From Capsulimonas corticalis (GTDB lineage: Bacteria; Armatimonadota; Armatimonadia; Armatimonadales; Capsulimonadaceae): 64,000 nt of DNA. Shown here piece after piece: positions 1-64,000 of this stretch; the stretch's first letter is position 1; each line of letters opens with the position of its first letter. The notes below the pieces were generated by a model, which made no database searches, had not been told where the DNA came from, and saw only the letters and a program-made list of their open reading frames with translations. The stretch is from assembly GCF_003574315.2 (NCBI RefSeq), contig NZ_AP025739.1, positions 4,278,001 to 4,342,000 on the forward strand, read 5' to 3'. Made by a program: the position numbers and the translations under genes.

Positions 1-2
1 GC

Positions 3-230
3 TCACAGGACGAGATGAGCATTCAGGTGAGCATCGCCAGCCAAGGCGGCAACAGTACGCCAGTACCTGATCTGTCGATTGAAGTCGACGATCTTGACGC
101 GGCGCTACGTCGCATCAAACACGAAGGGTATTCAATCGAATATGGGCCGGTGGATGAGACCTGGGGTGTACGGCGATTCTTTGTGCGTGATCCGTTTGGC
201 AAGCTGATCAACATCCTTGCTCATATTTAA
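3..230 (+). CDS. VOC (glyoxalase/bleomycin-resistance) family protein, C-terminal part
   Basis: The reading frame is open to the left edge, so only about the last 75 residues are present. They read as the final beta-alpha-beta module of a vicinal-oxygen-chelate domain: an acidic strand (PDLSIEVDDLDAAL), a helix, then GPVDETWGVRRFFVRDPFG and a short hydrophobic tail. The W-x-x-R-x-F...DPFG pattern is the usual end of VOC proteins, which bind a metal in a dimer cleft and act as isomerases, dioxygenases or drug-binding proteins. Nothing in the visible part says which. An internal ATG exists at 15 but is unlikely to be the real start, because the fold would be incomplete. Confidence 0.7.
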   Translation, partial: SQDEMSIQVSIASQGGNSTPVPDLSIEVDDLDAALRRIKHEGYSIEYGPVDETWGVRRFFVRDPFGKLINILAHI

Positions 231-466
231 CAGAGGGATGCCTAGCCCCAGTTTAAGATTTAGGTCCATGATCTATACGAACGCTGTCGGCGGCCCGACT
301 CATAGATGGTGGCGCAGGCTTGCCGTCTGCAAGAAGTTGCACTCATAAGATGTTGTACGAGAGCGGTCGGCCAAAGGCCCGCCAGCGGGAACGCGCTCGT
401 TAGGAGCTCCTGGTAAAAACCTTCAATAAACAATCGACTTTGTTAACATGCTGATTATGCACATGA

Positions 467-985
467 TCAATTCTTCACGTCACGCTCGATCCACTGTTTC
501 CGCCATAATTGATATAGCTCCGGGCCGCTTAGCTGAAAGCCTAGCTTGTTAAGAATGCGTGACCAGCCGGGATGTATTCGCCCCCCATCGACTTCAATGC
601 GATCGATTTTCATGTCCTCAAACATATATGTTACCGCGCGCTCAGTTGCTTCCCATGCATAGCCGTTTCTCCAGTACTTGCTGGCGATTTTACAGGACAG
701 CGCGCCAATATTCGCGTTAGCTCCGAAAGTTATCGATCCGATGACGGAGTTATTTTCGCGTAGCGCGATCGCAAGAGGCGTAACTTCCGTGACCGCAACT
801 TTAGAGCGATTTGCGAGCCAGCGAATGTTTGCGCGAGTCTGCTCGGCGGATTTCGGGGGGATATTCAAATATCTCATGACGTGGACATCCGACCAGTACC
901 CATGGAATCCCGGCCAATCCTTTTCTTCGAAATGCCGTAGGATCAGTCGGTTAGTCGTGAGGCTCCAAGAGTTAACATCGTTCAT
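467..985 (-). CDS. GNAT family N-acetyltransferase (RimJ/RimL type)
   Basis: This 172-residue protein has the standard length and layout of a RimJ/RimL-like acetyltransferase. The N-terminus TNRLILRHFEEKDW is the typical first strand. A central strand (ALRENNSVIGSITFGA) is followed by ASKYWRNGYAWEATERAV, the region where this family binds acetyl-CoA, and by a late motif ending in LNKLGFQLSG. Such proteins transfer an acetyl group from acetyl-CoA to an amine, often a protein N-terminus or a small molecule; the substrate is unknown here. The start is supported by a GGGAG Shine-Dalgarno about nine bases upstream. It stands alone, with no operon partner. Confidence 0.85.
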   Translation of the reverse strand: MNDVNSWSLTTNRLILRHFEEKDWPGFHGYWSDVHVMRYLNIPPKSAEQTRANIRWLANRSKVAVTEVTPLAIALRENNSVIGSITFGANANIGALSCKIASKYWRNGYAWEATERAVTYMFEDMKIDRIEVDGGRIHPGWSRILNKLGFQLSGPELYQLWRKQWIERDVKN

Positions 986-1106
986 GGGTACTACTCCCTA
1001 AGCACCTGAGTTTGCAAGCGCCTCGCTGTTAATTGCTCTGGGCGCCTTCCCACGCCGTTTACGACGGACCGAGCCTCGTGCCAGTAAAACATATCGCTAC
1101 AAAAGT

Positions 1107-1150
1107 AGCTATTTCTTCGGACCTGATCCATCAGGTCCGAAGAAATAGCT
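1107..1150 (-). terminator. Perfect 20-bp hairpin downstream of the STAS gene
   Basis: Two 20-base arms (1107-1126 and 1131-1150) are exact reverse complements around a TCCA loop. The hairpin sits 30 bases past the stop of the minus-strand STAS gene and before the next minus-strand gene, so a transcription terminator is the simplest reading. The U-tract after it on that strand is short, so termination strength is uncertain. Confidence 0.6.
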
Positions 1151-1180
1151 TTCGTGTGCTGCATCGTCTCCTACCCAACA

Positions 1181-1594
1181 TCATTGACTAAAATCATAAA
1201 CTAGCGCTGTCTTGGATATAGCCTCTGTATTTGTGGCGAAAACCTCGAAGATTCGTGTAAGGCTGGTAAGCTCAAGGATACGCAGGACACTCGGCGTGGG
1301 ACTGACCAAAATGAGGTTCCCGTTCATCTCCTGCATCCGCTTCAAGCTGCTGACCAGCACTCCCAGCGAACTGCTATCTAGGTATTTGACCAGGGAAAGG
1401 TTAATGATCAGGTTCTTGACGCCAGCGCCGAGAAGACGATCGATCTCCACTTTCAGGTCGGGAGAGGTAGTAAGGTCGAGGTCGCCGTCGATCTCGAAGA
1501 TTCGGGTGAATCTATTGGGAGCGAGCGTATTAATAGTCAAAATAACGGAACTCTTTCTCTTTACAACTTGTCTATTTTGCGGCGATGTCCCCAT
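1181..1594 (-). CDS. STAS-domain protein, anti-sigma-factor antagonist type
   Basis: A 137-residue single-domain protein of the SpoIIAA/RsbV type. The core EIDGDLDLTTSPDL is the canonical first STAS strand, and YLDSSSLGVLVSSLKRM contains the conserved Asp-Ser-Ser where partner-switching kinases phosphorylate these proteins (Ser74/75). Antagonists of this kind bind an anti-sigma kinase and release a sigma factor. No kinase or sigma gene lies next to it, so the partner is elsewhere. It begins three bases after the stop of the upstream zinc-ribbon gene, which suggests co-transcription. The first ~20 residues are not conserved and the true start may be a little downstream. Confidence 0.85.
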   Translation of the reverse strand: MGTSPQNRQVVKRKSSVILTINTLAPNRFTRIFEIDGDLDLTTSPDLKVEIDRLLGAGVKNLIINLSLVKYLDSSSLGVLVSSLKRMQEMNGNLILVSPTPSVLRILELTSLTRIFEVFATNTEAISKTALVYDFSQ

Positions 1595-1597
1595 CCT

Positions 1598-2059
1598 CTA
1601 TTTTGGGGCGATGCATCCATCCTCAAACACCAGATCCGCGAGGCATCTTGGGCACTCCACATCCTTTGGGTTTTTGGTAGCGTTAATATAGATCATTCTC
1701 TGACATATCGGACAGTTTCCGTGGTGCAGGCCGGAGAGTTTGACTTTCTCGCTATTGAGCATCTCAGCGCTCACAGAGCCTGAGAAGGCCAGTACAATTT
1801 CGCCAATGATGTATAGGCTCAGCGCCGCCGCGACGACGAGCAGCCAGACACCTACTGCCTTTATCGGTGGTGCTAGGAACAGGCATATGAGACCTATGAT
1901 GGCCAGCACTAGCAGAGCGCCCTGAGCGCCCTGCGCTTCGAAGCTGCCAAGGCTAGCGCCTTTGCGCAGCGCACGCCGCGCTAGAAGCTCGATTTCAGCG
2001 TCCGTGCATGCGCGAAACTTGACGCCCCTCGGCTGCATCTCAGGTGAGTGCGAAGTCAT
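1598..2059 (-). CDS. Membrane protein with C-terminal zinc ribbon, unknown function
   Basis: About 153 residues. After a short soluble N-terminus (PRGVKFRACTDAEIELLARR), two hydrophobic stretches (ALLVLAIIGLICLFLAPP and VGVWLLVVAAALSLYIIGEI) should form a membrane hairpin. The C-terminus carries CPIC and CPRC pairs about 25 residues apart, the layout of a treble-clef or zinc-ribbon fold. The start was set by a GAGG motif nine bases before the ATG at 2059; longer in-frame starts lack conserved-looking sequence. It precedes the STAS gene by three bases. I do not recognise the family. Confidence 0.65.
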   Translation of the reverse strand: MTSHSPEMQPRGVKFRACTDAEIELLARRALRKGASLGSFEAQGAQGALLVLAIIGLICLFLAPPIKAVGVWLLVVAAALSLYIIGEIVLAFSGSVSAEMLNSEKVKLSGLHHGNCPICQRMIYINATKNPKDVECPRCLADLVFEDGCIAPK

Positions 2060-2207
2060 CCATGATTCCTCGGCAATCGTTGTCCCTATCCGCGCGAACA
2101 AGAGATCGATGCAAGAGTTTGAGGTTCTTCTTCCCTTTAACGCATTGGCATAGGTATGCATCAGGAGGCCGGCCCAGCAGCCTGAAGACATTTATTTGTG
2201 AGCAAAT

Positions 2208-2429
2208 CTACTTTTGCTCTTTAAGATACCACTTTCGTAGTTCATCCTCCGCAGCCCCCGGTCTCCCAGTGGACCGAAGTGACGTGACTTTGAGCGCCAG
2301 GTCCCATAAGAATTGATCATCCGGAGCGCTTGCGCACCGTTCCAGGAGAGTTTTCTCAATTTTCTGAATGAATTCAGTGGGAGAGACAAAGCGACCTCCA
2401 TAGGGTGAAGATGCGGTAAGACGAGCCAT
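2208..2429 (-). CDS. Small hypothetical protein, paralogue family A
   Basis: A 73-residue protein of unknown function. Its C-terminal 60 residues clearly match the gene at 2978-3199: both share F-x5-E-x-T, then SAPDD, then a stretch ending in GRPGAA-[ED]-DE-[LM]-RKWY. The shared motif and equal length argue that both are real genes. The start was placed at an internal ATG so that the two proteins have the same length; an A-rich GAAAGAA lies upstream, a weak ribosome site. It is one of a run of small minus-strand genes between 2.2 and 4.6 kb. Small tandem paralogues of this sort are sometimes immunity or antitoxin proteins, but nothing here shows that. Confidence 0.6.
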   Translation of the reverse strand: MARLTASSPYGGRFVSPTEFIQKIEKTLLERCASAPDDQFLWDLALKVTSLRSTGRPGAAEDELRKWYLKEQK

Positions 2430-2539
2430 GGAATAATTCTTTCTATTTGTTTCAACGATACTGCGGCTGGAAACAGGGCATCGGTTCAGTCTTACTTGCT
2501 GAACAAATGTCACTTTCATGATCTGTTACCCCAGGCATG

Positions 2540-2839
2540 CTATTCTATCTCAACCTCGAAGCCCATCACTGGAGGCGTGTTGGGACAATTAGTTGCGAGA
2601 GCGTACAGCGGGCCAGGCCGCCTTTTATCCGCAGACCAGATCAGATCGAGAGGCTTACATCCGTGCTCGATAACTGCTCTGCGGTATGCTTCGACGATTG
2701 TATCCACCTGCTTTTCCTCGGCCGTTTCAAAAAACATGACCGGGCATTCCAATGTGCCAATGACAAAATAGTAATGTGCGCCATTTTCATTGGCGCCGCC
2801 AAGCGGGCTGGCGAAACGCTCCCGCAAATAGAACCTCAT
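2540..2839 (-). CDS. Small hypothetical protein, paralogue family B
   Basis: A 99-residue soluble protein of unknown function. Its central part matches the gene at 11230-11541: IVEAYRRAVIEHGCKPLDL here against IIAAYDRAMAEKHIRPLTL there, followed in both by a Trp, a P-G-P-[LV]-Y motif and a similar C-terminal strand. The paralogue about 8.7 kb away supports it as a real gene. No obvious Shine-Dalgarno precedes the start. It lies between the two family A genes, all on the same strand. Confidence 0.6.
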   Translation of the reverse strand: MRFYLRERFASPLGGANENGAHYYFVIGTLECPVMFFETAEEKQVDTIVEAYRRAVIEHGCKPLDLIWSADKRRPGPLYALATNCPNTPPVMGFEVEIE

Positions 2840-2977
2840 TAGCAGTCAACATTTCTAGAAACCATTGATGCGGCTCCTCGTATATCGGATTTAATCGCTC
2901 GTATTTCGAGTTTGATCGCCTGCCAAAGCAAGGTTACGCATGGGGCCTAGCTAGGCTTTACGCTTGGCGTATTGCGA

Positions 2978-3199
2978 TTAAGTTTGGCGCTTGGCATACC
3001 ACTTGCGCATTTCATCATCGGCTGCGCCGGGCCGCCCAGCCGCTCTTAGGGCTATGACCGTAGTCTGCAACCGATGCAAGTTTGCGTCGTCCGGAGCGCT
3101 CTCCAGGGCCTCCGCGAATGTCTGCTCGATCATACGCATGAACGCCGCCGGTGTGACCGTGCGCGCCGGCAGCGTAGTGTATGCGCCTGAACGCTTCAT
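2978..3199 (-). CDS. Small hypothetical protein, paralogue family A
   Basis: A 73-residue protein, the better-supported member of family A because a strong GGAGGTG ribosome site lies ten bases upstream of the ATG. It shares with the 2208-2429 gene the order F-x5-E-x-T, ESAPDDANL, ALRAAGRPGAADDEMRKWY and a basic tail. The predicted secondary structure is mostly helical and there is no membrane segment or signal peptide. Function unknown. Confidence 0.65.
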   Translation of the reverse strand: MKRSGAYTTLPARTVTPAAFMRMIEQTFAEALESAPDDANLHRLQTTVIALRAAGRPGAADDEMRKWYAKRQT

Positions 3200-3253
3200 C
3201 GTCTCTTAACACCTCCATTCTGCTATGATTCAATTAAACGGCTGATCCTATGT

Positions 3254-3781
3254 TCAACGGGCTGACTGTGCGAGACCCGAGATCAGCTTATGTTCCTCCT
3301 CCAGACCGACCGGCGGCTTCAATCTGTGCGCCTGGAACATGAGCAGCAGCATCACGTACGCAGTCAGCGGCCGTCCCAGTTCAAAGACATCCTTCGCATC
3401 TTTCCGCTCCAGCGTCAGATCGGATTCCGTGTAAGCAATGCTGGTGATCTCTTCAAGGAAGATGGCGAAAGCCCCGTGCCTGTCGCCTCGAAAGAAGACA
3501 CAGCTCTGAGTGTACGAAAGAACGCCGTTTTCTTCGAATTCCTGGGAGCCGGCACTGCGCTGGCGCTTCCTGAGGCATTCCGTGTCCCAGAAGATTTGTA
3601 TGTGGCCTCCGACCGTGCGCTCCGGCTCCCATCCACGCTCTAAAATGCGCTTCACCCGAATGGCCGCCTCTTCCCGATCTGAATATTCAACTGGCACGCG
3701 TGGATCCTTCCGTTCGAACATGTCCGCAATCTCTTCATTGAACTCTCGCGCCCCCTCCGCTGCTTCGATTTTCGACATCAT
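3254..3781 (-). CDS. Hypothetical protein
   Basis: A 175-residue soluble protein I do not recognise. It is rich in charged residues. The N-terminal third (REFNEEIADMFERKDPRVP) looks helical, the middle (VGGHIQIFWDTECLRKRQ) mixed, and near the C-terminus there is one hydrophobic stretch (LTAYVMLLLMFQAHRL) that may be amphipathic. No ribosome site is seen before the first ATG, so the start is uncertain. A perfect 18-bp palindrome lies about 27 bases upstream of the start, and similar palindromes precede the next two genes in the row. Confidence 0.5.
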   Translation of the reverse strand: MMSKIEAAEGAREFNEEIADMFERKDPRVPVEYSDREEAAIRVKRILERGWEPERTVGGHIQIFWDTECLRKRQRSAGSQEFEENGVLSYTQSCVFFRGDRHGAFAIFLEEITSIAYTESDLTLERKDAKDVFELGRPLTAYVMLLLMFQAHRLKPPVGLEEEHKLISGLAQSAR

Positions 3782-3807
3782 GCGCGGATCGAGGACGTTG
3801 CCGGAGC

Positions 3808-3825
3808 CGGTTTCGCGCGAAACCG
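3808..3825. repeat. Palindrome CGGTTTCGCGCGAAACCG, copy 1
   Basis: A perfect 18-bp palindrome in the gap between the genes at 3254-3781 and 3831-4094. Two related copies occupy the next two gaps of the same minus-strand gene row. It could be an operator for a dimeric regulator, a processing hairpin, or a repeat brought in with each gene. Confidence 0.6.
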
Positions 3826-3830
3826 AGTTG

Positions 3831-4094
3831 TTAGCGTCTAGTCATCTCATGCAGCCTTGAGAACTCCGCTGCGGCGCGGCTGATGAAATAACTGTCCGGC
3901 AAGGCGCGATAATGCGCTGGTGCTGACACGTCATATTCGACACTGAACTCTGTTGGCGCCTCGTGTGATTTTGTCGTCGCCTTGACGACGCAAATCGCTG
4001 TCTGACTCGCATTCGGCGTCGTGAATGTGCCGCTGTATGTATCGCAGTTGCCCCAGGTGCAAACTGGTGTCAGCTTTGGTTCTTTGAAGCTCAT
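3831..4094 (-). CDS. Small hypothetical protein, paralogue family C
   Basis: An 87-residue protein of unknown function. It aligns with the gene at 11737-12054: EPKLTPVCTWG against EPTLIPVRSWG, ICVVKATTKS against ICVISATAKP, and DSYFISRAAAEFSRL against EEYFISRAILAFGSL, in the same order. Two families (B and C) are therefore shared between this cluster and the 11-12 kb cluster. A GGGGCG lies about eight bases before the ATG. Palindrome copy 2 is just upstream of the start. Confidence 0.6.
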   Translation of the reverse strand: MSFKEPKLTPVCTWGNCDTYSGTFTTPNASQTAICVVKATTKSHEAPTEFSVEYDVSAPAHYRALPDSYFISRAAAEFSRLHEMTRR

Positions 4095-4108
4095 GAAATA
4101 CGCCCCTG

Positions 4109-4126
4109 AGGTTTCGTGCGAAACCT
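4109..4126. repeat. Palindrome AGGTTTCGTGCGAAACCT, copy 2
   Basis: Eight-base arms AGGTTTCG / CGAAACCT around a TG centre, in the gap upstream of the family C gene. Same core and same placement as copies 1 and 3. Confidence 0.55.
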
Positions 4127-4137
4127 TTGAAATCCAC

Positions 4138-4356
4138 CTACCGAGCCGGCAGCGTCTTCACCGGCCGTTTGCTGATCTCATCCATCGATCGCGCAAAGGA
4201 CTTCTCGATCTCGTTACCGATAAGTGTTGAGACGCCGATCAGCGCGCTCCCCGCCAGGCGCTGGACCGGCGGAGAGGCGATGTAGATCGCGATCATCGCC
4301 AGGGCCGCCAGGCGACTGCCTACATACCATTGATCGCGCCGTGAGAGGCCCCGCAT
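4138..4356 (-). CDS. Small single-pass membrane protein
   Basis: A 72-residue protein with a basic N-terminus (MRGLSRRDQWYVGSR), one hydrophobic segment (LAALAMIAIYIASPPVQ) and an amphipathic C-terminal half ending in a basic tail. A GGAG eight bases upstream of the ATG supports the start. The family is not recognised. It sits in the row of small minus-strand genes spaced by palindromes, with copy 3 about 15 bases upstream of its start. Confidence 0.5.
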   Translation of the reverse strand: MRGLSRRDQWYVGSRLAALAMIAIYIASPPVQRLAGSALIGVSTLIGNEIEKSFARSMDEISKRPVKTLPAR

Positions 4357-4370
4357 ACAATCTCCACTGG

Positions 4371-4382
4371 TTTCGCGCGAAA
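4371..4382. repeat. Palindrome TTTCGCGCGAAA, copy 3
   Basis: A perfect 12-bp palindrome with the same core as copies 1 and 2, between the genes at 4138-4356 and 4392-4598. Confidence 0.5.
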
Positions 4383-4391
4383 TCGATCAAA

Positions 4392-4598
4392 CTACTTCGC
4401 CCGCCTGCCAATCGTTTTAGGCCGCTCATTTGTCTCGAATTCGTCCATCATTTTCTTGAGTTGTTTCATAGCTTGCGAATTTCGCGCGTTCCTTGTCTTT
4501 GGCTGCCAGGAGCCCGGACGCCCCTCGTCTTCCGGATGCGCTTCGATGTCTTCGATCACACAATTGTCGTATTGGATTTCGTCAGGCTGATCGGTCAT
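4392..4598 (-). CDS. Small acidic hypothetical protein
   Basis: A 68-residue, strongly charged protein. The N-terminal half is acidic (IEDIEAHPEDEG), the C-terminal half helical and basic (QAMKQLKKMMDEFE, then KTIGRRAK). The start at 4598 was chosen because GGAG lies nine bases upstream; an in-frame ATG six codons earlier has no ribosome site. It is the first gene of the minus-strand row and diverges from the plus-strand gene starting at 4628, so the 30 bases between them plus the gene edges would have to hold both promoters. Confidence 0.45.
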   Translation of the reverse strand: MTDQPDEIQYDNCVIEDIEAHPEDEGRPGSWQPKTRNARNSQAMKQLKKMMDEFETNERPKTIGRRAK

Positions 4599-4627
4599 GG
4601 CTCGCTCCATGTTCACGTGAGACGGAT

Positions 4628-4777
4628 ATGGTACAATCGGCTATGATTATTATTGAAACGGTCCAATCATTTATCATATTTTGCGTACTGAATATTGCTT
4701 TTTGTTATCTTTGCGCATTTATCGTTCAAGGTGTTTCGTGGCTGGCCGTTAATCGATTGGAAATCCACAAACGATGA
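4628..4777 (+). CDS. Small single-pass membrane protein
   Basis: A 49-residue protein that is mostly one long hydrophobic stretch (VQSFIIFCVLNIAFCYLCAF) with a short basic C-terminus. Its stop overlaps the next possible start in an ATGA arrangement, which suggests translational coupling with the following broken gene. No strong ribosome site is seen. Tiny membrane proteins like this may be holin- or toxin-like, but there is no specific signature. Confidence 0.4.
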   Translation: MVQSAMIIIETVQSFIIFCVLNIAFCYLCAFIVQGVSWLAVNRLEIHKR

Positions 4778-4788
4778 GAGGATCTTCC

Positions 4789-5035
4789 ATGAAATGGGTT
4801 ACTGATTTTTTTCACAAGCTTTTCGGGCGGCATTGGTGCGCTTATCAAAGATGCAGCGCTGAAGATCGCAATCGTCGCTGTCCTCAGTGTGTTCTTCCAC
4901 TTGGCGCTTCACATGAGATGGGAAGTCATGGAAATACTTTGTGCGGTCTATCTTGCGTGCGCGGCCGGCTTCCTGTTCACGGCGTCCGCGCTCTGGCGCA
5001 ATGGCTACCGGGTGAGCATCCAACGCCGCCAGTGA
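4789..5035 (+). pseudogene. Small membrane protein with a one-base frameshift at a T7 run
   Basis: Starting at the ATG with AGAGGA upstream, translation begins MKWVTDFF and then leaves the good frame at a run of seven T (4806-4812). Removing one T gives a continuous protein of about 81 residues with two membrane segments (LKIAIVAVLSVFFHLAL and ILCAVYLACAAGFLFTAS) ending in NGYRVSIQRRQ. The in-frame continuation is hydrophobic and protein-like, unlike the alternative frame. So this is either a homopolymer sequencing error, a slippage-dependent gene, or a pseudogene. Confidence 0.5.
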
Positions 5036-5228
5036 CTGCTCGGCCTTGATCGCGATCGAGAAAGGCGAGAAGATCGTCTCAGCGCCCCTGGCGGTCGCGA
5101 TCGCCCACACGCTGGGGATCTCAGCGGACGAACTCATGCGCTACGAACCGACCCTGCATCACATCGCGGAACCGGCGCACCTAAATCCTGGCGGGCATGG
5201 AATGGCGCGGCGAGAAGTTGAGAAATGA
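5016..5228 (+). pseudogene. Remnant of an XRE-type helix-turn-helix regulator
   Basis: The frame encodes ALIAIEKGEKIVSAPLAVA followed by IAHTLGISADELM, which matches the second half of a Cro/C1-type HTH domain (the S-x-x-I-E-K-G recognition-helix end and the A-x-x-L-G-[IV]-S-x-D-E-L tail). The first helices are absent: a stop at 5013-5015 closes the frame just upstream. It probably remains from a phage- or plasmid-type repressor. The rest of the frame after residue ~45 has no recognisable feature. Confidence 0.45.
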
Positions 5229-5310
5229 CGATACTGGCCAGATCCTCGCGGCGATACTTCAGACGCCATCCTACTTCCCGCCACTTCGGCGATTAATTTT
5301 GAATATTCGT

Positions 5311-5664
5311 TTAGGAAACTTTCTCCCAATGCGTCAAAGTGAGATAACGCGGCGAAGCCAATCGGATATTAAACCCCTTCCATTCCCAGCCTTCCGCAAG
5401 GATCTCTTCTCGCGTGTAATGTGTATGGAGATGCCCCTCAATTGCACGGATCGAAGCTCCTTTTCGAAAAGCAACCTCCGCGTTGATCGCTTCGCACTCC
5501 TGGGCGCTGTGAGAGAAAAAACCTACCTGGGAGCCCTCGCTGATGACTTGGGAGAATACATCAAAGGGGGCTATCATGCTACTGGAAGCCAATTGATTCA
5601 TTACGCCAGGTTCATCAGCAGCGGAAACAATAATATTTGCTTGATAGAGGGACACGCTCGTCAT
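5311..5664 (-). CDS. Hypothetical protein
   Basis: A 117-residue soluble protein of unknown family. It contains segments such as SVSLYQANIIVSAADEPG and HTHYTREEILAEGWEWKG that look like genuine alpha/beta sequence, while the long frame on the opposite strand over the same DNA is low in structure. AGGAG lies directly before the ATG, which is too close; the same motif is nine bases before an in-frame GTG four codons on (5652), so that GTG may be the real start. Confidence 0.45.
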   Translation of the reverse strand: MTSVSLYQANIIVSAADEPGVMNQLASSSMIAPFDVFSQVISEGSQVGFFSHSAQECEAINAEVAFRKGASIRAIEGHLHTHYTREEILAEGWEWKGFNIRLASPRYLTLTHWEKVS

Positions 5665-5780
5665 CTCCTGGGGACAGTCGCTCTGAAATTCTCACGGTAA
5701 TATTTTGCTACACTTTAAATCGAATGTCAAGGATCTAACATAGGATTTGACAGGTGGCGTCATCCAATAACGAGAGCTTA

Positions 5781-6269
5781 CTATGTAATTTTAACGCGAT
5801 TTGGATCTGGATGGACGGCTTCCCACAAGGAAATGTCCAGATCGACATAGCAGGCGCTCATCCCAAGAGCCGCAGATATTTTCGCGATATAGCCTGGATG
5901 CGCCCGATCCTTACCGGCCAGACGCACGGTGACGCCGTCCGGGTGGAACGTCATCCTATCATCGGCCAGTATGGAAGCGATTTCCTATAGGATTGACTGG
6001 ATGATCTCAGGGCTATAATGGCCGCACATCATGAAGTCGACGTACTTCGTCGTGCGGATGCTGTTCGCGGCATAGTAGGTGAACGTCATTGCTCTCTTAA
6101 GCGTAAACTTGTCCGTGTGTTGGGGTTGGCCGATCCGCCACATAAAACGCTCGATCGCATAACGCGTCATCAGACGCTGCATGTCCATGTGCTGTTTATA
6201 GCCTTTTCCGACCTCGTGCAACTCGACGGGATCTCCGGGAGCATCCTGCTGTGCATAGGCCACGACCAC
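5781..6269 (-). pseudogene. Broken AbiEii-type nucleotidyltransferase toxin
   Basis: The N-terminal part contains LMTRYAIERFMWRIGQ, then DKFTLKRAMTFTYYAAN and IRTTKYVDFMMCGHYSPE. This matches the conserved start of AbiEii/AbiGii nucleotidyltransferase toxins (L-x-x-RYALERFLYRL, then FVLKGA...RPTRDLDLLG). The frame hits a TAG (5985-5987) and continues in the same frame with TFHPDGVTVRLAGKDRAHPG and YVDLDISLWEAVHPDPN, which matches the next conserved strands of the family, before stopping for good at 5781. The Asp pair expected at the nucleotidyltransferase centre is changed (R-T-T-K-Y-V-D here). No AbiEi antitoxin gene is adjacent. Clearly a decayed defence/toxin gene. Confidence 0.65.
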
Positions 6270-6289
6270 CAGTGAAGATCCTTTATGGA

Positions 6290-6625
6290 GAACAGGGGGT
6301 GCTATGGCCGGATCTCATCAAGCCCTACTTACGCAACAATCAAGGTCGAATTTGTCCATCTGACGCTCAGGCCAAGATCGTCTCGTATGGTCTCAACGAG
6401 CTTGGAATCGAAAATGATCTGAAACCTGACCATCCAGACGCCTGTACATTGCCCGCTCTTGATGGACCGCACGGTTCGCCCATCTCTGGAGTGCTGGTTG
6501 ATACGGCAAACGCGCGCCCTTCCGCTCGCTATTTCGGCAGGGCCAATACAGCGTTCATGGACGGTCATGTCGAAGCGCTATGGTTGGAGCAGTTTTACTC
6601 CGTACAAATGCCTCCCGACAAATAG
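6290..6625 (+). pseudogene. C-terminal remnant of a DUF1559 pseudopilin-like protein
   Basis: The frame encodes LWPDLIKPYLRNNQGRICPS, YGLNELGI and finally GRANTAFMDGHVEALW. These are the strand before the conserved Cys, the Y-G-x-N motif and the terminal F-x-DGH motif of the DUF1559 family seen intact at 15597, 45161 and 55726. The prepilin N-terminus with its FTLIELL signal is missing and no start with a ribosome site is seen, so the gene has lost its export signal. Confidence 0.55.
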
Positions 6626-6673
6626 TTTACTCCATAGTTCTTAACTACAAAAAGATACATAATCCCGCGCAAA

Positions 6674-6892
6674 CTACTCCCTGAAGAACGCGGCTGGGGT
6701 CCGGTCTCGCACATCCGGATCGGGCTTGCCGCCCGCCGCCGCCACGTACCGCTTCCAAGCTTCCCGGCCGTATTGCACCGCCAGCGCTACGTCGTGCTCC
6801 GCTCCCAGGCTGACACGAGCGTCGGCCGTCACGGTATCGAAGGTCTGTGTCCAGTTGTCCAGGTCGCTCAGCGTGGTCTCAAGTTCGGTCAT
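6674..6892 (-). CDS. Small hypothetical protein
   Basis: A 72-residue soluble protein preceded by a strong AAGGAGCC ribosome site, the best evidence that it is translated. The N-terminal part is acidic and helical (TELETTLSDLDNWTQTFD), the middle is ALAVQYGREAWKRYVAAAGG, and it ends PAAFFRE. No known family recognised; monocistronic. Confidence 0.55.
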   Translation of the reverse strand: MTELETTLSDLDNWTQTFDTVTADARVSLGAEHDVALAVQYGREAWKRYVAAAGGKPDPDVRDRTPAAFFRE

Positions 6893-7010
6893 GAAGGCTC
6901 CTTGGTCAATGGGTCATTTTGAGCTTAGGTGTATCTCGTTGAGCTTTAGGTGCATCTCGTCGACTCTTGATCGCCGCCAGCATACTTAGCACGTGGTGCT
7001 TCGCTGTGGA

Positions 7011-7517
7011 CTATTCCCCTGCGCGGGCTTCCCACACTGTTTCTCCGTTCGCATCGTGAACTATGGCTACACCTCCGGGAGTCTGCGCTAACAGTCCAAC
7101 AACGGGCTCGCCACTGGCCGTATTGACTGTAATTACACCGCCTTCGGAACCTGCGACCATATACGCCATTGCTTTGCCTGCATTATTGGAAACATTAATC
7201 GTGCCCCCTGACTGTCTCGACCCGATGCGTGCAGCAACAAGACCTTCACTGCCAGAAACGCTGATATCGCCTCCCCTGTTGTCAACAGCAATCCCGGCAT
7301 GTCCGACGCCGTCCGCATGGAAAGCTCCAATCGTGGTCACTTTTTCATCGGCATTCATCGTGACTGCTGGCCTGCCATTTGGAGCAAAAAGTGCGAAATG
7401 CGTCGTATCCGAATCTGCTCTGATTACCAGAAGTGGTCTGCCTTCCGGTGTTTGAAACACCAACCCACCTTCCGGAACTGTAATTACTTGCATCTCTGGG
7501 CCGTTCTCTGAAGCCAT
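7011..7517 (-). CDS. Repetitive beta-structured protein of unknown function
   Basis: About 168 residues made of repeated beta-strand units separated by Gly/Asn turns, for example GGLVFQTPEGRPLLVI, FALFAPNGRPAVTM, AGIAVDNRGGDISVSG, AARIGSRQSGGTINVS and GGVITVNTASGEPVVGL. The unit is roughly 20-24 residues, which suggests a beta-solenoid or a stacked beta-blade rather than a globular enzyme. No signal peptide. GAGGAG just upstream favours the second of two adjacent ATGs. Such proteins resemble phage tail or needle segments in style, but no specific match is claimed. Confidence 0.55.
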   Translation of the reverse strand: MASENGPEMQVITVPEGGLVFQTPEGRPLLVIRADSDTTHFALFAPNGRPAVTMNADEKVTTIGAFHADGVGHAGIAVDNRGGDISVSGSEGLVAARIGSRQSGGTINVSNNAGKAMAYMVAGSEGGVITVNTASGEPVVGLLAQTPGGVAIVHDANGETVWEARAGE

Positions 7518-7629
7518 CATTGTCTCCTCTGTTCCATATCTTACTACCAACTCTGCATCCGTCCGCGGATCGCCTCCTATTTCGACAGATAGGATGGTCT
7601 GCCGGTATAGGCGTTCCGTTTAAGTGTGG

Positions 7630-7656
7630 AGCAGCATTGCTTACGCCAATGCTGCT
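7630..7656. repeat. 10-bp inverted repeat
   Basis: Arms AGCAGCATTG and CAATGCTGCT enclose a seven-base loop, about 110 bases upstream of the repetitive beta protein gene. It may be a terminator or operator; no U-tract follows on either strand. Apart from this and the IS256 end at 7770, the 7518-7849 gap shows nothing else. Confidence 0.35.
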
Positions 7657-7769
7657 GCCGCCAATTCTACGAAAAGAACACATGCCACTGTCTGAATTAT
7701 GTTTAGCTCGATACTGCGCCAGTCGCTTCCAGCCTTGGTGCGAACTCCTGATTGGATTGTGGATCGGGT

Positions 7770-7794
7770 TAGTATATCATCGTTTCTGTAAATT
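7770..7794 (+). repeat. Solitary end of the IS256-type element
   Basis: The sequence TAGTATATCATCGTTTCTG and the bases after it match the left terminus of the intact IS256-type element at 12527 with one change. No transposase sequence follows, so this is a left-over terminus. Confidence 0.5.
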
Positions 7795-7849
7795 GTTGGA
7801 GTATGCTCGAATTTCTATTCGTGGTTATCTTTACTGCATTTTAGCGTTT

Positions 7850-8196
7850 TTAGGGGAATAGGTATTTGAGGATACGTGGATCGATATTCCAAAGACTTTC
7901 TGGCAGAGGTGATGGATATGATCCCGTCTCCCGAATAGGCGGCACGGTTGGAGCCGATTCGATCTTATCTTTACCCAACCTGGATTCCATTGCTTCCGCG
8001 CCTTCGTGATTATTTTTGCGCAGATCGACGGACACTAATGGGTGACGCACGTTGTCCTTGCGAATTTGGTAAGCCGTCACTTCACTGGCTATTATCGCTT
8101 CCTGAAGGAAGGAGCGTGGTCGCTGACGCAAGTCGGTCAAGCGATCGCCTCTCTGGCCTTGCAGAAATGCTGGCCCAATAATCCGATAATATAAGG
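7850..8196 (-). pseudogene. Hypothetical frame truncated by the IS3-type element
   Basis: A minus-strand frame covers this stretch, but its first ~35 codons would lie inside the IS3 end, so the original 5' part is lost or never existed. The non-IS part encodes a polar sequence (YQIRKDNVRHPLVSVDLRK, later RETGSYPSPLPESLWNIDP) with no recognised domain. Weak evidence for a real gene. Confidence 0.25.
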
Positions 8197-8231
8197 TGGT
8201 CCTATTTGTCAAGACAGTCAAACGGCCTCTT

Positions 8232-9065
8232 TTAAGGTGGACTGTCTCCTTTCTGTAGTGGTTGTTTTCTGAGCAGTTGGTGCGGCTCGGCATGCACAAC
8301 AGCGGGCGTCAGATTGCCCAACGACTGATGTGGCCGAACCTCGTTGTAAAACTTCAAATAGGACGAAAGACCTTGTCGCGCCTCACGCGGTGTTTCATAA
8401 TCGGCCAGATAAACTTCTTCTTGTTTGACGCTGCGCCACAGACGCTCCGTGAAAATGTTGTCCAAATAGCGTCCGCGTCCGTCCATGGAGACGCGCGCTC
8501 CCGCCGTCAAAAATTGGCTCGTGAACTTCTCGCTCGTAAAATGGCTGCCCTGATCCGAATTGACGATCTCAGGAACTGCGCTCTTCAATGACGCGGCGGT
8601 GCAGCTCAGGACAAATGGAATTTCCAGTGTCTCCGATAATTCCCAGGCAACGACCAGCCTGGAGAACCAATCGAGGAACGCCACCAGATAAAGGAAGCCG
8701 CCGCGCAGCCGAATATAGGTGATATCCACGCCCCAGACCTGATTGGGCCGATCAATGCACAAGCCGCGCAGCAAATACGGATAGGCCTTGTGGTCAGGGC
8801 CATTAGGCTTCGACAGATTCGGAGCCGAATACAGAGTAAAGAGGCCCATCTCCGCGCGATAATGGCGGATCGTGTGCCGACTAACCAGGATGCCTTCCTG
8901 CGCCAAAAGCGTCACAAGTTTGCGTGTTCCAAGGCATGGTCGCTCGGTGTACCACTCATCGAGCCGATGTTTGATCGCGATCTCCGCATCTCGTGCGGGG
9001 CGTGGCTCATAATACAAGCTGCTGCGCGCCACGGACAGCAGATCGGCCTGCCAGAGCAGCGGCAT
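8232..9065 (-). CDS. IS3-family transposase OrfB (DDE domain)
   Basis: The catalytic half of an IS3-type transposase. An N-terminal HTH_21-like region (RHRLDEWYTERPCLGTRKL is absent in part; the visible form is AIKHRLDEWYTERPCLGTRK) precedes the rve core: VWGVDITYIRLRGGFLYLVA carries the first Asp, VNSDQGSHFTSEKF the second, and DNIFTERLWRSVKQEEVY the Glu. The C-terminus FYNEVRPHQSLGNLTP is the family hallmark. The frame stays open upstream of the ATG to the A9 slippery run, so the functional protein is probably the frameshifted OrfAB fusion. All three catalytic residues are present. Confidence 0.9.
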   Translation of the reverse strand: MPLLWQADLLSVARSSLYYEPRPARDAEIAIKHRLDEWYTERPCLGTRKLVTLLAQEGILVSRHTIRHYRAEMGLFTLYSAPNLSKPNGPDHKAYPYLLRGLCIDRPNQVWGVDITYIRLRGGFLYLVAFLDWFSRLVVAWELSETLEIPFVLSCTAASLKSAVPEIVNSDQGSHFTSEKFTSQFLTAGARVSMDGRGRYLDNIFTERLWRSVKQEEVYLADYETPREARQGLSSYLKFYNEVRPHQSLGNLTPAVVHAEPHQLLRKQPLQKGDSPP

Positions 9066-9105
9066 AGCATGGCGTTCTTCGCGTTCGACCAGGGCCAGGC
9101 GTTCG

Positions 9106-9408
9106 TTAAGCGTCAGGTTCGAGGCCAGATTTTTTTTTCAGCCAGTTTACCTGCGTCGTGAGGCGACCGATCTCCTGGTAAAGCTGTTCGACTTTCTGCT
9201 CCTGCGATTCGTGAGCTTTGGCCTGCGAGTTCTTGCGTTCGAAGACCAGCGCCAAATCCGCGATGGCTTCCTGCTTCCACTTGGTCAGCAGGTTCGGATG
9301 AATCTGATGCTCGGAAGCAAGCTGGGCAACGGTCTTGATCTCTTTGAGCGCCTCTAAAACGACCTGGGCTTTGAAGGCGGCGGAGTAATGTTTTCGGGTG
9401 TTGGGCAT
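9106..9408 (-). CDS. IS3-family transposase OrfA (helix-turn-helix)
   Basis: A 100-residue protein starting MPNTRKHYSAAFKAQVVLEA, the standard transposase_8 HTH. The recognition part is VAQLASEHQIHPNLLTKWKQ, followed by a leucine-zipper-like helix (VEQLYQEIGRLTTQVNWLKK) that mediates multimer formation. It binds the element ends. The last codons run into the A9 stretch where ribosomes can shift by -1 into OrfB. Confidence 0.9.
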   Translation of the reverse strand: MPNTRKHYSAAFKAQVVLEALKEIKTVAQLASEHQIHPNLLTKWKQEAIADLALVFERKNSQAKAHESQEQKVEQLYQEIGRLTTQVNWLKKKSGLEPDA

Positions 9409-9657
9409 GGTGGTGTATCCACCTTAATTGTGCCCGATTTACTGTCCGAATTTATGGGACCATTATAGATTACGGTGGTCTTGTATGGCAAGACGGCGCT
9501 CCTCAAGATCATAAGCCGGATTGCCATACATCGCCGTCTGGATATCACAACAAAGGTTGTGGCAGTTTGCTGGTAGCAGAACACAACGATCTGCCACAGT
9601 CCGGTCTTTCGTTTCAGCCGACACCGACCTGACGGATGACGAGATTGTGCGCGCTAA

Positions 9658-10496
9658 GAGCTTCTATCAATAGTCATTTTATTAAACTGATTGCTCGTGC
9701 GTTAACCTTGGCTGCTATTATCAGCACGAAAGCTTGTTATGGTTTCCCTTGGCGCTTATGGCGTACCTGAAGCCGATGAAGCTGATTGACTAGGACGAAG
9801 GCCCGCTCGACTACGCAACTGACGACGATTACTTTTCGAAGCATCAACTTTTATTTTATTCAGCGGAGCCTTTATCAGCGTGCAGCTTCGTTGGGCGCTA
9901 ACGTCTCGCCTTCCCCTCGGGCTGCGTTTCGCGAGGATGGCGTCCACTTGTTCAGGCAGCAAGGTCGTCTCGTTCACGTTGGCCGCCGTGAATTCGGCAA
10001 CCAAGATGCGGCCTGACTGGTCCACCAGATGGCGTTAGCTGCCAGCCTTGCCGCGATCCGTCGGGTTCTTGCCCGTCTTCGACCCGCCGTGTTTCGCCGG
10101 AACCAGCGAGGCATCGATACTGGCTCGCTCCCAGTTGATCTGATCGGCAATTCCGAGTTTGTCGAGTATCAGCCGATGTAACCGCGCCAGACGCCCGCTT
10201 CGCTCCAGTCCCGAAGGCGTCGCGAGCATTCATGCCGCGTTTACATCCCATTCGATGCGCTAGCAGAGGTGCGTATGCCTGACATTTCCTGGGGCAGATA
10301 TTCCCAGGGAATGCCGGTGCGCAGGATAAACAGAATGCCGTCCAACGCCTTGCGATCCGCAACACGGGGCCGGCCGGAAATCTTTTTGGGTTTTGACGCC
10401 GGAATGAAAGGCGCGACGAGTTCCCCAAGTTCGTCCGAGACTAATTCTTTTGTCACAAAGGCCTTTTACCCGATATGGCGCTTTTGATAGGAGCTC
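9658..10496 (-). mobile_element. Decayed IS5-type element
   Basis: Ends resemble those of the intact element at 21916-22784: GAGCTTCTATCAATAGT on the left (two changes) and the same GGAGCTC-type end on the right. The interior is the same transposase gene with many substitutions and several frameshifts. Flanks are not a clean TA duplication, consistent with age. Confidence 0.8.
9756..10456 (-). pseudogene. IS5-type transposase, frameshifted
   Basis: Three consecutive minus-strand frames together cover the transposase seen intact at 21932-22744. The N-terminal piece has [20 protein letters not shown], the middle piece [20 protein letters not shown], and the third [20 protein letters not shown]. 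The segment with the second catalytic Asp is scrambled and the Glu region is not recovered in one frame, so no active enzyme can be made. It has diverged from its homologue mainly by frame-disrupting changes. Confidence 0.8.
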
Positions 10497-10640
10497 TTAG
10501 TGCGCGACCTATGTTCAGCTGATGGGGATACCAAATGCTCCTCCTTAACGACTATGTTGCTCTCTAGTGAAGTTTGCCAAGGAATTATACTGGGAATAAC
10601 TGGATGCAACCACAGCGCCACACTATTAGGAGCCCTATGC

Positions 10641-11141
10641 ATGGAACTTAAGGAACTGAACGACCTTTACATCGATGAACTCAAAGACCTCTACAACGCC
10701 GAACATCAGATTTTGGAGGCTTTGCCCAAGATGGCGGATACCGCAACTTCGCCGAAGCTAAAGAAAGCGTTTCAGACGCACATTAAGCAGACACAAGTCC
10801 ATGTGCAGCGTCTGGAGCAAATCTTTGAGGGTCTGGGTGAAAATCCCGCTGGTAAGATCTGTAAGGCAATGAAGGGACTTGTTGCCGAAGGCGCGGAAAT
10901 GATCAAGGAGAAGGCTACGCCGGCAGTTAAGGACGCTGGCCTGATCACGTCAGCCCAGCGTGTGGAGCACTATGAGATGGCTGGCTACGGCTCGGTCCGA
11001 ACCTTCGCCAAGCAACTTGGCTATGTTGAGGCAGCTGTTCTGCTCCAAACAACTCTGGATGAAGAGCAGCAGACTGATCTGGACTTGACCGCTCTGGCGG
11101 AAGCGACGATCAACAAGAAGGCTGCGTCTGGGGCGGCTTAA
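10641..11141 (+). CDS. DUF892 ferritin-like protein (YciE/YciF family)
   Basis: A 166-residue all-helical protein. LNDLYIDELKDLYNAEHQIL is the family's signature first helix, with the Asp/Glu and Glu-x-x-His residues placed as in ferritin-like metal sites. Later helices include FQTHIKQTQVHVQRLEQIFE, RVEHYEMAGYGSVRTFAKQL and LLQTTLDEEQQTDLDLTALA, giving the paired E-x-x-H pattern of a di-iron four-helix bundle. Family members are linked to stress responses; an enzymatic role is not established. The ATG at 10641 was chosen because AGGAG lies eight bases upstream and the conserved domain begins there. A hairpin terminator follows the stop. Confidence 0.85.
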   Translation: MELKELNDLYIDELKDLYNAEHQILEALPKMADTATSPKLKKAFQTHIKQTQVHVQRLEQIFEGLGENPAGKICKAMKGLVAEGAEMIKEKATPAVKDAGLITSAQRVEHYEMAGYGSVRTFAKQLGYVEAAVLLQTTLDEEQQTDLDLTALAEATINKKAASGAA

Positions 11142-11176
11142 GCCAACGTTCTAGACCAATAATTTCACATGATGAT

Positions 11177-11214
11177 GGCCCTAAGCCTTCTAAAGCTCGC
11201 TTGGGGCCGTTTTT
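11177..11214 (+). terminator. Rho-independent terminator after the DUF892 gene
   Basis: Arms GGCCCTAAGC and GCTTGGGGCC (one G-U pair) enclose a 12-base loop and are followed by GTTTTT. The position, 36 bases after the stop, fits termination of the ferritin-like gene. Confidence 0.75.
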
Positions 11215-11229
11215 GTCTAAATCCGCGGA

Positions 11230-11541
11230 TCAAAAACGAGATACGCTTGGGATTTCTAGTCGTACGAATGTTGGCATGTACCAGAGGCTTCTCTCCATTT
11301 TTGAATAGACGGGGCCTGGGTTTTCACCATGATGCACCCAGGCTAACGTTAAAGGGCGAATGTGCTTTTCAGCCATCGCCCTGTCATAAGCAGCAATAAT
11401 CGCCTTTACCAATTCTGCTTCTTGAGGCCCGAAACGAACTGGTTGCCGACTTACATCAACGATCGAAAAAAACGCTACTCCACAGCCTTCATCCTCATTC
11501 GTCAAAGGATTGACTGAGTCTTGATGTAGAAAATACTCCAT
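11230..11541 (-). CDS. Small hypothetical protein, paralogue family B
   Basis: A 103-residue protein matching the gene at 2540-2839 over its C-terminal two thirds: KAIIAAYDRAMAEKHIRPL, a central Trp, GPVY and a final hydrophobic strand. The N-terminus has diverged. It is convergent with the DUF892 gene, ending just past that gene's terminator. The presence of a second copy in another cluster of small genes supports it as real. Function unknown. Confidence 0.6.
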   Translation of the reverse strand: MEYFLHQDSVNPLTNEDEGCGVAFFSIVDVSRQPVRFGPQEAELVKAIIAAYDRAMAEKHIRPLTLAWVHHGENPGPVYSKMERSLWYMPTFVRLEIPSVSRF

Positions 11542-11736
11542 TGGGCTTACTTTCTGGGTCGTTTGTTGCTGTGAGTGGCCTCTGGATATAACCTTCTATG
11601 TGCCTTAGACATACGAATGAGTTTGAGCGTGACCTGAAAACTGTTCGACCGCTTGGGCGCAACTGATCTCTTCTCTTATAGAGAAGGTGGCAATCAGGTC
11701 AGGCTCATCGATATTAAGCTGACCATCGGAACGTGA

Positions 11737-12054
11737 CTAAGCAGACCTACCGCGCAGTGATCCAAAGGCCAGGATCGCACGGCTAATAAAATATTCTTCA
11801 GTGAAGCCGTGATACCGTTTGGCGTCATGCAACATAAGTGACGATGTCATTCTTTGTATTGTCCAATTCTCTAGAGGTTGTGAGGGCTTTGCCGTCGCGC
11901 TGATCACGCATATTATGACCCCTTCATCGTCTGGCATAGTAAACACCGCACGGTACCGCTCTGGCGATCCCCAGCTACGCACAGGAATTAAGGTTGGCTC
12001 TTTGTCACCCACAGACCATTCTACCCTTATATAAGCTTTCGACGCTTTGGCCAT
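11737..12054 (-). CDS. Small hypothetical protein, paralogue family C
   Basis: A 105-residue protein matching the gene at 3831-4094 (EPTLIPVRSWG, VIICVISATAKP and EEYFISRAILAFGSL in order). It has about 20 extra residues in the middle. The first available ATG is at 12054; no clear ribosome site precedes it. Families B and C occur here about 200 bases apart on one strand, as in the 2-4 kb cluster, so they may travel together. Confidence 0.6.
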   Translation of the reverse strand: MAKASKAYIRVEWSVGDKEPTLIPVRSWGSPERYRAVFTMPDDEGVIICVISATAKPSQPLENWTIQRMTSSLMLHDAKRYHGFTEEYFISRAILAFGSLRGRSA

Positions 12055-12236
12055 CAAAATAAGCGCCGCATCCTTCCGTCCAAGCTGATAGGGAGTACGG
12101 GACAGGTAGGCGCCAGTGAATGTCCACGATAGGTAGTGAGCAATTTACCAGAACGTCCAAGCTGTCGTGACCCGCTATCTTATCATCACCTTTAGAATAT
12201 CGGCCAGATATTTACGCCGAAGTACTTTGTCTTACC

Positions 12237-12422
12237 TCATTGGTCGTTAGCTGCCGAGAACTGAGGTACTGTTGCACGCGTTAATCGTGTCCAATACTCC
12301 TGAAATGCCGCTCCGATGAGGGATTGGCGAAAAACTCCAATTGGTTCGCAAGCGAAGGCAAGGAGGTCTTCACTCATTATATAGTAAATTTGCAGGAGTG
12401 CACAGAATTTTTTTGCCACCAA
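12237..12422 (-). CDS. Possible small protein
   Basis: A 61-codon frame with a hydrophobic N-terminal half (FCALLQIYYIMSEDLLAFA) and no recognised family, ribosome site or paralogue in the window. Included only because nothing else explains the 12055-12526 gap; it may be chance. Confidence 0.2.
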   Translation of the reverse strand: MVAKKFCALLQIYYIMSEDLLAFACEPIGVFRQSLIGAAFQEYWTRLTRATVPQFSAANDQ

Positions 12423-12526
12423 TAATTTATCGGACCGGCACTGTTATGGATAGTACTGCCACATTTCATCGCGCTATAATGCTCCCAAAAATCTGTACAG
12501 CGGTTTAACGACGCGGATCAGTTCGG

Positions 12527-13861
12527 TTAGTGTATCATCGTTTCTGTAAATTGGCTTAGGCCAAAAAATAGTAGGCCAGAGAGTATCCTTGAAGTTACCA
12601 CACCACAAGGGGACCGACCATGACCTACCAGAACGATTGTACTCTCTCGGAGCAGTTTTTGGATCAACTCTGCGGCCAAGGACTCGATGCCTTGCCCGAA
12701 CTGATCCGCATCGTCCTCAATAACGCCATGCAGCTCGAACGGCAGAAGTTTCTGGGAGCCGCGCCCCATGAGCGAACCGAACAGCGCACAGGCTACGCCA
12801 ACGGCTACAAAGACAAGACACTTGATCTGCGAGTGGGCCGCACGGTCGTGCAAGTCCCGCAGACGCGCGACGCTCAGTTCTCCTCTGGAGGCTCGAATTT
12901 CTATCCGCAAAGCCTGGAGAAAGGCACACGCTCCGAGCGGGCATTGAAGCTGGCTCTGGCCGAGATGTATATCCAGGGCGTCAGCACACGCAAGGTCGCG
13001 GCCATCACCGAGCAGCTTTGCGGCTTTGATGTCACCAGTTCCGCCGTCTCACGCGCCACGCAGGAACTCGACGCTATCCTCCAAGAATGGCGCGAACGTT
13101 CACTCGGTGAGTTTGCCTATCTCTATCTGGATGCCCGTTACGAAAGCGTTCACCTGAGTGGGTTGCAGCGAAGGGCCGCCGTGCTGATCGCCATCGGTGT
13201 GGACCTGGAAGGCAAGCGTCAGGTGTTGGGGGTCTCGGTGGCGATTTCCGAACATGAGGTGCATTGGCGCTCCTTTCTGCAAAGCTTGCTGGCGCGTGGT
13301 CTTCGGGGCGTGCGCCTGGTCGTTAGTGACGCCCATGAGGGCATTCAAGCGGCGACCCGCTCGGTTTTGGGCGGCGTCCCCTGGCAACGCTGCCGATTTC
13401 ATTTACAGCAGAACGCCAGCAAATACGTCCCCAAGCAGGACCTCAAGGTTCCTGTGGCGGCGGATATTCGCGCGATTTTCAACGCGCAGGATCGCATGGA
13501 AGCAGAGGCATTGCTCAAACGAACCGTCCAGAAGTACGAGAAGAGCGCGCCCAAACTTGCCGATTGGATGGAGCAAAATCTGCCTGAAGGGATGACTGTG
13601 TTTGCCTTTCCCGTTTCGCACCGCCGCCTCTTGCGTACGACCAATGGTCTGGAGCGAGTGAACCGTGAACTGCGCCGCCGCACACGCGTGGCGAGCATCT
13701 TCCCGAACGAGGCGTCTTGCTTGCGTCTCGTATCCGCATTATTGATGGAGATTAGCGATGACTGGCAGAGCGACAAGGCTTATCTGACGTTCACGAACGA
13801 ATAACAGCGCAAAGAATTCGGGGATGCTCCAATAATTTTCAGAAAAGGTGTTGCATTATCT
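12527..13861 (+). mobile_element. IS256-type insertion sequence, complete, with 8-bp target duplication
   Basis: The transposase gene is bracketed by imperfect inverted ends: TTAGTGTATCATCGTTTCTG at the left and the related sequence ending at 13861 at the right. The octamer CAGTTCGG occurs immediately outside both ends (12519-12526 and 13862-13869), the 8-bp duplication expected for this family. A solitary left end at 7770 and an inverted 5' fragment at 14190-14410 derive from the same element type. Confidence 0.9.
12620..13804 (+). CDS. IS256/mutator-type transposase
   Basis: A full-length 394-residue transposase of the mutator type. FAYLYLDARYESVHLSG holds the first catalytic Asp, LRLVVSDAHEGIQAA-type sequence (GVRLVVSDAHEGIQAATR) the second, and TTNGLERVNRELRRRTRVAS the Glu region, followed by the family's IFPNEASCLRLVSALLME. 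An H-L-x-x-N pair (CRFHLQQN) is also present. No frame disruption is seen, and the target duplication is intact, so the element may still be active. Confidence 0.92.
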   Translation: MTYQNDCTLSEQFLDQLCGQGLDALPELIRIVLNNAMQLERQKFLGAAPHERTEQRTGYANGYKDKTLDLRVGRTVVQVPQTRDAQFSSGGSNFYPQSLEKGTRSERALKLALAEMYIQGVSTRKVAAITEQLCGFDVTSSAVSRATQELDAILQEWRERSLGEFAYLYLDARYESVHLSGLQRRAAVLIAIGVDLEGKRQVLGVSVAISEHEVHWRSFLQSLLARGLRGVRLVVSDAHEGIQAATRSVLGGVPWQRCRFHLQQNASKYVPKQDLKVPVAADIRAIFNAQDRMEAEALLKRTVQKYEKSAPKLADWMEQNLPEGMTVFAFPVSHRRLLRTTNGLERVNRELRRRTRVASIFPNEASCLRLVSALLMEISDDWQSDKAYLTFTNE

Positions 13862-13920
13862 CAGTTCGGACAAAAAATGAGTCCTTGGCGGCAAGGCTGA
13901 TCTAAAAACTGCTAGGAGAG

Positions 13921-14180
13921 TAAGGTGGCCCTATTTGTTAAGACAGTCTGACAGCCTTTTTGAGGTCGACTGTCTTCTTTCGTTTTCGATCATTTCCTCG
14001 CCATTCGGTGCGGCTGGGCGTGGACAAAGGCGGGCGTTACATTGCCCAACGACTGATGTGGCCGAACCTCATTGTAGAACTTCAAATAAGACGCAAGACC
14101 TTGGCGAGCCTCGGGCGGCGTTTCATAATCGACTCGGTAGACTTCCTCATGTTTAACACTACGCCGCAGTTTCAATAATT
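13921..14180 (-). mobile_element. 3' fragment of the IS3-type element
   Basis: Begins with the same end as the intact element (AAGGTGG-x-CCTATTTGT) and encodes on the minus strand the last ~60 residues of OrfB (VDYETPPEARQGLASYLKFY, NEVRPHQSLGN). The rest of OrfB and OrfA are missing; the fragment abuts the inverted IS256 piece. Confidence 0.8.
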
Positions 14181-14189
14181 TATTGTTTG

Positions 14190-14410
14190 CTTATTGCATG
14201 GCGCTATTAAGAAGGATCTGGATGAGCTTAGGCAGGGCATCAAATCCCAATCCGCAAAGCTGCTCTAAAATTTCATCTGAAAACTGCTCCGAGAGAGTAG
14301 AATCGCTCTGGTAGGTCGTGGTCGTTGCCTTGTGGTCTGTTACCTCTAAGGATATTCCGTGGCCTGCTGTTTTTAGACCATGACCTATTTACAGAAACGA
14401 TGACACACTA
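14190..14410 (-). mobile_element. Inverted 5' fragment of an IS256-type element
   Basis: Reading the minus strand from 14410, the IS256 left end appears, then a leader similar to that of the intact copy, then codons for TTYQSDSTLSEQF, EQLCGLGFDALPKLIQIL and LLNSAMQ, matching the start of the transposase at 12620. The start codon is changed to ACG and the gene is cut after about 45 codons. Confidence 0.75.
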
Positions 14411-14433
14411 TCGAAAAAAAAATGTTGCCAAAA

Positions 14434-14465
14434 TTGGTATCAAAACAAAAAAAATTGTGTATAAT
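14434..14465 (+). promoter_or_regulatory. Candidate promoter for the GntR/LacI-type regulator
   Basis: A perfect TATAAT (14460-14465) lies 33 bases before the start codon; TTGGTA (14434-14439) could serve as a -35 box but the spacing of 20 is long. The region is very A-rich. Confidence 0.5.
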
Positions 14466-14497
14466 AGCCATAGTTACTTTCTCTAAGGGGTAGGCCG

Positions 14498-15568
14498 ATG
14501 AAGAAGGTTGCCCTTGCGACCCTAATGATTGAGAAGCGCATCGCTCATGCGGACCATGTGCTTACCGGTATGCCTGGAGAGAGGCAATTGGCTGAGGAAC
14601 TTGGCATGAGCCGTCGCACGATTCGGACAGCCGTGCAGGAATTGGTCACTCGTGGAGTGCTCATCCGGCATGAGAATGGCCGTCTTGATGTGCCCGCTTT
14701 CGAGGATGAACAATGCCGGACGAAAGTCATCGGCTTCGCAACAGCAGCTATGGCGTCTGCGGATATCGATCTGTGGAGAGAGGGGGTTGTCGGAGCGCTT
14801 GAAGGGCAGAATGTTACTATTCGCCCTGTCGCGTACTCGCACTGGGCCGATCCGGCTTTACAGGAAGCACTGCTGCATCTCGATGGAGTGTTTTTGCTGG
14901 TCCCAGCCGAAAAGGTCCCGAGCTGGCTAACGAAAAAGATTGTCGTCAATAGATTGCGGGTGGTCATTTTGGATCAGGACGAAAGTCATGCTGGATTGCC
15001 CTCTGTAACATTGTTTCCACCCACAGCGGAGGACAAGCTGTTTGACCACCTTGTCAAGCTAGGGCATCAGCGGATCGACTGCTTGAATACACAGGCGGAG
15101 GACGCTGTAATAAAGGGACGTATCGCGGCGTGGCGAGAGTATCTAGATCTGTATAATCTGCCGGGCCAGCTTCGCTCTCTGACGATGTACAAACCCCTTG
15201 AGACGGCATATCGTGTCGTGCGGGACGCATTGAAAGAGGGAGAACCGGTCGCGTCCGCATTATTTTGCACTACCGGTCCCGCTGCGATGGGGGCCATGCG
15301 CGCCCTGCATGAGGCGGGCCTGGAAATCGGAGTTGATGTATCTGTGTGCGCGGTCAATGGCGAAGGACTGGGGCAATATCTGCTTCGTAGCCTCACCGAG
15401 CTGGCGTCGCCGTCACGCACATTCTATTTGCGTCACGCTGCTGAATGGATGATAGGAAAGCGAGAGTGGCAGGGGCCGTTGCTGATCCAGCCAACTGATG
15501 TTCAATTGTTCGAGGGCGAGTCAACCGGTCCCGCCCCTGTATTGCCTTTCGTAACACTGGGCAAATAG
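14498..15568 (+). CDS. Transcriptional regulator, GntR-type HTH with LacI-type sensor domain
   Basis: A 356-residue regulator. Residues ~25-65 form a winged HTH of the GntR type (MPGERQLAEELGMSRRTIRT, then LVTRGVLIRHENGRL). The rest is a periplasmic-binding-protein-like sensor domain as in LacI/AraR proteins (TKVIGFATAAM, a hinge region, VASALFCTTGPAAMGAMRAL and GVDVSVCAVNGEGLG). Such proteins bind sugars and repress nearby catabolic genes. AAGGGG precedes the ATG. Downstream, on the same strand, come a pseudopilin and a secreted carbohydrate-active protein, so it probably controls them. Confidence 0.85.
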   Translation: MKKVALATLMIEKRIAHADHVLTGMPGERQLAEELGMSRRTIRTAVQELVTRGVLIRHENGRLDVPAFEDEQCRTKVIGFATAAMASADIDLWREGVVGALEGQNVTIRPVAYSHWADPALQEALLHLDGVFLLVPAEKVPSWLTKKIVVNRLRVVILDQDESHAGLPSVTLFPPTAEDKLFDHLVKLGHQRIDCLNTQAEDAVIKGRIAAWREYLDLYNLPGQLRSLTMYKPLETAYRVVRDALKEGEPVASALFCTTGPAAMGAMRALHEAGLEIGVDVSVCAVNGEGLGQYLLRSLTELASPSRTFYLRHAAEWMIGKREWQGPLLIQPTDVQLFEGESTGPAPVLPFVTLGK

Positions 15569-15596
15569 TCTCTTTATATCTATCTAGGAGAAATAC

Positions 15597-16325
15597 ATGT
15601 CCATCTCTACCCGACGCAGTCAAAACGGCTTCACTCTTATTGAATTACTGGTTGTTATAGCTATTATAGCAATCCTTGCTGTTGTTCTATTTCCCGTCTT
15701 CGCCAAGGCCCGCGAAAAGGCCCGCCAGACTTACTGCGCATCTAATCTCAAGCAAATTATTCTTGCTCTGTTACAGTATGAGCAAGATAATGACGAGACA
15801 ACCATTCCGTTCCAGATGGTTGATCCTGACTGGGGTGTCTCCCAGAATTACTCGCAGATTCGCTGGTGGCCTGCTCTATATCCATATATTAAGAGCGACG
15901 CCGTCCTGAGGTGCCCTTCCGCCACGAATAATGGCGTCGTCATCGGCCACTATAACCAGCAGGCTTATGTATTCAACGCCGATATCATTCGTAGCACACA
16001 GGTCTGGGGCGGCACATGGAACGCCAACGGCAAGATCTCGCAAGTAGCTGCGCCGGCAAGCTGCGTCTTTTTGCTGGAATGGGAGTCGACCAATACCCCA
16101 CGCGAGATCAGTAGCGGCGACTTCGACTGGACCATGGCGCACTACAAGACCGATGGCGGCGCTCAGCTACAGTACCAAGCCATGATCCGTCACACCGACG
16201 GCTCCAACTTCGGCTTCGTGGACGGTCACGTGAAATGGGCTCGCCCCGATCAGTTCTCACGCGACGACAACCCCCTCGCTACCGACGGCAAGCCCTACTG
16301 GTTCGCCCCACTGCGAGAGAAGTAG
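15597..16325 (+). CDS. DUF1559 pseudopilin-like secreted protein
   Basis: A 242-residue protein with a class III prepilin signal: a short basic leader, then [20 protein letters not shown], where cleavage occurs before the Phe and Glu5 is present. [17 protein letters not shown] follows, and the C-terminus carries the family's H-x9-DGHVKW motif. These proteins are abundant in Planctomycetota and Armatimonadota and are thought to be exported or assembled by a type II secretion or type IV pilus-like machine. AGGAG precedes the start. It sits between the regulator and the secreted lectin/beta-helix gene, suggesting joint expression. A hairpin follows the stop. Confidence 0.9.
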
Positions 16326-16351
16326 AGATCTATTCCCTAGCGTCTTAATTT

Positions 16352-16391
16352 CTTCCCAACCCCATTAAGCTGGGTTAATGGAGTTGGGAAG
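16352..16391 (+). terminator. Hairpin after the pseudopilin gene
   Basis: Arms of 17 bases with one mismatch (CTTCCCAACCCCATTAA paired with TTAATGGAGTTGGGAAG) around a six-base loop, 26 bases past the stop. No clear U-tract follows, so it may be a partial terminator or an mRNA-stabilising stem inside an operon. Confidence 0.6.
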
Positions 16392-16534
16392 TTGTCCGCC
16401 TTCACATGCGTAAGCAAGTACGATATCTCTATCGCGTTTGTGAAGGCTAACAGCCTCTAAATAATCGCAACTTAGCCCATCAGGGCTAGACTTGAGCGTC
16501 GATCTAGAGTAGTCCATCCAAAGGAGACAACTTC

Positions 16535-19144
16535 ATGACATTAAAGTTTGCATTGGTGTTATACGCAGTAATTGCTGTACTAAATGCACTTGCCGCACCC
16601 ACTCATGCTCAGATCGTTTCGAGCGGCGTCTATACGGTGGTCAGCAAGGCGAGTGGATTAGCCCTCGACAATGAGGGATCTACCAGTGCCGGCAACGGAG
16701 TCTGGCAATGGAGTTCCGTCGCCGGCAGTACCAATCAGATGTGGCAGATCAACCGCCTTCCCAGTGGAAACTACACCATGGTTTGCCTGACCAGCGGTAT
16801 GACGTTGGATAGCGGCAACCGCTTCCCGAACGGCAGTCTGCCGATCCAGAACACATCCGTGCCGCAAAACATCGATCAGGAGTGGATCGTCACACAACTT
16901 GCCAATGGCTCGTGCACTTTCGTCAACGCGGCGAACGGCCTTGCGCTCGATAACAGTGGCGCGACGGCGAACGGCGGAACGGTACGGCAGTCCACTCCGG
17001 CCAGCGGCAGCGCGAATCAGCAGTGGCAGGTGACATTGGTAAAGCAGTTGCCCATCGCTTCGGGAGGCATCTATACGCTCACCTGCAGGAAGAGCGGGCT
17101 GAACCTCGACAATGAGGGCGCAAGCGCGGCCGGAAATCAGGTATGGCAGTACGGCGGCGGCCTCGCCAATACGAACCAGGAATGGCGGATCACGGTTCTT
17201 CCCGGCGGCCAGTACTCTCTCACATGCGTCACCAGCGGCATGAATCTGGATAATGCCGGTTCCACCGCCAACGGGACAGCCATAACGCAAAACTATCCCC
17301 AGCCCGGGAGCAGCACGAACCAGCAGTGGACGATCGCAAGCGCCGGTGGAGCATACTGCACCCTTGTCTGCCAGAAGAGCGGCAAGGCGCTTGATAACGG
17401 CGGCTCCACGCTCTCCAACGCCCCCATTCAGCAAGCGGCCGTCGTGAGCGGCAGCGCGAACCAGCAATGGACGATCACGCCCGTTCAGATCGGCGCGAAT
17501 ACGCCGTTCATAACCTATGAAGCTGAGAGCGGCGCGCTTGCCGGTTCGGCGCACGTCACCGCCCTGACGACCGCTCCCACTACTATGTTCTCGTCGCCGG
17601 AGTTAGAGGCATCGGGACATGCATATGTCAACCTGGCGAATGCCGGCGATTCGGTCACCTGGACCAACAATACGGGCAAGTCGATCACGGCGATCAACGT
17701 GCGCTATTCAATCCCGGATTCCGCAGGCGGAGGCGGCAACACATCGACGCTGAACCTGTATGTCAACGGCACGTTCCGCCAGGCCCTTCCCGTAAGTTCG
17801 ACGCAGACGTGGGTTTACGAAACGTCGGGCAATTACAATGGCATGAGCCAGAGCCCGTCGTCAGGCAATGCCCATGTGTTCTGGGATGAGACGCACGCGT
17901 TTGTCAGCGGAGCGGCCATCGCGCCGGGAAGCACAATTACACTGCAAAAGACGTCCTCGAATACGGCGGCCTACTACAATATCGACGCCATCGATCTGGA
18001 GGCGCCTCCGGCGGCATTGACGCAGCCCGCCAACTCGCTTTCCATCGCCAGCTACGGTGCGACGCCCAACAACAGTAGCTTCGACAACTCCACGGCCATT
18101 CAAAACTGCATAAATGCCGCGCAGTCGCAGGGGAAAAGCGTGTGGATTCCCCAGGGCGTCTACTACGTCTTCAGCGGTTCGCCGCTCACCGCTACGGGCA
18201 TTACGATTTCGGGAGCGGGACCATGGTACAGCACCGTCATTTGCACGGCCAGTAACTGGTCCAACGGGTTTATCTTCCTGACTCACTCGGCGAGCTTCCA
18301 GAACCTGTCCATCGACGCCTCCGGGCCTAACGCCACCCCCGGCCTGTTTGCGATCCTGGCGTACGATGATAACTGGTCCCTGAACAACGTATGGACGCGT
18401 CATACGATGCTGACGTGGGCCGACGGCAGCAATATCACGATCTCCAATTGCCGTGTCAATAACTCGTGGGGAGACGGCGTCAACATCAACAATATCAATG
18501 GAAACGCCTGTAATAACGTCACGATAACGAACAACTTTTCGAGGGGCAACGGTGACGACGGCATGGCGCTGAACTCCTCAAACTCCAGTGCGCCGGTCAT
18601 GACGGGCATTTTGATCTGCAATAACACCTGCGTCGCTGAGTGGTGGGCGAACAATATCGGCATCTACGGCGGCGTGAACGTCTTCGTCAACAACAACCTC
18701 GTTACCGATTCCGTGAAAGAGTTCGGCATCAGCGTCGGCCTCTACAGCGGCTCGGCCCATCTCCAGACCGCGTATATTCAGGGCAACGCCGTTCTGCGGG
18801 GAGGCAGCAATGGATGGAACCTGCAATATCCGGCGATGGGCATCGGCGTAAGCGGTAACTCAAGCAACATCAACGGCGTCTCAGTCACCGGAAATATGCT
18901 CGCGAACTCCCCCTTCGATGGCGTGCATATCAGTTCCGGCTCCAGCCTGTATGTTGCCGGTAACTTGATAACGACCCCTGGCCTGAACGGCTTCGAAGTC
19001 GATTCCGGCGCGACCGGTAACGCTTTCCTAATCTGCAATTCAGTCGCGAATCTCAAGTCTGGTCAGACAGCCTATATCGACAACGCCCCAGCCAGCAACT
19101 TCACGGTCACCGGATCCGGTAACATCGGATTCACTGTGCCTTGA
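16535..19144 (+). CDS. Secreted ricin-lectin / CBM / beta-helix protein, GH87-like
   Basis: An 869-residue secreted protein. A signal peptide (to about APTHA|Q, residue 25) is followed by two ricin-type beta-trefoil lectin domains (about 29-170 and 176-322) with repeated S-G-x-x-L-D-N and Q-x-W units. A CBM6/35-like jelly roll comes next (about 328-490, starting TYEAESGALAG), then a right-handed beta-helix (500-869, starting LSIASYGATPNNSS). In the helix, D647 (SWGDGVN) and the pair D674-D675 (GNGDDGM) are arranged like the three catalytic Asp of GH87 alpha-1,3-glucanases; this is my inference. AAGGAG precedes the ATG. A decayed paralogue lies at 19693-21535. Confidence 0.85.
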   Translation: MTLKFALVLYAVIAVLNALAAPTHAQIVSSGVYTVVSKASGLALDNEGSTSAGNGVWQWSSVAGSTNQMWQINRLPSGNYTMVCLTSGMTLDSGNRFPNGSLPIQNTSVPQNIDQEWIVTQLANGSCTFVNAANGLALDNSGATANGGTVRQSTPASGSANQQWQVTLVKQLPIASGGIYTLTCRKSGLNLDNEGASAAGNQVWQYGGGLANTNQEWRITVLPGGQYSLTCVTSGMNLDNAGSTANGTAITQNYPQPGSSTNQQWTIASAGGAYCTLVCQKSGKALDNGGSTLSNAPIQQAAVVSGSANQQWTITPVQIGANTPFITYEAESGALAGSAHVTALTTAPTTMFSSPELEASGHAYVNLANAGDSVTWTNNTGKSITAINVRYSIPDSAGGGGNTSTLNLYVNGTFRQALPVSSTQTWVYETSGNYNGMSQSPSSGNAHVFWDETHAFVSGAAIAPGSTITLQKTSSNTAAYYNIDAIDLEAPPAALTQPANSLSIASYGATPNNSSFDNSTAIQNCINAAQSQGKSVWIPQGVYYVFSGSPLTATGITISGAGPWYSTVICTASNWSNGFIFLTHSASFQNLSIDASGPNATPGLFAILAYDDNWSLNNVWTRHTMLTWADGSNITISNCRVNNSWGDGVNINNINGNACNNVTITNNFSRGNGDDGMALNSSNSSAPVMTGILICNNTCVAEWWANNIGIYGGVNVFVNNNLVTDSVKEFGISVGLYSGSAHLQTAYIQGNAVLRGGSNGWNLQYPAMGIGVSGNSSNINGVSVTGNMLANSPFDGVHISSGSSLYVAGNLITTPGLNGFEVDSGATGNAFLICNSVANLKSGQTAYIDNAPASNFTVTGSGNIGFTVP

Positions 19145-19239
19145 CACAATATAAGTTGGCCTAAAATGATCAGTCAGCCAGAGTCAAGAACATGACATTT
19201 CCCACCTGTAAAGGCTTGGGCTATAGTTAGGAACGTTTC

Positions 19240-19275
19240 CTGTCCTTTCCCCCGCGAAGCGAGGGGAAAGGACAG
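19240..19275 (+). terminator. Strong hairpin downstream of the beta-helix gene
   Basis: Thirteen-base perfect arms (CTGTCCTTTCCCC / GGGGAAAGGACAG) close a loop that itself contains CGC-GAA-GCG. About 95 bases past the stop; no U-run follows. Confidence 0.6.
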
Positions 19276-19347
19276 CGGATTTGCCCTATAATAGACGCCT
19301 CGAAAAACCTAATCTTAACATTATAAAGTCATTATGAAGTCATCTTC

Positions 19348-19584
19348 ATGGCCCAGGATTTGGGCCTTGGTGACAGCTTGATCGCCAAATGGAAGAAAAG
19401 CGTAGAGAGTTCAACTCGGGATCCAATTCCCTGGCAAAGGACCCCATTCGGTCCAGAACTCGCACATCTCAAATGCGAGAATACTCGTTTGAAGGGGGAG
19501 AACGACATCCTAAATGCCAGTCGGGCTGGCGCACCCTTGTGGCAACAAAAAGCAGGCGGTATCTTCACGAACCGCCTGCAGTGA
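19348..19584 (+). pseudogene. IS3-type OrfA remnant
   Basis: The frame encodes LGLGDSLIAKWKKSVES and, after a linker, ELAHLKCENTRLKGENDIL. These are the end of the HTH and the leucine-zipper helix of an IS3 OrfA, of a subgroup different from the element at 8195. The N-terminus and all of OrfB are missing, although a short OrfB-like scrap may follow. Nothing else is seen in the 19145-19692 gap. Confidence 0.5.
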
Positions 19585-20340
19585 GATATCACTATATGCA
19601 AAACCATGCAGGATAAGTCTCGGTGCGGATGCTCTGCGAAGTAAGGAAGCCTAAGCAACCAGGGGAATAGGTGTCCCCAACGAAGACACGTTATGAGACT
19701 AAAACCAATCTTAGAATTACACGCATTAATTGCAATATTGGTCGCAATGGCAATGCCCGCTCACGCCTAAATCGGGCTACACACTCACCTGTAAGACGGG
19801 TGGCCTCTCGCTCGATAACGAAGGCGCGAACTCTGCCTCGCATCAAGTCTGGCAGTAGTCGCTCGGAGCGGGCAACACCAACGAGTAGTGGTGGATTAAC
19901 AGTGTCGCCGGAGGCAAATACAATCTGATCTGTCTAACCAGCAGTACGGCGCTCGACAACGGCGGCTCGACCACTCACAGAACGGCCATAACTCATTACT
20001 ACTCGTCCACGACGAGCGCGAGTCAGCGGTGGTACTCAACAGTGTCGGGGGAGGGTACTATTAACCAATGGTGCTAGTTTCGCTTGTCTGTTTTACAGAC
20101 TGAATTCTGCGATAGACAATCGGATCATTTGGTCTTGATCCGGCTTCAACCCGCGCCATTGCACGAGAACGTTGAAGGCTGCGCTCACAAATGCCAAACG
20201 CGCCTGCAGGTGCGCCCAAGTCCAATGCGCCACCTTCTTGAGATGACAGATCGTGGTCAGCATCGACAGAACAGTCTCGACGAGCATGCGATCATTCCAG
20301 GAACCGCGCTTGCAGATCTTCAAGTTGCTGGGATCGCCGC

Positions 20341-20376
20341 TTTTGGCGTGAAAACCACTTTTGGCGTGAAAACCAC
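20341..20376. repeat. 18-bp tandem duplication inside the transposase
   Basis: TTTTGGCGTGAAAACCAC occurs twice head to tail, duplicating six residues (HAKSGF) next to the catalytic Asp without changing frame. Confidence 0.9.
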
Positions 20377-20460
20377 GATCCGCCAGGATCAAAGACTGCG
20401 TTTCATAGCGGACGATTATGGGTTGGAAGACGGTATCGTAATCGCTTTCCTTGGCCGTGT

Positions 20461-20494
20461 CCCAATCCACGATGAGGCCCAATCCACGATGAGG
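20461..20494. repeat. 17-bp tandem duplication inside the transposase
   Basis: CCCAATCCACGATGAGG occurs twice, with CCCAAT beginning a third time. Seventeen is not a multiple of three, so the duplication alone explains the broken frame. Confidence 0.9.
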
Positions 20495-20576
20495 CCCAAT
20501 TGGTTGAGCAAGAAGCCGTACTTGGCTCCCATGATCCAGCGGTAATTGGATTTGCCCTTCGTGGCGATCCGAGGCG

Positions 20577-20648
20577 CAAGTGTCTTTTCTCGCTCACGCA
20601 CAAGTGTCTTTTCTCGCTCACGCACAAGTGTCTTTTCTCGCTCACGCA
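20577..20648. repeat. 24-bp unit repeated three times inside the transposase
   Basis: Three exact 24-base copies, encoding REREKTLV three times on the minus strand. In frame, so it inserts 16 residues relative to a single-copy form. Confidence 0.9.
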
Positions 20649-21915
20649 CAGGATGCAAGAGTTCGATCCCGTAGCTGTCGATGATGCCCAAGACCGTCGG
20701 CTCCGCCAGAAAACGCTCGGTCCAATCCTGATGCGTGGCCAACAGCCGAAAGAAGCGTGTGCGTTCGGGCAGCCCTGGAAAGAGCGGGCGTAAATCTCGG
20801 TCAGCCCATCGAAAGAAGGCTCGTTCGCCGACGCCTTTGATCGCGTAAAGCAGTCCCAGAGTGACCAGTTCGCTGGGATAAAGCTTGGCCTGGCTGTGCT
20901 TAGGCATATTTTTCATGGCGTCATCGACGCGAATAAACAATTCTATGACAAAATCATAGTTGGTCATGGCTGGAGTTCCTCGGTTGATTGGTGTGGTAAC
21001 CTCAACTTAGGTCCAGCCATGGCTATTTTAAACATACCGACAAACTAGCACCATTGGTTATTAGCTCATCTGCACGGCGAGCGGCAAGGCTCTGAACAAC
21101 AGCGGATCGAGCACCAATGACGGATCGGTCTATCAGTGGGACGCTATCTCAGGCAACGCCAATCCGCAATGGCGCATCTCGCCCGTGCAGATCGGCGCAG
21201 CCACGCCGCTCACGTCATACGAAGTGGAGACGGGGACGCTCGCCGATAGAGCCACCACCATTTCCCTGACAGCGCCGCGAACTACCAAGTTTTCCAATCC
21301 GCAGCTTGAGGCATCGGGCCTTTCCTATGTACACCTCGCCGCCATGTGGCAGAAGGCGACCTGGACTAACAACGCTGGTAAGAACATCAACGTCCGCTAC
21401 TCCACCCCTGATTCTTCGGTTGGTGGGAGTATCACGTCCACACTGAACCTGTATGTGAACGGCACATTCCGGCAGGCGCTCAACGTCAACTAAAAGTAAA
21501 CGTAGATTTACGAATCCGACAGAAATAAAGTGGAGTTTGCTGCGCATATCACGTCAGCGCTTCTCCACCGGTCACGCCGTAGATCTGCGCGGTCACATAG
21601 CTGGCGTCCTGCGAGGCGAGTAGCACATATACGGGCGCAAGCTCCGCCGGCTGACCGGCGCGGCCTAACGGAGTATCGGCGCCGAACTTTTTGACGCTCT
21701 CTTCAGGCATCGTCGAGGGAATGAGCGGAGTCCAGATCGGGCCAGGGGCTACGGCGTTGACGCGGATGCCTTTTCCGGCGCACTGCTCGGCAAGCGCTTT
21801 CGTGAAGTTGGCGATCGCGCCCTTAGTCGCGGCGTAGGCGAGCAGGGCGGGAGAGGGCTGGTAAGCCTGGATCGACGCCGTATTGATGATGACGCTTCCC
21901 GGCTCCATATGCTTA

Positions 21916-22784
21916 GAGCTCCTATCAAAAGTCATGTGATTAAATTGAGTGCTCGTGCGTTAATCCATGTTGCCGCGATCAGCAAGAAAGCTTGATAAAG
22001 CTTCCCTTGACGTTCATCGCGCACTCGAAGCCGACGAAATTGATTGACCAGAGCGAATGCCCGCTCGACAACCCAGCGATGACGTCCCAGTTTCTGGCTG
22101 CTTTCGACGCCAGGACGAGCAATGCGCGGCGTAATGCCACGCTTACGCAACTGACGACGATTATTTTTGGACGCGTAGCCTTTATCGGCATGCAGCTTCG
22201 TTGAGCGCCGTCGCCGACGTCCCCACCTTCCCCTCGGACTGCGGATCGCGGGAATGGCGTCCACTTGTTCGGGCAGCAAAGTCGTCTCGTTCACGTTGGC
22301 CGCCGTGAGTTCGGCAACCAAGATATGGCCGGATTGGTCCACCACCAGATGGCGCTTGCTTCCAGGCTTGCCGCGATCCGTCGGGTTCTTGCCCGTCTTC
22401 GACCCGCCGTGTTTCGCCGGAACCAGAGAGGCGTCGATACTAGCGCGCTCCCAGTTGATCTGATCGGCAATGCCGAGTTTGTCGAGCATCAGCAGATGTA
22501 ATCGCTGCCAGACGCCCGCTTCGTTCCAGTCGCGCAGGCGTCGCCAGCAGGTCATCCCGGATCCACATCCCATTTCCTGGGGCAGATATTCCCAGGGAAT
22601 GCCGGTGCGCAGGATAAACAGAATGCCAGTCAACGCCTTACGATCCGCAACACGGGGTCGACCGGAGATCTTTTTGGGCTTGGGCGCCGGAATGAGAGGC
22701 GCGACGAGTTCCCAAAGTTCGTCCGAGACTAATTCTTTTGCCATATTGGGCTGTTACCCAATATGCCACTTTTGATAGGAGCTC
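21916..22784 (-). mobile_element. IS5-type (IS427-like) element with TA target duplication
   Basis: An 869-bp element with perfect 17-bp inverted ends (GAGCTCCTATCAAAAGT) flanked by TA on both sides (21914-21915 and 22785-22786). It carries one intact transposase frame. The dehydrogenase frame it interrupts can be reconstructed exactly, so insertion is recent. A decayed copy lies at 9658-10496. Confidence 0.92.
21932..22744 (-). CDS. IS5-family transposase
   Basis: An uninterrupted 270-residue DDE transposase. The N-terminal DUF4096-type region contains [20 protein letters not shown] and [12 protein letters not shown]. The first Asp is in [16 protein letters not shown], the second in [19 protein letters not shown] and the Glu in [20 protein letters not shown]. 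Unlike many IS427-type elements it is in a single frame without need for frameshifting. All catalytic residues are present, and the ends are perfect, so the element may be active. Confidence 0.92.
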
Positions 22785-23453
22785 TAAGTTCGGCTTCCTG
22801 ACACAGATAGAACATGGCGAAGACATTCGTTCGAAAAGTCTTCTCCAACTCTTCGGGGGTGAATCCGGTAATGTCCTGACGCATCGCCTGATGGGCGGCG
22901 TTATTAACCAGGATATCCAGATGGCCAAATTCCTTGATGGCGCGCTGCACAAGTTTATGGCAGTGGTCGGGATCTTGGATGTCGCCGGGGACAAGCACGG
23001 CATTGCGCCCAGCTTCCGTCACCCAGCGCTCCGTATCCTTCGCGTCTTCGTCCTCATTCAAGTAGGAGATCAGCACGTCCGCGCCTTCGCGGGCGAACGC
23101 CAGCGCGACGGCCTTGCCGATGCCGCTGTCCGCGCCGGTGATCAGTGCGGCGCGGCCGGCTAGCCTGCCGCTTCCTCGGTAAGTCTGCTCACCATGATTA
23201 GGCTTCAGGGTCATCTTCGTCTCAGAGCCCGGCGCCTTCTGCGGATCTACCGGATAGGGCGGGTGTGGATACTGCGTTCTCGGGTCTTGCATTTTCAATG
23301 TCACGGTCATGTTGAGCCCTCACTTTAAAAGTCAAATTGCGGTCACGTCAGGAAATTACCCGATCGTCGCGCGCGAATAAACCAGAGAGGTGCGGATCGT
23401 GGGATACAAGTTATGAAGTAGTGGATGAGGCGCGCAGGAGAGGAGCGTTTCTT

Positions 23454-24086
23454 CTAGCGAGACGCTTGAGCATCCATTAGCAAGATCGGATTCTGGCGCT
23501 TGGATTGATTTGCAGCCTCTCTTGCGGTCTTTAGAAGATCAATCTCCGTGGAATTTCGGACATTCACCTCCGCCACGCCTTCCATTTGTGCGATCGCCTG
23601 GTTATTGAGTTCCAGCGAATTCGACGCAATGCAGTCCTGTGGAATATATAAATTGTAACCGCGCATATATGCGTCATGCGCTGTAACTAGAACGCAGATA
23701 TTTCCTGCGATGCCTGTCATGATGAGCGTGTTGATGTTCAAATGGTTGAGCAGCAATTCGAGGTGGGTAGAGAAAAAGCCGGAGTGCTTTGGCTTGAGAA
23801 CCAAGTAATCTTTTTCTGTGGGCGTCAGCAGCTCCACGATCCGTTTTCCACGCAGATTTTCTCGTATGCACCGTTCGATGAGCGTGTTGAAGTTGGAGCG
23901 CCATATGCCGAAGTTATCGTTAACGTAGATAACCGGAATTTGCGCTTCTCTTGCACGTGTCTTTAATAGAACGATCTGCTTTGCCATGGGGATCGCGTAT
24001 TCTAAAAGTTTGTCGCCCCCTTCGAATTCCAAATCGTTAATGACATCGATCAGCAGGAGAGCGACAGGTGGGGTCTGTTCGGACAT
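23454..24086 (-). CDS. [19 protein letters not shown] cysteine hydrolase
   Basis: About 210 residues with the family's triad: Asp14 in ALLLIDVINDLEF, Lys in YLVLKPKHSGFF, and the nucleophilic Cys in MTGIAGNICVLVTAHDA. The fold is the three-layer alpha/beta/alpha of nicotinamidases, ureidoacrylate hydrolases and isochorismatases; the substrate cannot be told. The start at 24086 follows GAGGA by five bases; the in-frame ATG six codons earlier is less likely. Transcribed alone. Confidence 0.85.
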   Translation of the reverse strand: MSEQTPPVALLLIDVINDLEFEGGDKLLEYAIPMAKQIVLLKTRAREAQIPVIYVNDNFGIWRSNFNTLIERCIRENLRGKRIVELLTPTEKDYLVLKPKHSGFFSTHLELLLNHLNINTLIMTGIAGNICVLVTAHDAYMRGYNLYIPQDCIASNSLELNNQAIAQMEGVAEVNVRNSTEIDLLKTAREAANQSKRQNPILLMDAQASR

Positions 24087-24132
24087 CGTTATCCTCAAGC
24101 ACACATCCCCGACAATAAAGCCGGGGACATAT

Positions 24133-24215
24133 TAGACTTCTTGCATAAGTAGGTAATTGCTACTCCGTGCCCATATACAGCCTTGACCTGAAATTGGACT
24201 TATGCAAAAGGTCTA
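24133..24215. repeat. MITE-like element
   Basis: About 83 bp bounded by imperfect inverted ends (TAGACTTCTTGCATAAGT at the left, ACTTATGCAAAAGGTCTA at the right; 16 of 18 or so match). The terminal sequence resembles those of some IS5-superfamily elements, and there is no room for a gene. No clear target duplication. Nothing else is seen in the 24087-24435 gap. Confidence 0.45.
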
Positions 24216-24435
24216 TTATCTCATACAACTCGTTTAAATTGGGTTAATGGAAATAGGGCCTAGCGATGTAGCTTGTCTTTACCCGTTTTAAAAACTGGAG
24301 AAACGTGGGGCTAATCTCTTAATTATTGCTGTTGTATTTATACTATGGTAGGGATTCCACCTTGATTGAGACCCCGTTGCTGCCCATAGTGTATAGATCT
24401 ATATATGAAAAGGCCTTTGTCCAAGACTACAACGG

Positions 24436-24705
24436 TCATAAGAAGCGCTTCCGATCCGAAAGGCGCTCTTCGTCAACGGCTGCTCGCAGATACGTGAACG
24501 TTTCGCGCTGTTCTTCCGCATCGCCAATGTCTCGCACGGATTCGAGCAGGGCCAGCGACCTTGCGTGTTGGTCAGCGGCAGCGGATCCGATCATCCCCGC
24601 GACGACAAGCTGTAGCAAATACTCTTCAACCTGCACCTCTTGTTTGGCGGCTTCGGCCTGAATGTGAACTTCCATGTCTGGGGGTAGGTTGAGTGTCACG
24701 GTCAT
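24436..24705 (-). CDS. Antitoxin-like small protein
   Basis: An 89-residue protein beginning MTVTLNLPPDMEVHIQAEAA, the strand plus helix found at the start of many ribbon-helix-helix-like antitoxins (T-[IV]-T-L-N-L-P-P-E-[LM]-E). EEYLLQLVVAGM follows, and the rest is charged and helical (ESVRDIGDAEEQRETFTY). A GGGGGTGG ribosome site precedes the ATG at 24705. No toxin gene is adjacent, so it is either an orphan or its partner has been lost at the nearby island boundary. Confidence 0.55.
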   Translation of the reverse strand: MTVTLNLPPDMEVHIQAEAAKQEVQVEEYLLQLVVAGMIGSAAADQHARSLALLESVRDIGDAEEQRETFTYLRAAVDEERLSDRKRFL

Positions 24706-24971
24706 TATTCCACCCCCTTTTCGCTGGGGACAGTTGTTGCCGCCTGCCAAAACGTATTTCTTACTATATCTCAAAGATGCAAAGTTGTCTATGCGACGCT
24801 TCGCGCCGATCCTGTCCTGTGTTTCCTTGGTGGCTTTATTTGACGTTCCAAGTGTATTAAGAAACCCGGTAATTAGGATGAGAAAAGACGTGTACAGGGT
24901 ATAATTCCCATGTACGCTCTGACCGCCGTTTCTTACTCTGTTGAGAGTAAATCGCACAAAAACAGGCGGCA

Positions 24972-24994
24972 TCAGCCTGCAAAAAGCAGGCTGA
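24972..24994. repeat. 9-bp hairpin near the island boundary
   Basis: TCAGCCTGC and GCAGGCTGA around AAAAA, 16 bases before the direct repeat at 25010. Possibly a terminator or part of the attachment region; not conserved at the other copy of the repeat. Confidence 0.35.
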
Positions 24995-25009
24995 ACGACT
25001 CGGCTATCA

Positions 25010-25096
25010 GACTGCGGCTGCGCATTTATAAGAGTGTCTGCTACCCTGAAACTCTTAATCAGGGTGTCCCAGGTTCGAGTCCTGGTGGGGGCACCA
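25010..25096 (+). repeat. Candidate attachment site: direct repeat plus 3' half of tRNA-Lys(CUU)
   Basis: The stretch from 25056 on reads CTCTTAATCAGG, then a variable region, CCAGG-TTCGAGT-CCTGG (a perfect T-arm), TGGGGGC, A and CCA. That is the anticodon-loop-to-CCA half of a lysine tRNA. The matching 5' half (GCCCCCA acceptor strand and D-arm) is absent and the anticodon stem carries two extra A, so it is not a functional tRNA. Bases 25010-25078 match 53538-53604 at about 85%. tRNA 3' ends are classic integration targets. Confidence 0.6.
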
Positions 25097-25107
25097 AAAT
25101 AGTAAAA

Positions 25108-25150
25108 AACAGCCGTTGATCTGGATTAACAGATCAACGGCTGTTTTTTT
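25108..25150 (+). terminator. Strong Rho-independent terminator
   Basis: Perfect 16-bp arms (AACAGCCGTTGATCTG / CAGATCAACGGCTGTT) with a GATTAA loop and a T-run. It directly follows the tRNA fragment and probably was the native tRNA terminator. Confidence 0.85.
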
Positions 25151-25257
25151 ATTGTCAGTAGATCACGCCCAATTCCTGCCTCATCCGCGCCGGCGCCCAA
25201 ACTTCTACAAACGCCGTAATTACGCCATCGTTGCCGGCCTTATAGAAACAGCCGTTC

Positions 25258-25404
25258 TTATTGGAAGCAGGCAATGGATTTCTTCCTGTGCGTTTGCCTC
25301 AAAGTAGAAAGCCCGCACCTCAGCACATGTTGGGGCGGCGCCTCCTCGATACGGGACGTTCGGTCAAGCAGGGGCGCAAAAAAGATCGTCTTATCCACCA
25401 TCAT
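25258..25404 (-). CDS. Possible short or frameshifted protein
   Basis: Preceded by a good AGAGGAG ribosome site, the frame starts MMVDKTIFFAPLLDRTSRIE. After about 27 codons a neighbouring frame looks more protein-like (AEVRAFYFEANAQEEIHCLL), suggesting a frameshift. No family recognised. It lies just inside the proposed island, in an otherwise empty 25151-25521 stretch. Confidence 0.3.
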   Translation of the reverse strand: MMVDKTIFFAPLLDRTSRIEEAPPQHVLRCGLSTLRQTHRKKSIACFQ

Positions 25405-25521
25405 TACACTCCTCTGCGCAGACTGGCGGCAACCCGGAAGAGTCATCGAAAGAAGATTAGGCTGACAGACCGCGACAGCCTGGCCACGACTCCCGCGCTT
25501 CGCATCAGCAGAACGATGAGA

Positions 25522-28107
25522 TTAGTTTGGCGTTGATTTCGAGCACGGTACTAACTTTACCTTTGCATTTTTCGTCTCTCGTTGGTAACAGTGTGGGACG
25601 CCATTCGATATCACTTGCCATGTCCCGGTTGCTCCAGGAAGGATCTGGTTAAGTTGTGGGCAGTCTGTAAATTGAGCATCTGTTAGCGTTGCTCCATTAA
25701 ATATAACATTATTAAACACGCAGTTAGTAAATTGAACTCCCGTTATCGTAGCATTGGCAAACGTGCCTCCAGAGAGATCATAATTTTCAAAGATAGTTTG
25801 TGTCTTGTCATCGGATGATTCCAGGGTGGCGCCATCGAATTTTATATTTAAGGCCAATACACCGACATGTTTTTCGTCTGTTGGCGATCCAGAGAAATAT
25901 ACTCCCCGTAATATGGCGCTATTAAAATTGCAATCCGTCAAGTTGCTGTCAAGAATACTCACTCTTTCTAGCCGACTATGATCTAAATTGAAGCTGGACA
26001 TATCGCACTCATTCAATTCTATAGGAGATTTTAATTGATAATAAGAAAAATTCTTTGATGGAACACGGCTATTATGTCCCAGCTGACCAAACAATTTGAA
26101 TGCTGTTTCCGGTCTGTAATATGCAAGCATCCAATTTCTTGACCCGTTTAAATAATTCTCATTTTGAAAATGCGCTGTGTTCTCAAAATGAGCGCCTCGT
26201 AGATTTGCGCCCTTGATATTCCATTCGTAAGTCTCGTGAATGGTGTTGGCAGAATTAGCAATAATGATTCCGGATTGATCGAATGTTGTATCCGTGAGAT
26301 CCGCACTACTAAAATCCCCAACCATAGTAGAACCTGTGAATGATGCGCCACGAAAGTTGCAACTGTTAGCTTTCAGATCTGTGAAGGTGACATTATTTAG
26401 ATTTGCATGTTGCATACTCGCCGAAGATAAATCTGCCTCTGCCATTTGGCTATTTGTAAAATCACAGTAGTCAAACTGCCCATCAATAGCTCGAATGTTG
26501 TTCAAGCTGGCATGGTTAAAAATCGAGTGTTGTGCTCTAGCATATTCAAGAGAATCATATTCGAGATTAGAATTTGAAAAATCTGAATGCGGGAAGTAAG
26601 ATCTCTGAAATGTAATACGTCGTAAATCTTTTTGTGCGGCATGAAGTCCAATCACATCTTTTTCATAACTGAAAGATCCTGAAGTCAATTTTTCTGATAG
26701 ATTCATGCCACTTAAATTGAGAGTCTGTCTCGGTATATTGCTGATTTGATTTAATAAACTAAATACCATATAGATAGATATGATTAATGCTGTTAGAGGA
26801 TTTATTATTCTGATTGCTGATTTAGGCGTCCGGTTTGGAGCGTTTTCTTTCATTGGCGCTACAATTATATGTTTGTAGTTATGAAATATTTTAACTCTAT
26901 ATAGCCGCAAATAGACGACTCTGTTTGGCCATGACGTAATCTTGTAAAGTACGGTAATTCGTTTTAGTTTTGCAATTCTATATCCTGTTTTTTTATTTTC
27001 GCAATGATAAGTGAGTACTCGAATCGTATGCGCTATAGATAGAATCATTGTAACAATGCAAATAGCAATAGGTAATACAAAATATGATTTATTGTCGCTA
27101 AGTGCACTCTTATTACGATTAATCGACCAGCATTCAATCAATGCTATAAGTGGAAATGCCCAAATAACTAAGAAAGATGCGCATGACAATAAAAAGCCAA
27201 AGAGCCAAGAATTCAATGTTACAAGGCTATGAAATACCTGAGGGGCGTCATTTGTAATCCATGGGTATGTCTTTCGGTTGTACTCATAACTATCGGGAAA
27301 GTGTCTGGGTAGATCTTTCAGCTCTATCCATAATGACCGCAAATAGGCATGAACGTAAATATAAGAACCTGTAAGTAGAAGCGGTGAATAGAATAAGAAT
27401 TGGGCTAACGAAACACTCGTTCCTGTAAATGGGAGAGCGACAGTCCCGCGACTTGAGATGAAATCGCCTGGCGAGACGCCAGAAATACTGATTAAAGCGT
27501 AAAATGCGGCCGATACCATACCAACAATAAGTTTGCCGATGTTTTTGGAAAGCTCTTCGATATTTTTGAGAGGCTTTGAAACATCGACATCGGCCGGCAA
27601 TGTTGCGCCGGTGAGATCGCATCCGGCGAGGGCTGGCGCAATGAGGCCTTTGGCGTCAGTCATGTCGGCGTGACATAAAGATGTTTCGCGCAGGCAGGCG
27701 CCGTAGAGATGTGCGCCTACCAGTTTGGCGTGATCGAAGGATGTGATCCTGTCGACTGAAGGCGGCGAATCGTTATCGCATATCGTGACGCCGTCCAAGC
27801 ATACATTCGTGAGATCGGCGGCGCGGAAGCTCACATGGCTCATATGCACATGGCGCAAATTTGAGCCGGTGAGGTCGGCGGATGAAAAATTGACTTCCGT
27901 TAAGATAGCGCGTTGATTGCCTGACGGTTCAAAATCGCAGTTCCGAAGGATTGCATAGGTGAGGTCGCCTTTGAAGTACTTCAACCAGTCTCCCACGCAC
28001 ACTCCTGTCCATTCCAAGCGTCGGCCCTTCGTATTATCCGCCAGCCACTCCTGATGTGCGGCGATTGCTTCTTTTACTGTATGCGATGTGAGCTTTTCAA
28101 TACACAT
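25522..28107 (-). CDS. Large membrane protein with two pentapeptide-repeat domains
   Basis: An 861-residue protein. The N-terminal domain (about 60-190) has A-[DN]-L-x-x repeats (NFSSADLTGSNLRHVHMSHV, SFRAADLTNVCLDG), giving a right-handed quadrilateral beta-helix. The middle (about 200-460) has several hydrophobic segments, for instance LIVGMVSAAFYALISISG, FLLSCASFLVIWAFPLIALI and SYFVLPIAICIVTMILSIA. The C-terminal domain (about 470-830) is again pentapeptide repeats (AEADLSSASMQHANLNNVTF). So two beta-helices flank a membrane anchor. Its DNA is visibly more AT-rich than its operon partners. It starts six bases after the stop of the FecR-TPR gene and is the last gene of the operon. Function unknown. 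Confidence 0.85.
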   Translation of the reverse strand: MCIEKLTSHTVKEAIAAHQEWLADNTKGRRLEWTGVCVGDWLKYFKGDLTYAILRNCDFEPSGNQRAILTEVNFSSADLTGSNLRHVHMSHVSFRAADLTNVCLDGVTICDNDSPPSVDRITSFDHAKLVGAHLYGACLRETSLCHADMTDAKGLIAPALAGCDLTGATLPADVDVSKPLKNIEELSKNIGKLIVGMVSAAFYALISISGVSPGDFISSRGTVALPFTGTSVSLAQFLFYSPLLLTGSYIYVHAYLRSLWIELKDLPRHFPDSYEYNRKTYPWITNDAPQVFHSLVTLNSWLFGFLLSCASFLVIWAFPLIALIECWSINRNKSALSDNKSYFVLPIAICIVTMILSIAHTIRVLTYHCENKKTGYRIAKLKRITVLYKITSWPNRVVYLRLYRVKIFHNYKHIIVAPMKENAPNRTPKSAIRIINPLTALIISIYMVFSLLNQISNIPRQTLNLSGMNLSEKLTSGSFSYEKDVIGLHAAQKDLRRITFQRSYFPHSDFSNSNLEYDSLEYARAQHSIFNHASLNNIRAIDGQFDYCDFTNSQMAEADLSSASMQHANLNNVTFTDLKANSCNFRGASFTGSTMVGDFSSADLTDTTFDQSGIIIANSANTIHETYEWNIKGANLRGAHFENTAHFQNENYLNGSRNWMLAYYRPETAFKLFGQLGHNSRVPSKNFSYYQLKSPIELNECDMSSFNLDHSRLERVSILDSNLTDCNFNSAILRGVYFSGSPTDEKHVGVLALNIKFDGATLESSDDKTQTIFENYDLSGGTFANATITGVQFTNCVFNNVIFNGATLTDAQFTDCPQLNQILPGATGTWQVISNGVPHCYQRETKNAKVKLVPCSKSTPN

Positions 28108-28113
28108 AGTGGG

Positions 28114-31100
28114 TTATAGTCGGAGCCTGACGCCGGCCTCAAAAATAGGAAAGACCTGCCCGACATCCTCCGAGTCCGCTTCATATCGGTGAAAGATATT
28201 GGTTGCGCGCACAAAGAAGGAATCATCATAGTGTGACATGCGTATGATGTTTTGGCCGAGATGGCCTTCGAATTCAAGATCGACAAACGCGTTTGCGGTA
28301 TTCCTCTCTGAGCCGCTGGGGCCAATTGTATAGGCTCCGTTGTACCGCAGGGTCGCTGTGATTCGGCAACCATGGCTGTGTGGATTGCCTGCATGGATAC
28401 CTTCGATATGACTTAGCGAGAATGAGCCAAAATAGGGCGGCTGATGTGGAACGTAGCGAGAAAGGCTGGCGGCTGGTTCGCCAAGCGTCTCTGTATTCGC
28501 CCATCCGGAAAGGATATCGAAGAAGTTATGATGTGCGAGTTGGCCATCAAATCGGATTGCTATACCGCGTCGCTGAACGTTGTAAGGTCCCTCGGAACCG
28601 ACAAAAAGGCCGTGGGATTTGACGTCGAATACATGCACCTTGACGAGTTGCCCGGGAGTAATAAAGCGCTCCCACTCGACACCCAGCACAGCCTGATCGG
28701 CGCTCACGCCATTCGGCCAATAAAAATCACTAGTCGCAAGGGCGATTTGGACGGGGCGCAGAACATATGACGTATCGCCTAGCAGCCTGGTTGTCGCTTC
28801 GGATGGTCCGTCCGTCGCGCTTGGAGACTGGGTTGCGGGAGCAAATTCGGACGCCCGGCGATCATATGTCAGGCGTATCGTGCTGCGTGGGGTTGGCGTC
28901 CAATTCAAAAAGCCGCTTGGCAGGACTGTCCATCGGCCGTTGTGGTTCTGGAACGGCGCGGGAGATGAAATCCCCGTACGCACGATCGTTGTATTATCAT
29001 CAAGTTTCCAGCCGTCCGCTTGAAGTATTCCAGTAAACCGATCCCCGCGCAGCACGGTGGTTTGCGCGTACCAAAGGGTAGGAGATCCGTGATCGTGGCT
29101 ATTGACTGCGAGGTTAGGAGTTCCCAGCAAAGATTCTGCTCGGAAGGGCGATACGCCTCCCCCGGTGGATATTAACCATTGAGATCGGTTGGAGCCGGTT
29201 CCTTTCACAAAGATGGGAATGTCGAGGCGCCCCTCAAAAACCTGACTGTCCGATCGGAAAAACGTGCTGGCGGAAGGATCGCCAATGAAGCCGGTGCGTG
29301 ACCGCCGTCGAACACCTCCGTAGGCAAGCCAAATTCGCGGCGCGCCAAACAATTCACGAGTTCCGATGAGGCGCGTGCTGCTATAATCGGACCATTTTGT
29401 GTAGGATGCGAGTGTATGTTGCGGCGACACAATGGTGGGATTTGGCGTGCTGGTGTCCGTATTGATCACATCGCCGGTGTAGCTAAAAAATACACTGGTG
29501 TCATCACTGGGCGACCACGCAATCGCTGTTCCAAAGTCGTTTGACGTGCGATTATATTGGATATTATCCGCACCGGATCCCGATTCAATGCGCCGCTTGG
29601 CGGATTGCCCTGCCGCGAATACTTCCGCAGGGTGGACGCTGGAGATTATTCCGGAGCCGATGAAATCGCTGTCGTTTCCAAAGCCGAGTCCTCTCGCTAT
29701 CCCGAGTGTAACTTCGCCGCGCTGCGCTGGTCTGAGCAAATCACGAATGACAAATGGGTTGGCGGCGATCGCCTGGCTAAATGCGCTGTTTCTGAGACCA
29801 GGATCATCAGAAAGCAGGCCAAGTCTGGCAAGCGCCAGGCCATTATTGGGATGATTCGAAAGTGCATTTTGGTATTCGCGAGTCGCCAGAGTCTTCAAAT
29901 GCGCCTGTTCGTAAATCGAGCCTAGCTCAGTATGAAATCGCGCCACGTGGGTGTCTCCGAACGCGGCCTGTCTCGCCTGCGCAATCGCGTCTGCGTAATT
30001 ATCGTTTGCGGCGCTGACCTTCGCGAGCAACGCCTGGGTGTCAGGGTTACGGTCGTTTTGCATCGCGCTGCGCGCTGCAAGAGCGTCCCTGATCGGGGAG
30101 CCGATTTCGGCTTTGGGCGTCGCCGCGTTTCTTCGGTAATTGCCTCTCAATAATCCAAGCTCAATACGTGCGACGTAGAGAGGATAATGTTCGGTTTCGC
30201 GACTATCATGAAAAGCTTGGGAGATAATATGCTCCGCGCATATAAGGCTATTGATGCTGATATTGACACGCGCGCGCAGCACCGCTGCGCCGACAAATGC
30301 CGGATCGCTGCCCAAAGGAAAGCAACCTTCTGGACTCTTGGGATCTGAACTGGGCACGCATTTTTTCAATTCGCTCTCCGCAGCCCGATAATCGCCACGC
30401 AGATATTTCACGACACCGGCGTAATAATGGGCGGCGCTGACTTGGGATGCGGCAAGCGGTTTTGTTGCTTTGTCTGCGGCGAGTACGTTGCGAGCACGAT
30501 CGTCCGCCGCGTCTAGACAGGACAAAACATAGGCGACTTGATCGGCCAGTAATCTGCCCGGATCAAAAGTTTCTTGTTTGAGCTCGCTGTGAAACCAACG
30601 CAACCAATCGCGCATTTCACGCTTTTCGTTTTCGTCGATTTGCGATTGAAGCCGAATGTTGTTAGGGAATGTTTTAAGCAGCATGGTGCGGTTAGCGTCG
30701 ACGGGATCTTTGTTTCCCAAACCGCGCGTGTTCTGGCGAGATCCATATCGGAGAAGATCTTTGTCCAGCAAGCAGATGTTTAGGGCGTCCTTAAGTTTTG
30801 ATGGAAGGTCTTGACAAGACGCTTCTGAGAGTGAGCAGATCATCCCGGCGTCGGCTATTAGTTGATGCAGGCGTCCCGGCAAACCACATCGCCCACAGAG
30901 GATCATATCCCGTAAGCACTCGGGATGTTGAAAATCATCGTTCTCAAAGAGGGCGGAACTTCCAGGGTCGATTGCATTCCGAGTGTAAAACAGAACCTGC
31001 ACGAAGTTCAATCGCGCTTGGCTCAATACGATAGGGTCTTGGAGACAGAGAGCGTCTTGGTAGGCTTGCCGGGACTCGCGATACGCAGCGCCATTACGTC

Positions 31101-32151
31101 CGTCCAGAAAATCCGCCATGGCGATCCATGTATCCGCCTCGCATGTTCGGTTGGGCAACTCCGTTCTTGCTTTCGCAAGCATTACTTTTGCCTTCGCCAC
31201 TTCACCACTACGGAGAAGGTCAATGGCGGATTTGAGATCTTGATGCGCAGGCTCGCGATGCCCAAGGGTGTCTCGGATATTGAGTTGATCGTTACAAAGG
31301 CAGATTTGGTGGCGGTCAAATGACCATGTCACATAGGCGTCTGTCGCTGTTTGCTCAATCGTAATCAGATGCGGCGGCCCGTTATCAATGGCGAATGCGC
31401 CTTGCCCGGCGTGTACGATGACGGTGGAGTGGGGCGTATCAATCTCGCCATTTGGGGAGTCCACTTTACCGTTTTGGAAGGTCGCCTCACCATTATTGAC
31501 ATAAACTGTTGTAACGATGGAGTGGGGCTCTCCTGAAGCGTCTGAAGCGTCATCAACAGAAATATCCATATCCGTACCGAGTAGCTGTACAATTCCGTAG
31601 GGAGAGTTAATTTTTTCTCCTACTGACTTGGCATATAATTTTCCCACCCTGCCTGGCGCATGTTGTGTTATTGGAGGGGATCCCGTGCGGTGGAAGCGGG
31701 CGCTCCCTGACAACAGCCAGAGTATTGTGGGAAAGCGGGCGTCGTTAAGTTTTGGGTCGCCGTCTAGCCGAGGTTTTGCGAAGACAAATCTTCCTGCCTG
31801 GGAGCCAGAAATCTTAATATCAATAGATGTGTTATCGATATTCGCACCGAATTTTACGTCGCTATCACCGCTGTAGAATGTATGCTCTACGGTTGCGCCA
31901 ATATTTACGTAAGGACGGGGCTGGGGGATCTGCTTTTTCAATAGATCCAATGGGCTTATTGTGCGATGTCCGTGCTCATCTGGCTGTATATTTTCAACGG
32001 TTGCGCCTATTGAGTAAACCTGTGGGCCTGGTTGATATATAAACGTTACTGAGTGAGCCTGTGCTGGCGAAAGCCAGCATAGCGACAGCAGGAAACTCAG
32101 CGCCAATGTAGCAGAACTTGGTAAGCCAGACTTTGTATATAGAATATTCAT
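28114..32151 (-). CDS. Outer-membrane protein: signal peptide, FecR-like domain, TPRs, C-terminal beta-barrel
   Basis: A 1345-residue exported protein. The signal peptide (LALSFLLSLCWLSPAQA) is cleaved near residue 32. Residues ~105-275 are FecR-like: INSPYGIVQLLGTDMDISVD, then TTVYVNNGEATFQNG and VIVHAGQGAFAID. Residues ~310-860 are helical TPR-type repeats (AYQDALCLQD, YYAGVVKYLRGDYRAAESEL, YIYEQ-type units such as GSIYEQAHLKTLATREYQNA). The last ~470 residues alternate short strands and turns rich in aromatic residues and should form an outer-membrane beta-barrel. FecR-like domains in this setting often bind polysaccharide or signal across the envelope. It lies ten bases after the patatin gene and six before the pentapeptide gene. 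Confidence 0.8.
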   Translation of the reverse strand: MNILYTKSGLPSSATLALSFLLSLCWLSPAQAHSVTFIYQPGPQVYSIGATVENIQPDEHGHRTISPLDLLKKQIPQPRPYVNIGATVEHTFYSGDSDVKFGANIDNTSIDIKISGSQAGRFVFAKPRLDGDPKLNDARFPTILWLLSGSARFHRTGSPPITQHAPGRVGKLYAKSVGEKINSPYGIVQLLGTDMDISVDDASDASGEPHSIVTTVYVNNGEATFQNGKVDSPNGEIDTPHSTVIVHAGQGAFAIDNGPPHLITIEQTATDAYVTWSFDRHQICLCNDQLNIRDTLGHREPAHQDLKSAIDLLRSGEVAKAKVMLAKARTELPNRTCEADTWIAMADFLDGRNGAAYRESRQAYQDALCLQDPIVLSQARLNFVQVLFYTRNAIDPGSSALFENDDFQHPECLRDMILCGRCGLPGRLHQLIADAGMICSLSEASCQDLPSKLKDALNICLLDKDLLRYGSRQNTRGLGNKDPVDANRTMLLKTFPNNIRLQSQIDENEKREMRDWLRWFHSELKQETFDPGRLLADQVAYVLSCLDAADDRARNVLAADKATKPLAASQVSAAHYYAGVVKYLRGDYRAAESELKKCVPSSDPKSPEGCFPLGSDPAFVGAAVLRARVNISINSLICAEHIISQAFHDSRETEHYPLYVARIELGLLRGNYRRNAATPKAEIGSPIRDALAARSAMQNDRNPDTQALLAKVSAANDNYADAIAQARQAAFGDTHVARFHTELGSIYEQAHLKTLATREYQNALSNHPNNGLALARLGLLSDDPGLRNSAFSQAIAANPFVIRDLLRPAQRGEVTLGIARGLGFGNDSDFIGSGIISSVHPAEVFAAGQSAKRRIESGSGADNIQYNRTSNDFGTAIAWSPSDDTSVFFSYTGDVINTDTSTPNPTIVSPQHTLASYTKWSDYSSTRLIGTRELFGAPRIWLAYGGVRRRSRTGFIGDPSASTFFRSDSQVFEGRLDIPIFVKGTGSNRSQWLISTGGGVSPFRAESLLGTPNLAVNSHDHGSPTLWYAQTTVLRGDRFTGILQADGWKLDDNTTIVRTGISSPAPFQNHNGRWTVLPSGFLNWTPTPRSTIRLTYDRRASEFAPATQSPSATDGPSEATTRLLGDTSYVLRPVQIALATSDFYWPNGVSADQAVLGVEWERFITPGQLVKVHVFDVKSHGLFVGSEGPYNVQRRGIAIRFDGQLAHHNFFDILSGWANTETLGEPAASLSRYVPHQPPYFGSFSLSHIEGIHAGNPHSHGCRITATLRYNGAYTIGPSGSERNTANAFVDLEFEGHLGQNIIRMSHYDDSFFVRATNIFHRYEADSEDVGQVFPIFEAGVRLRL

Positions 32152-32161
32152 GGTCGCTTAT

Positions 32162-35100
32162 TCAATATAACGATGGATTGGGACGGCTAATCAGTTTAAC
32201 GATGTTCGCGACTTTGGATGAAGGACGGCGTATGTCATTGCCCCATTTAAACCAAAGGCTGCCGGCGGCGACGAGCATGACCAGGAACGTGAGGGCGAAT
32301 TTGTTGAGAGAGGACCAGCGGATGATCCGGGGAGCCATGAAGTCGAATTTCGGCCGTGTGCGAAAGGATTTAGATCGCTGGCGGTAAACGTATAGCATGC
32401 CCAGGTTTTCGGGCGCGGCGTCGAGGAAGCCGGCGATCAAAGGAGCCCAGGCGAGAAGACTCAAGGCGATTGAGAGAATTGACGTATGTATTGCAGGATT
32501 GGGCCCAAGGCTTTGTACATAGGCGACGAAGTCATTTAGCAAGGAAACGTAGATCGCTATATATATCCAGTCCGTCGCGAGTGAGGCGCCGAAGCGAATG
32601 CTGCGTCGTTTTGCCGGCCACGAGGAAATAATCCGTTCCGCCGCATCGAGTGAAGGAGCAAGCTCCAAGGAGGCGACGCCGGCAGATGCGACTGGCGTAT
32701 TTAGGGGCGCCCCAATAACGGCCATGATCGCCGAAAGGGTAAGCGCTGCGGCGGCCAGGATCCAGATATTGACATGCTGTAAGAATGGAATAACGCTCCA
32801 GGGCGCCGGAAGCGCGTTGTGGCCGAAGTACGTGACACCCAAAGTCAATAATGCGCCTATACCGAGCACCACGGCGGCGCGCTGTAGAATCGCCGGGACT
32901 GATCGTGGCGGGAGTAGCGCTGATATGGCTGTGAGACAGCTGATGAGCAGCAGCAACCCGGCAGCACTCCAACGCCATTCGATATTCTTGGTCGGTTCCG
33001 CCAGCATCCACAGGATGAGCGCGACTGCTCCCGGCAGACAGAGGGATTGCACAAATTTTCGGTTTGATGTGGCCCAGCTAATGATGGCCTCACAAAAGCC
33101 CGCAATGCCGATGGCGATCCATACGGGCGCTTTGTTTGCGCTTGGGAGCGCAAGCACCAGCGCCACGCCGCCGAAGATTATCGTCCATGCGACTGTATGG
33201 ACGGCAACTTCCAGCCGCTTGCCTCCACCGAGAACCGTGAGAAAACCATAAAGCGCTCCAGCGGCGATTCGAAACGGCGCAAGAACATATTTTCGACACA
33301 GGTCGGTTGCAGATTTGCTGACTGGCAATTGCGTAAGGCAGTTATCCAGTACGTTGAGTACGATCAGGATGGCTGCGGCGATGCGACGGATTGAGACAAG
33401 CGGCGGGATATTTATCGCGATCTCTTCTCGGCCAATCGCGTAACCGTTGCTGAAATATCGTTCGATTTCTCCAGGAGACGCCTCATTGGGGGAAGAAGTC
33501 TTTTTTACAATCATCAGGATTGCCGCTGCGGCGACGCGACGGACTTTAAGCAGACCTGGAATATTTGCGGACACGCCATGTCGATCTGTTACTTTTCCTC
33601 TCATGGTATTGTTCGTGTCTGGCTGCGTGAACAAATCTTGCACCATTCTACTTGCCGTACGGCGCATGATCTCAATATTGGATTCGGAGCGTGTTGGAGT
33701 GCTTAGCGTCTGAAGCTGATCGATGATCGTTGAGGCTTCTTGGGCGATCGACAAGATGGGAGTCTGATTGGCGGATGATGCTGCTTCATTATCGTGCGTG
33801 CTTTCCCTAATCTCCTCGTATCGCGTATCGCCATTGCAGCGCCACTGCGCTGCTTCTGATATTGCCTCCGCGAGAGCTTCTGGCACTTCACGTTCAAGAA
33901 TTTCGAGGTGGTGGCGGCGCAGAATCATATCACGAACGAGGTTACGCGATTCCGAATCCACCAGCCCCGTCCGATCCTTGGCATAGTTGCTGGAGAGCCA
34001 TTGTTTGACCGCCGCTTTTACGTCCGCCGTCCAGTACCCGCCGAGTAACACGCCAATCGCATCGGGATCGCTCGTTCCCGTGTCGATGCGGCCTGTGGTG
34101 ATGTAGCGATCGATGGCGCCAAACATCTGGTTGCCCGCCGCTTGTCCTGCGTCCAATATTCGAATCAGGCGAGTTTGCTGGAGCAGCATGTCGGCGAACG
34201 CTCCCGAGGAGTCGAGGCGTCCCCACATGATGTCGTTGACGCGCCAGGAGCGTTTGAGGAAGCCGCCGAGGTTGCCGAGGACGTCGCCGGCGAGCTTGTT
34301 TTTCGCGGTTTCAAAGGAAGCGCCGAGGGTGCAGTCGCGTGGGGTGACGTAGAGAAGCTCGATACGGTCCAGATTGGCGAGGTCGGAGGCGTGTTGGGTA
34401 GGGAAGAGGCGGATATCCAGCGCCTGTAGTCCCTTACCGATCTCTTTGAAATTGCCCACGATTTTCGTCGCCCATTCCAATGCGATCGGCCGTTTGGGAA
34501 CCGGCGCGCCGCAGGGGGACGCCTGCTCGCAGCTGTCCAGCAAGTTTCGGTAATAAGTGATGGACGGCGTAAGGATCAGCGCGGCTTCGCTGACCAGGCG
34601 GTCGATCCGGTCTTCCAGAAGCGCAAGGATGGATTGCTCAGGCGTAAAGCCACTGGGCGGCGACATCTTTTCCTTCGGGTTCAAGAGCTTGCGACAGTTG
34701 TCCTCTGATATCTTTTTGATTTGCCGCGCCTCATATTCCATCGTCCCGGCTTCAGCGTTCGAGGAGCCTTGAGTGGGGGTAGCGGCAGGGTCGAAACTGT
34801 AATTCTCGTTGTTGGTCAGGGACAGTACGTAATAAATATTGTTGACCAGCAGCTTCCAAAGATTGTCGAGGTTATTGTCGACTGCCGAGATCGTCTGCGT
34901 GGCTCCATCGGAATTGCTTTGCTCGGTTTCACTTTGCGTTGTTTTCCCTTGAGAGGATTTTGCGTCTGTGTCCGATTGAGAAACAAGGGCTGTGAATTCG
35001 TCGACATTTACCATGCCGCCCAGCACGCCGACGAGCGTGTTGGCGATGATGTCGGCGAGATCACGAACGTGGTTGATCTGCCGGAGAATGCCCTGCAGTA

Positions 35101-36889
35101 GCTGATATTGTTCATTCCTGCTATCGCCATCGTTTGAGAGATGTGTGAGAAGCTGATTTCGCAGTTCTTGCTCCGTCTTGGGCTTCTGTTCCGCAGCGTT
35201 TTGCGGAGTGTTGTCTGTATTGCTGAAGAGGATATCGGCGAAGTCCGCCTGCGGGAAGATCGCTTCGTAGATCTCCTTAAAAGCGCGTGTGGACTTTCGG
35301 ACGATGTACGTTGGGTCGACAAACTCGATATGGAAGCATCCCTGCTCCCATCCTATCGATGTGGACGTGGCTTCGGTTACCTCAGCTTGGTAGTCGAGAC
35401 AGTTGGCGCGGAGGCGTGCGTATAGGCGAGAGCGGAGGACACGCAGCTGCTGGACGGGGGCTTTGGAGGCGACGTCGGCTTGGTTAGATTGACTGATGGC
35501 AATGTTGTCATCGCTATTCATAGCAGTGTCTTCAATTTTTAAAGCGCGGCTCCAAATACCGATGATCGTATCGCGAAGGACTTGCAGGCAGATTTCGACC
35601 CAGAGGTTTTTGTCCGCCGGGGCGTTCAGGGCCGACCCGTTCGGTGCGAATGTTTTTCGAGCGGCGCTCAGAACTTCCTTGAATTTCAGGGCCTTGGCGT
35701 TGTGTTCGGTAATGGTCGCCAGGCACTCCGTGAGACTCTGACGATGCGGCACATCGAAGTAGAAACCGGTGTTTTGCAGCGCGTTGGGCTTAGCGCCCGC
35801 CGCAACGCCGGACTCGCGGTTTTCCGGCGATGGTTCTACAAAGACGACTTTTCTCAACACCTCCTGAGAGGCCGGGCGGCGCGCAACTTCCTTCAGCACA
35901 AGGTTTAATGGGCGGTTATTGAGAAATCCGCCATCCGACATGTAGACGGGGCGATCGGCTGCGGGCGTCTCAATAATACCGCCCATCAGAACCGGGTCGA
36001 CTTCGGACGGCTCGAAGAGGGCGGGCAGGGAAGAGGTGGTGCGGGCGACGCGGGCGAGACGGTCCGCGACGCCGCGCCGGCGTTCGGGCGCGCTCTCGGC
36101 GGCGGCGGTGCTGGAGTCGCCGGCGCGCGCTTTGGCTTTTGCTTCGCTTTGAGCATCTGTGTCCGTGGGCCTGGCGGCGAGCGGGTGATCGTCGCTGTAG
36201 TCATATCGAAAATGGCTTTGGTTCTGGCGGGGGCGGTGTTTGAATTGGAAGACGCCGGCGTAGTCGTGATTGAAGACCGCTTTGCTGCGGGAATCAAAGT
36301 AGGCTTTTGTCAATGGTTCATAGTATGTGCCGGTGACAAAGAGGTCTAAGTCCGCGTAAACTACGTTCGGCTTTGCTCCTTTGGACGTCTCCCACCAGCC
36401 CGAGGGAACCGTGTATGCCGTTGGATATGGACCTGGCGAGTCGGTTTTGGAGAGTTGCTGGAACAGGCGCTGGACAAGAGGGAAATAGTAGCTTTCCCCC
36501 TTGAGAATAGACGTCACATTCCCGTCTTTAGGATCCTGCAGCAGATTATCGATGTCGGCTCCGCTCACCCAGACGGCGCGCATGGGCTCCAGCTCGGAGC
36601 CGCATGTCAGTGCGGTGCAGAGGCCAACGCCGTTGATGCCGCCAGCGGAGGTGCCGCTGACGATATCAACATAGGCGTGGCTTTGGGTGATGCGTTTGAG
36701 CAGGCCGTACATGCCCAGGCCATGCACCATCCGAAAGAGCTCTTGCGCGACGCCATGTTCGTAGATGGCGAGTGAGGTGCCGCCGACCATGCAGACGGCG
36801 ACGCGGACTTCGCGGACGGGAACCTGAGAGTCTTTGACAATCTGGGCGTCGCCGAGGCTATATCTGTCGATGTTTTTGGCGGATGGCAT
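32162..36889 (-). CDS. Giant patatin-like phospholipase with C-terminal membrane region
   Basis: A 1575-residue protein. The N-terminal ~400 residues are a patatin domain of the 'patatin-related' bacterial type: VRVAVCMVGGTSLAIYEHGV (oxyanion glycine loop), DIVSGTSAGGINGV with the nucleophile Ser81, and VYMSDGGFLNNRPLNL with the catalytic Asp319. Both dyad residues are present, so lipid acyl hydrolase activity is likely. A long charged helical region follows (about 400-1190). The last ~370 residues contain several membrane segments (AIAGFCEAIISWA, LILWMLAEP, WILAAAALTLSAIMAVIGAP, LTFLVMLVAAGSLWFKWG). No signal peptide, so the catalytic domain should be cytoplasmic. The gene sits 31 bases after the secretin-like gene. 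Confidence 0.88.
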   Translation of the reverse strand: MPSAKNIDRYSLGDAQIVKDSQVPVREVRVAVCMVGGTSLAIYEHGVAQELFRMVHGLGMYGLLKRITQSHAYVDIVSGTSAGGINGVGLCTALTCGSELEPMRAVWVSGADIDNLLQDPKDGNVTSILKGESYYFPLVQRLFQQLSKTDSPGPYPTAYTVPSGWWETSKGAKPNVVYADLDLFVTGTYYEPLTKAYFDSRSKAVFNHDYAGVFQFKHRPRQNQSHFRYDYSDDHPLAARPTDTDAQSEAKAKARAGDSSTAAAESAPERRRGVADRLARVARTTSSLPALFEPSEVDPVLMGGIIETPAADRPVYMSDGGFLNNRPLNLVLKEVARRPASQEVLRKVVFVEPSPENRESGVAAGAKPNALQNTGFYFDVPHRQSLTECLATITEHNAKALKFKEVLSAARKTFAPNGSALNAPADKNLWVEICLQVLRDTIIGIWSRALKIEDTAMNSDDNIAISQSNQADVASKAPVQQLRVLRSRLYARLRANCLDYQAEVTEATSTSIGWEQGCFHIEFVDPTYIVRKSTRAFKEIYEAIFPQADFADILFSNTDNTPQNAAEQKPKTEQELRNQLLTHLSNDGDSRNEQYQLLQGILRQINHVRDLADIIANTLVGVLGGMVNVDEFTALVSQSDTDAKSSQGKTTQSETEQSNSDGATQTISAVDNNLDNLWKLLVNNIYYVLSLTNNENYSFDPAATPTQGSSNAEAGTMEYEARQIKKISEDNCRKLLNPKEKMSPPSGFTPEQSILALLEDRIDRLVSEAALILTPSITYYRNLLDSCEQASPCGAPVPKRPIALEWATKIVGNFKEIGKGLQALDIRLFPTQHASDLANLDRIELLYVTPRDCTLGASFETAKNKLAGDVLGNLGGFLKRSWRVNDIMWGRLDSSGAFADMLLQQTRLIRILDAGQAAGNQMFGAIDRYITTGRIDTGTSDPDAIGVLLGGYWTADVKAAVKQWLSSNYAKDRTGLVDSESRNLVRDMILRRHHLEILEREVPEALAEAISEAAQWRCNGDTRYEEIRESTHDNEAASSANQTPILSIAQEASTIIDQLQTLSTPTRSESNIEIMRRTASRMVQDLFTQPDTNNTMRGKVTDRHGVSANIPGLLKVRRVAAAAILMIVKKTSSPNEASPGEIERYFSNGYAIGREEIAINIPPLVSIRRIAAAILIVLNVLDNCLTQLPVSKSATDLCRKYVLAPFRIAAGALYGFLTVLGGGKRLEVAVHTVAWTIIFGGVALVLALPSANKAPVWIAIGIAGFCEAIISWATSNRKFVQSLCLPGAVALILWMLAEPTKNIEWRWSAAGLLLLISCLTAISALLPPRSVPAILQRAAVVLGIGALLTLGVTYFGHNALPAPWSVIPFLQHVNIWILAAAALTLSAIMAVIGAPLNTPVASAGVASLELAPSLDAAERIISSWPAKRRSIRFGASLATDWIYIAIYVSLLNDFVAYVQSLGPNPAIHTSILSIALSLLAWAPLIAGFLDAAPENLGMLYVYRQRSKSFRTRPKFDFMAPRIIRWSSLNKFALTFLVMLVAAGSLWFKWGNDIRRPSSKVANIVKLISRPNPSLY

Positions 36890-36920
36890 TCACGTTCCTC
36901 CACTATGGCCGCTACTTGGT

Positions 36921-39900
36921 TTACTTGCCGTAAATCGCCGGCGGAGGCGGGGCCAGAGTTCGCCCCTTGATGATGGTGCGATGATTATTATAAATCGTTG
37001 TTTTTTCGTTATGGTTGATGACGGTCTCGGACAATACCGGGTGGTTGATATTGATGTGATTGTTCATCGTGTTCACTAATGGATCGATGAGAGGAGCTGG
37101 CGCTTTCTCTGGATCGGGTGTCGCAGCTGTCGGAGGCTGGAGGTCTAGTGGCGCTCGCGGATCGATGTCTTCGCGCGGGTTTTCGTCGGTGAGCAAACCG
37201 ACGATGTCCCCGACGGTGGGATAGATGCTGGTTTGGGCAAAGATTAGACTTTCCTGCTGCGTGGACTTTACACCGCCTGTTCGTGTGAAGTAGCCGATGA
37301 TGGGCAAATCTTTGAGAAGCGGCAGGCGATTCAGGCCGGGAATGCCGCCAGCTTTTTGTTCGGGGACGCCGACCTGAGAGTTCGCCTGAAATCGTGAGAT
37401 TTCTCGAAACTCTAAGTTGGTGAGCTGAACTTCGGTGTTGACGGCGTGCCGTTCGACACGGGGGATCTGAGCGCTGACAGTGCCATCTGGCTCAGTGAGC
37501 CGTGTGGAGGCGATGAAGTCGAACTTGAAACGCAGGGCTTGTCCCGAAGGGTCGAAGATGGGCGTGACCTGGAACATGTTGCCGGTGTTGACGCTGTAAA
37601 TCTCTCCCTTGGGCTGCTGCGGCTGCGCGGCGAGATCGCCGAGAAGGCTCACAACGCCGGCGAGCCGCCAGGCGTTTGTCTTCGAGATGTTTGTGAAGAT
37701 ATTGCTCAGGCCGCCGATGGCGAATGGAACCGTGACATTGAGTTTGGCGGCTCGCTGGTCTTCTATATATTGCTGGGCGATCTGACCGAGCTGCTGAGCG
37801 GAATCGAGAACGTTGTCGTCGGCGGGAAGCTGCGGATTCGCGGTGGCCGACGGGTCTAGCCTCGCGACAAGACGATTGGTGCAGAGCAGCGATTCGCGCT
37901 GAATGACGCCGAACTGCACGTCGGAAATGTGCGTTTCGTATTGAAGCTGCCATAGGGCGGGCTGGACGAAGTAGTGATCGAGGTCATCTTCGGCGACGAT
38001 GATCATGCGCTTGATCATGTCATCGGCGGCCGCAACGCGCGGAGTTGCGGATGATAGAGCGTTACGCTGCCAGGTGAGTTTGGTCAGCTCCCAGGCGTTT
38101 TGATCGAACTGATGGGCGACATCAGTCCCTAAAGCGACAAAGTTGCTTTGGTCGAGAGGAGGGGTGTGCGACGCTCCAGCGCTGAGCACTTCCAATCCTT
38201 TATTGAACCAATCGCCGGGGAGGATCTTTGCGCTCAAGGCTTTATTCTGAGACGCGATTTGTTTCTCGTTGAGCCATCCGACCAGGGGGATATATTGCAG
38301 GCGCAATAGCTGTGACGCCTGAGTTTTATCTGGGACGGTGTTTGGGATATCCGATATCTGCCGCAGGATACGACGCACTTCCATGGCGGCCGACGCACGG
38401 ACTTTGACCTGAAGCGCGGAGAGGATTTCGAGCTGGTTGCTGGTCATCTCATGGTTGTTGTCTTCGGACGGAACGCGTGTGGCGAGCGCTCCGAAGATGG
38501 TTCTGGGGAACGAGGGGTAGGCGCCGGTCGATCCATTGGAATGAAGTCCAGTTCCGAGAACCTGTTCATCTCCATACTGGGCGCCCAGATCGTCGATAAA
38601 TGATCGAAGCGCGACCTGTGAATTGGATGCCGCTGAGTTGGGATAAGCGTCGTTAAGCTCTAGCAGGAAGTTTCTCAGAATATTTTCACGAGATCGACGC
38701 TTGCCCAGACTCAGCTCGAAGAGAATCTCGCCGAGCGTCGTTCCGCGCGCGGGGTCGGGCAGGGTAAGGCGTGTGAGTCGCGAGAGTGATGCAAGCTGAT
38801 CTCCTTGCGGCAGAGTCTTGAGAATGCAGCAGTCATCGTCGCTTGCTGTCAATCGATCCTCTGGTACGTAAATGCCGTCGGGATTTTCCTCGCAACGCAC
38901 TCCGAGTCGATGGTGTAGCGCCCAGATAATTTCATCGAATTTTCGCTCAACGAGGGTTTCCCGTTCGGGTACTCGCACTGTCGCCCATTGATCCGCCAAT
39001 TCGTCTCGATGACCGCTTTTGAGTTCGAAAATATTATCGTACGCTGTAGAATTTGCCTGGCTATGAATCAACTGCGCGATTTCTGCGGCGCGCTCTTTCA
39101 GGCAATCGATTTCTTTCGCGCATGTGAATGTGTCCCAAGGGGCAATTGTGAATTCTTTCACCAGATAATGACGCTGCCGAGGGGCCATCTCCAATGCATC
39201 GAGGGCGTGCTGGAAATACATTCCTCCGCGACGCAGGCTTTGTTCTCGGGCCGCCTCATATCTGCTTTTTTTTGCCTTGTCTTTGATTTCGTTCGCGGCG
39301 ATGTCGCTGTAGCGGGCTTTTGCGTAGTAGTCGCGAGCAAGGCGGAAATCGACGAGAGCGGTGGCGAGATGTTCGGTGTCCGCGGGGATGTCGACTGGGT
39401 AGCCGAGCGCTTTGCGGATTTCGTCGGGATAGTAGTAGTAGCGAGCCAGTCGGTCGATCAGGCCCTGTGACGTTTCGGAATTGTCGAGCGGAGGAGACAG
39501 CGGCAATCCCGTTTTGCTATCGTTCGTTTTTAAGTAGTCATACGCCTGGTGTGTAGCTTCGTAAGTGATGGCTTCGACGTGGTTGACTTCGGCGTTGACG
39601 CTGTCGCGTAGAAGATCCTGGACGAGGGTAAGATTTCCGCGCAGATCGCGCAGTGTGCTGTCGATCCAGAACAAGGCGTTGTTCATTTTGTTCGTGTTGG
39701 AGCCGTTGAGCTGCATGCTCCAAAGGCTGATGCGGGCTTGCGGGGCGGGTTTGTCAAAGCCGGCGATCATTTCCTTGACATCATCGATATCACTCTGGAG
39801 GCCGCGCAGGAAGATCGTCTTGCTGTCTGGGTAGGCGAAAATGATGACGCGGTGTGCAGGATCGTTGCTGGAGACATCGGCGGGGGCGAAGTAATAGGGC

Positions 39901-41774
39901 GTGTTGTCCCGGAAGTCGACAAAGGCGTCGGAGGCTTGCTGAGCCAATATCTCGTTTTGCTTGCGCGTGGCGGCGACGGTAATTTGTGCTTGATGCAGAG
40001 TATCGGTGGCGACTTGCAGTTTGAGCGGGAGCGCGCTTTGCTCGTCCTGCAGGCTTTGTTTGTCCTGAGCGGCTTGCGTGGCGGCGGTTTGCGCGGCGTC
40101 GCGCACGGCTCCTTGCGCGGTTTGCTGGGCTTTGAGATCATTGTCTTGCGCCGTGAGATTGTCTTTGACGGCTTGCGTGAGAGTGGTGTTCTGAAGCTGT
40201 GTGCTGATGGCTGCCTCTTGTTTGGTGACGCGGTCGTACTCTGCCTGAGCGAGCGCGGCGCGGCGGGTCTGGGCGGCGGCGGTGGCGTTGACTTGCTGGA
40301 TCTCAGCGATCACTGCCTGTTTGCGTGCCCGGAGGTCGTTGATTGCGGCGATCTGCCCTGCGAGATCAGCGTCGGCTTGCGTGAGAGCGTCGCGTGTCTT
40401 TCGGACGAGAGCCGGACCGTTGGTCGCATCTTTGTTGAAGATATCCGCAGACGTGTTGAGCGCCTTGACAATACGAGGCACGTCGGTGAAGTAGTAGAGA
40501 CTTACCTGATCCTGGACAAAGTTCTGGACATCACCGGCGAGCGCATCGGAGAGACGCAACAGTGACGCCGCTTCGTTTGTCTGGGCGCTGTCTAAATTGA
40601 CGGCGATGGCCGTGTTGGCGTCCTTCATGGCGACGCCTTGCGCTGTCCACAATTTATTGAGTGGAATCCAAGAACTGACAATTGTGCGGCATGTGTCGAT
40701 GGCGGTTCGGGCGTCGGCTATTTCATTCGCTGTTTCTGGGATTTTCCGAACATCCGGGGGCAATTTTAGCTGCTCCTTGACCTTGGCTGTCAATTGGTCC
40801 AGTTTGTTAGCATGGTCATTCAGATCGGTGACAATGAGCGCTGGCATAGTGGGCAAGGCGGGGATGATAGTAAGGACTTTGGGTTTGAGTTTCGCGATGG
40901 CGGCGTCATAGTTAGACGATGAGGCGTTCGTCGCCGCCGCTTTGAAAAACGCGCTGGCTTGCTGAGTGAGCAGCACGCGTCTCTGTTCTTCATCGTAAAT
41001 TGGTTTGAGGGCGACCACAAGGCCGTCGCGCAGGGTGGGGATATCTGTCGATTTTAAGAAGTCGTCGGAATAAATGGCGACGCCATGAGTGGTGAGGGCG
41101 CTGAGGTTGCCGTCTAAGCTGGCGACGAGGGCGGTGGCGTAGTCCGCGCCTCCCGCGACTTTTGTGAGAAGAATGGTTTTCGCGTCCACGCCGACGATGC
41201 TCGTGGTAATGTCTGCTTGAAGCGCTTTGATATCTTTGACGATCGTGGTTGCGTTGTCAACGGCTGCTTGCTGCGCAGCGGTGAGATTGTGCCCGGTGCT
41301 TACGACGGCCGCAGCTTTGGTGAGTGCGTCTGCGTGAGATATAGCTTCATCGGCGGGCGGCGCGGCGGAGTAGGCGACGAGTGCGCCGTTCAGCGCGTTG
41401 ATATCCTTCGCCGCGACTTGCGGAATGGTGGTGAGCGCCTTGGCGGCGCCGCCGAGTTTGTCGATGGTGTTTGCGGTGGCGTCAAGATCCGGCGTGGCGG
41501 CGGGCATTGCGGCGATGACGGCTTTGGCGGCGTCGCGCTGGATTTTGGCGATATTGTAGGCGTCCTGCGCCGCCTTTGTTTCTGTGGCGAGGGTCGCGAG
41601 ATCGGCTGCAGCGGGCGGTGTCGGCGCAGGAGCTGCGGCTGGAGCTTCTGCTGGAGCAGGCGCATCGGCGGCTTGAGCGCTGATATGCGGCGCAATAAGA
41701 GCGGTGGCGACAAGTACGGCGGTTCCGGTATTTCGGAATTGGGACTTGCGATGTTTGCGAATGGATTTAGACAC
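36921..41774 (-). CDS. Secretin-like giant exported protein
   Basis: A 1617-residue exported protein. The signal peptide (VLVATALIAPHISAQA) is followed by an Ala/Pro-rich stretch, a long helical part with a clear coiled coil (about 490-640, e.g. EQSALPLKLQVATD region), and then PDSKTIFLRGLQSDIDDVKE, MIAGFDKPAPQARISLW, the pattern of a secretin N-domain. The C-terminal ~180 residues (FQVTPIFDPSGQALRFKFDF, EFREISRFQANSQVG, LPLLKDLPIIGYFTRTGG, ESLIFAQTSIYPTVGD) match the secretin core logic of GspD/PilQ. The family assignment is by motif style. First gene of the four-gene operon; divergent from the sedolisin gene. Confidence 0.75.
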   Translation of the reverse strand: MSKSIRKHRKSQFRNTGTAVLVATALIAPHISAQAADAPAPAEAPAAAPAPTPPAAADLATLATETKAAQDAYNIAKIQRDAAKAVIAAMPAATPDLDATANTIDKLGGAAKALTTIPQVAAKDINALNGALVAYSAAPPADEAISHADALTKAAAVVSTGHNLTAAQQAAVDNATTIVKDIKALQADITTSIVGVDAKTILLTKVAGGADYATALVASLDGNLSALTTHGVAIYSDDFLKSTDIPTLRDGLVVALKPIYDEEQRRVLLTQQASAFFKAAATNASSSNYDAAIAKLKPKVLTIIPALPTMPALIVTDLNDHANKLDQLTAKVKEQLKLPPDVRKIPETANEIADARTAIDTCRTIVSSWIPLNKLWTAQGVAMKDANTAIAVNLDSAQTNEAASLLRLSDALAGDVQNFVQDQVSLYYFTDVPRIVKALNTSADIFNKDATNGPALVRKTRDALTQADADLAGQIAAINDLRARKQAVIAEIQQVNATAAAQTRRAALAQAEYDRVTKQEAAISTQLQNTTLTQAVKDNLTAQDNDLKAQQTAQGAVRDAAQTAATQAAQDKQSLQDEQSALPLKLQVATDTLHQAQITVAATRKQNEILAQQASDAFVDFRDNTPYYFAPADVSSNDPAHRVIIFAYPDSKTIFLRGLQSDIDDVKEMIAGFDKPAPQARISLWSMQLNGSNTNKMNNALFWIDSTLRDLRGNLTLVQDLLRDSVNAEVNHVEAITYEATHQAYDYLKTNDSKTGLPLSPPLDNSETSQGLIDRLARYYYYPDEIRKALGYPVDIPADTEHLATALVDFRLARDYYAKARYSDIAANEIKDKAKKSRYEAAREQSLRRGGMYFQHALDALEMAPRQRHYLVKEFTIAPWDTFTCAKEIDCLKERAAEIAQLIHSQANSTAYDNIFELKSGHRDELADQWATVRVPERETLVERKFDEIIWALHHRLGVRCEENPDGIYVPEDRLTASDDDCCILKTLPQGDQLASLSRLTRLTLPDPARGTTLGEILFELSLGKRRSRENILRNFLLELNDAYPNSAASNSQVALRSFIDDLGAQYGDEQVLGTGLHSNGSTGAYPSFPRTIFGALATRVPSEDNNHEMTSNQLEILSALQVKVRASAAMEVRRILRQISDIPNTVPDKTQASQLLRLQYIPLVGWLNEKQIASQNKALSAKILPGDWFNKGLEVLSAGASHTPPLDQSNFVALGTDVAHQFDQNAWELTKLTWQRNALSSATPRVAAADDMIKRMIIVAEDDLDHYFVQPALWQLQYETHISDVQFGVIQRESLLCTNRLVARLDPSATANPQLPADDNVLDSAQQLGQIAQQYIEDQRAAKLNVTVPFAIGGLSNIFTNISKTNAWRLAGVVSLLGDLAAQPQQPKGEIYSVNTGNMFQVTPIFDPSGQALRFKFDFIASTRLTEPDGTVSAQIPRVERHAVNTEVQLTNLEFREISRFQANSQVGVPEQKAGGIPGLNRLPLLKDLPIIGYFTRTGGVKSTQQESLIFAQTSIYPTVGDIVGLLTDENPREDIDPRAPLDLQPPTAATPDPEKAPAPLIDPLVNTMNNHININHPVLSETVINHNEKTTIYNNHRTIIKGRTLAPPPPAIYGK

Positions 41775-41941
41775 GCTGATCTCCTGATATAAACGCCGAG
41801 ATATTTACCGTAATTTTAGTGGCGCGTCGCTCAGATCGCAATATCATTTTCTGATATATTTATCGCTGTCTGAGAATACAATTACTAATGGCGCTGCGAG
41901 AAAGTTTGCCATTTTTAATGGCCTTCCGCCTATTGGCGTAA

Positions 41942-42082
41942 CCAAAAATTAGGCAAAAACCGCTGGAAGAGCTCTGGGACGGCGAATTCTGGCCCGATGG
42001 TTTTTGTGTTGCGATGGTCGGTGAGTGCAACAATTGGGAAATCGTTGCCAAGTATGTCAAAAGTAGGATCAGGTCTCTGTGA
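41942..42082 (+). pseudogene. C-terminal remnant of an IS200/IS605-type TnpA (Y1 transposase)
   Basis: After a stop codon the frame encodes PLEELWDGEFWPDGFCVAMV and then NNWEIVAKYVKSRIRSL, resembling the end of Y1-family transposases (L-W-x-x-G-[FY]-F-V-x-x-V-G, later [IV]-x-x-Y-[IV]). The catalytic HUH and Tyr parts are missing. A small GAGGC/GCCTC hairpin follows. It occupies part of the 580-bp gap between the secretin-like and sedolisin genes; the rest of that gap is AT-rich near 41.8-41.95 kb and presumably holds the divergent promoters. Confidence 0.4.
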
Positions 42083-42355
42083 AAAACCAAGAGGCGGTTG
42101 CCTCGGACCTTTCCAAAGAGTCCTATCGCGCTTAGCCGATCCGCGCTATTCTATCCTTACGAAACATAGGCGGTTGTATCGAATTCGTTACAGTCGGAAT
42201 TGCTGACAATGAGTGTTTCAAATCGCTCTGATGGCGTGTAACATCCTGTCTTTTGCTTGCTATCTCACTGCGGGATGGTGGATGTATCGAGCAGATAGCG
42301 ACCGATGGCTCGTCTGATCCCCATATAGATAAATGTCATTCAACAGGAGTACACA

Positions 42356-43960
42356 ATGAGCGATCGCAAAGTATTTCATGACAGCGTTGCGCCTTTCCCT
42401 AAGGAAGGTATTGCTCCGGAGGGATTTGTGGTGAATTCGGCGACGGACGAGCATCGCAAAGAACCTATTAAACTTCACTTTTCATTGAATATTCCATCTC
42501 AGGAAGAGTTGGAGGATCGCGTCGCCGCAGGGCAAACAGTATCGAACGAAGACCTTCACGGCAAGTACGCGCCGGCGCGGGCGGAAGTTGACAAGCTTAC
42601 GACGTGGTTGAAGTCCGAAGGATTGGAGGTACAAGTTACACCGGATCGGACGTCTGTTTACGTCAGTGGAACTGCGGCTCAGATCGAAAACAGCCTTGAT
42701 GTGAAGATGGCGCGAGTTACCAAAGGCGGCCTCGGCTACACAGCCGCCCTCAATGCGCCAAGTCTGCCGGCCGATATTGCCGGGCCCGTGCAGGCAATCA
42801 TCGGTCTACAGCCGTTTCGACAGGCGCATAAGCACCTTAAGGCATTGCTTCCTAAGGCTGGAAATCGGGCGTTGTCAGCAGGGCCAAACCCTCAGCCGAA
42901 CATTCAAAACGCCCCGCCATATCTCGTGGAGGAAGTGCTGGCTGCGTACAACGCGGACAACATCGGAGTGACTGGCGCCGGCCAGACGATTGCAATCCTG
43001 ATCGACACAGTGCCGCTTGATTCCGACCTTCAGGCGTTTTGGCAGCGCAACGGTATCAGTGTCAACCTTAGCCAGATCAAGAAGATCAACGTAAAAGGCG
43101 GTCCGCTGCCAGTTCCTGAAGGTGAGGAGACGCTCGACGTGTCCTGGGCAAGCGGTATCGCGCCTGGCGCAACTATTCGCATCTATGCGAGTGGTTCCCT
43201 CGCATTCGTCGATCTCGACGCTGCCCTTGACAAAATCCTGGGCGACGCCATGGCGGACAAAAGCATTCGCCAGCTTTCTATCAGCCTTGGACTGGGTGAG
43301 TTGTTCATGAACCAAGCGCCAGGGGAGATCGCTGCGCAGCACCAGAAGTATCTTCAACTAGCGGCTCTGGGCGTCAACGTTTTTGTGTCGAGCGGCGACG
43401 CCGGCTCAAATCCTGACGAAACCGGTCACGGATTTGGGCCGACGCCCCAAGTCGAGTATGCATCTTCGGATCCGTGCGTCGTCGGCGTTGGAGGGACGAG
43501 CCTATTCCTTGCCGGCGACGGAAGTGTCTCAAAGGAGATCGGCTGGGCGAATGGCGGTGGCGGGAAGAGCGTCGCATTCAAGCATCGTCCTGTGTGGCAG
43601 CGGGGGACGGGCGTCCCAGGCGGTCGTCAGCGCCTCGTACCGGATGTCAGCCTGACCGCCGACCCGAATGAAGGAGCATTCCTGATTCTTAACGGCGTCG
43701 CCCAGCAGTTCGGCGGCACGAGTTGGAGCGCGCCGGTCTGGGCCGCCTTCTGCGCCCTTATCAACGAAGCCCGCGCCAATGCGGGCAAGGCGTCGCTGCC
43801 GTTCCTGAATCCCCTGATCTATCCGCTGATCGGAACTTCCTGCTTCCGTGACATCGTCAAGGGAACGAATGGCGCCTTTGACGCCGTTCCGGGATACGAC
43901 ATGGTGACGGGCATTGGCGCGCCAAACGTCAAGGCGCTGATCGCCGAGTTGACGAAGTAG
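42356..43960 (+). CDS. Sedolisin-family serine-carboxyl protease (S53, kumamolisin-like)
   Basis: A 534-residue protein. Residues ~15-165 are a pro-kumamolisin activation domain (LHFSLNIPSQEELEDRV, KYAPARAEVDKLTTWLKSEG, IIGLQPFRQ). The catalytic domain follows with Glu257 and Asp261 (GEETLDVSW), the oxyanion Asp348 (VFVSSGDAGSNPDE) and Ser456 in FGGTSWSAPVWAAF. The calcium-binding end is FRDIVKGTNG...GYDMVTGIGAP. All active residues are present. No signal peptide is visible, although most relatives are secreted and acid-active. AGGAG precedes the ATG. It diverges from the large envelope operon and may process one of those proteins; that link is inference. Confidence 0.93.
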   Translation: MSDRKVFHDSVAPFPKEGIAPEGFVVNSATDEHRKEPIKLHFSLNIPSQEELEDRVAAGQTVSNEDLHGKYAPARAEVDKLTTWLKSEGLEVQVTPDRTSVYVSGTAAQIENSLDVKMARVTKGGLGYTAALNAPSLPADIAGPVQAIIGLQPFRQAHKHLKALLPKAGNRALSAGPNPQPNIQNAPPYLVEEVLAAYNADNIGVTGAGQTIAILIDTVPLDSDLQAFWQRNGISVNLSQIKKINVKGGPLPVPEGEETLDVSWASGIAPGATIRIYASGSLAFVDLDAALDKILGDAMADKSIRQLSISLGLGELFMNQAPGEIAAQHQKYLQLAALGVNVFVSSGDAGSNPDETGHGFGPTPQVEYASSDPCVVGVGGTSLFLAGDGSVSKEIGWANGGGGKSVAFKHRPVWQRGTGVPGGRQRLVPDVSLTADPNEGAFLILNGVAQQFGGTSWSAPVWAAFCALINEARANAGKASLPFLNPLIYPLIGTSCFRDIVKGTNGAFDAVPGYDMVTGIGAPNVKALIAELTK

Positions 43961-43969
43961 GGAAAATTG

Positions 43970-44000
43970 GGCAGGTCGGCTGTGCCTCTACCGGCCTGCC
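43970..44000 (+). terminator. Hairpin after the sedolisin gene
   Basis: GGCAGGTCGG pairs with CCGGCCTGCC (one wobble) around an 11-base loop, nine bases past the stop. No T-run, so a weak or factor-dependent terminator. Confidence 0.5.
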
Positions 44001-44110
44001 ACATCAAAGTCTATGCGATCTCGTATACTGTGCTCATACAGAGTTTAGAACGCAGATCGCTCGTTTATGTTGTTAATATCTATTTAAGGGTACTGTAGTG
44101 AGCTTCACGC

Positions 44111-44665
44111 TCAAAGATCACTTGCTGAAGTCTCACTATGGAGCGATCTCAACATACTGAATAATTCTAATGGAGAATACGCCTGCATCGGCTTGAGGCC
44201 AACGGGAGACGGATTCAAAGCGATCATTAAATCATTGGTGAAATCGCGCACAATTCCGCGCAACCAAACCGTGACTGTATGTTCCGAACCAAAATGTAGT
44301 AGGCGAAATTCATACTGGCCACGGGAAACTTCAGGAAGCGCTTCAACGAGACGAATAGCGTCAGCTGTTGCAGATACAAACGGCCCCACATTCACATTTG
44401 AGAATCTGGCCATTTCGCCATGATCCAAAGCTTCCGCTGTAGCGATCGCTTTGTCATTTTCCGTAATCAAATAGCGCCAGGCAATAACGACAGCTTGGTT
44501 CAGGCTCTCACTATGATCGATACTGTCAATGCTAAAAACACGGTGCGGTCGCTCAAATATGGCGTTAGGAGCAGATCGCCCTATAGCAATAGGCAGCAGG
44601 ACTGGAACGGATTGCTCAACAACATCAATTACATGTTTCGGGGCCGTTATCCATTCTATTGACAA
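44111..44665 (-). CDS. Hypothetical protein at the end of the conflict-type operon
   Basis: A soluble protein of about 184 residues and unknown family. It has regular alternating strands and helices (KHVIDVVEQSVPVLLPIAIG, SLNQAVVIAWRYLITENDKA, YEFRLLHFGSEHTVTVWLRG). The start is uncertain: an AAGGAAAC ribosome site lies eight bases before a TTG at 44665, overlapping the end of the protease gene by ten bases; another TTG at 44704 gives a longer overlap. The overlap itself argues for translational coupling with the papain-like protease gene, of which it could be an inhibitor or partner. Confidence 0.55.
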   Translation of the reverse strand: MSIEWITAPKHVIDVVEQSVPVLLPIAIGRSAPNAIFERPHRVFSIDSIDHSESLNQAVVIAWRYLITENDKAIATAEALDHGEMARFSNVNVGPFVSATADAIRLVEALPEVSRGQYEFRLLHFGSEHTVTVWLRGIVRDFTNDLMIALNPSPVGLKPMQAYSPLELFSMLRSLHSETSASDL

Positions 44666-45147
44666 TTTAAGTTTCCTTTTTGCGTCGGATATGTATGCCG
44701 CCAAATTAGACCGTTTGTATATCTGATCTGAAAGGCCTCGAAAACGTAGACCGATGATTGAAACAGTGGATCGCGTATTGAGATGATATTTCCTACTTGC
44801 GTCTCCTCATACCCGTCAATAACCAAAAAGTGACCGTTCTGGTTTAGTGATACCATAGCAGCGATGGGGCGATCTTGATCAATCTCCGCAGTCAGTTGAT
44901 CGAATTTTACTGGGCCCAGCATATCCACATAATTGCCTTTGAAGTTGAGAGCTTCCCTGAGGCCCCGCGGTATGTTACACGCCGGGTTTTCCGGGCAGCA
45001 ATTATGATGGCCTAGCACGTAATTGGCGATATCACACTGTTTGATTGAAATGGTAGGGCAATAGAACTTAGCGACACTCAAAGCAACAGCAGCCCAGCAC
45101 CATTCCGATTGGCATTGCTGCTCCATGGTAACGTTTAGATTTCTCAT
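44656..45147 (-). CDS. Papain-like cysteine protease
   Basis: About 163 residues. MEQQCQSEWCWAAVALSVAK holds the Gln oxyanion and the catalytic Cys in the W-C-W-A-A motif typical of the bacterial 'papain-like cysteine protease' family. The His is in NQNGHFLVIDGYEE and the Asp/Asn position in SIRDPLFQ. Extra Cys residues (CDIANYVLGHHNCCPENPAC) may bind metal or form disulphides. No signal peptide. The start at 45147 lies 13 bases after the stop of the upstream pseudopilin gene. Related bacterial proteases act as toxins or peptide-processing enzymes; either would fit the operon. Confidence 0.75.
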   Translation of the reverse strand: MRNLNVTMEQQCQSEWCWAAVALSVAKFYCPTISIKQCDIANYVLGHHNCCPENPACNIPRGLREALNFKGNYVDMLGPVKFDQLTAEIDQDRPIAAMVSLNQNGHFLVIDGYEETQVGNIISIRDPLFQSSVYVFEAFQIRYTNGLIWRHTYPTQKGNLNCQ

Positions 45148-45160
45148 TGGCGCTCGACTT

Positions 45161-45961
45161 TCAAGGTTTGATAACTTCGTAAAGCTTATCTTGGCAGGTA
45201 GGATCGCCAATGACACAATCTGGCTCGATTAAATAGCCAAGCTTATATGTTTGAAGTGTTGCTGGCGAATTAGCTATAATATCAGGGGTTACCATGTATG
45301 TGGGCAACATTGATTTAACATGACCGTCGCACCAAAGCACGTCGGTTCGATCTTGATGAAGTGCGTGGGTAGTCGGCACCCCGTATGTTTGATCTCCTGG
45401 GGCATAGTTGGTAAACTGGGAATACAACGTCGGGTTGATATAGATCGCTGTATCAGTCATTAATATGGTTTGGGCCGGAGCACTTTCCGTGGCCAAGCTT
45501 ACTGCCTGCGCCTGTTGAACAGGATCGTCGCTGGTAAACTGATATGGATAAATATACTCATTGACTCCATATCCAAACGCGGCGGAAGGATCAGAACCTA
45601 TTCCAGGTTTCAGACTTGCGGACGGACAGTTAAGCAAAATGTGATTTCCAGTCGTATAAGACGCCAGAATTCCCATCTGAGGGTTCATTTTTCCTGTACT
45701 AAGGTCAATCACTCCAAACCACGAATAGTAGAGGTTGGCGGTCGTCAGATAGCAGTTCAACGGATTGATTTCATCCACATCCTGACAGTATTGCATCCAC
45801 GCGAAACCAATCTGGTGCAAATTAGAGAGGCACGAAGCTTGGCGAGCTTTCTCTCTCGCCTGCGCCATTACTGGCAACAGAATGGCTGCTATTATGCTGA
45901 TGATCGCGATCACGACGAGGAGCTCGATTAGCGTAAATCCTTTTCTGCCTCGGTTCGCCAT
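45161..45961 (-). CDS. DUF1559 pseudopilin-like protein
   Basis: A 266-residue protein with the prepilin signal [20 protein letters not shown], then [20 protein letters not shown], a conserved Cys (LNCPSASLK), YGVN and the C-terminal H-x9-DGHVKS motif ([13 protein letters not shown]). AGGAGG precedes the ATG at 45961, which fixes the start; upstream in-frame codons are not conserved. It is unusual to find a member of this family inside an operon with AAA ATPases and a cysteine protease; it may be the exported product or substrate. Confidence 0.85.
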
Positions 45962-46089
45962 AGGCTTATCCTCCTGTAATGGCATACACTGCCCGAGAAG
46001 AGCAATTACTTTCCGCCAATTTCTCATAAAGTTAGCTGTAACGCCATTTCGATGCACTACAGCTTTATCAATTCACTCGCAGTTGCTCA

Positions 46090-46479
46090 TTAACAACTTC
46101 CGTCTTGTCCAGCATTGCATCGGTTTTGACAGATCACCCATGAGGCGGAGTTAACCCTACAGGTGCAGTTGCAGTTTCCGCCACCCGGAGGGTCTTCGTC
46201 GTAGGGAATAGGAAGATCACCTTGCATGTGTGCATTAATCATTAGTTCAAGCGCATCGTTTTGGAAATGCCTCAGGATATTACTTTCGTACCCTCTCTGA
46301 AAGTCACGTCGAAATTCATCCGCCTTAAAGTTGGAGACAGAACCGTATTTGTCGCTGTTGTTTCTCTCGTGGTCCATCCACATAATGATTCCATAGATGC
46401 AATCTTTTTGGATGTCGCTCAAGCTTTCGAGTCCGAAGCGAGCATTGGCGAGTGCAATGAGGTCTGCATTAAAACTCAA
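46090..46479 (-). CDS. Small protein with Cys-rich C-terminal tail
   Basis: A 129-residue protein starting with TTG, eight bases after a perfect AGGAGGT site. The N-terminal ~85 residues are helical and polar (LIALANARFGLESLSDIQKD, YGIIMWMDHERNN). After DEDPPGGG the last ~28 residues hold six Cys (NCNCTCRVNSASWVICQNRC, ending GQDGSC). A helical leader, a Gly-Gly-Gly junction and a short Cys-rich core resemble a ribosomally made peptide precursor or a secreted disulphide peptide; no modifying enzyme is seen, but a cysteine protease is two genes on. It begins 60 bases after the AAA-WD40 gene. Confidence 0.6.
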   Translation of the reverse strand: MSFNADLIALANARFGLESLSDIQKDCIYGIIMWMDHERNNSDKYGSVSNFKADEFRRDFQRGYESNILRHFQNDALELMINAHMQGDLPIPYDEDPPGGGNCNCTCRVNSASWVICQNRCNAGQDGSC

Positions 46480-46538
46480 TCTGATTACCTCCTATTTTTA
46501 TGTCGATCAATCTACGGGGTTAGTTCCAAATGTTGCTC

Positions 46539-49500
46539 TTATATTGAACTCTTTAAAATAGTGATATCACCTCTTTTCGATGATGCGGCTAGATAAACTC
46601 CATTTTCAGAAAATGTAATTTGACTAAGTCCTGGTTGCAAGTGAATAGAAAGCACTTCGATATTGTTCTTAATATCCCAAAACTTTAAGTCGCCAGCTGG
46701 AGTAATAAATGCGACGGTGGCTCCATCTTTCGTACGAGCGAACCCTGTGCACCAATGCCCAGTGTCAATACTGCGGATGATAACGCCAGTGAGGATGTTA
46801 TGTTCCGTCATGATCCCATTACTCCAAAGGATACTTATCCGACTTCCATCCGGTGAAAATTCTGCCTGGGCGGGACAACATGTTCCCCGAATTACGGTTT
46901 GAAGTTCTCGCGCCGATATTACGTCCCAGATTGTAACGCTGTTATCAACCGCTCCTGCGGCTATCCTGCTTCCGTCGATTGAACTCTTACAAAATACAAT
47001 CCGGCCGCTAAGTTGAGGTAGCTCGCTTATCATTTTTTTGTGTGCAACATCAAGCAATTGACAGCGCGTCTCTCCTATCAATAGGGAGAGTATTTGGCCG
47101 TTGGCCGAAATGCTGGTGTCGAAGTTTTTCGCAGGAGCAGGTATGCGAAATTGATCGATAATAGAACCACTAGCAGCGTAGTGTTTTACCTGTCCGTTTG
47201 CCTCAACAACGACAACATGATCAGATGCCGACGAGATCGAAATCCCGTCATCAAACTGCATCCTCCAAGCAGTCTGTAGATCTGATAGCCGCAAAGCCGA
47301 CAACGTCGCGCGCTGATTTGTATTGTAATACGCAATAAGGTATCTCTCTTGGTTGATAAATTGAATGCCGCTGCATATCGACAATCCTGTCGATATGGTG
47401 CGAATACTATCAATTCGCCCCACATCCCAGATCTTCACGCTATGGTCCACGGAACCTGTAACGATGATCCCGGTTCGTTCTCCAAAGTCACAAGTCCCAA
47501 CGTCGAGCTGATGACCAATTAAGGTCGCGGTGCAAGAGCGACGCAAGATGTTCCAAATCTCAGTAACACCGTCCTGTCTCGCTACAGCCGCCACCAACCC
47601 GTTCGGCGAATTATGCAGGCAAATATCGTTAATTCCACGTTTCCACCTTGGCGTCAAAGCGATATACGACACATCAGTCCGAATTCGGATGTATTCAATG
47701 TCGCCTTGTTCCGTACCAGCGACAATATTGAGGCCATCGCCAGAGATCGCAACCGCCGTAACCTCGTTGCTCAAACGAGACAATATTCGCGACGGGGTGC
47801 GGTTCAAGCATGTAGCCGTCATGAGTGCTCCTGAGTAATATCCAGCTACGATCTTCGTCCCTGTTATATTTAGAGAGGTAACTTGATCTCTTTTGCGCTT
47901 AAGTATTATGCTCCCTGTATTGGTCCTCAAGTTCCACGGTTCGACCGTTCCTGAGTTATCTCCAGTGATTAACCAGTTGCCATCACCCGAAAACGAACAA
48001 TATGCAGGAAAAAGCCGATAAAAACGACCGACGGGCTGACCGGTTTTGCTTTTGAACAGATAGACATAATTGTCACTGCAGCTAATCGCGACTAGATTTC
48101 CGAGCTTGTCAAATCTTGCTGAGAAGCATTGCAATGGGGGGATAGCCAAGTGAATAGAGGCCACGAGCTTTGTGGTCTTGATATTCCATAAAAAAGAATT
48201 GCCGCGATCGTCTACAGCCGCAATTGTGTGACCGCCAGGCAATGCTCGAACTGCAAGAACGGGACCCGCGCATCCAGTGAGCGTTGCGATCTCAGAGTGG
48301 CATATATGCCAAAGATATCGGAATTCAAAACGGCTTGCCATCGATCCGTGGCTGGCGTGTACACAGTCGGTCAGCAACTGATCGGCCCGTGCAGCGTTAT
48401 TCTCCTCTAACGCCCGCTGGGCAAGCATGATGTCGTCGAGCGAACGCTGATAATTGGATTCACTGAGATCGCGTGATAGTTTCATTTCCGCTGAGCGCGC
48501 ATGTTGCTCTGCCTTGATTGTTGTGTACGCGAAGACGACAAGAACCGCAACGATGCCCACCGCAATAGCCACGGCTGTCAGCAACCCACGCCGGAACGCG
48601 GCTCGTTCCCTTCGAACATCGGCATCAGGGAGGTTCTCGTCAACCCACTTCGCGTTAAAGACACGTCTGTAGATCGTATTTCTCACCCGTAATCGCCCAT
48701 CCGATACTTTAACGACGCCCGCCAATCTCAACTGCGCAACGACCGGATCGGCTGGATCGTTCGCGACTGGCTTGCCGGCAAGCACTCGACGGTAGCGGTT
48801 AATTACGACGGCGGGGTCGCTGCCGCCGGTTTTCAGGGTGTTGTGGACAAAAATGAGATTGTCCTCAGACATGCGCCGGCGGCTTGTGAGGAAGAGTTCG
48901 TGACAGAGATAATCGACGTTGACAGCAATGTCCGGATCTTGCGAAATGGCGAGGCATAGTTTCTGCGTCAGATAGGGATGCCCGCCTGTCCAGTACATAA
49001 TCCGGTCGAGCATTTTGCGAGCGCGTTCGGGATCAACGCTGAGGCCGGATTCGAGCTGGGCTGCTTCGTTGCGGCTGAAGTCTGATAGCTCAATTTGACG
49101 CCCGATGTTGAACGGGGTGGTGTGGGCGTCACGGATAAGGTCGGCGGGAGTCGCGACGCCGAGAAGGCAAAAGGTAAGCCGGCGCATTACCGGGTCGGTA
49201 GCACGGTTGTTATAACAGTGGCGGATGGCGGCGAAGAACTCATCCGTGGAAAATTTGAGGCCGCGAATGAAGTCGATCTCGTCAATGAAAATGGCCAGCG
49301 GACCTTCGACATGGGTGAGACCGATTTCCGAAATAGCATGCGTGAAGCGGTAGAGAGGACCATGCCGCTCGTTTTCGGTCCAATAGCAATCCATCTCATC
49401 CTTCACAGAGAGCTGATGACCTATCTCCGCAACGAGACCAAAGTACCATTGTTCGATTGAAAGGTTAGCGCCAATTGAGGTAAGGTCAAGAAGCACTGGT

Positions 49501-49712
49501 GTGATGCCGGCCTCCTGCAGACGCCGCGCCGTGCGATGCATCAGGCTCGACTTGCCCATCTGGCGTGATGTCAAGACGTAGGAATAGTGGCCGTCTTGTA
49601 TCGATTCAAACAGCTCATCGTCGGCTGGACGAACGACATAGGAGTGAGCGCCCGGCATGAGATTCCCACCGGCAACATAGAAATCCGCTTGTTCCGTGGC
49701 GCTGGTAGTCAT
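46539..49712 (-). CDS. AAA ATPase (AAA_35 type) with membrane anchor and WD40 propeller
   Basis: A 1057-residue protein. The N-terminal ATPase has Walker A SRQMGKSS (49-56) and Walker B LAIFIDEIDFI (139-149), then TPFNIGRQIELSDFSRNEAA and WTGGHPYLTQKLC, hallmarks of the AAA_35-type STAND-like ATPases. A winged-helix-like part precedes a single membrane segment (LLTAVAIAVGIVAVLVVFAY, near residue 380). Residues ~450-1057 form WD40 repeats (e.g. TSLNITGTKIVAGYYSG, TGSVDHSVKIWDV, AAGAVDNSVTIWDV), a likely sensor or scaffold. It starts directly at the stop of the Lon-AAA gene (TAAATG), so the two are coupled. Confidence 0.9.
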   Translation of the reverse strand: MTTSATEQADFYVAGGNLMPGAHSYVVRPADDELFESIQDGHYSYVLTSRQMGKSSLMHRTARRLQEAGITPVLLDLTSIGANLSIEQWYFGLVAEIGHQLSVKDEMDCYWTENERHGPLYRFTHAISEIGLTHVEGPLAIFIDEIDFIRGLKFSTDEFFAAIRHCYNNRATDPVMRRLTFCLLGVATPADLIRDAHTTPFNIGRQIELSDFSRNEAAQLESGLSVDPERARKMLDRIMYWTGGHPYLTQKLCLAISQDPDIAVNVDYLCHELFLTSRRRMSEDNLIFVHNTLKTGGSDPAVVINRYRRVLAGKPVANDPADPVVAQLRLAGVVKVSDGRLRVRNTIYRRVFNAKWVDENLPDADVRRERAAFRRGLLTAVAIAVGIVAVLVVFAYTTIKAEQHARSAEMKLSRDLSESNYQRSLDDIMLAQRALEENNAARADQLLTDCVHASHGSMASRFEFRYLWHICHSEIATLTGCAGPVLAVRALPGGHTIAAVDDRGNSFLWNIKTTKLVASIHLAIPPLQCFSARFDKLGNLVAISCSDNYVYLFKSKTGQPVGRFYRLFPAYCSFSGDGNWLITGDNSGTVEPWNLRTNTGSIILKRKRDQVTSLNITGTKIVAGYYSGALMTATCLNRTPSRILSRLSNEVTAVAISGDGLNIVAGTEQGDIEYIRIRTDVSYIALTPRWKRGINDICLHNSPNGLVAAVARQDGVTEIWNILRRSCTATLIGHQLDVGTCDFGERTGIIVTGSVDHSVKIWDVGRIDSIRTISTGLSICSGIQFINQERYLIAYYNTNQRATLSALRLSDLQTAWRMQFDDGISISSASDHVVVVEANGQVKHYAASGSIIDQFRIPAPAKNFDTSISANGQILSLLIGETRCQLLDVAHKKMISELPQLSGRIVFCKSSIDGSRIAAGAVDNSVTIWDVISARELQTVIRGTCCPAQAEFSPDGSRISILWSNGIMTEHNILTGVIIRSIDTGHWCTGFARTKDGATVAFITPAGDLKFWDIKNNIEVLSIHLQPGLSQITFSENGVYLAASSKRGDITILKSSI

Positions 49713-51884
49713 TTACTTCCAAGGCCTCCAGAAATTCCGCCAAAACGACGTCCTGGGGTGGAGCTCCAGTTGCGCCTCTTTGTCTCTGGGCAAGAAATGC
49801 GCTCGAAGGTATTGCGTGTAGATTTCGCAGCGGATTCGCACATTGGAGCAATCGTCGCCTACGACCACGCCTGCGCTTCGCAGATGGAGCCAAGCGTCGT
49901 TATCCGTGCAGCAGCCGCCTTGAAGAAGGTCTTGAATGGCGGACATCAGCTCGGGATTCTGCGCGACGATGCGGAGCCGACGCAGATGGCTTCCGAATGG
50001 CCCGTTATCCAGACTTGCGCTCGCGGCGAACTCCGAAACGGACTTGTGTTCATAGGCCATCCAGGACAATCCTCGGCACACAAGGTGTGGGTGACCTCCG
50101 GCAAGAAATTGGAACTGATCGATAGCGGAGTCGTTTAGAAGCGGCCTCCCAAGCCGCTCGTTCAACGCGGCGATCTGGTCGCGAGTGAAGTCGGCGAGCT
50201 CAACTTTGACGCCAACGTTGAACGGCGATTGATACGCATCCTGGATCAGGAGATGCGTCTCGGTAGCGTAGGAAAGCACGAGTGTGAGATTGCCGAGTTC
50301 GGAATGTATTGGCCGTCGATTATGCCAGGAGCGCATCAGACTGAAGACGTCGGCGTAGTAGTCGAACTCGAAGAGCCGGTCGACCTCGTCCATAAACCAG
50401 ATGACCGGAGTGCGCAGCGCATGTTTGAAGAGGAAGTTCTCCAGGTTCTTATTGGGGCCATCGCGGTCGTCGTAAATATCATCCATGACAACGTCCAAGC
50501 TGAGTTCCCGAGTGAACACCCGCGCCAGCGAACAAAACAGATCCTTCTGTGTGCGAAGGTTTTCCCGTCCCATACTTTGAAGGTCAACATATACAAGCCT
50601 GACATCGCTTCGACGGACATGATCGACTCCGCGCACCAACGTCGATGTCTTGCCGATTTGCCGAGGGCCTTTGACAAGCACGATCATGGGGCGCCGGCTG
50701 AGGGCGTCTCGAAACGCCATATCGGAGGCTCGCTCAACATAGACAGGAGATCCGAGCGGCAGGACCCCACCATCATCAGCGACGACCATCGACTGAATTA
50801 GTGACGGGGGAGAAGCGACGGCGCTGTCGACGAGTTTTACGGCGTCCGCGAAGGCGCCAACGCCAAGGATGGCGACATCTTGCAGGTGACCGTAAAATGC
50901 AACCTGGCTGGCTTGTTCCTCAGAGACCATTAACCGACGGATGCCGTGTTTAGCGCAGCCGCGCACCTTTTCGTAGGCCCCGCCGACGGCGTGGCAGCAA
51001 CCGTCAGATTGCGTCCGTCCAGGTCGAGTGAGGGCGAAAGATACGGCAAGACTACGGTCAATTGCCTTGTATCCGCGATGAAACGCGTAGAGTCCGGCCG
51101 CGAGCGCGCCTCCTCCAGACGGGCCGCGCAGAACCAGCTTTTGGAGAAACAGTTCGTTCTCCGGACGCCTTGGAGCAAGACGCACCCGGATGCTGCCGAT
51201 TTCTTCACCGGGCGCAAGGCGCCTCACCTCTTCTATTGCGCAACGATATATAGCAAGGAATTCGGCATCGAAGCAGCGAGTCGCAATTTGATCGGGGGCA
51301 GGATAAGCCGCCGAGGCGTTGTACGGGCGGACTTCGAGTACGAAGTCCGCGAGAAGGGTGTCGACACTCTCGCCGGCGATGACCATCCGCTCGGCCAGTA
51401 CTAGAGGGAAGGATGTCGTGATGGTCGATCCGTCGATCGAATCGTCAATACCGGAAAGAGTGTCGACGAGATCGCGCCAAAAGGCAATCGGCAAATCGGC
51501 AAAGGGGCCAGGTCTACTCACGGCGATCTCTGTCGCCAGAGTGAGCCTTGCGGATGCATCGCGATAGTTTCGGCCTATGGATAACTGTTCGGAGACATCG
51601 ATCAGCATTCGCAGCCATGTCTGCCTCCATTTGAAGGCTTCTTGATCACCTGCCTCGCGAATATCCGCAACCGAACTCGCGCCGGCCAGCGACCTCGCCC
51701 CATTGTCCTGAAGCCAGGCGCGCCAATCGCCAAAGGCGTCGCCATGCCCTGCGAGTACAGCGTTGCGGCATGCCCCAGTAAATTTCGGCAGGACGCGATC
51801 GATCCAATCGAGCCCCATTCCATAAGTGTTGGGTTTCTCGAAAAGCTCCTTCGTCACATCATATAGGTGCTCGAGCGTGGTCAA
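49713..51884 (-). CDS. Lon-type protease domain fused to AAA_35-type ATPase
   Basis: A 723-residue protein. After an alpha-helical N-terminal region (1-200), residues ~210-350 look like a Lon (S16) proteolytic domain: VLRGPSGGGALAAGLYAFHR with the putative Ser256, and HAVGGAYEKVRGCAKHGIRR with Lys306, the Ser-Lys dyad 50 residues apart. The C-terminal ATPase (from about 378) has GPRQIGKTST (406-415), VIWFMDEVD (494-502), SPFNVGVKVELADFTRDQIA and LAGGHPHLVCRG, closely parallel to the next gene's ATPase. The domain order is reversed relative to classical Lon. It starts with TTG in a TTGA overlap with the anti-sigma gene. Confidence 0.82.
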   Translation of the reverse strand: MTTLEHLYDVTKELFEKPNTYGMGLDWIDRVLPKFTGACRNAVLAGHGDAFGDWRAWLQDNGARSLAGASSVADIREAGDQEAFKWRQTWLRMLIDVSEQLSIGRNYRDASARLTLATEIAVSRPGPFADLPIAFWRDLVDTLSGIDDSIDGSTITTSFPLVLAERMVIAGESVDTLLADFVLEVRPYNASAAYPAPDQIATRCFDAEFLAIYRCAIEEVRRLAPGEEIGSIRVRLAPRRPENELFLQKLVLRGPSGGGALAAGLYAFHRGYKAIDRSLAVSFALTRPGRTQSDGCCHAVGGAYEKVRGCAKHGIRRLMVSEEQASQVAFYGHLQDVAILGVGAFADAVKLVDSAVASPPSLIQSMVVADDGGVLPLGSPVYVERASDMAFRDALSRRPMIVLVKGPRQIGKTSTLVRGVDHVRRSDVRLVYVDLQSMGRENLRTQKDLFCSLARVFTRELSLDVVMDDIYDDRDGPNKNLENFLFKHALRTPVIWFMDEVDRLFEFDYYADVFSLMRSWHNRRPIHSELGNLTLVLSYATETHLLIQDAYQSPFNVGVKVELADFTRDQIAALNERLGRPLLNDSAIDQFQFLAGGHPHLVCRGLSWMAYEHKSVSEFAASASLDNGPFGSHLRRLRIVAQNPELMSAIQDLLQGGCCTDNDAWLHLRSAGVVVGDDCSNVRIRCEIYTQYLRAHFLPRDKEAQLELHPRTSFWRNFWRPWK

Positions 51885-52546
51885 GGAAGTAGTCTCGCGG
51901 CGATTTTCTGGCTGTCGATTTGAAGATCGGTGCCAAGCAGAACAAACTGGTAGAAGGTCGCCTTCCTTGTGATTAATACCTTCCTCGTTTCTGGGTCGGC
52001 AACAACGACTTCCGCCTGCCGTCCCGCATATTGATCACGAAGCGAATGGGATGTCGTCAGGCGCACATAATACGCCGGCCCTCGCCTCTGAACGACGCCC
52101 AACAGACCAGCGACAACCGTTCCATCCTCTTCATGTATCGGAAAATGAAGCTCGTCGGAATCGTCGCTGGCAGCCATAGCTCCAAGAGCTGGACGTAACC
52201 CAACGAGCGTTACCCAATCGCGGATAGCCGTCCACCAGGAATTGCTATCAGCGCCTCTCATCACGGCGGCGCGATGGATCCTTGTTTCGCGTCTCTCAAT
52301 CACCAGGGGGTCTTCCCATGAGGAAAGTGTGGCTTGAAGTTCTGCAAGCTCCGCAGCGCATTGGACGCATTGGCCAATGTGTTCGCGTATTAACGGCTCA
52401 AGCTCCGGGTGCATTACGCCTGCGCTCAGCTCTATCAATTCGGTGTCGGAAGCGTGGGCCTCTTCGCCCAATGTATTGTGTAGCAAGTCCTTAAATGACA
52501 TCGGCGCCTTCATGCCATTGCGGTTCCCCGAGTTCAATTCGCCCAT
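51881..52546 (-). CDS. Zinc-finger anti-sigma factor
   Basis: A 221-residue protein. The segment HPELEPLIREHIGQCVQCAA contains H-x3-C-x2-C, the zinc-binding anti-sigma (ZAS/zf-HC2) signature, followed by a helix that clamps the sigma factor. The C-terminal ~110 residues (EEDGTVVAGLLGVVQRRGPA, YAGRQAEVVVADPETRKVLI) form a beta-rich domain without an obvious membrane segment, so it may be a soluble sensor. Its start overlaps the end of the sigma gene by 13 bases and its stop overlaps the Lon-AAA start, as expected for a sigma/anti-sigma pair controlling its own operon. Confidence 0.8.
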   Translation of the reverse strand: MGELNSGNRNGMKAPMSFKDLLHNTLGEEAHASDTELIELSAGVMHPELEPLIREHIGQCVQCAAELAELQATLSSWEDPLVIERRETRIHRAAVMRGADSNSWWTAIRDWVTLVGLRPALGAMAASDDSDELHFPIHEEDGTVVAGLLGVVQRRGPAYYVRLTTSHSLRDQYAGRQAEVVVADPETRKVLITRKATFYQFVLLGTDLQIDSQKIAARLLP

Positions 52547-53244
52547 CCTTTCTGGGTTAGAAACTCCTGCACCTTAACAGCTCCGCGATGGACCCAAACT
52601 CTTATGGTGCCAACAGGCGCCCCCAGTTCCTCCGCAATCTCTTCGTTCGACATTTCCTCAAAGTGCTTGAGCTCGAACGCTCTGCGCTGTTGCGCCGGCA
52701 GATTGCCTGCGTTAAGGAAATCGACTACCGCCTGGATAAGGGACTGCTGTTCCAGAAGCGCGTGTGGCCCGGCGGCAGAATCGAGGAGCTCATTGTCACT
52801 TAAGCCTTCTTCAGCCACTGCTGCGGTTATGGAAATCGATCCGCGTTTCCGCTTGCGGATCTCTTCGCCGCGCCGAATGCACTCGCGCTTAAAGCATACG
52901 TGAAGAGCATATGTCGCAAAGTCAGGCCCGCCTGGTCGATATGAGAGACGGCTGCGTTCTACCCCCTCCGAGTAGAAGGTCACCCAAGCTTCCTCAACAT
53001 CTTCCAGAGTAACGCCAGAGCCTAGATACCGGTATGCTGCAGCCCAAACAAGCCTTTCTTGTTCTCGCTCCATCCACCAGCACATTGACCTGTCCACCTC
53101 GTACGAGTCCCAGCAGCGGCCAGCCTTATTGTCAAGAATAGAAATGTTCTCAGGTCTTATCATCACAAAATCCGCAGATACAATTAATATTCTGTGAGCA
53201 GCGCTAAGTTGGGCGTTGGGGTGCGTCCTACGCTCAAATGGCAA
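52534..53244 (-). CDS. ECF-type sigma factor
   Basis: About 236 residues. Region 2 spans roughly 60-125 (REQERLVWAAAYRYLGSGVT, LEDVEEAWVTFYSEGVERSR). Region 4 is clear at the C-terminus: LPAQQRRAFELKHFEEMSNE followed by the HTH EIAEELGAPVGTIRVWVHRG. The first start codon is TTG at 53244 with no ribosome site; ATG at 53163 is an alternative, and the conserved part begins after both. As first gene of the coupled operon it should direct RNA polymerase to the operon promoter when released from the zinc-finger protein. Confidence 0.88.
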   Translation of the reverse strand: MPFERRTHPNAQLSAAHRILIVSADFVMIRPENISILDNKAGRCWDSYEVDRSMCWWMEREQERLVWAAAYRYLGSGVTLEDVEEAWVTFYSEGVERSRLSYRPGGPDFATYALHVCFKRECIRRGEEIRKRKRGSISITAAVAEEGLSDNELLDSAAGPHALLEQQSLIQAVVDFLNAGNLPAQQRRAFELKHFEEMSNEEIAEELGAPVGTIRVWVHRGAVKVQEFLTQKGWAN

Positions 53245-53537
53245 TAGGAAACAGATGTCGATTTGTTACAGCAAAATCGACGCCGTGCAAAAAAGTTTTG
53301 AACCGGAGAATTACTGGAAACGAGCCTGTCACCTGTGTTGTATGGTGACAGAAGGACAGGATGCGCAGAGGATCACGCACCCACTTGGCATTATACCATC
53401 AATTCCTTTTATAGTTAATCTCTGCAACAACGGCCTTAGGTTTTAATTGGTAGACACTGAGTTTATTGTGTTACGGTATTCTTTGAGGTAGGGCGCCTTA
53501 TATTTAAACGTACGCACAGATGCTCGACGAAATTTCA
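53245..53537. other. Upstream region of the sigma-factor operon
   Basis: No gene is seen. The region is AT-richer than the genes around it and should hold the promoter of the minus-strand operon, but I could not identify its boxes with confidence. Confidence 0.3.
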
Positions 53538-53604
53538 GGCTGCGGCTGTGCATTTCTAAGGGTGTCTGCTACCCTGCGCCTCTTAATTAGGTGTCCCACC
53601 TTCG
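53538..53604 (+). repeat. Second copy of the att-like direct repeat
   Basis: About 67 bases matching 25010-25078 in the same orientation, including TGCGGCTG, GCATTT, GTGTCTGCTACCCTG, CTCTTAAT and GTGTCCCA. The similarity stops at TTCG in the T-arm; the CCA end and terminator of the first copy are absent. It lies just outside the sigma-factor operon. Confidence 0.6.
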
Positions 53605-53674
53605 TTCTTTCCGATAGCCAAGGACACATGGAAATAACCATAGGGGCGCCGGGTATAATTCTTCTAGCGCTACT

Positions 53675-54400
53675 ATGAGAATATACATTATCCGCCATGC
53701 GGATCCCGATTATCCCAACAACACGATCACGAACTTTGGCCATCTTGAAGCCCAGGCCCTTTCCATCCGATTGAAAACCGTCGGCATCGATTGCATCTAC
53801 AGCTCTCCTCTCGGACGCGCGCGCGACACCGCCGGGTACACGGCGCGACTCCTTGGCCTGGAGCCGCGGATCGAGTCCTGGACGACGGAGCTTGACTGGG
53901 TGATGCGCGGGGAGGGGATTCAGGACGCTGGGGCTGTTTGGGACTATCCCGGGGAAGTTTTTAGGGCCGGCGCTGATTATCCGTCCTACGAGAACTGGCA
54001 TCGTACGCCCCCTGTCCATAAAGATGAGCTGGCGGAGCCGTTTGCGCGTCTTGGAAAGGCGTCGGATGCGTTCTTAGCTCGTTTGGGTTATGTCCGCGAA
54101 GGGCGCCGTTATCGCTGCGTCGCGCCCACGGACGATCGCGTCGCGGTGTTCTGCCATGGCGGTTTTGGCCTGACGTGGCTGGCTTATTTGCTTGAAATTC
54201 CAGTCTCGACGATGTGGTCCGGGTTCTGGCTGCCGCCGTCATCGGTGAGCATGGTGCTGATGGAGCAGCAGTCGGACGAATGGGCCGTACCCCGCTGCGT
54301 AGGGCTGGGCGATACTTCCCATCTGTACGCCGCCGGTCTGCCGATCCAGCCGCGCGGCATTTATGCGCGGAACTGGGAGCGCCCGTCTGAGCGTGAATGA
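53675..54400 (+). CDS. Histidine phosphatase family protein (phosphoglycerate-mutase-like)
   Basis: A 241-residue protein. MRIYIIRHADPDYPNNTIT is a variant of the R-H-G motif with the phospho-accepting His8. GHLEAQALSIRL and YSSPLGRARDTAGYTARLLG follow the family pattern (S-x-x-x-R-A-x-x-T-A), and VAVFCHGGFGLTWL carries the second His. Such enzymes remove phosphate from small molecules or proteins; the substrate is not evident. The start codon is directly after an AT-rich region with no strong ribosome site. A large hairpin follows. Confidence 0.85.
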   Translation: MRIYIIRHADPDYPNNTITNFGHLEAQALSIRLKTVGIDCIYSSPLGRARDTAGYTARLLGLEPRIESWTTELDWVMRGEGIQDAGAVWDYPGEVFRAGADYPSYENWHRTPPVHKDELAEPFARLGKASDAFLARLGYVREGRRYRCVAPTDDRVAVFCHGGFGLTWLAYLLEIPVSTMWSGFWLPPSSVSMVLMEQQSDEWAVPRCVGLGDTSHLYAAGLPIQPRGIYARNWERPSERE

Positions 54401-54450
54401 AAATGATTTGCGCTCAGAAAATTTCAGAGCGCCTGAGAATTTTCATTCGG
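54395..54450 (+). terminator. Two-layer hairpin after the phosphatase gene
   Basis: Outer arms GAATGAAAAT / ATTTTCATTC and inner arms GCGCTC (54410-54415) / GAGCGC (54427-54432) overlap the stop codon region. Likely a terminator without a long T-run. Confidence 0.55.
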
Positions 54451-54612
54451 CTGCACGCGCAATTCGTTCAGAATTCATAGCAAAAAATCCTAATTGCTCT
54501 ATTATATGTATACCAGCATGTTACTTTTTACTCTGAATTGACCTAGGATTTGCTCCGTTTTGACGTCCTGAAAATATTTTCTGATAGTTTCATAAATTTC
54601 TGCAAATAATTG

Positions 54613-54641
54613 TTGACAGATCATCGTCCCGTTGCTATAAT
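54613..54641 (+). promoter_or_regulatory. Consensus sigma-70 promoter of the LacI-family gene
   Basis: TTGACA (54613-54618), exactly 17 bases, TATAAT (54636-54641): a perfect housekeeping promoter. The ATG of the regulator begins only five bases after the -10 box, so transcription should start at or beside the start codon. Confidence 0.85.
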
Positions 54642-54646
54642 AGCTT

Positions 54647-55690
54647 ATGTCCAGTATCAATGAAGTCGCAAGACAAGCCGGTGTTTCACCCGCAACGGTG
54701 TCACGGACATTCCGCACTCCGGAACTTCTCAGCCACCAGACGCGTCGCCGCGTGCTGCACGCCGCCGCCGAGCTGAACTATCAGCCGCGTCAGCGCGTGG
54801 TCAAGGCGGACGCGGAGCCGATGGGCGCTGAGACGGCCGAGTCGCTGGGATTCTTGTTCTTCGCTTCCGATCAGGACGGCACGCACGTCAACGATTTTTA
54901 TTCGCCCGTAATGATGGGCGCTCAGGCCGAAGCTGGACGACTCGGACGTCATTTGATCCTTCGGACGACATCGCGCTTTGAAGCGCCTCCGGAGATGCCG
55001 AAGATGTTCCGCGAACAGTCCGTCGCCGGCATGCTGCTGGTCGGCGCCGCGCTCCCGGATATTCTGGCCGCTTACGATTCGCATCTGCCGCCTTCGGTGC
55101 TGGTGGACAACCGGGACACCTCCGGGCGCCACGACTGCATCCTGAGCGATGGCTTCGGCGGAATGCTCGCCGCGACACAGCATCTGCTGGACCTGGGGCA
55201 TCGCCGGATCGCATTTATTCAGGACGAGCCGACAGCGCCCTCGTTCCGAGATCGCCAGCGCGGCTACCTGTGCGCGCTTTGGGAGGCTGGACTCATTCCC
55301 AATCCCGAGTGGATCGTCTCCACCGAGCGTCGGGCAAACCTGGAGCCGTATCTGGCTCCTCTCATGGCGGAAGCCAATCCGCCGACGGCGATTGTCGCCG
55401 CGAACGACATGAACGCATTCGCGGTGCTGGCCGCTTGCCGGACCTTGGGACTGTCCGTGCCGAAAGATTTGAGCGTCGTCGGTTTTGACGACACGACATT
55501 CAGTATTCATTCATATCCGGCGCTGACGACGGTGCGAGTGAACAAAGGTCAAATGGGGCGATTGGCGGTACGACAGCTCATCGCCCGAATTGAAGAAGCG
55601 CGCGAGGGGGCCACGCCTCTCCCGTCTGCGAATTTCGTCGTTCCCGTGTCACTGGTGGAGCGTGAGTCCTGTGCGCCCCCTCGTAATTGA
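54647..55690 (+). CDS. LacI-family transcriptional regulator
   Basis: A 347-residue LacI-type repressor. [20 protein letters not shown] is the canonical N-terminal HTH, with the hinge helix region after [19 protein letters not shown]. The sensor domain includes [69 protein letters not shown] and [20 protein letters not shown]. It should bind a sugar and control the downstream pseudopilin and glycosidase genes on the same strand. The start is certain from the HTH, yet there is no Shine-Dalgarno and the promoter is adjacent, so the mRNA is probably leaderless. Confidence 0.93.
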
Positions 55691-55725
55691 CTTATCACAG
55701 GACATTCAATCATAGGAGAAGAATA

Positions 55726-56598
55726 ATGAAGCGGCAAGCCTTTACCCTTATCGAATTACTCGTTGTTATCGCGATTATCGCGATTCTTGCGGCCATTTTG
55801 TTCCCAGTTTTCGCTCAGGCCCGGGAAAAGGCTCGCGCTATTGCGTGTCTCAGCAATCTTAAGCAAATCGGACTTGGCGTCGTTCAGTACAATCAGGACT
55901 ACGACGAGAAAATGCCCAATGGCACAAGCGGGTATGGCACCTGCGCTGGCTGGGCCTATCAGGTCTATCCCTATGTAAAGAGTGTTGGCGCGTTCAAGTG
56001 CCCCGATGACTCTGGTGTTGGAACGAATGGCGCGTCGCTGGGAATTAACGCTAATTTCGGCGGTAAGCCTGGATCTGACCCAACGATTATGGGGAGCGCC
56101 GACGGCCGTACCCTCGCGGAATTCAATTCGCCGACAAAGACCGTTATGCTTTTTGAGACCGCGAACGGCAAGTACTATGACCTCTCTCGGGGTGATGGTA
56201 AAGACGACGCGAACGGCATCCATGCGGACAATATGTACAACGGCATGTCCCCCTCCGGTTTGGGCTACGGCGGTCCTTACGATCCGAATGGCGGCAATGG
56301 CGCCGATCCGGCTTCCGCAACCAGCTCAAACTTGAAGTACGCCACAGGATGGCTGCGCTTCAGTTCGCAGAGCGCGAACTTCCAGTCCAAGGACGGCCGC
56401 CATCAAATGGGAGCCAACTATCTGATGGCTGATACTCATGCAAAGTTCCTGAAGCCGAATTCCGTAACTGCGGGCTACAACGACCCGAGCGACGGCTACT
56501 GCGGCGGTATCTATGCGGCTGGACCGAGTGGAGGCGCGACGGCGGCGAACACCAACTGCACCGATTCTACTGTTGCCGCAACGTTCAGCATCCAGTAA
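55726..56598 (+). CDS. DUF1559 pseudopilin-like secreted protein
   Basis: A 290-residue protein with prepilin signal [40 protein letters not shown] and [20 protein letters not shown]. The C-terminal motif is [17 protein letters not shown], an H-x9-D-T variant of the usual DG. AGGAGAAG precedes the ATG, which fixes the start inside a longer frame. It follows the LacI gene by 36 bases and is followed by a terminator. Confidence 0.9.
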
Positions 56599-56618
56599 TT
56601 GGCTGTTTAAGCGAAGCA

Positions 56619-56646
56619 AAGAGCCGTGCAATCCTGCACGGCTCTT
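56619..56646 (+). terminator. Rho-independent-type terminator after the pseudopilin gene
   Basis: Perfect 12-bp arms AAGAGCCGTGCA / TGCACGGCTCTT with an ATCC loop, then ATTATT. Located 20 bases past the stop. Confidence 0.75.
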
Positions 56647-56728
56647 ATTATTGATCGCTTTCATAATTTACGGTGAATCAAAGCAGGGCATTTCCAGTGA
56701 ATGCAGCGGGATAAAGGATAGATTTGAA

Positions 56729-56944
56729 ATGAGTAATTGGGGAAAGTATATTGCTGGACTGAGCGTCCTAACTGTGCTTGGATTAGCGGGCTGCGGACAT
56801 CAAGCCGGCGCGTCCGGCGGATCTGATGAAGCCGAGTCGCCCGCCGCCGCTCAGCAGCGGGCTGCGGCGGCTCAGCAAGCGGCTGCGGCGCAGGCTTCTG
56901 CGCGGCAATCGGCTCCGCAGCCAGGGCAAGCACAGCCGAAGTAA
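56729..56944 (+). CDS. Small Ala/Gln-rich lipoprotein
   Basis: A 71-residue protein. YIAGLSVLTVLGLAGCGHQA is a lipoprotein signal with lipobox L-A-G-C, so the mature protein is about 48 residues attached through Cys22. The rest is low-complexity (AAAQQRAAAAQQAAAAQASA) and ends in a Pro/Gln tail. AAGGATAG precedes the ATG. It lies between the pseudopilin and the GH5-like gene; small lipoproteins of this kind are frequent beside pseudopilins, but no function is known. Confidence 0.7.
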   Translation: MSNWGKYIAGLSVLTVLGLAGCGHQAGASGGSDEAESPAAAQQRAAAAQQAAAAQASARQSAPQPGQAQPK

Positions 56945-56993
56945 TAGACCATTTGCTTCATGGTTTTTCAGCAAGGAGTGGAGGATTCTCAAG

Positions 56994-59138
56994 ATGCTTC
57001 CTCCTTGTCCTTTATTTCTTGTAGAAAATTGGCTCGCGGTTATGCCGAAAAAAAATCCATTTTTGTCGTCAACATATTCACAAGCTCATACGGGCGCTAA
57101 GAATTCCGCGAATCTCTGTGTGTATACTTTACTGGTGGGCCTAATAACGACTTCATGCGCTGCAGCGCAGCCGCCAATGAAATCAACCGTCGCGCAATTC
57201 GCCAAATTCGAGGCCGCCTTCACGCTTCCCAATCCCACAGGCAATCCCTTCGATCCCGCCGTCAACGATATCGACGCCGTCATTACTGGTCCTCATGGTC
57301 TGCGCGCGGTTGTTCCGGCCTTCTGGGATGGCGATCGCTGGCGGGTGCGTTATGCGCCGACGGTGATTGGGGAGTACAGGCTTTCGATTACGCGAAATGG
57401 CGCGGCGGCGCAGCCTATTGGATTGTCCGCGAGCCGCTTTCGTGGCGTTGCTTCCAAAGACTTGGGGTTCATTCGCGTCAATCCGAAGATCGCGCAGAAG
57501 TTTGCTTTTGACGGCGCGCAGCCTTACTATCCCATCGGAATCAACGTTGCGTGGCGGAACGGCGGCGATCCTGCCTATCCCGTATATTTCGCGCAAATGG
57601 AGAAGGCGCATCTGAACTGGGCGCGCGTGTGGATGAACAATTGGGATGGCAAGAACCTGGAGTGGGCAGCCGACAGCGTCAAAAATCCGAAGATCGGTGA
57701 ATATCTCCTGGATGTCGCGCGGCATTGGGATGAGATTGTCGACTCCGCGGCGCAGCACGGCGTTTATCTGCAAATGACGCTTCAGCATCACGGCCAGTAT
57801 ACCGAGAAGACGGATCCTAATTGGTCGAGCAATCCGTTCAATGCCGCGAACGGCGGGTTTCTGAAAAAGCCGGATGACTTTTTCACGGATCCCGAGGCGC
57901 GGCGGCTGACGAAGGCGAAGTATCGCTATATCGTGGCTCGATGGGGATATTCGGACCATATCCTGGCGTTTGAGCTGTTCAACGAAGTGCAGAACATCGG
58001 TGAGGCCGACAGTCATTTTCAGGACGTGATTGACTGGCACAAAGAGATGGCGGCGTACCTGCGTTCCCTCGACGTCAATCACCATCTGCTCACGACCAGC
58101 TATAGCGACCCCGGAAATCCATTGTCCAAGATCGGACTGGATTACGATCAGATCCATTCGTATCCGCCCGATGTCGTCTCGACGTTCGCGGCGCTGCGGA
58201 CGAAGGGTCTGAAAACTCCCGTATTTTTTGGTGAATGGGGTCCACCAGACGTCCGGCCGGAAGATCTGCCGGGCCTCGTGCATGACGGCCTTTGGGCGGG
58301 CCTTACGGCGCCGACCGCCGGCGCGCAGCAGTACTGGTACTGGGATCGCGTCGCTTCCAGAAACTTCTGGCCGGTCTTCGCCTCGGCCGGCGCGTTTGTC
58401 CAGGCGTTCGGCGTGCCGTCCCTGGCGCCTATGGATCCCGTGGAGGTGACGATCGACGCTCCGGGGCCGAAAGGCGACTTATCGTTCGCGCCGCCTGGAG
58501 GATGGGAGGCGACGACCAAAACGGATGTCACCCTGACCGCATCGGGAACGCCGGACCTCTCTGGAATTTCGTCGTATATCCAGGGCCAGGGGCATCGTGA
58601 AATGATGCCGCATCCGATCGTGTTTCATGTCAATAGCTCCGCGCCATTCCAATTTCGCGTGCTGATTGGCTCTGTCGGCAAGGGCGGGGCGCATCCCACG
58701 CTTTCGCTGGACGGGGCGTCGCCGCAGGAGCTCAGCTTTCCCGCTGCGGATCGTGAGCACAATGTCGACCAGGTGTTGAGCGTGGACGTCCCGTCCGGCG
58801 CGCACACGCTCTCGCTGTTTAATACAGGAGACGACTGGTTTGTCGCGAAACGTATCATCGCCACGGCGTACGCCCCTGGCGTGGCGGTCATGGCGAAGGG
58901 AAACGCCGCGTCATCGCTCTTCTGGGCCTACGACCGCGACCGCGCCGGCAAGACTCCGCGAACGGCGACGCTTCACTTCAGCGGCCTGGAGCCCGGACGA
59001 TACCAGGTTCGCCTCTGGGATGTGGCCGAGGGAAAACCGGGGTCGGTGGTCATGGCCCGGGTTTCCCAAAGCGGGGCTCTGGCGGTCGCGCTGCCGAATT
59101 TTGTCGGAGATATCGCGGGAGTAGTCTCGAAGCCATGA
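56994..59138 (+). CDS. GH5-like glycoside hydrolase with DUF5060 N-terminal domain
   Basis: About 714 residues. After a hydrophobic export segment (LCVYTLLVGLITTSCAAAQ) comes a DUF5060-like beta-sandwich (KFEAAFTLPNPTGNPFDPAV, GEYRLSITRNG). A TIM barrel of clan GH-A follows, with acid/base Glu331 in ILAFELFNEVQN and nucleophile Glu414 in TPVFFGEWGPPD; both are present. The C-terminal ~200 residues hold beta-sandwich domains (carbohydrate-binding-like). The start at 56994 has AGGAGTGGAGGA ten bases upstream; a later ATG at 57042 is an alternative. The next gene overlaps the stop by four bases, showing an operon with the esterase. Confidence 0.85.
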   Translation: MLPPCPLFLVENWLAVMPKKNPFLSSTYSQAHTGAKNSANLCVYTLLVGLITTSCAAAQPPMKSTVAQFAKFEAAFTLPNPTGNPFDPAVNDIDAVITGPHGLRAVVPAFWDGDRWRVRYAPTVIGEYRLSITRNGAAAQPIGLSASRFRGVASKDLGFIRVNPKIAQKFAFDGAQPYYPIGINVAWRNGGDPAYPVYFAQMEKAHLNWARVWMNNWDGKNLEWAADSVKNPKIGEYLLDVARHWDEIVDSAAQHGVYLQMTLQHHGQYTEKTDPNWSSNPFNAANGGFLKKPDDFFTDPEARRLTKAKYRYIVARWGYSDHILAFELFNEVQNIGEADSHFQDVIDWHKEMAAYLRSLDVNHHLLTTSYSDPGNPLSKIGLDYDQIHSYPPDVVSTFAALRTKGLKTPVFFGEWGPPDVRPEDLPGLVHDGLWAGLTAPTAGAQQYWYWDRVASRNFWPVFASAGAFVQAFGVPSLAPMDPVEVTIDAPGPKGDLSFAPPGGWEATTKTDVTLTASGTPDLSGISSYIQGQGHREMMPHPIVFHVNSSAPFQFRVLIGSVGKGGAHPTLSLDGASPQELSFPAADREHNVDQVLSVDVPSGAHTLSLFNTGDDWFVAKRIIATAYAPGVAVMAKGNAASSLFWAYDRDRAGKTPRTATLHFSGLEPGRYQVRLWDVAEGKPGSVVMARVSQSGALAVALPNFVGDIAGVVSKP

Positions 59139-60235
59139 ACGTATCGATTGTATTCGCCGCATGTCTGACTGTGGCTTGCGGAGTGTCTTTGTTTGGCGCT
59201 TATCCGGCGGCGGCGAAGGACAGCGCGCCTCAAAGCGAGTCCGTCGCCGCCGACAATAAGAACATCCAATATATGGGACGGATCGATTTCAGCGATCCCA
59301 AGAAGCCCCGGTTCTGGGCGGCGGGCTGCACGGTCCGCGCCAAGTTTCGCGGAACGTACTGCGACGCGATCGTCAACGACCAGGTCTTATGGGGAAACTC
59401 GCACAACTATATCGAGATTGTTGTCGATGACGGCAAACCTATACGCGTGCAAACGACCGGTCCCGTCAACACGATCCGCGTGGCCGAGGGACTGCCAGAA
59501 GGAACGCACACTGTCACGCTGTGCAAAGACACCGAGTCCGGAATTGGATACCTGGATTTCCTTGGCTTCCGCTGCGCCGGGCTCGTCCGTCCGGATCGGC
59601 AGCCGAGGCGCAAGATGGAGTTCATCGGGGATTCCATCACCTGCGGCACGGGCAGCGACACGTCGGTCAAACCCTGCGGCGAAGGCCAATGGTACGACCA
59701 GCATAACGCCTACATGAGTTATGGCCCGGCGGCGGCGCGTGCGCTGGACGCGCAGTGGCATTTGACATCGTCATCGGGTATCGGCGTGCATCATAGCTGC
59801 TGTGATATGAAGGTGACCATGCCGGACGTGTTCGGCAGGATGGATCTCAGCGCCAACGCGCCCGGGGAGTGGGATTTCGCGCGTTACCAGCCCGATGTCG
59901 TCACGATTTGCCTGGGCCAGAACGACGGCGCCGGCGACCCGGAAGCCTTCCACGCCGCGTACATCGCCTTTATCCATCAAATCCGAGGCCGCTATCCCAG
60001 AGCCCAGATCGTCTGCCTGACGAGTCCCATGGCCGACGCCGCGCTGACGTCGTTTATGAAGGACAGCCTGACAACGATCGTCGAGCAGATGCAGCAGGCG
60101 GGGGACAAAAAGATCCACGCCTACTTCTTTTCCCGCAGTTACAACGACGGCTGCGGCGGGCACCCCAGCATGGCGCAGCACCAGCTCATCGCCGCAGAGC
60201 TGGCGGCCTACTGTAAAGCGACATTCGGCTGGTAA
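59135..60235 (+). CDS. CE2-type SGNH carbohydrate esterase
   Basis: A 366-residue exported protein with signal peptide ending near AYPAAA. Residues ~45-150 are the jelly-roll domain of CE2 enzymes (YMGRIDFSDPKKPRFWAAG, EGTHTVTLCKDTESGIGYLD). The SGNH domain has block I EFIGDSITCGTG (Ser167), block III CLGQNDGAG (Asn263) and block V GGHPSMAQHQ (His343). CE2 enzymes remove acetyl groups from xylan or glucomannan. ATGA overlap with the upstream glycosidase gene makes joint expression very likely. Confidence 0.9.
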   Translation: MNVSIVFAACLTVACGVSLFGAYPAAAKDSAPQSESVAADNKNIQYMGRIDFSDPKKPRFWAAGCTVRAKFRGTYCDAIVNDQVLWGNSHNYIEIVVDDGKPIRVQTTGPVNTIRVAEGLPEGTHTVTLCKDTESGIGYLDFLGFRCAGLVRPDRQPRRKMEFIGDSITCGTGSDTSVKPCGEGQWYDQHNAYMSYGPAAARALDAQWHLTSSSGIGVHHSCCDMKVTMPDVFGRMDLSANAPGEWDFARYQPDVVTICLGQNDGAGDPEAFHAAYIAFIHQIRGRYPRAQIVCLTSPMADAALTSFMKDSLTTIVEQMQQAGDKKIHAYFFSRSYNDGCGGHPSMAQHQLIAAELAAYCKATFGW

Positions 60236-60298
60236 TCCCGCCGAATGTCATTCCTCGGCTCGCGGCCTCTATCTTCATAGGAGAGTTTCGGTTTCGCT

Positions 60299-61930
60299 AT
60301 GTCCTTGTTACCCTCACGCGCCATCGCCGCCTCGGCGGCGCTCTGCTGCCTCACACCCGCCGCATTCGCCGCCGATCCTGCGGCGTCCCAGGTTACGCCG
60401 GACTACAGATCGCGGATCCTAACGCCGGCCGCTCCGAACACGCCCCGGATCCATGGACCCAGCGTTTACGGCGAGCGTCCCGGCCGTCCTTTTCTGTACG
60501 CCATTCCCGCCACCGGCGACCGGCCAATGACCTTCTCGGCGAGTGGGCTTCCGAAAGGATTGTCGGTGGATCCTGCAACGGGCCGGATCACCGGCCAGGT
60601 CGATCGACCGGGAACGTATCTCGTCACGCTGAAAGCGCGCGGCGCGCGCGGGCGAGATGAGAAGAAGCTCCGGATCGTTATTGGAGACCAGATCGCATTG
60701 ACGCCGCCGATGGGATGGAACAGCTGGAACTCCTGGGCATGGACCGTGGATCAAGACAAAGTCCTGCGCTCCGCCAGAGCGCTGGTCGCCGCCGGCCTGG
60801 ATCGGCACGGCTGGAGCTACGTCAACATCGACGATACCTGGCAGGGCAAGCCAGATCCCGCCACGAAGGCGCTTCAGGCAAATGAGCGTTTCCCTAATAT
60901 GAAAGCGCTCACCGACCAGATCCACGCAATGGGGCTGAAGGCGGGTATTTACTCCACGCCCTGGATGGCTTCCTACGCGATGTATCCCGGGAGCAGCGCC
61001 TCCAACCCGGAGCATACCTGGGTGTCGCCTCCTCAGGATAAGCGCTTTATCGAGCCGAATCCGCACCATCAATTCGGCGCCTATTCCTTCGCGGCCAACG
61101 ACGCCAAGCAATGGGCGGATTGGGGATTCGATTATCTGAAGTACGACTGGAACCCTAATGATGAGGCCCACACGCGCGAAATGTCCGAGGCGCTGAAGGC
61201 CAGCGGCCGCGACTTCGTGTTCAGCCTCTCCAACAGCGCCCCATTTGAGCATGCGGACGACTGGGCGCGTCTGTCCAACGCCTGGCGCACTACCGGCGAC
61301 ATTGTCGATAACTACGAGAGTCTTTGCCAGAACGGCTTCACGCAGTCCAAATGGGCGCCGTACTCCGGCCCCGGCCATTGGAACGACGCCGATATGATGA
61401 TCCTCGGCTGGGTCGGGTGGGGGCCGGCGCTTCATCCTACCCATTTGAGCCCCGACGAGCAGTACACGCATATGAGCCTTTGGTGCCTGCTCTCATCGCC
61501 GCTGCTGATCGGCTGCGATCTGGAGAAGCTCGATCCCTTCACCCTCAGCCTGCTCACCAATGACGAAGTGCTGGCGATCGACCAGGATCCGCTCGGCCGC
61601 GCGGCCACGCAGGTTTCCACCGCCGGCGGCGATGTCACGCTGGTCGGCGCCGCGCCGTACGCAAGCCACGGCGAAACCAACTCCGTGACCCAGCCGCGCC
61701 TGCAAGTCTGGGCAAAGCCGCTGGAAGATGGATCGCAGGCCGTCGGCCTGTTCAATCTGGGAGATGCGACCGCCGAAGTCACCGCAAACTTCGCGGATCT
61801 TAAGGCAACTGGCGAACAGCGCGTGCGCGACCTGTGGCGGCAGAAAGATCTGGGAGCGTTCCGAACCAGCTTCACGACCGACGTGCCGTCCCACGGCGTC
61901 GTGCTGGTGAAAATCAGCCGCACAAAGTAA
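60299..61930 (+). CDS. GH27-family alpha-galactosidase
   Basis: A 543-residue exported enzyme. The signal peptide ends near AAFAA. A short Ig-like putative domain (about 55-130: RPMTFSASGLPKGLSVDPA) precedes the GH27 catalytic barrel, starting TPPMGWNSWNSWAW. The nucleophile is Asp283 in YLKYDWNPND and the acid/base Asp334 in AWRTTGDIVDN; NIDDTWQGK and GPGHWNDADMMILG are also family motifs. A C-terminal beta domain (about 460-543) ends the protein. GH27 enzymes release alpha-galactose from galactomannans and oligosaccharides, which fits with the neighbouring GH5-like and CE2 genes in hemicellulose use. Confidence 0.95.
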   Translation: MSLLPSRAIAASAALCCLTPAAFAADPAASQVTPDYRSRILTPAAPNTPRIHGPSVYGERPGRPFLYAIPATGDRPMTFSASGLPKGLSVDPATGRITGQVDRPGTYLVTLKARGARGRDEKKLRIVIGDQIALTPPMGWNSWNSWAWTVDQDKVLRSARALVAAGLDRHGWSYVNIDDTWQGKPDPATKALQANERFPNMKALTDQIHAMGLKAGIYSTPWMASYAMYPGSSASNPEHTWVSPPQDKRFIEPNPHHQFGAYSFAANDAKQWADWGFDYLKYDWNPNDEAHTREMSEALKASGRDFVFSLSNSAPFEHADDWARLSNAWRTTGDIVDNYESLCQNGFTQSKWAPYSGPGHWNDADMMILGWVGWGPALHPTHLSPDEQYTHMSLWCLLSSPLLIGCDLEKLDPFTLSLLTNDEVLAIDQDPLGRAATQVSTAGGDVTLVGAAPYASHGETNSVTQPRLQVWAKPLEDGSQAVGLFNLGDATAEVTANFADLKATGEQRVRDLWRQKDLGAFRTSFTTDVPSHGVVLVKISRTK

Positions 61931-61964
61931 GAATCAATACCTGCGTCATGGCAGGCGGCAAATG

Positions 61965-62013
61965 AAAAGCGCCCCTCGATCGAAGATTTCCTTCGATCGA
62001 GGGGCGCTTTTTT
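61965..62013. terminator. Bidirectional terminator between convergent genes
   Basis: Perfect 21-bp arms (61965-61985 and 61991-62011) around ATTTC, flanked by A-run and T-run, so it should work for both the galactosidase gene and the permease operon coming from the right. Confidence 0.92.
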
Positions 62014-62023
62014 GCGTCCGGGG

Positions 62024-62935
62024 TTAATCCTTCAAACCGGACATCACGATGCCCTGGATGAAGTAACGCTGGCCGAAGAAGAACAGGACGAGCAGCGGGA
62101 TCAAGACGATCACGGAGCCGGCCATAAGCAGGTTCCAGTCGGTGCCGTGGATCGTCTGGAAGGTGCGCAGGCCCAGCTCCAGAGTCTGGTTCTCGGTGGA
62201 GTTGAGATAGATCAGCGGGCCCATCAGGTCTTTCCAGGCGCCGATGAAGGAGAACAGGCCGACCGTCACCAGCGCGGGGCGGCAAAGCGGCATCAGGATC
62301 TTCCAGTAGATCTGGAAATAGGAGGCGCCGTCCAGGCGGGCGGCTTCGTCGAGTTCGCGGGGCAGGGTCATAAAGAACTGGCGCAGCAGGAAGACGTTGA
62401 AGGCGGCGCCGAAGAAGGCGGGGATGATCAGCGGTTTTAGCGTATCGATCCAGTGCAGGTAGCTGAAGCCCACATACGAGGGAAGCATCGTGACGATCCC
62501 CGGCAGCATCATGGTGGCGAGCAGCAGCATGAACAGCCGGTCGCGGCCGGGGAAGCGCAGGCGCGCGAAGCCGTATGCTACCAGGGAGGATGACAGCACG
62601 GTTCCCACGGTCGACAGAACGGCGATCGTCAGCGTGTTCTTGAAGAAGAGAGAGAACGTGACTCCGGTTCCCTCGATCGTCCACGTCTTGACGTAATTGA
62701 TCCACTGCGGCGAGTGCGGCCACGCCCACGGGCTCGCGGCGATCTCGGAGGCGGTCTTGAGCGAGAGCGCCAGCATCAGGTAGAAGGGCGTCAGCGTCAG
62801 CAAGGCGCCCAGAGCCGCGAAGCTAAAGAGAGCGACCGCCGCGCGCTTGTGCGACGACTTGATGGTGGACTTCGCCGCCGCTTCTTTGGCCGGCAGCGTC
62901 AGGGGCCGGGTGGGCTTGGTGATTATGTTACTCAT
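62024..62935 (-). CDS. Carbohydrate ABC transporter permease, MalG type
   Basis: A 303-residue inner-membrane protein with six predicted helices (e.g. FAALGALLTLTPFYLMLALS, TLTIAVLSTVGTVLSSSLVA, FMLLLATMMLPGIVTMLP). The EAA loop that contacts the ATPase is ELDEAARLDGASYFQIYWKI, followed by LMPLCRPAL, the normal form for the CUT1 family. It works with the MalF-type protein encoded just upstream and with a binding protein and ATPase not in this window. The 25-base spacing to the upstream gene indicates an operon. Confidence 0.93.
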   Translation of the reverse strand: MSNIITKPTRPLTLPAKEAAAKSTIKSSHKRAAVALFSFAALGALLTLTPFYLMLALSLKTASEIAASPWAWPHSPQWINYVKTWTIEGTGVTFSLFFKNTLTIAVLSTVGTVLSSSLVAYGFARLRFPGRDRLFMLLLATMMLPGIVTMLPSYVGFSYLHWIDTLKPLIIPAFFGAAFNVFLLRQFFMTLPRELDEAARLDGASYFQIYWKILMPLCRPALVTVGLFSFIGAWKDLMGPLIYLNSTENQTLELGLRTFQTIHGTDWNLLMAGSVIVLIPLLVLFFFGQRYFIQGIVMSGLKD

Positions 62936-62960
62936 GGATTTTGTGTTCCGAGCCTTCTCG

Positions 62961-64000
62961 TTATTTTTCCGCGCCTTCGTAATGGACCCAGCGCGACATC
63001 TTCATCTGCAGGGCGGTGATGACCAGAACGACGATGAACAGCACCCAGGCGAGCGCGCTGGCGTAGCCCATCTTCATAAAGGTGAAGGCGTTCTGGTAGA
63101 GATACAGCACGTAGAAGAGCGTCGCGTTGTTCGGTCCGCCCTGCGTCATGACGAAGCCTTGCGTGAAGGTTTGCAGCGATCCGATCACGCCCATGATCAG
63201 GGTGAAGAAGATCGTGGGCGTCAGCAGCGGCAGGGTGACGTGCCGGAACTTCTGAAACACGGTCGCTCCGTCGATTTCGGCCGCCTCATAGTAAGACTGC
63301 GGGATGCCTTGCAGGCCGGCCAGATAAATGACCATACCGCCTCCGATGCCCCAGAGGCTCATCACGACAAGGCTGCCGAGCGCCGTCTTTTCGGAGCCGA
63401 GCCAGTTCACATATCCCTTGGCGGGATCCGTCAGGCCAAGCGCGTGCAGAAGAGGATTGAGGTGCAGCACGGCGGTCATGTAGTTTAAGAGACCCGACTC
63501 GGGGTTGAAGAGGCGCAGCCAGATCAGCGAGGCGGCGACCGACGACGCGACCGCCGGAATATAGTACAGTGTTCGGAAGACCGTCTGTCCCTTGATCTTT
63601 GTATTGAGCAGGAGCGCGAGACCCAGCGAACCGGCGACGCCGAGCGGCACGGAGAAGATGGTGTAGAGCGCCGTCACCTGCATGCTTTTGAAGAAATGTT
63701 CGTCGTGGGCCATTTCCGCGAAGTTGCCCGTTCCTACCCATTTGGCTGGGGCGATCATGTCCCAGGAAGTAAAGGCGAGCATCAGCGACACCAGCATCGG
63801 GCCAAGGACGAACACGATCGCGCCGATCAGCCAGGGCGAGATAAACGCGTACCCCGCCTTCGCCTCGGCGCCCGACCCAATCTTGCGGCCCAGTTTCAGG
63901 TCCTGGCGCGCGCCCTGCCATACCCACGCCACGATCAGCAGCGTGATGACCAGCATGGCGCCGAAGCCCGCGCCCCAGTTGAGCGTGGGATGATAGGGCG
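62961..64000 (-). CDS. Carbohydrate ABC transporter permease, MalF type (5' end beyond window)
   Basis: At least 331 residues from the ATG at 63956, but the frame stays open with protein-like codons (YHPTLNWGAGFGAMLVIT) to the right edge, so the true start may lie outside. Hydrophobic segments include FISPWLIGAIVFVLGPMLVS, VPLGVAGSLGLALLLNTKI and PTIFFTLIMGVIGSLQTFTQ. The EAA loop is SYYEAAEIDGATVFQKFRHV, then TLPLLTP. As first permease of a CUT1 sugar importer it pairs with the MalG-type protein downstream. The imported sugar is probably an oligosaccharide released by the neighbouring glycosidases; this is inferred from position. Confidence 0.92.
   Translation of the reverse strand, partial: PYHPTLNWGAGFGAMLVITLLIVAWVWQGARQDLKLGRKIGSGAEAKAGYAFISPWLIGAIVFVLGPMLVSLMLAFTSWDMIAPAKWVGTGNFAEMAHDEHFFKSMQVTALYTIFSVPLGVAGSLGLALLLNTKIKGQTVFRTLYYIPAVASSVAASLIWLRLFNPESGLLNYMTAVLHLNPLLHALGLTDPAKGYVNWLGSEKTALGSLVVMSLWGIGGGMVIYLAGLQGIPQSYYEAAEIDGATVFQKFRHVTLPLLTPTIFFTLIMGVIGSLQTFTQGFVMTQGGPNNATLFYVLYLYQNAFTFMKMGYASALAWVLFIVVLVITALQMKMSRWVHYEGAEK

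Follow-up and report, generated by a model that had tools for sequence, protein, structure and literature searches.

Organization of the operon

The operon is located at positions 46539–53244 on the minus strand of the window (the whole 64,000-nucleotide stretch of DNA that was analysed), in a host genome of 7.65 Mb on a single contig. It is composed of four genes, all with open reading frames, which encode in order an ECF sigma factor, a predicted ZAS-type anti-sigma factor, a Lon-like protease/AAA_35 fusion protein and an AAA_35-TM-WD40 protein. The sigma and anti-sigma genes overlap by 13 bp (52534–52546), the anti-sigma and Lon-AAA genes overlap by 4 bp at TTGA (51881–51884), and the Lon-AAA and AAA-WD40 genes abut with 0 bp between them, TAA being directly followed by ATG (49713/49712). 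Coupled translation is indicated by these two overlaps together with the TAA-ATG junction, and the four-gene operon of overlapping and abutting genes proposed in the first-pass annotation is present as it was described. No known defence genes were found adjoining the operon, and PADLOC gave no strong anti-phage model match, only weak P-loop matches to PDC-S01 (E 2.2e-4 or worse).

Sigma factor and putative promoter

The first gene (52534–53163, minus strand) encodes an ECF-type sigma factor of 209 aa when read from ATG. Sigma region 4 was identified by Pfam scan (PF08281, E 2.4e-14), region 2 was matched below the model cut-off (PF04542, E 5.7e-4), and the ECF superfamily model TIGR02937 was matched above its cut-off (E 4.2e-18). 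Profile matches of this protein include the structures of SigW, RpoE and SigH, and it exhibits 57% identity with the sigma factor of the sister species. The first-pass annotation had placed the start of this gene at TTG 53244; the gene itself stands, but ATG 53163 is the likelier start since homology with the sister species begins there and a conserved putative promoter overlaps the TTG.

This putative autoregulatory promoter, TGTAAC-N16-CCTAT, is located at 53244–53270 on the minus strand and is common to the sister species, in which both elements and their spacing are kept upstream of the sigma gene (L016, 6950–6976). The upstream motif shared by the two species reads GCTGTAAC-N16-CCTAT[TA]G. 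An equal number of shared bipartite words occurred in 4 of 500 base-shuffled pairs, a figure that overstates the motif because it was picked after both sequences had been seen. Exact matches genome-wide number two in the window's own genome and one in that of the sister species, which is approximately the chance expectation, so these counts carry no information on a sigma regulon. A second match in the window (42192–42166) precedes a secretin-like gene that has a patatin gene after it; this match is taken as chance since no such site, even when two mismatches are allowed, lies in the approximately 1.6 kb upstream of the sister orthologue. The position of the putative promoter before the sigma gene suggests autoregulation of the operon.

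Anti-sigma factor

The second gene (51881–52546, minus strand) encodes a 221 aa protein with an N-terminal ZAS motif, a C-terminal beta domain and no transmembrane segment. The ZAS motif is H56-x3-C60-x2-C63 (HxxxCxxC, residues 56–63). No relevant zinc-finger model of Pfam or NCBIfam matched the protein, small divergent zinc fingers being easily missed. Within the phylum, a profile of the protein matches eight further zinc-finger-like proteins, and four of these adjoin sigma genes. From the HxxxCxxC motif, these profile relatives beside sigma genes and its position after the sigma gene, the product is predicted to be an anti-sigma factor of the ZAS type.

The predicted structure has a helical N-terminal part, a linker and a beta C-terminal part, at low overall confidence, and the best VIA Z of the C-terminal domain in a fold search was 6.2, too low for assignment. 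Linker residues 119–128 have pLDDT values below 50 and hold most of the sequence GAMAASDD (residues 122–129; 52160–52183, minus strand). This stretch is a candidate cleavage region because GA[ML]AA-x-DD is common to the sister anti-sigma factor, and our guess is that the protease would cut here. The window and sister anti-sigma factors exhibit 40% identity, and that of a more distant family (L017) barely aligns with the window protein beyond the ZAS part.

Lon-like protease/AAA_35 protein

The third gene (49713–51884, minus strand) encodes a 723 aa protein of the effector type, clade A, with a Lon proteolytic domain at residues 153–357 (50814–51428) followed by an AAA_35 NTPase domain (49803–50768; PF14516, E 2.5e-60). 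The AF2 model of the Lon domain (pLDDT 74, pTM 0.78) matches a Lon structure with VIA Z 19.8 and rmsd 2.3 over 171 aligned residues. LonB models match the protein weakly (E 0.0017). Ser256 (codon 51117–51119), within GPSGGGAL (GPSxG), and Lys306 (codon 50967–50969), within VGGAYEKV (GGxxEK), align with the Lon dyad, and in a profile of three homologues both motifs align with their Ser and Lys counterparts in human mitochondrial Lon, at an E of only about 0.4. Both residues are conserved across families, in each of the three homologues. A Lon proteolytic fold with an intact Ser-Lys dyad is well supported by the structural model and this conservation, in agreement with the Ser-Lys protease domain that had been proposed for the N-terminal part of the protein.

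CalpL is absent among the best fold matches listed for this domain, which excludes nothing about its nearest fold, and no SAVED domain was identified in the protein by Pfam scan. The AAA_35 domain exhibits a Walker A motif (GPRQIGKTS), a Walker B motif (FMDEVD) and GGHP.

AAA_35-TM-WD40 protein

The final gene (46539–49712, minus strand) encodes a 1057 aa protein of the sensor type, clade B (100/100 support). It contains an AAA_35 NTPase domain (48654–49649; PF14516, E 3.3e-31), a hydrophobic stretch at residues 376–399 (48516–48587) that is predicted to be a transmembrane segment, and a WD40 propeller region (46539–48317) with WD40 repeats identified by Pfam scan. A membrane anchor and WD40 region had been attributed to this ATPase in the first-pass annotation, and both are recovered, as are the motifs said to be common to the two ATPases (RQ[IM]GK[TS]S, [ST]PFN...L-x-DF-[ST]-R and GGHP).

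Conservation of the Lon module

The sister species, represented by a MAG (G134, L016), encodes the sigma factor, anti-sigma factor, Lon-AAA_35 and AAA_35-WD40 proteins in the same order, its contig ending inside the fourth gene, and its Lon module is approximately 50% identical to that of the window. A genome of a distant family (G145, L017) encodes a sigma factor and a zinc-finger/HEAT anti-sigma-like protein directly ahead of a 1672 aa protein whose N-terminal part is the same Lon module. In the last of these, the Lon module is followed by a region that is NTPase-like as read from its sequence and then by HEAT repeats; no Pfam NTPase domain matched the protein, and the Walker A lysine of the NTPase-like region appears to be replaced by Arg. 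The distant family keeps the trio with a different ATPase part, so the association of Lon, sigma and anti-sigma outlasts the change of NTPase. QatB, QatC and QatD are encoded approximately 3 kb upstream of this Lon homologue. The first-pass annotation had named loss of the gene set, or of the Ser and Lys residues, in other genomes as evidence against its interpretation; the sister species has the whole set and the distant family part of it, and the dyad is present in the homologues.

The full-length Lon module was found in three of 291 Armatimonadota genomes, two of them from one genus, and its association with sigma and anti-sigma genes is represented by three loci in two families. Short Lon matches in other Armatimonadota (G151, G126 and others; E ~5e-4) span the catalytic stretch only, as expected of ordinary Lon-family proteases. 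Relatives of the module were found neither on plasmids nor in viral contigs, and a scan of GTDB contigs with narrow peptide patterns recovered it only in the two known loci.

AAA_35 pairs and their outputs

AAA_35 domains are present in 62 of the 291 Armatimonadota genomes (about a fifth), with a patchy distribution. Sixty further AAA_35 loci were retrieved, 40 chosen by effector score alone and the last 20 partly for a visible pair. An AAA_35-WD40-type gene lies within 600 bp of 49 of the 65 effector-type genes, which carry AAA_35 at the C-terminus; because the last 20 loci were partly picked for their visible pair, the fair figure is that of the 40 loci chosen by effector score, 26/41 (26/36 without contig or region ends). 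The hydrophobic segment follows the NTPase in 47 of 50 clade B sensors, at the same place as in the window sensor. In an ML tree, the AAA_35 domains of effectors (A) and sensors (B) split at 100/100 support, with one window protein in clade A and the other in clade B, so the two ATPases, described as paralogues in the first-pass annotation, are old partners rather than products of a recent duplication.

The domains found in 60 effector-type proteins of the phylum were TIR (28), BTAD (27), cyclase-like (20), winged-helix regulator (16), protein kinase (2) and Lon (1), with transcription-regulator outputs in about half of the sister systems. At the N-terminus, other members of clade A have TIR, cyclase, kinase or wHTH-BTAD domains, so this part of the effector is taken as the output, and the output class switches approximately six times in a quick tree. 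The scan of the 59 other effector proteins found no Lon output with sigma and anti-sigma genes. A second locus in the same genome encodes a cyclase-TIR-AAA_35 protein adjoining two AAA_35-WD40 genes. Plasmid-borne forms include a kinase-AAA_35 protein with a LuxR-type C-terminus beside a large partner in Chloroflexota (kinase and LuxR read from sequence), a TIR-AAA_35 protein adjoining a large partner in Abditibacteriota, and a CHAT-like part (read from sequence) plus TIR beside a large partner in Nostoc. Apart from the Lon loci, the only sigma factor found near AAA_35 pairs in the phylum is an ordinary ECF sigma beside a TIR-AAA_35 gene (L043); no anti-sigma factor was found there, and the placement of this sigma gene is taken as chance. 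No description of AAA_35/WD40 pairs was found in open-access papers. A paired AAA_35 platform with transcription, TIR, cyclase, kinase, CHAT or Lon outputs provides natural domain swaps for testing sensor signalling.

Proposed function

With moderate confidence, the operon is interpreted from its sequence as a two-NTPase switch with proteolytic sigma release as its output. The membrane-anchored AAA_35-WD40 protein would sense a signal with its propeller and would activate the AAA_35 domain of its partner, presumably through contact of its own NTPase domain with the paralogous one. The NTPase assembly would in turn switch on the Lon-like Ser/Lys protease of the fusion protein. The predicted substrate is the cytoplasmic anti-sigma factor encoded in the same operon, and the cut would most likely fall in its flexible linker, ahead of the C-terminal beta domain. 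Once freed, the ECF sigma factor could then transcribe the operon from its putative promoter, together with further targets. This predicted chain, from sensor through NTPase-NTPase activation, Lon cleavage and sigma release to autoregulation, makes the most direct use of all four parts. Regulated proteolysis, as proposed in the first-pass annotation, remains the best reading, but control by the sigma factor is the less likely direction: the protease would more probably control the sigma factor via the anti-sigma factor, with the sigma factor feeding back on the operon.

The purpose would most likely be a response to phage or other invaders. Defence is suggested by the TIR and CHAT relatives, patchy distribution, plasmid carriage and Qat neighbour, and the regulator outputs fit general signalling equally. 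The support for the conflict role proposed earlier is by association (QatBCD by one homologue; TIR, CHAT and kinase sister outputs), and with regulator outputs in about half of the sister systems the role may also be one in general signalling. A CRISPR-independent immune alarm is put forward tentatively: a WD40-NTPase sensor would activate a Lon-type protease and so free a sigma factor, and this would be one of the interchangeable outputs of a two-NTPase platform that is widespread and undescribed.

Housekeeping or developmental signalling, such as an envelope or stress response in which the sensor reads the state of the cell and the protease frees the sigma factor to alter expression, is a serious possibility short of being probable. 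The host is a Capsulimonas relative, the sensors are membrane anchored, and BTAD (27/60), winged-helix regulator (16/60) and cyclase-like (20/60) parts are frequent among the effectors, all of which fit such a role; TIR domains in 28/60 effectors, CHAT-TIR and kinase forms on plasmids, AAA_35 in a patchy 62/291 genomes and QatBCD adjoining the distant Lon homologue argue against it. TIR domains often kill the infected cell, and their presence in sister systems is consistent with a Lon-like domain that serves as an abortive-infection protease toxin cutting other proteins, with the sigma and anti-sigma factors merely controlling expression of the operon, as the self-regulation expected from the putative promoter would allow. 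This is unlikely: apart from the ordinary ECF sigma of L043, sister pairs in the phylum have no adjoining sigma and anti-sigma genes and all three Lon modules have both, so these genes go with the Lon output rather than with general expression control.

RadA, ComM and BrxL use the Lon fold without proteolysis, so proteolysis by the window domain is a prediction from fold and dyad. The fold search also ranks these three proteins, and the window domain might accordingly be a catalytically dead scaffold; Ser256, Lys306 and the surrounding Lon motifs are kept in three homologues across families, which makes this the case least to be expected, and a distinctly improbable one. For BrxL, a Lon fold without proteolysis has been described (PMC12839542).

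Comparison with known systems

As judged from its predicted parts, the operon is an unusual combination, conserved at small scale, and a variant of both protease/anti-sigma switches and NTPase conflict or signalling systems. The AAA_35 pairs of Armatimonadota, Chloroflexota, Cyanobacteriota and Abditibacteriota have the same two NTPase clades, side-by-side genes and a sensor with TM and WD40 regions; they differ in their TIR, cyclase, wHTH-BTAD, kinase and CHAT outputs, the window output being Lon with sigma and anti-sigma. Cyanobacterial sigma factors have also been described with AAA_35 and WD40 as accessory domains (PMC11119718). In the STAND NTPase conflict systems of multicellular bacteria (Kaur et al. 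2020, 2021), a variable repeat sensor and an effector are likewise linked by an NTPase switch, with ECF sigma genes in some neighbourhoods (PMC8195603, PMC7159879), but neither AAA_35 nor a Lon-like protease was found in the texts of those two papers, and the window NTPases are split over two proteins. The APAF-1 apoptosome, in which a WD40 sensor on an NTPase activates a protease, is similar by analogy only and differs in its NTPase clade, its caspase output and its sensor and NTPase within a single polypeptide.

The closest logic is that of CalpL/T/S, in which a Lon-family protease fused to an activation domain is co-encoded with an anti-sigma factor and an ECF sigma factor; CalpL cleaves the anti-sigma factor CalpT bound to CalpS, and this proteolysis frees the sigma factor (PMC11417357). 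In CalpL the gate is a cA4-binding SAVED domain, whereas the window protease would be gated by its AAA_35 NTPase and the AAA_35-WD40 partner, and membership of the Calp group fails on the SAVED domain. CalpL/T/S is also associated with type III CRISPR, and window positions 30000–60000 contain no CRISPR-like array. Craspase offers a second parallel, in that Csx29 cleaves Csx30 to free CASP-sigma, so that a protease cutting a sigma inhibitor starts a transcriptional response (PMC10028731), as is predicted for the window; its protease, in contrast, is a caspase-like CHAT gated by the RNA-guided effector of a type III-E CRISPR system. No description of a non-CRISPR protease/anti-sigma defence system was found in open-access papers. 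That activated proteases cleave sigma inhibitors in nature is established by CalpL/T/S and Craspase/Csx30, and protease-driven sigma release in immunity is already known from CRISPR type III systems. The same logic with an NTPase/WD40 gate would, if true, show that sigma-release immunity arises without CRISPR.

Four small genes (window positions 44,111-46,479) directly follow the sigma factor operon on the minus strand and encode a Cys-rich protein of 129 aa, a DUF1559 pilin-like protein, a peptidase of the papain-like (C39/C70) type and one product of unknown function. The GC content of this stretch is 44-47%, compared with 55-60% in its surroundings. Within the AAA_35-TM-WD40 sensor gene, the half encoding the WD40 repeats (46,539-48,000) has a GC content of 44-48%, lower than the 53-56% of the NTPase half, a difference that may point to exchange of the sensor part. 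The region at 32,162-41,774 encodes a secretin-like protein (1617 aa), which is retained in the sister species, followed by a patatin/DUF3376 protein (1575 aa) with a hydrophobic C-terminus.

A second AAA_35 locus of C. corticalis (L006 5240-15,874; G000 C1:4,226,000-4,245,900) is located approximately 85 kb from the operon. It encodes a cyclase-TIR-AAA_35 protein adjoining two AAA_35-TM-WD40 genes, and no sigma or anti-sigma factor gene was seen adjoining it.

The Lon-fused NTPase-like region in the protein of the distant Armatimonadota locus (L017 6077-11,095) has the Walker A sequence GDPGAGRS, in which Arg appears to take the place of the Lys, and ATP hydrolysis by this homologue may therefore be unusual or absent. 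The anti-phage genes QatB, QatC and QatD (L017 15,894-18,579) lie near this sigma/anti-sigma/Lon locus, whose opposite side is occupied by a gene for a HerA/VirD4-like ATPase.

Two plasmids encode AAA_35 pairs with other outputs. The Chloroflexota protein (L093 6203-8419), adjoining its AAA_35 partner, carries a kinase, AAA_35 and a LuxR-type HTH in a single chain, placing signal and transcription output within one protein. The Nostoc pair (L095 5957-11,031) combines CHAT-like, TIR and AAA_35 domains in one protein with a WD40 partner.
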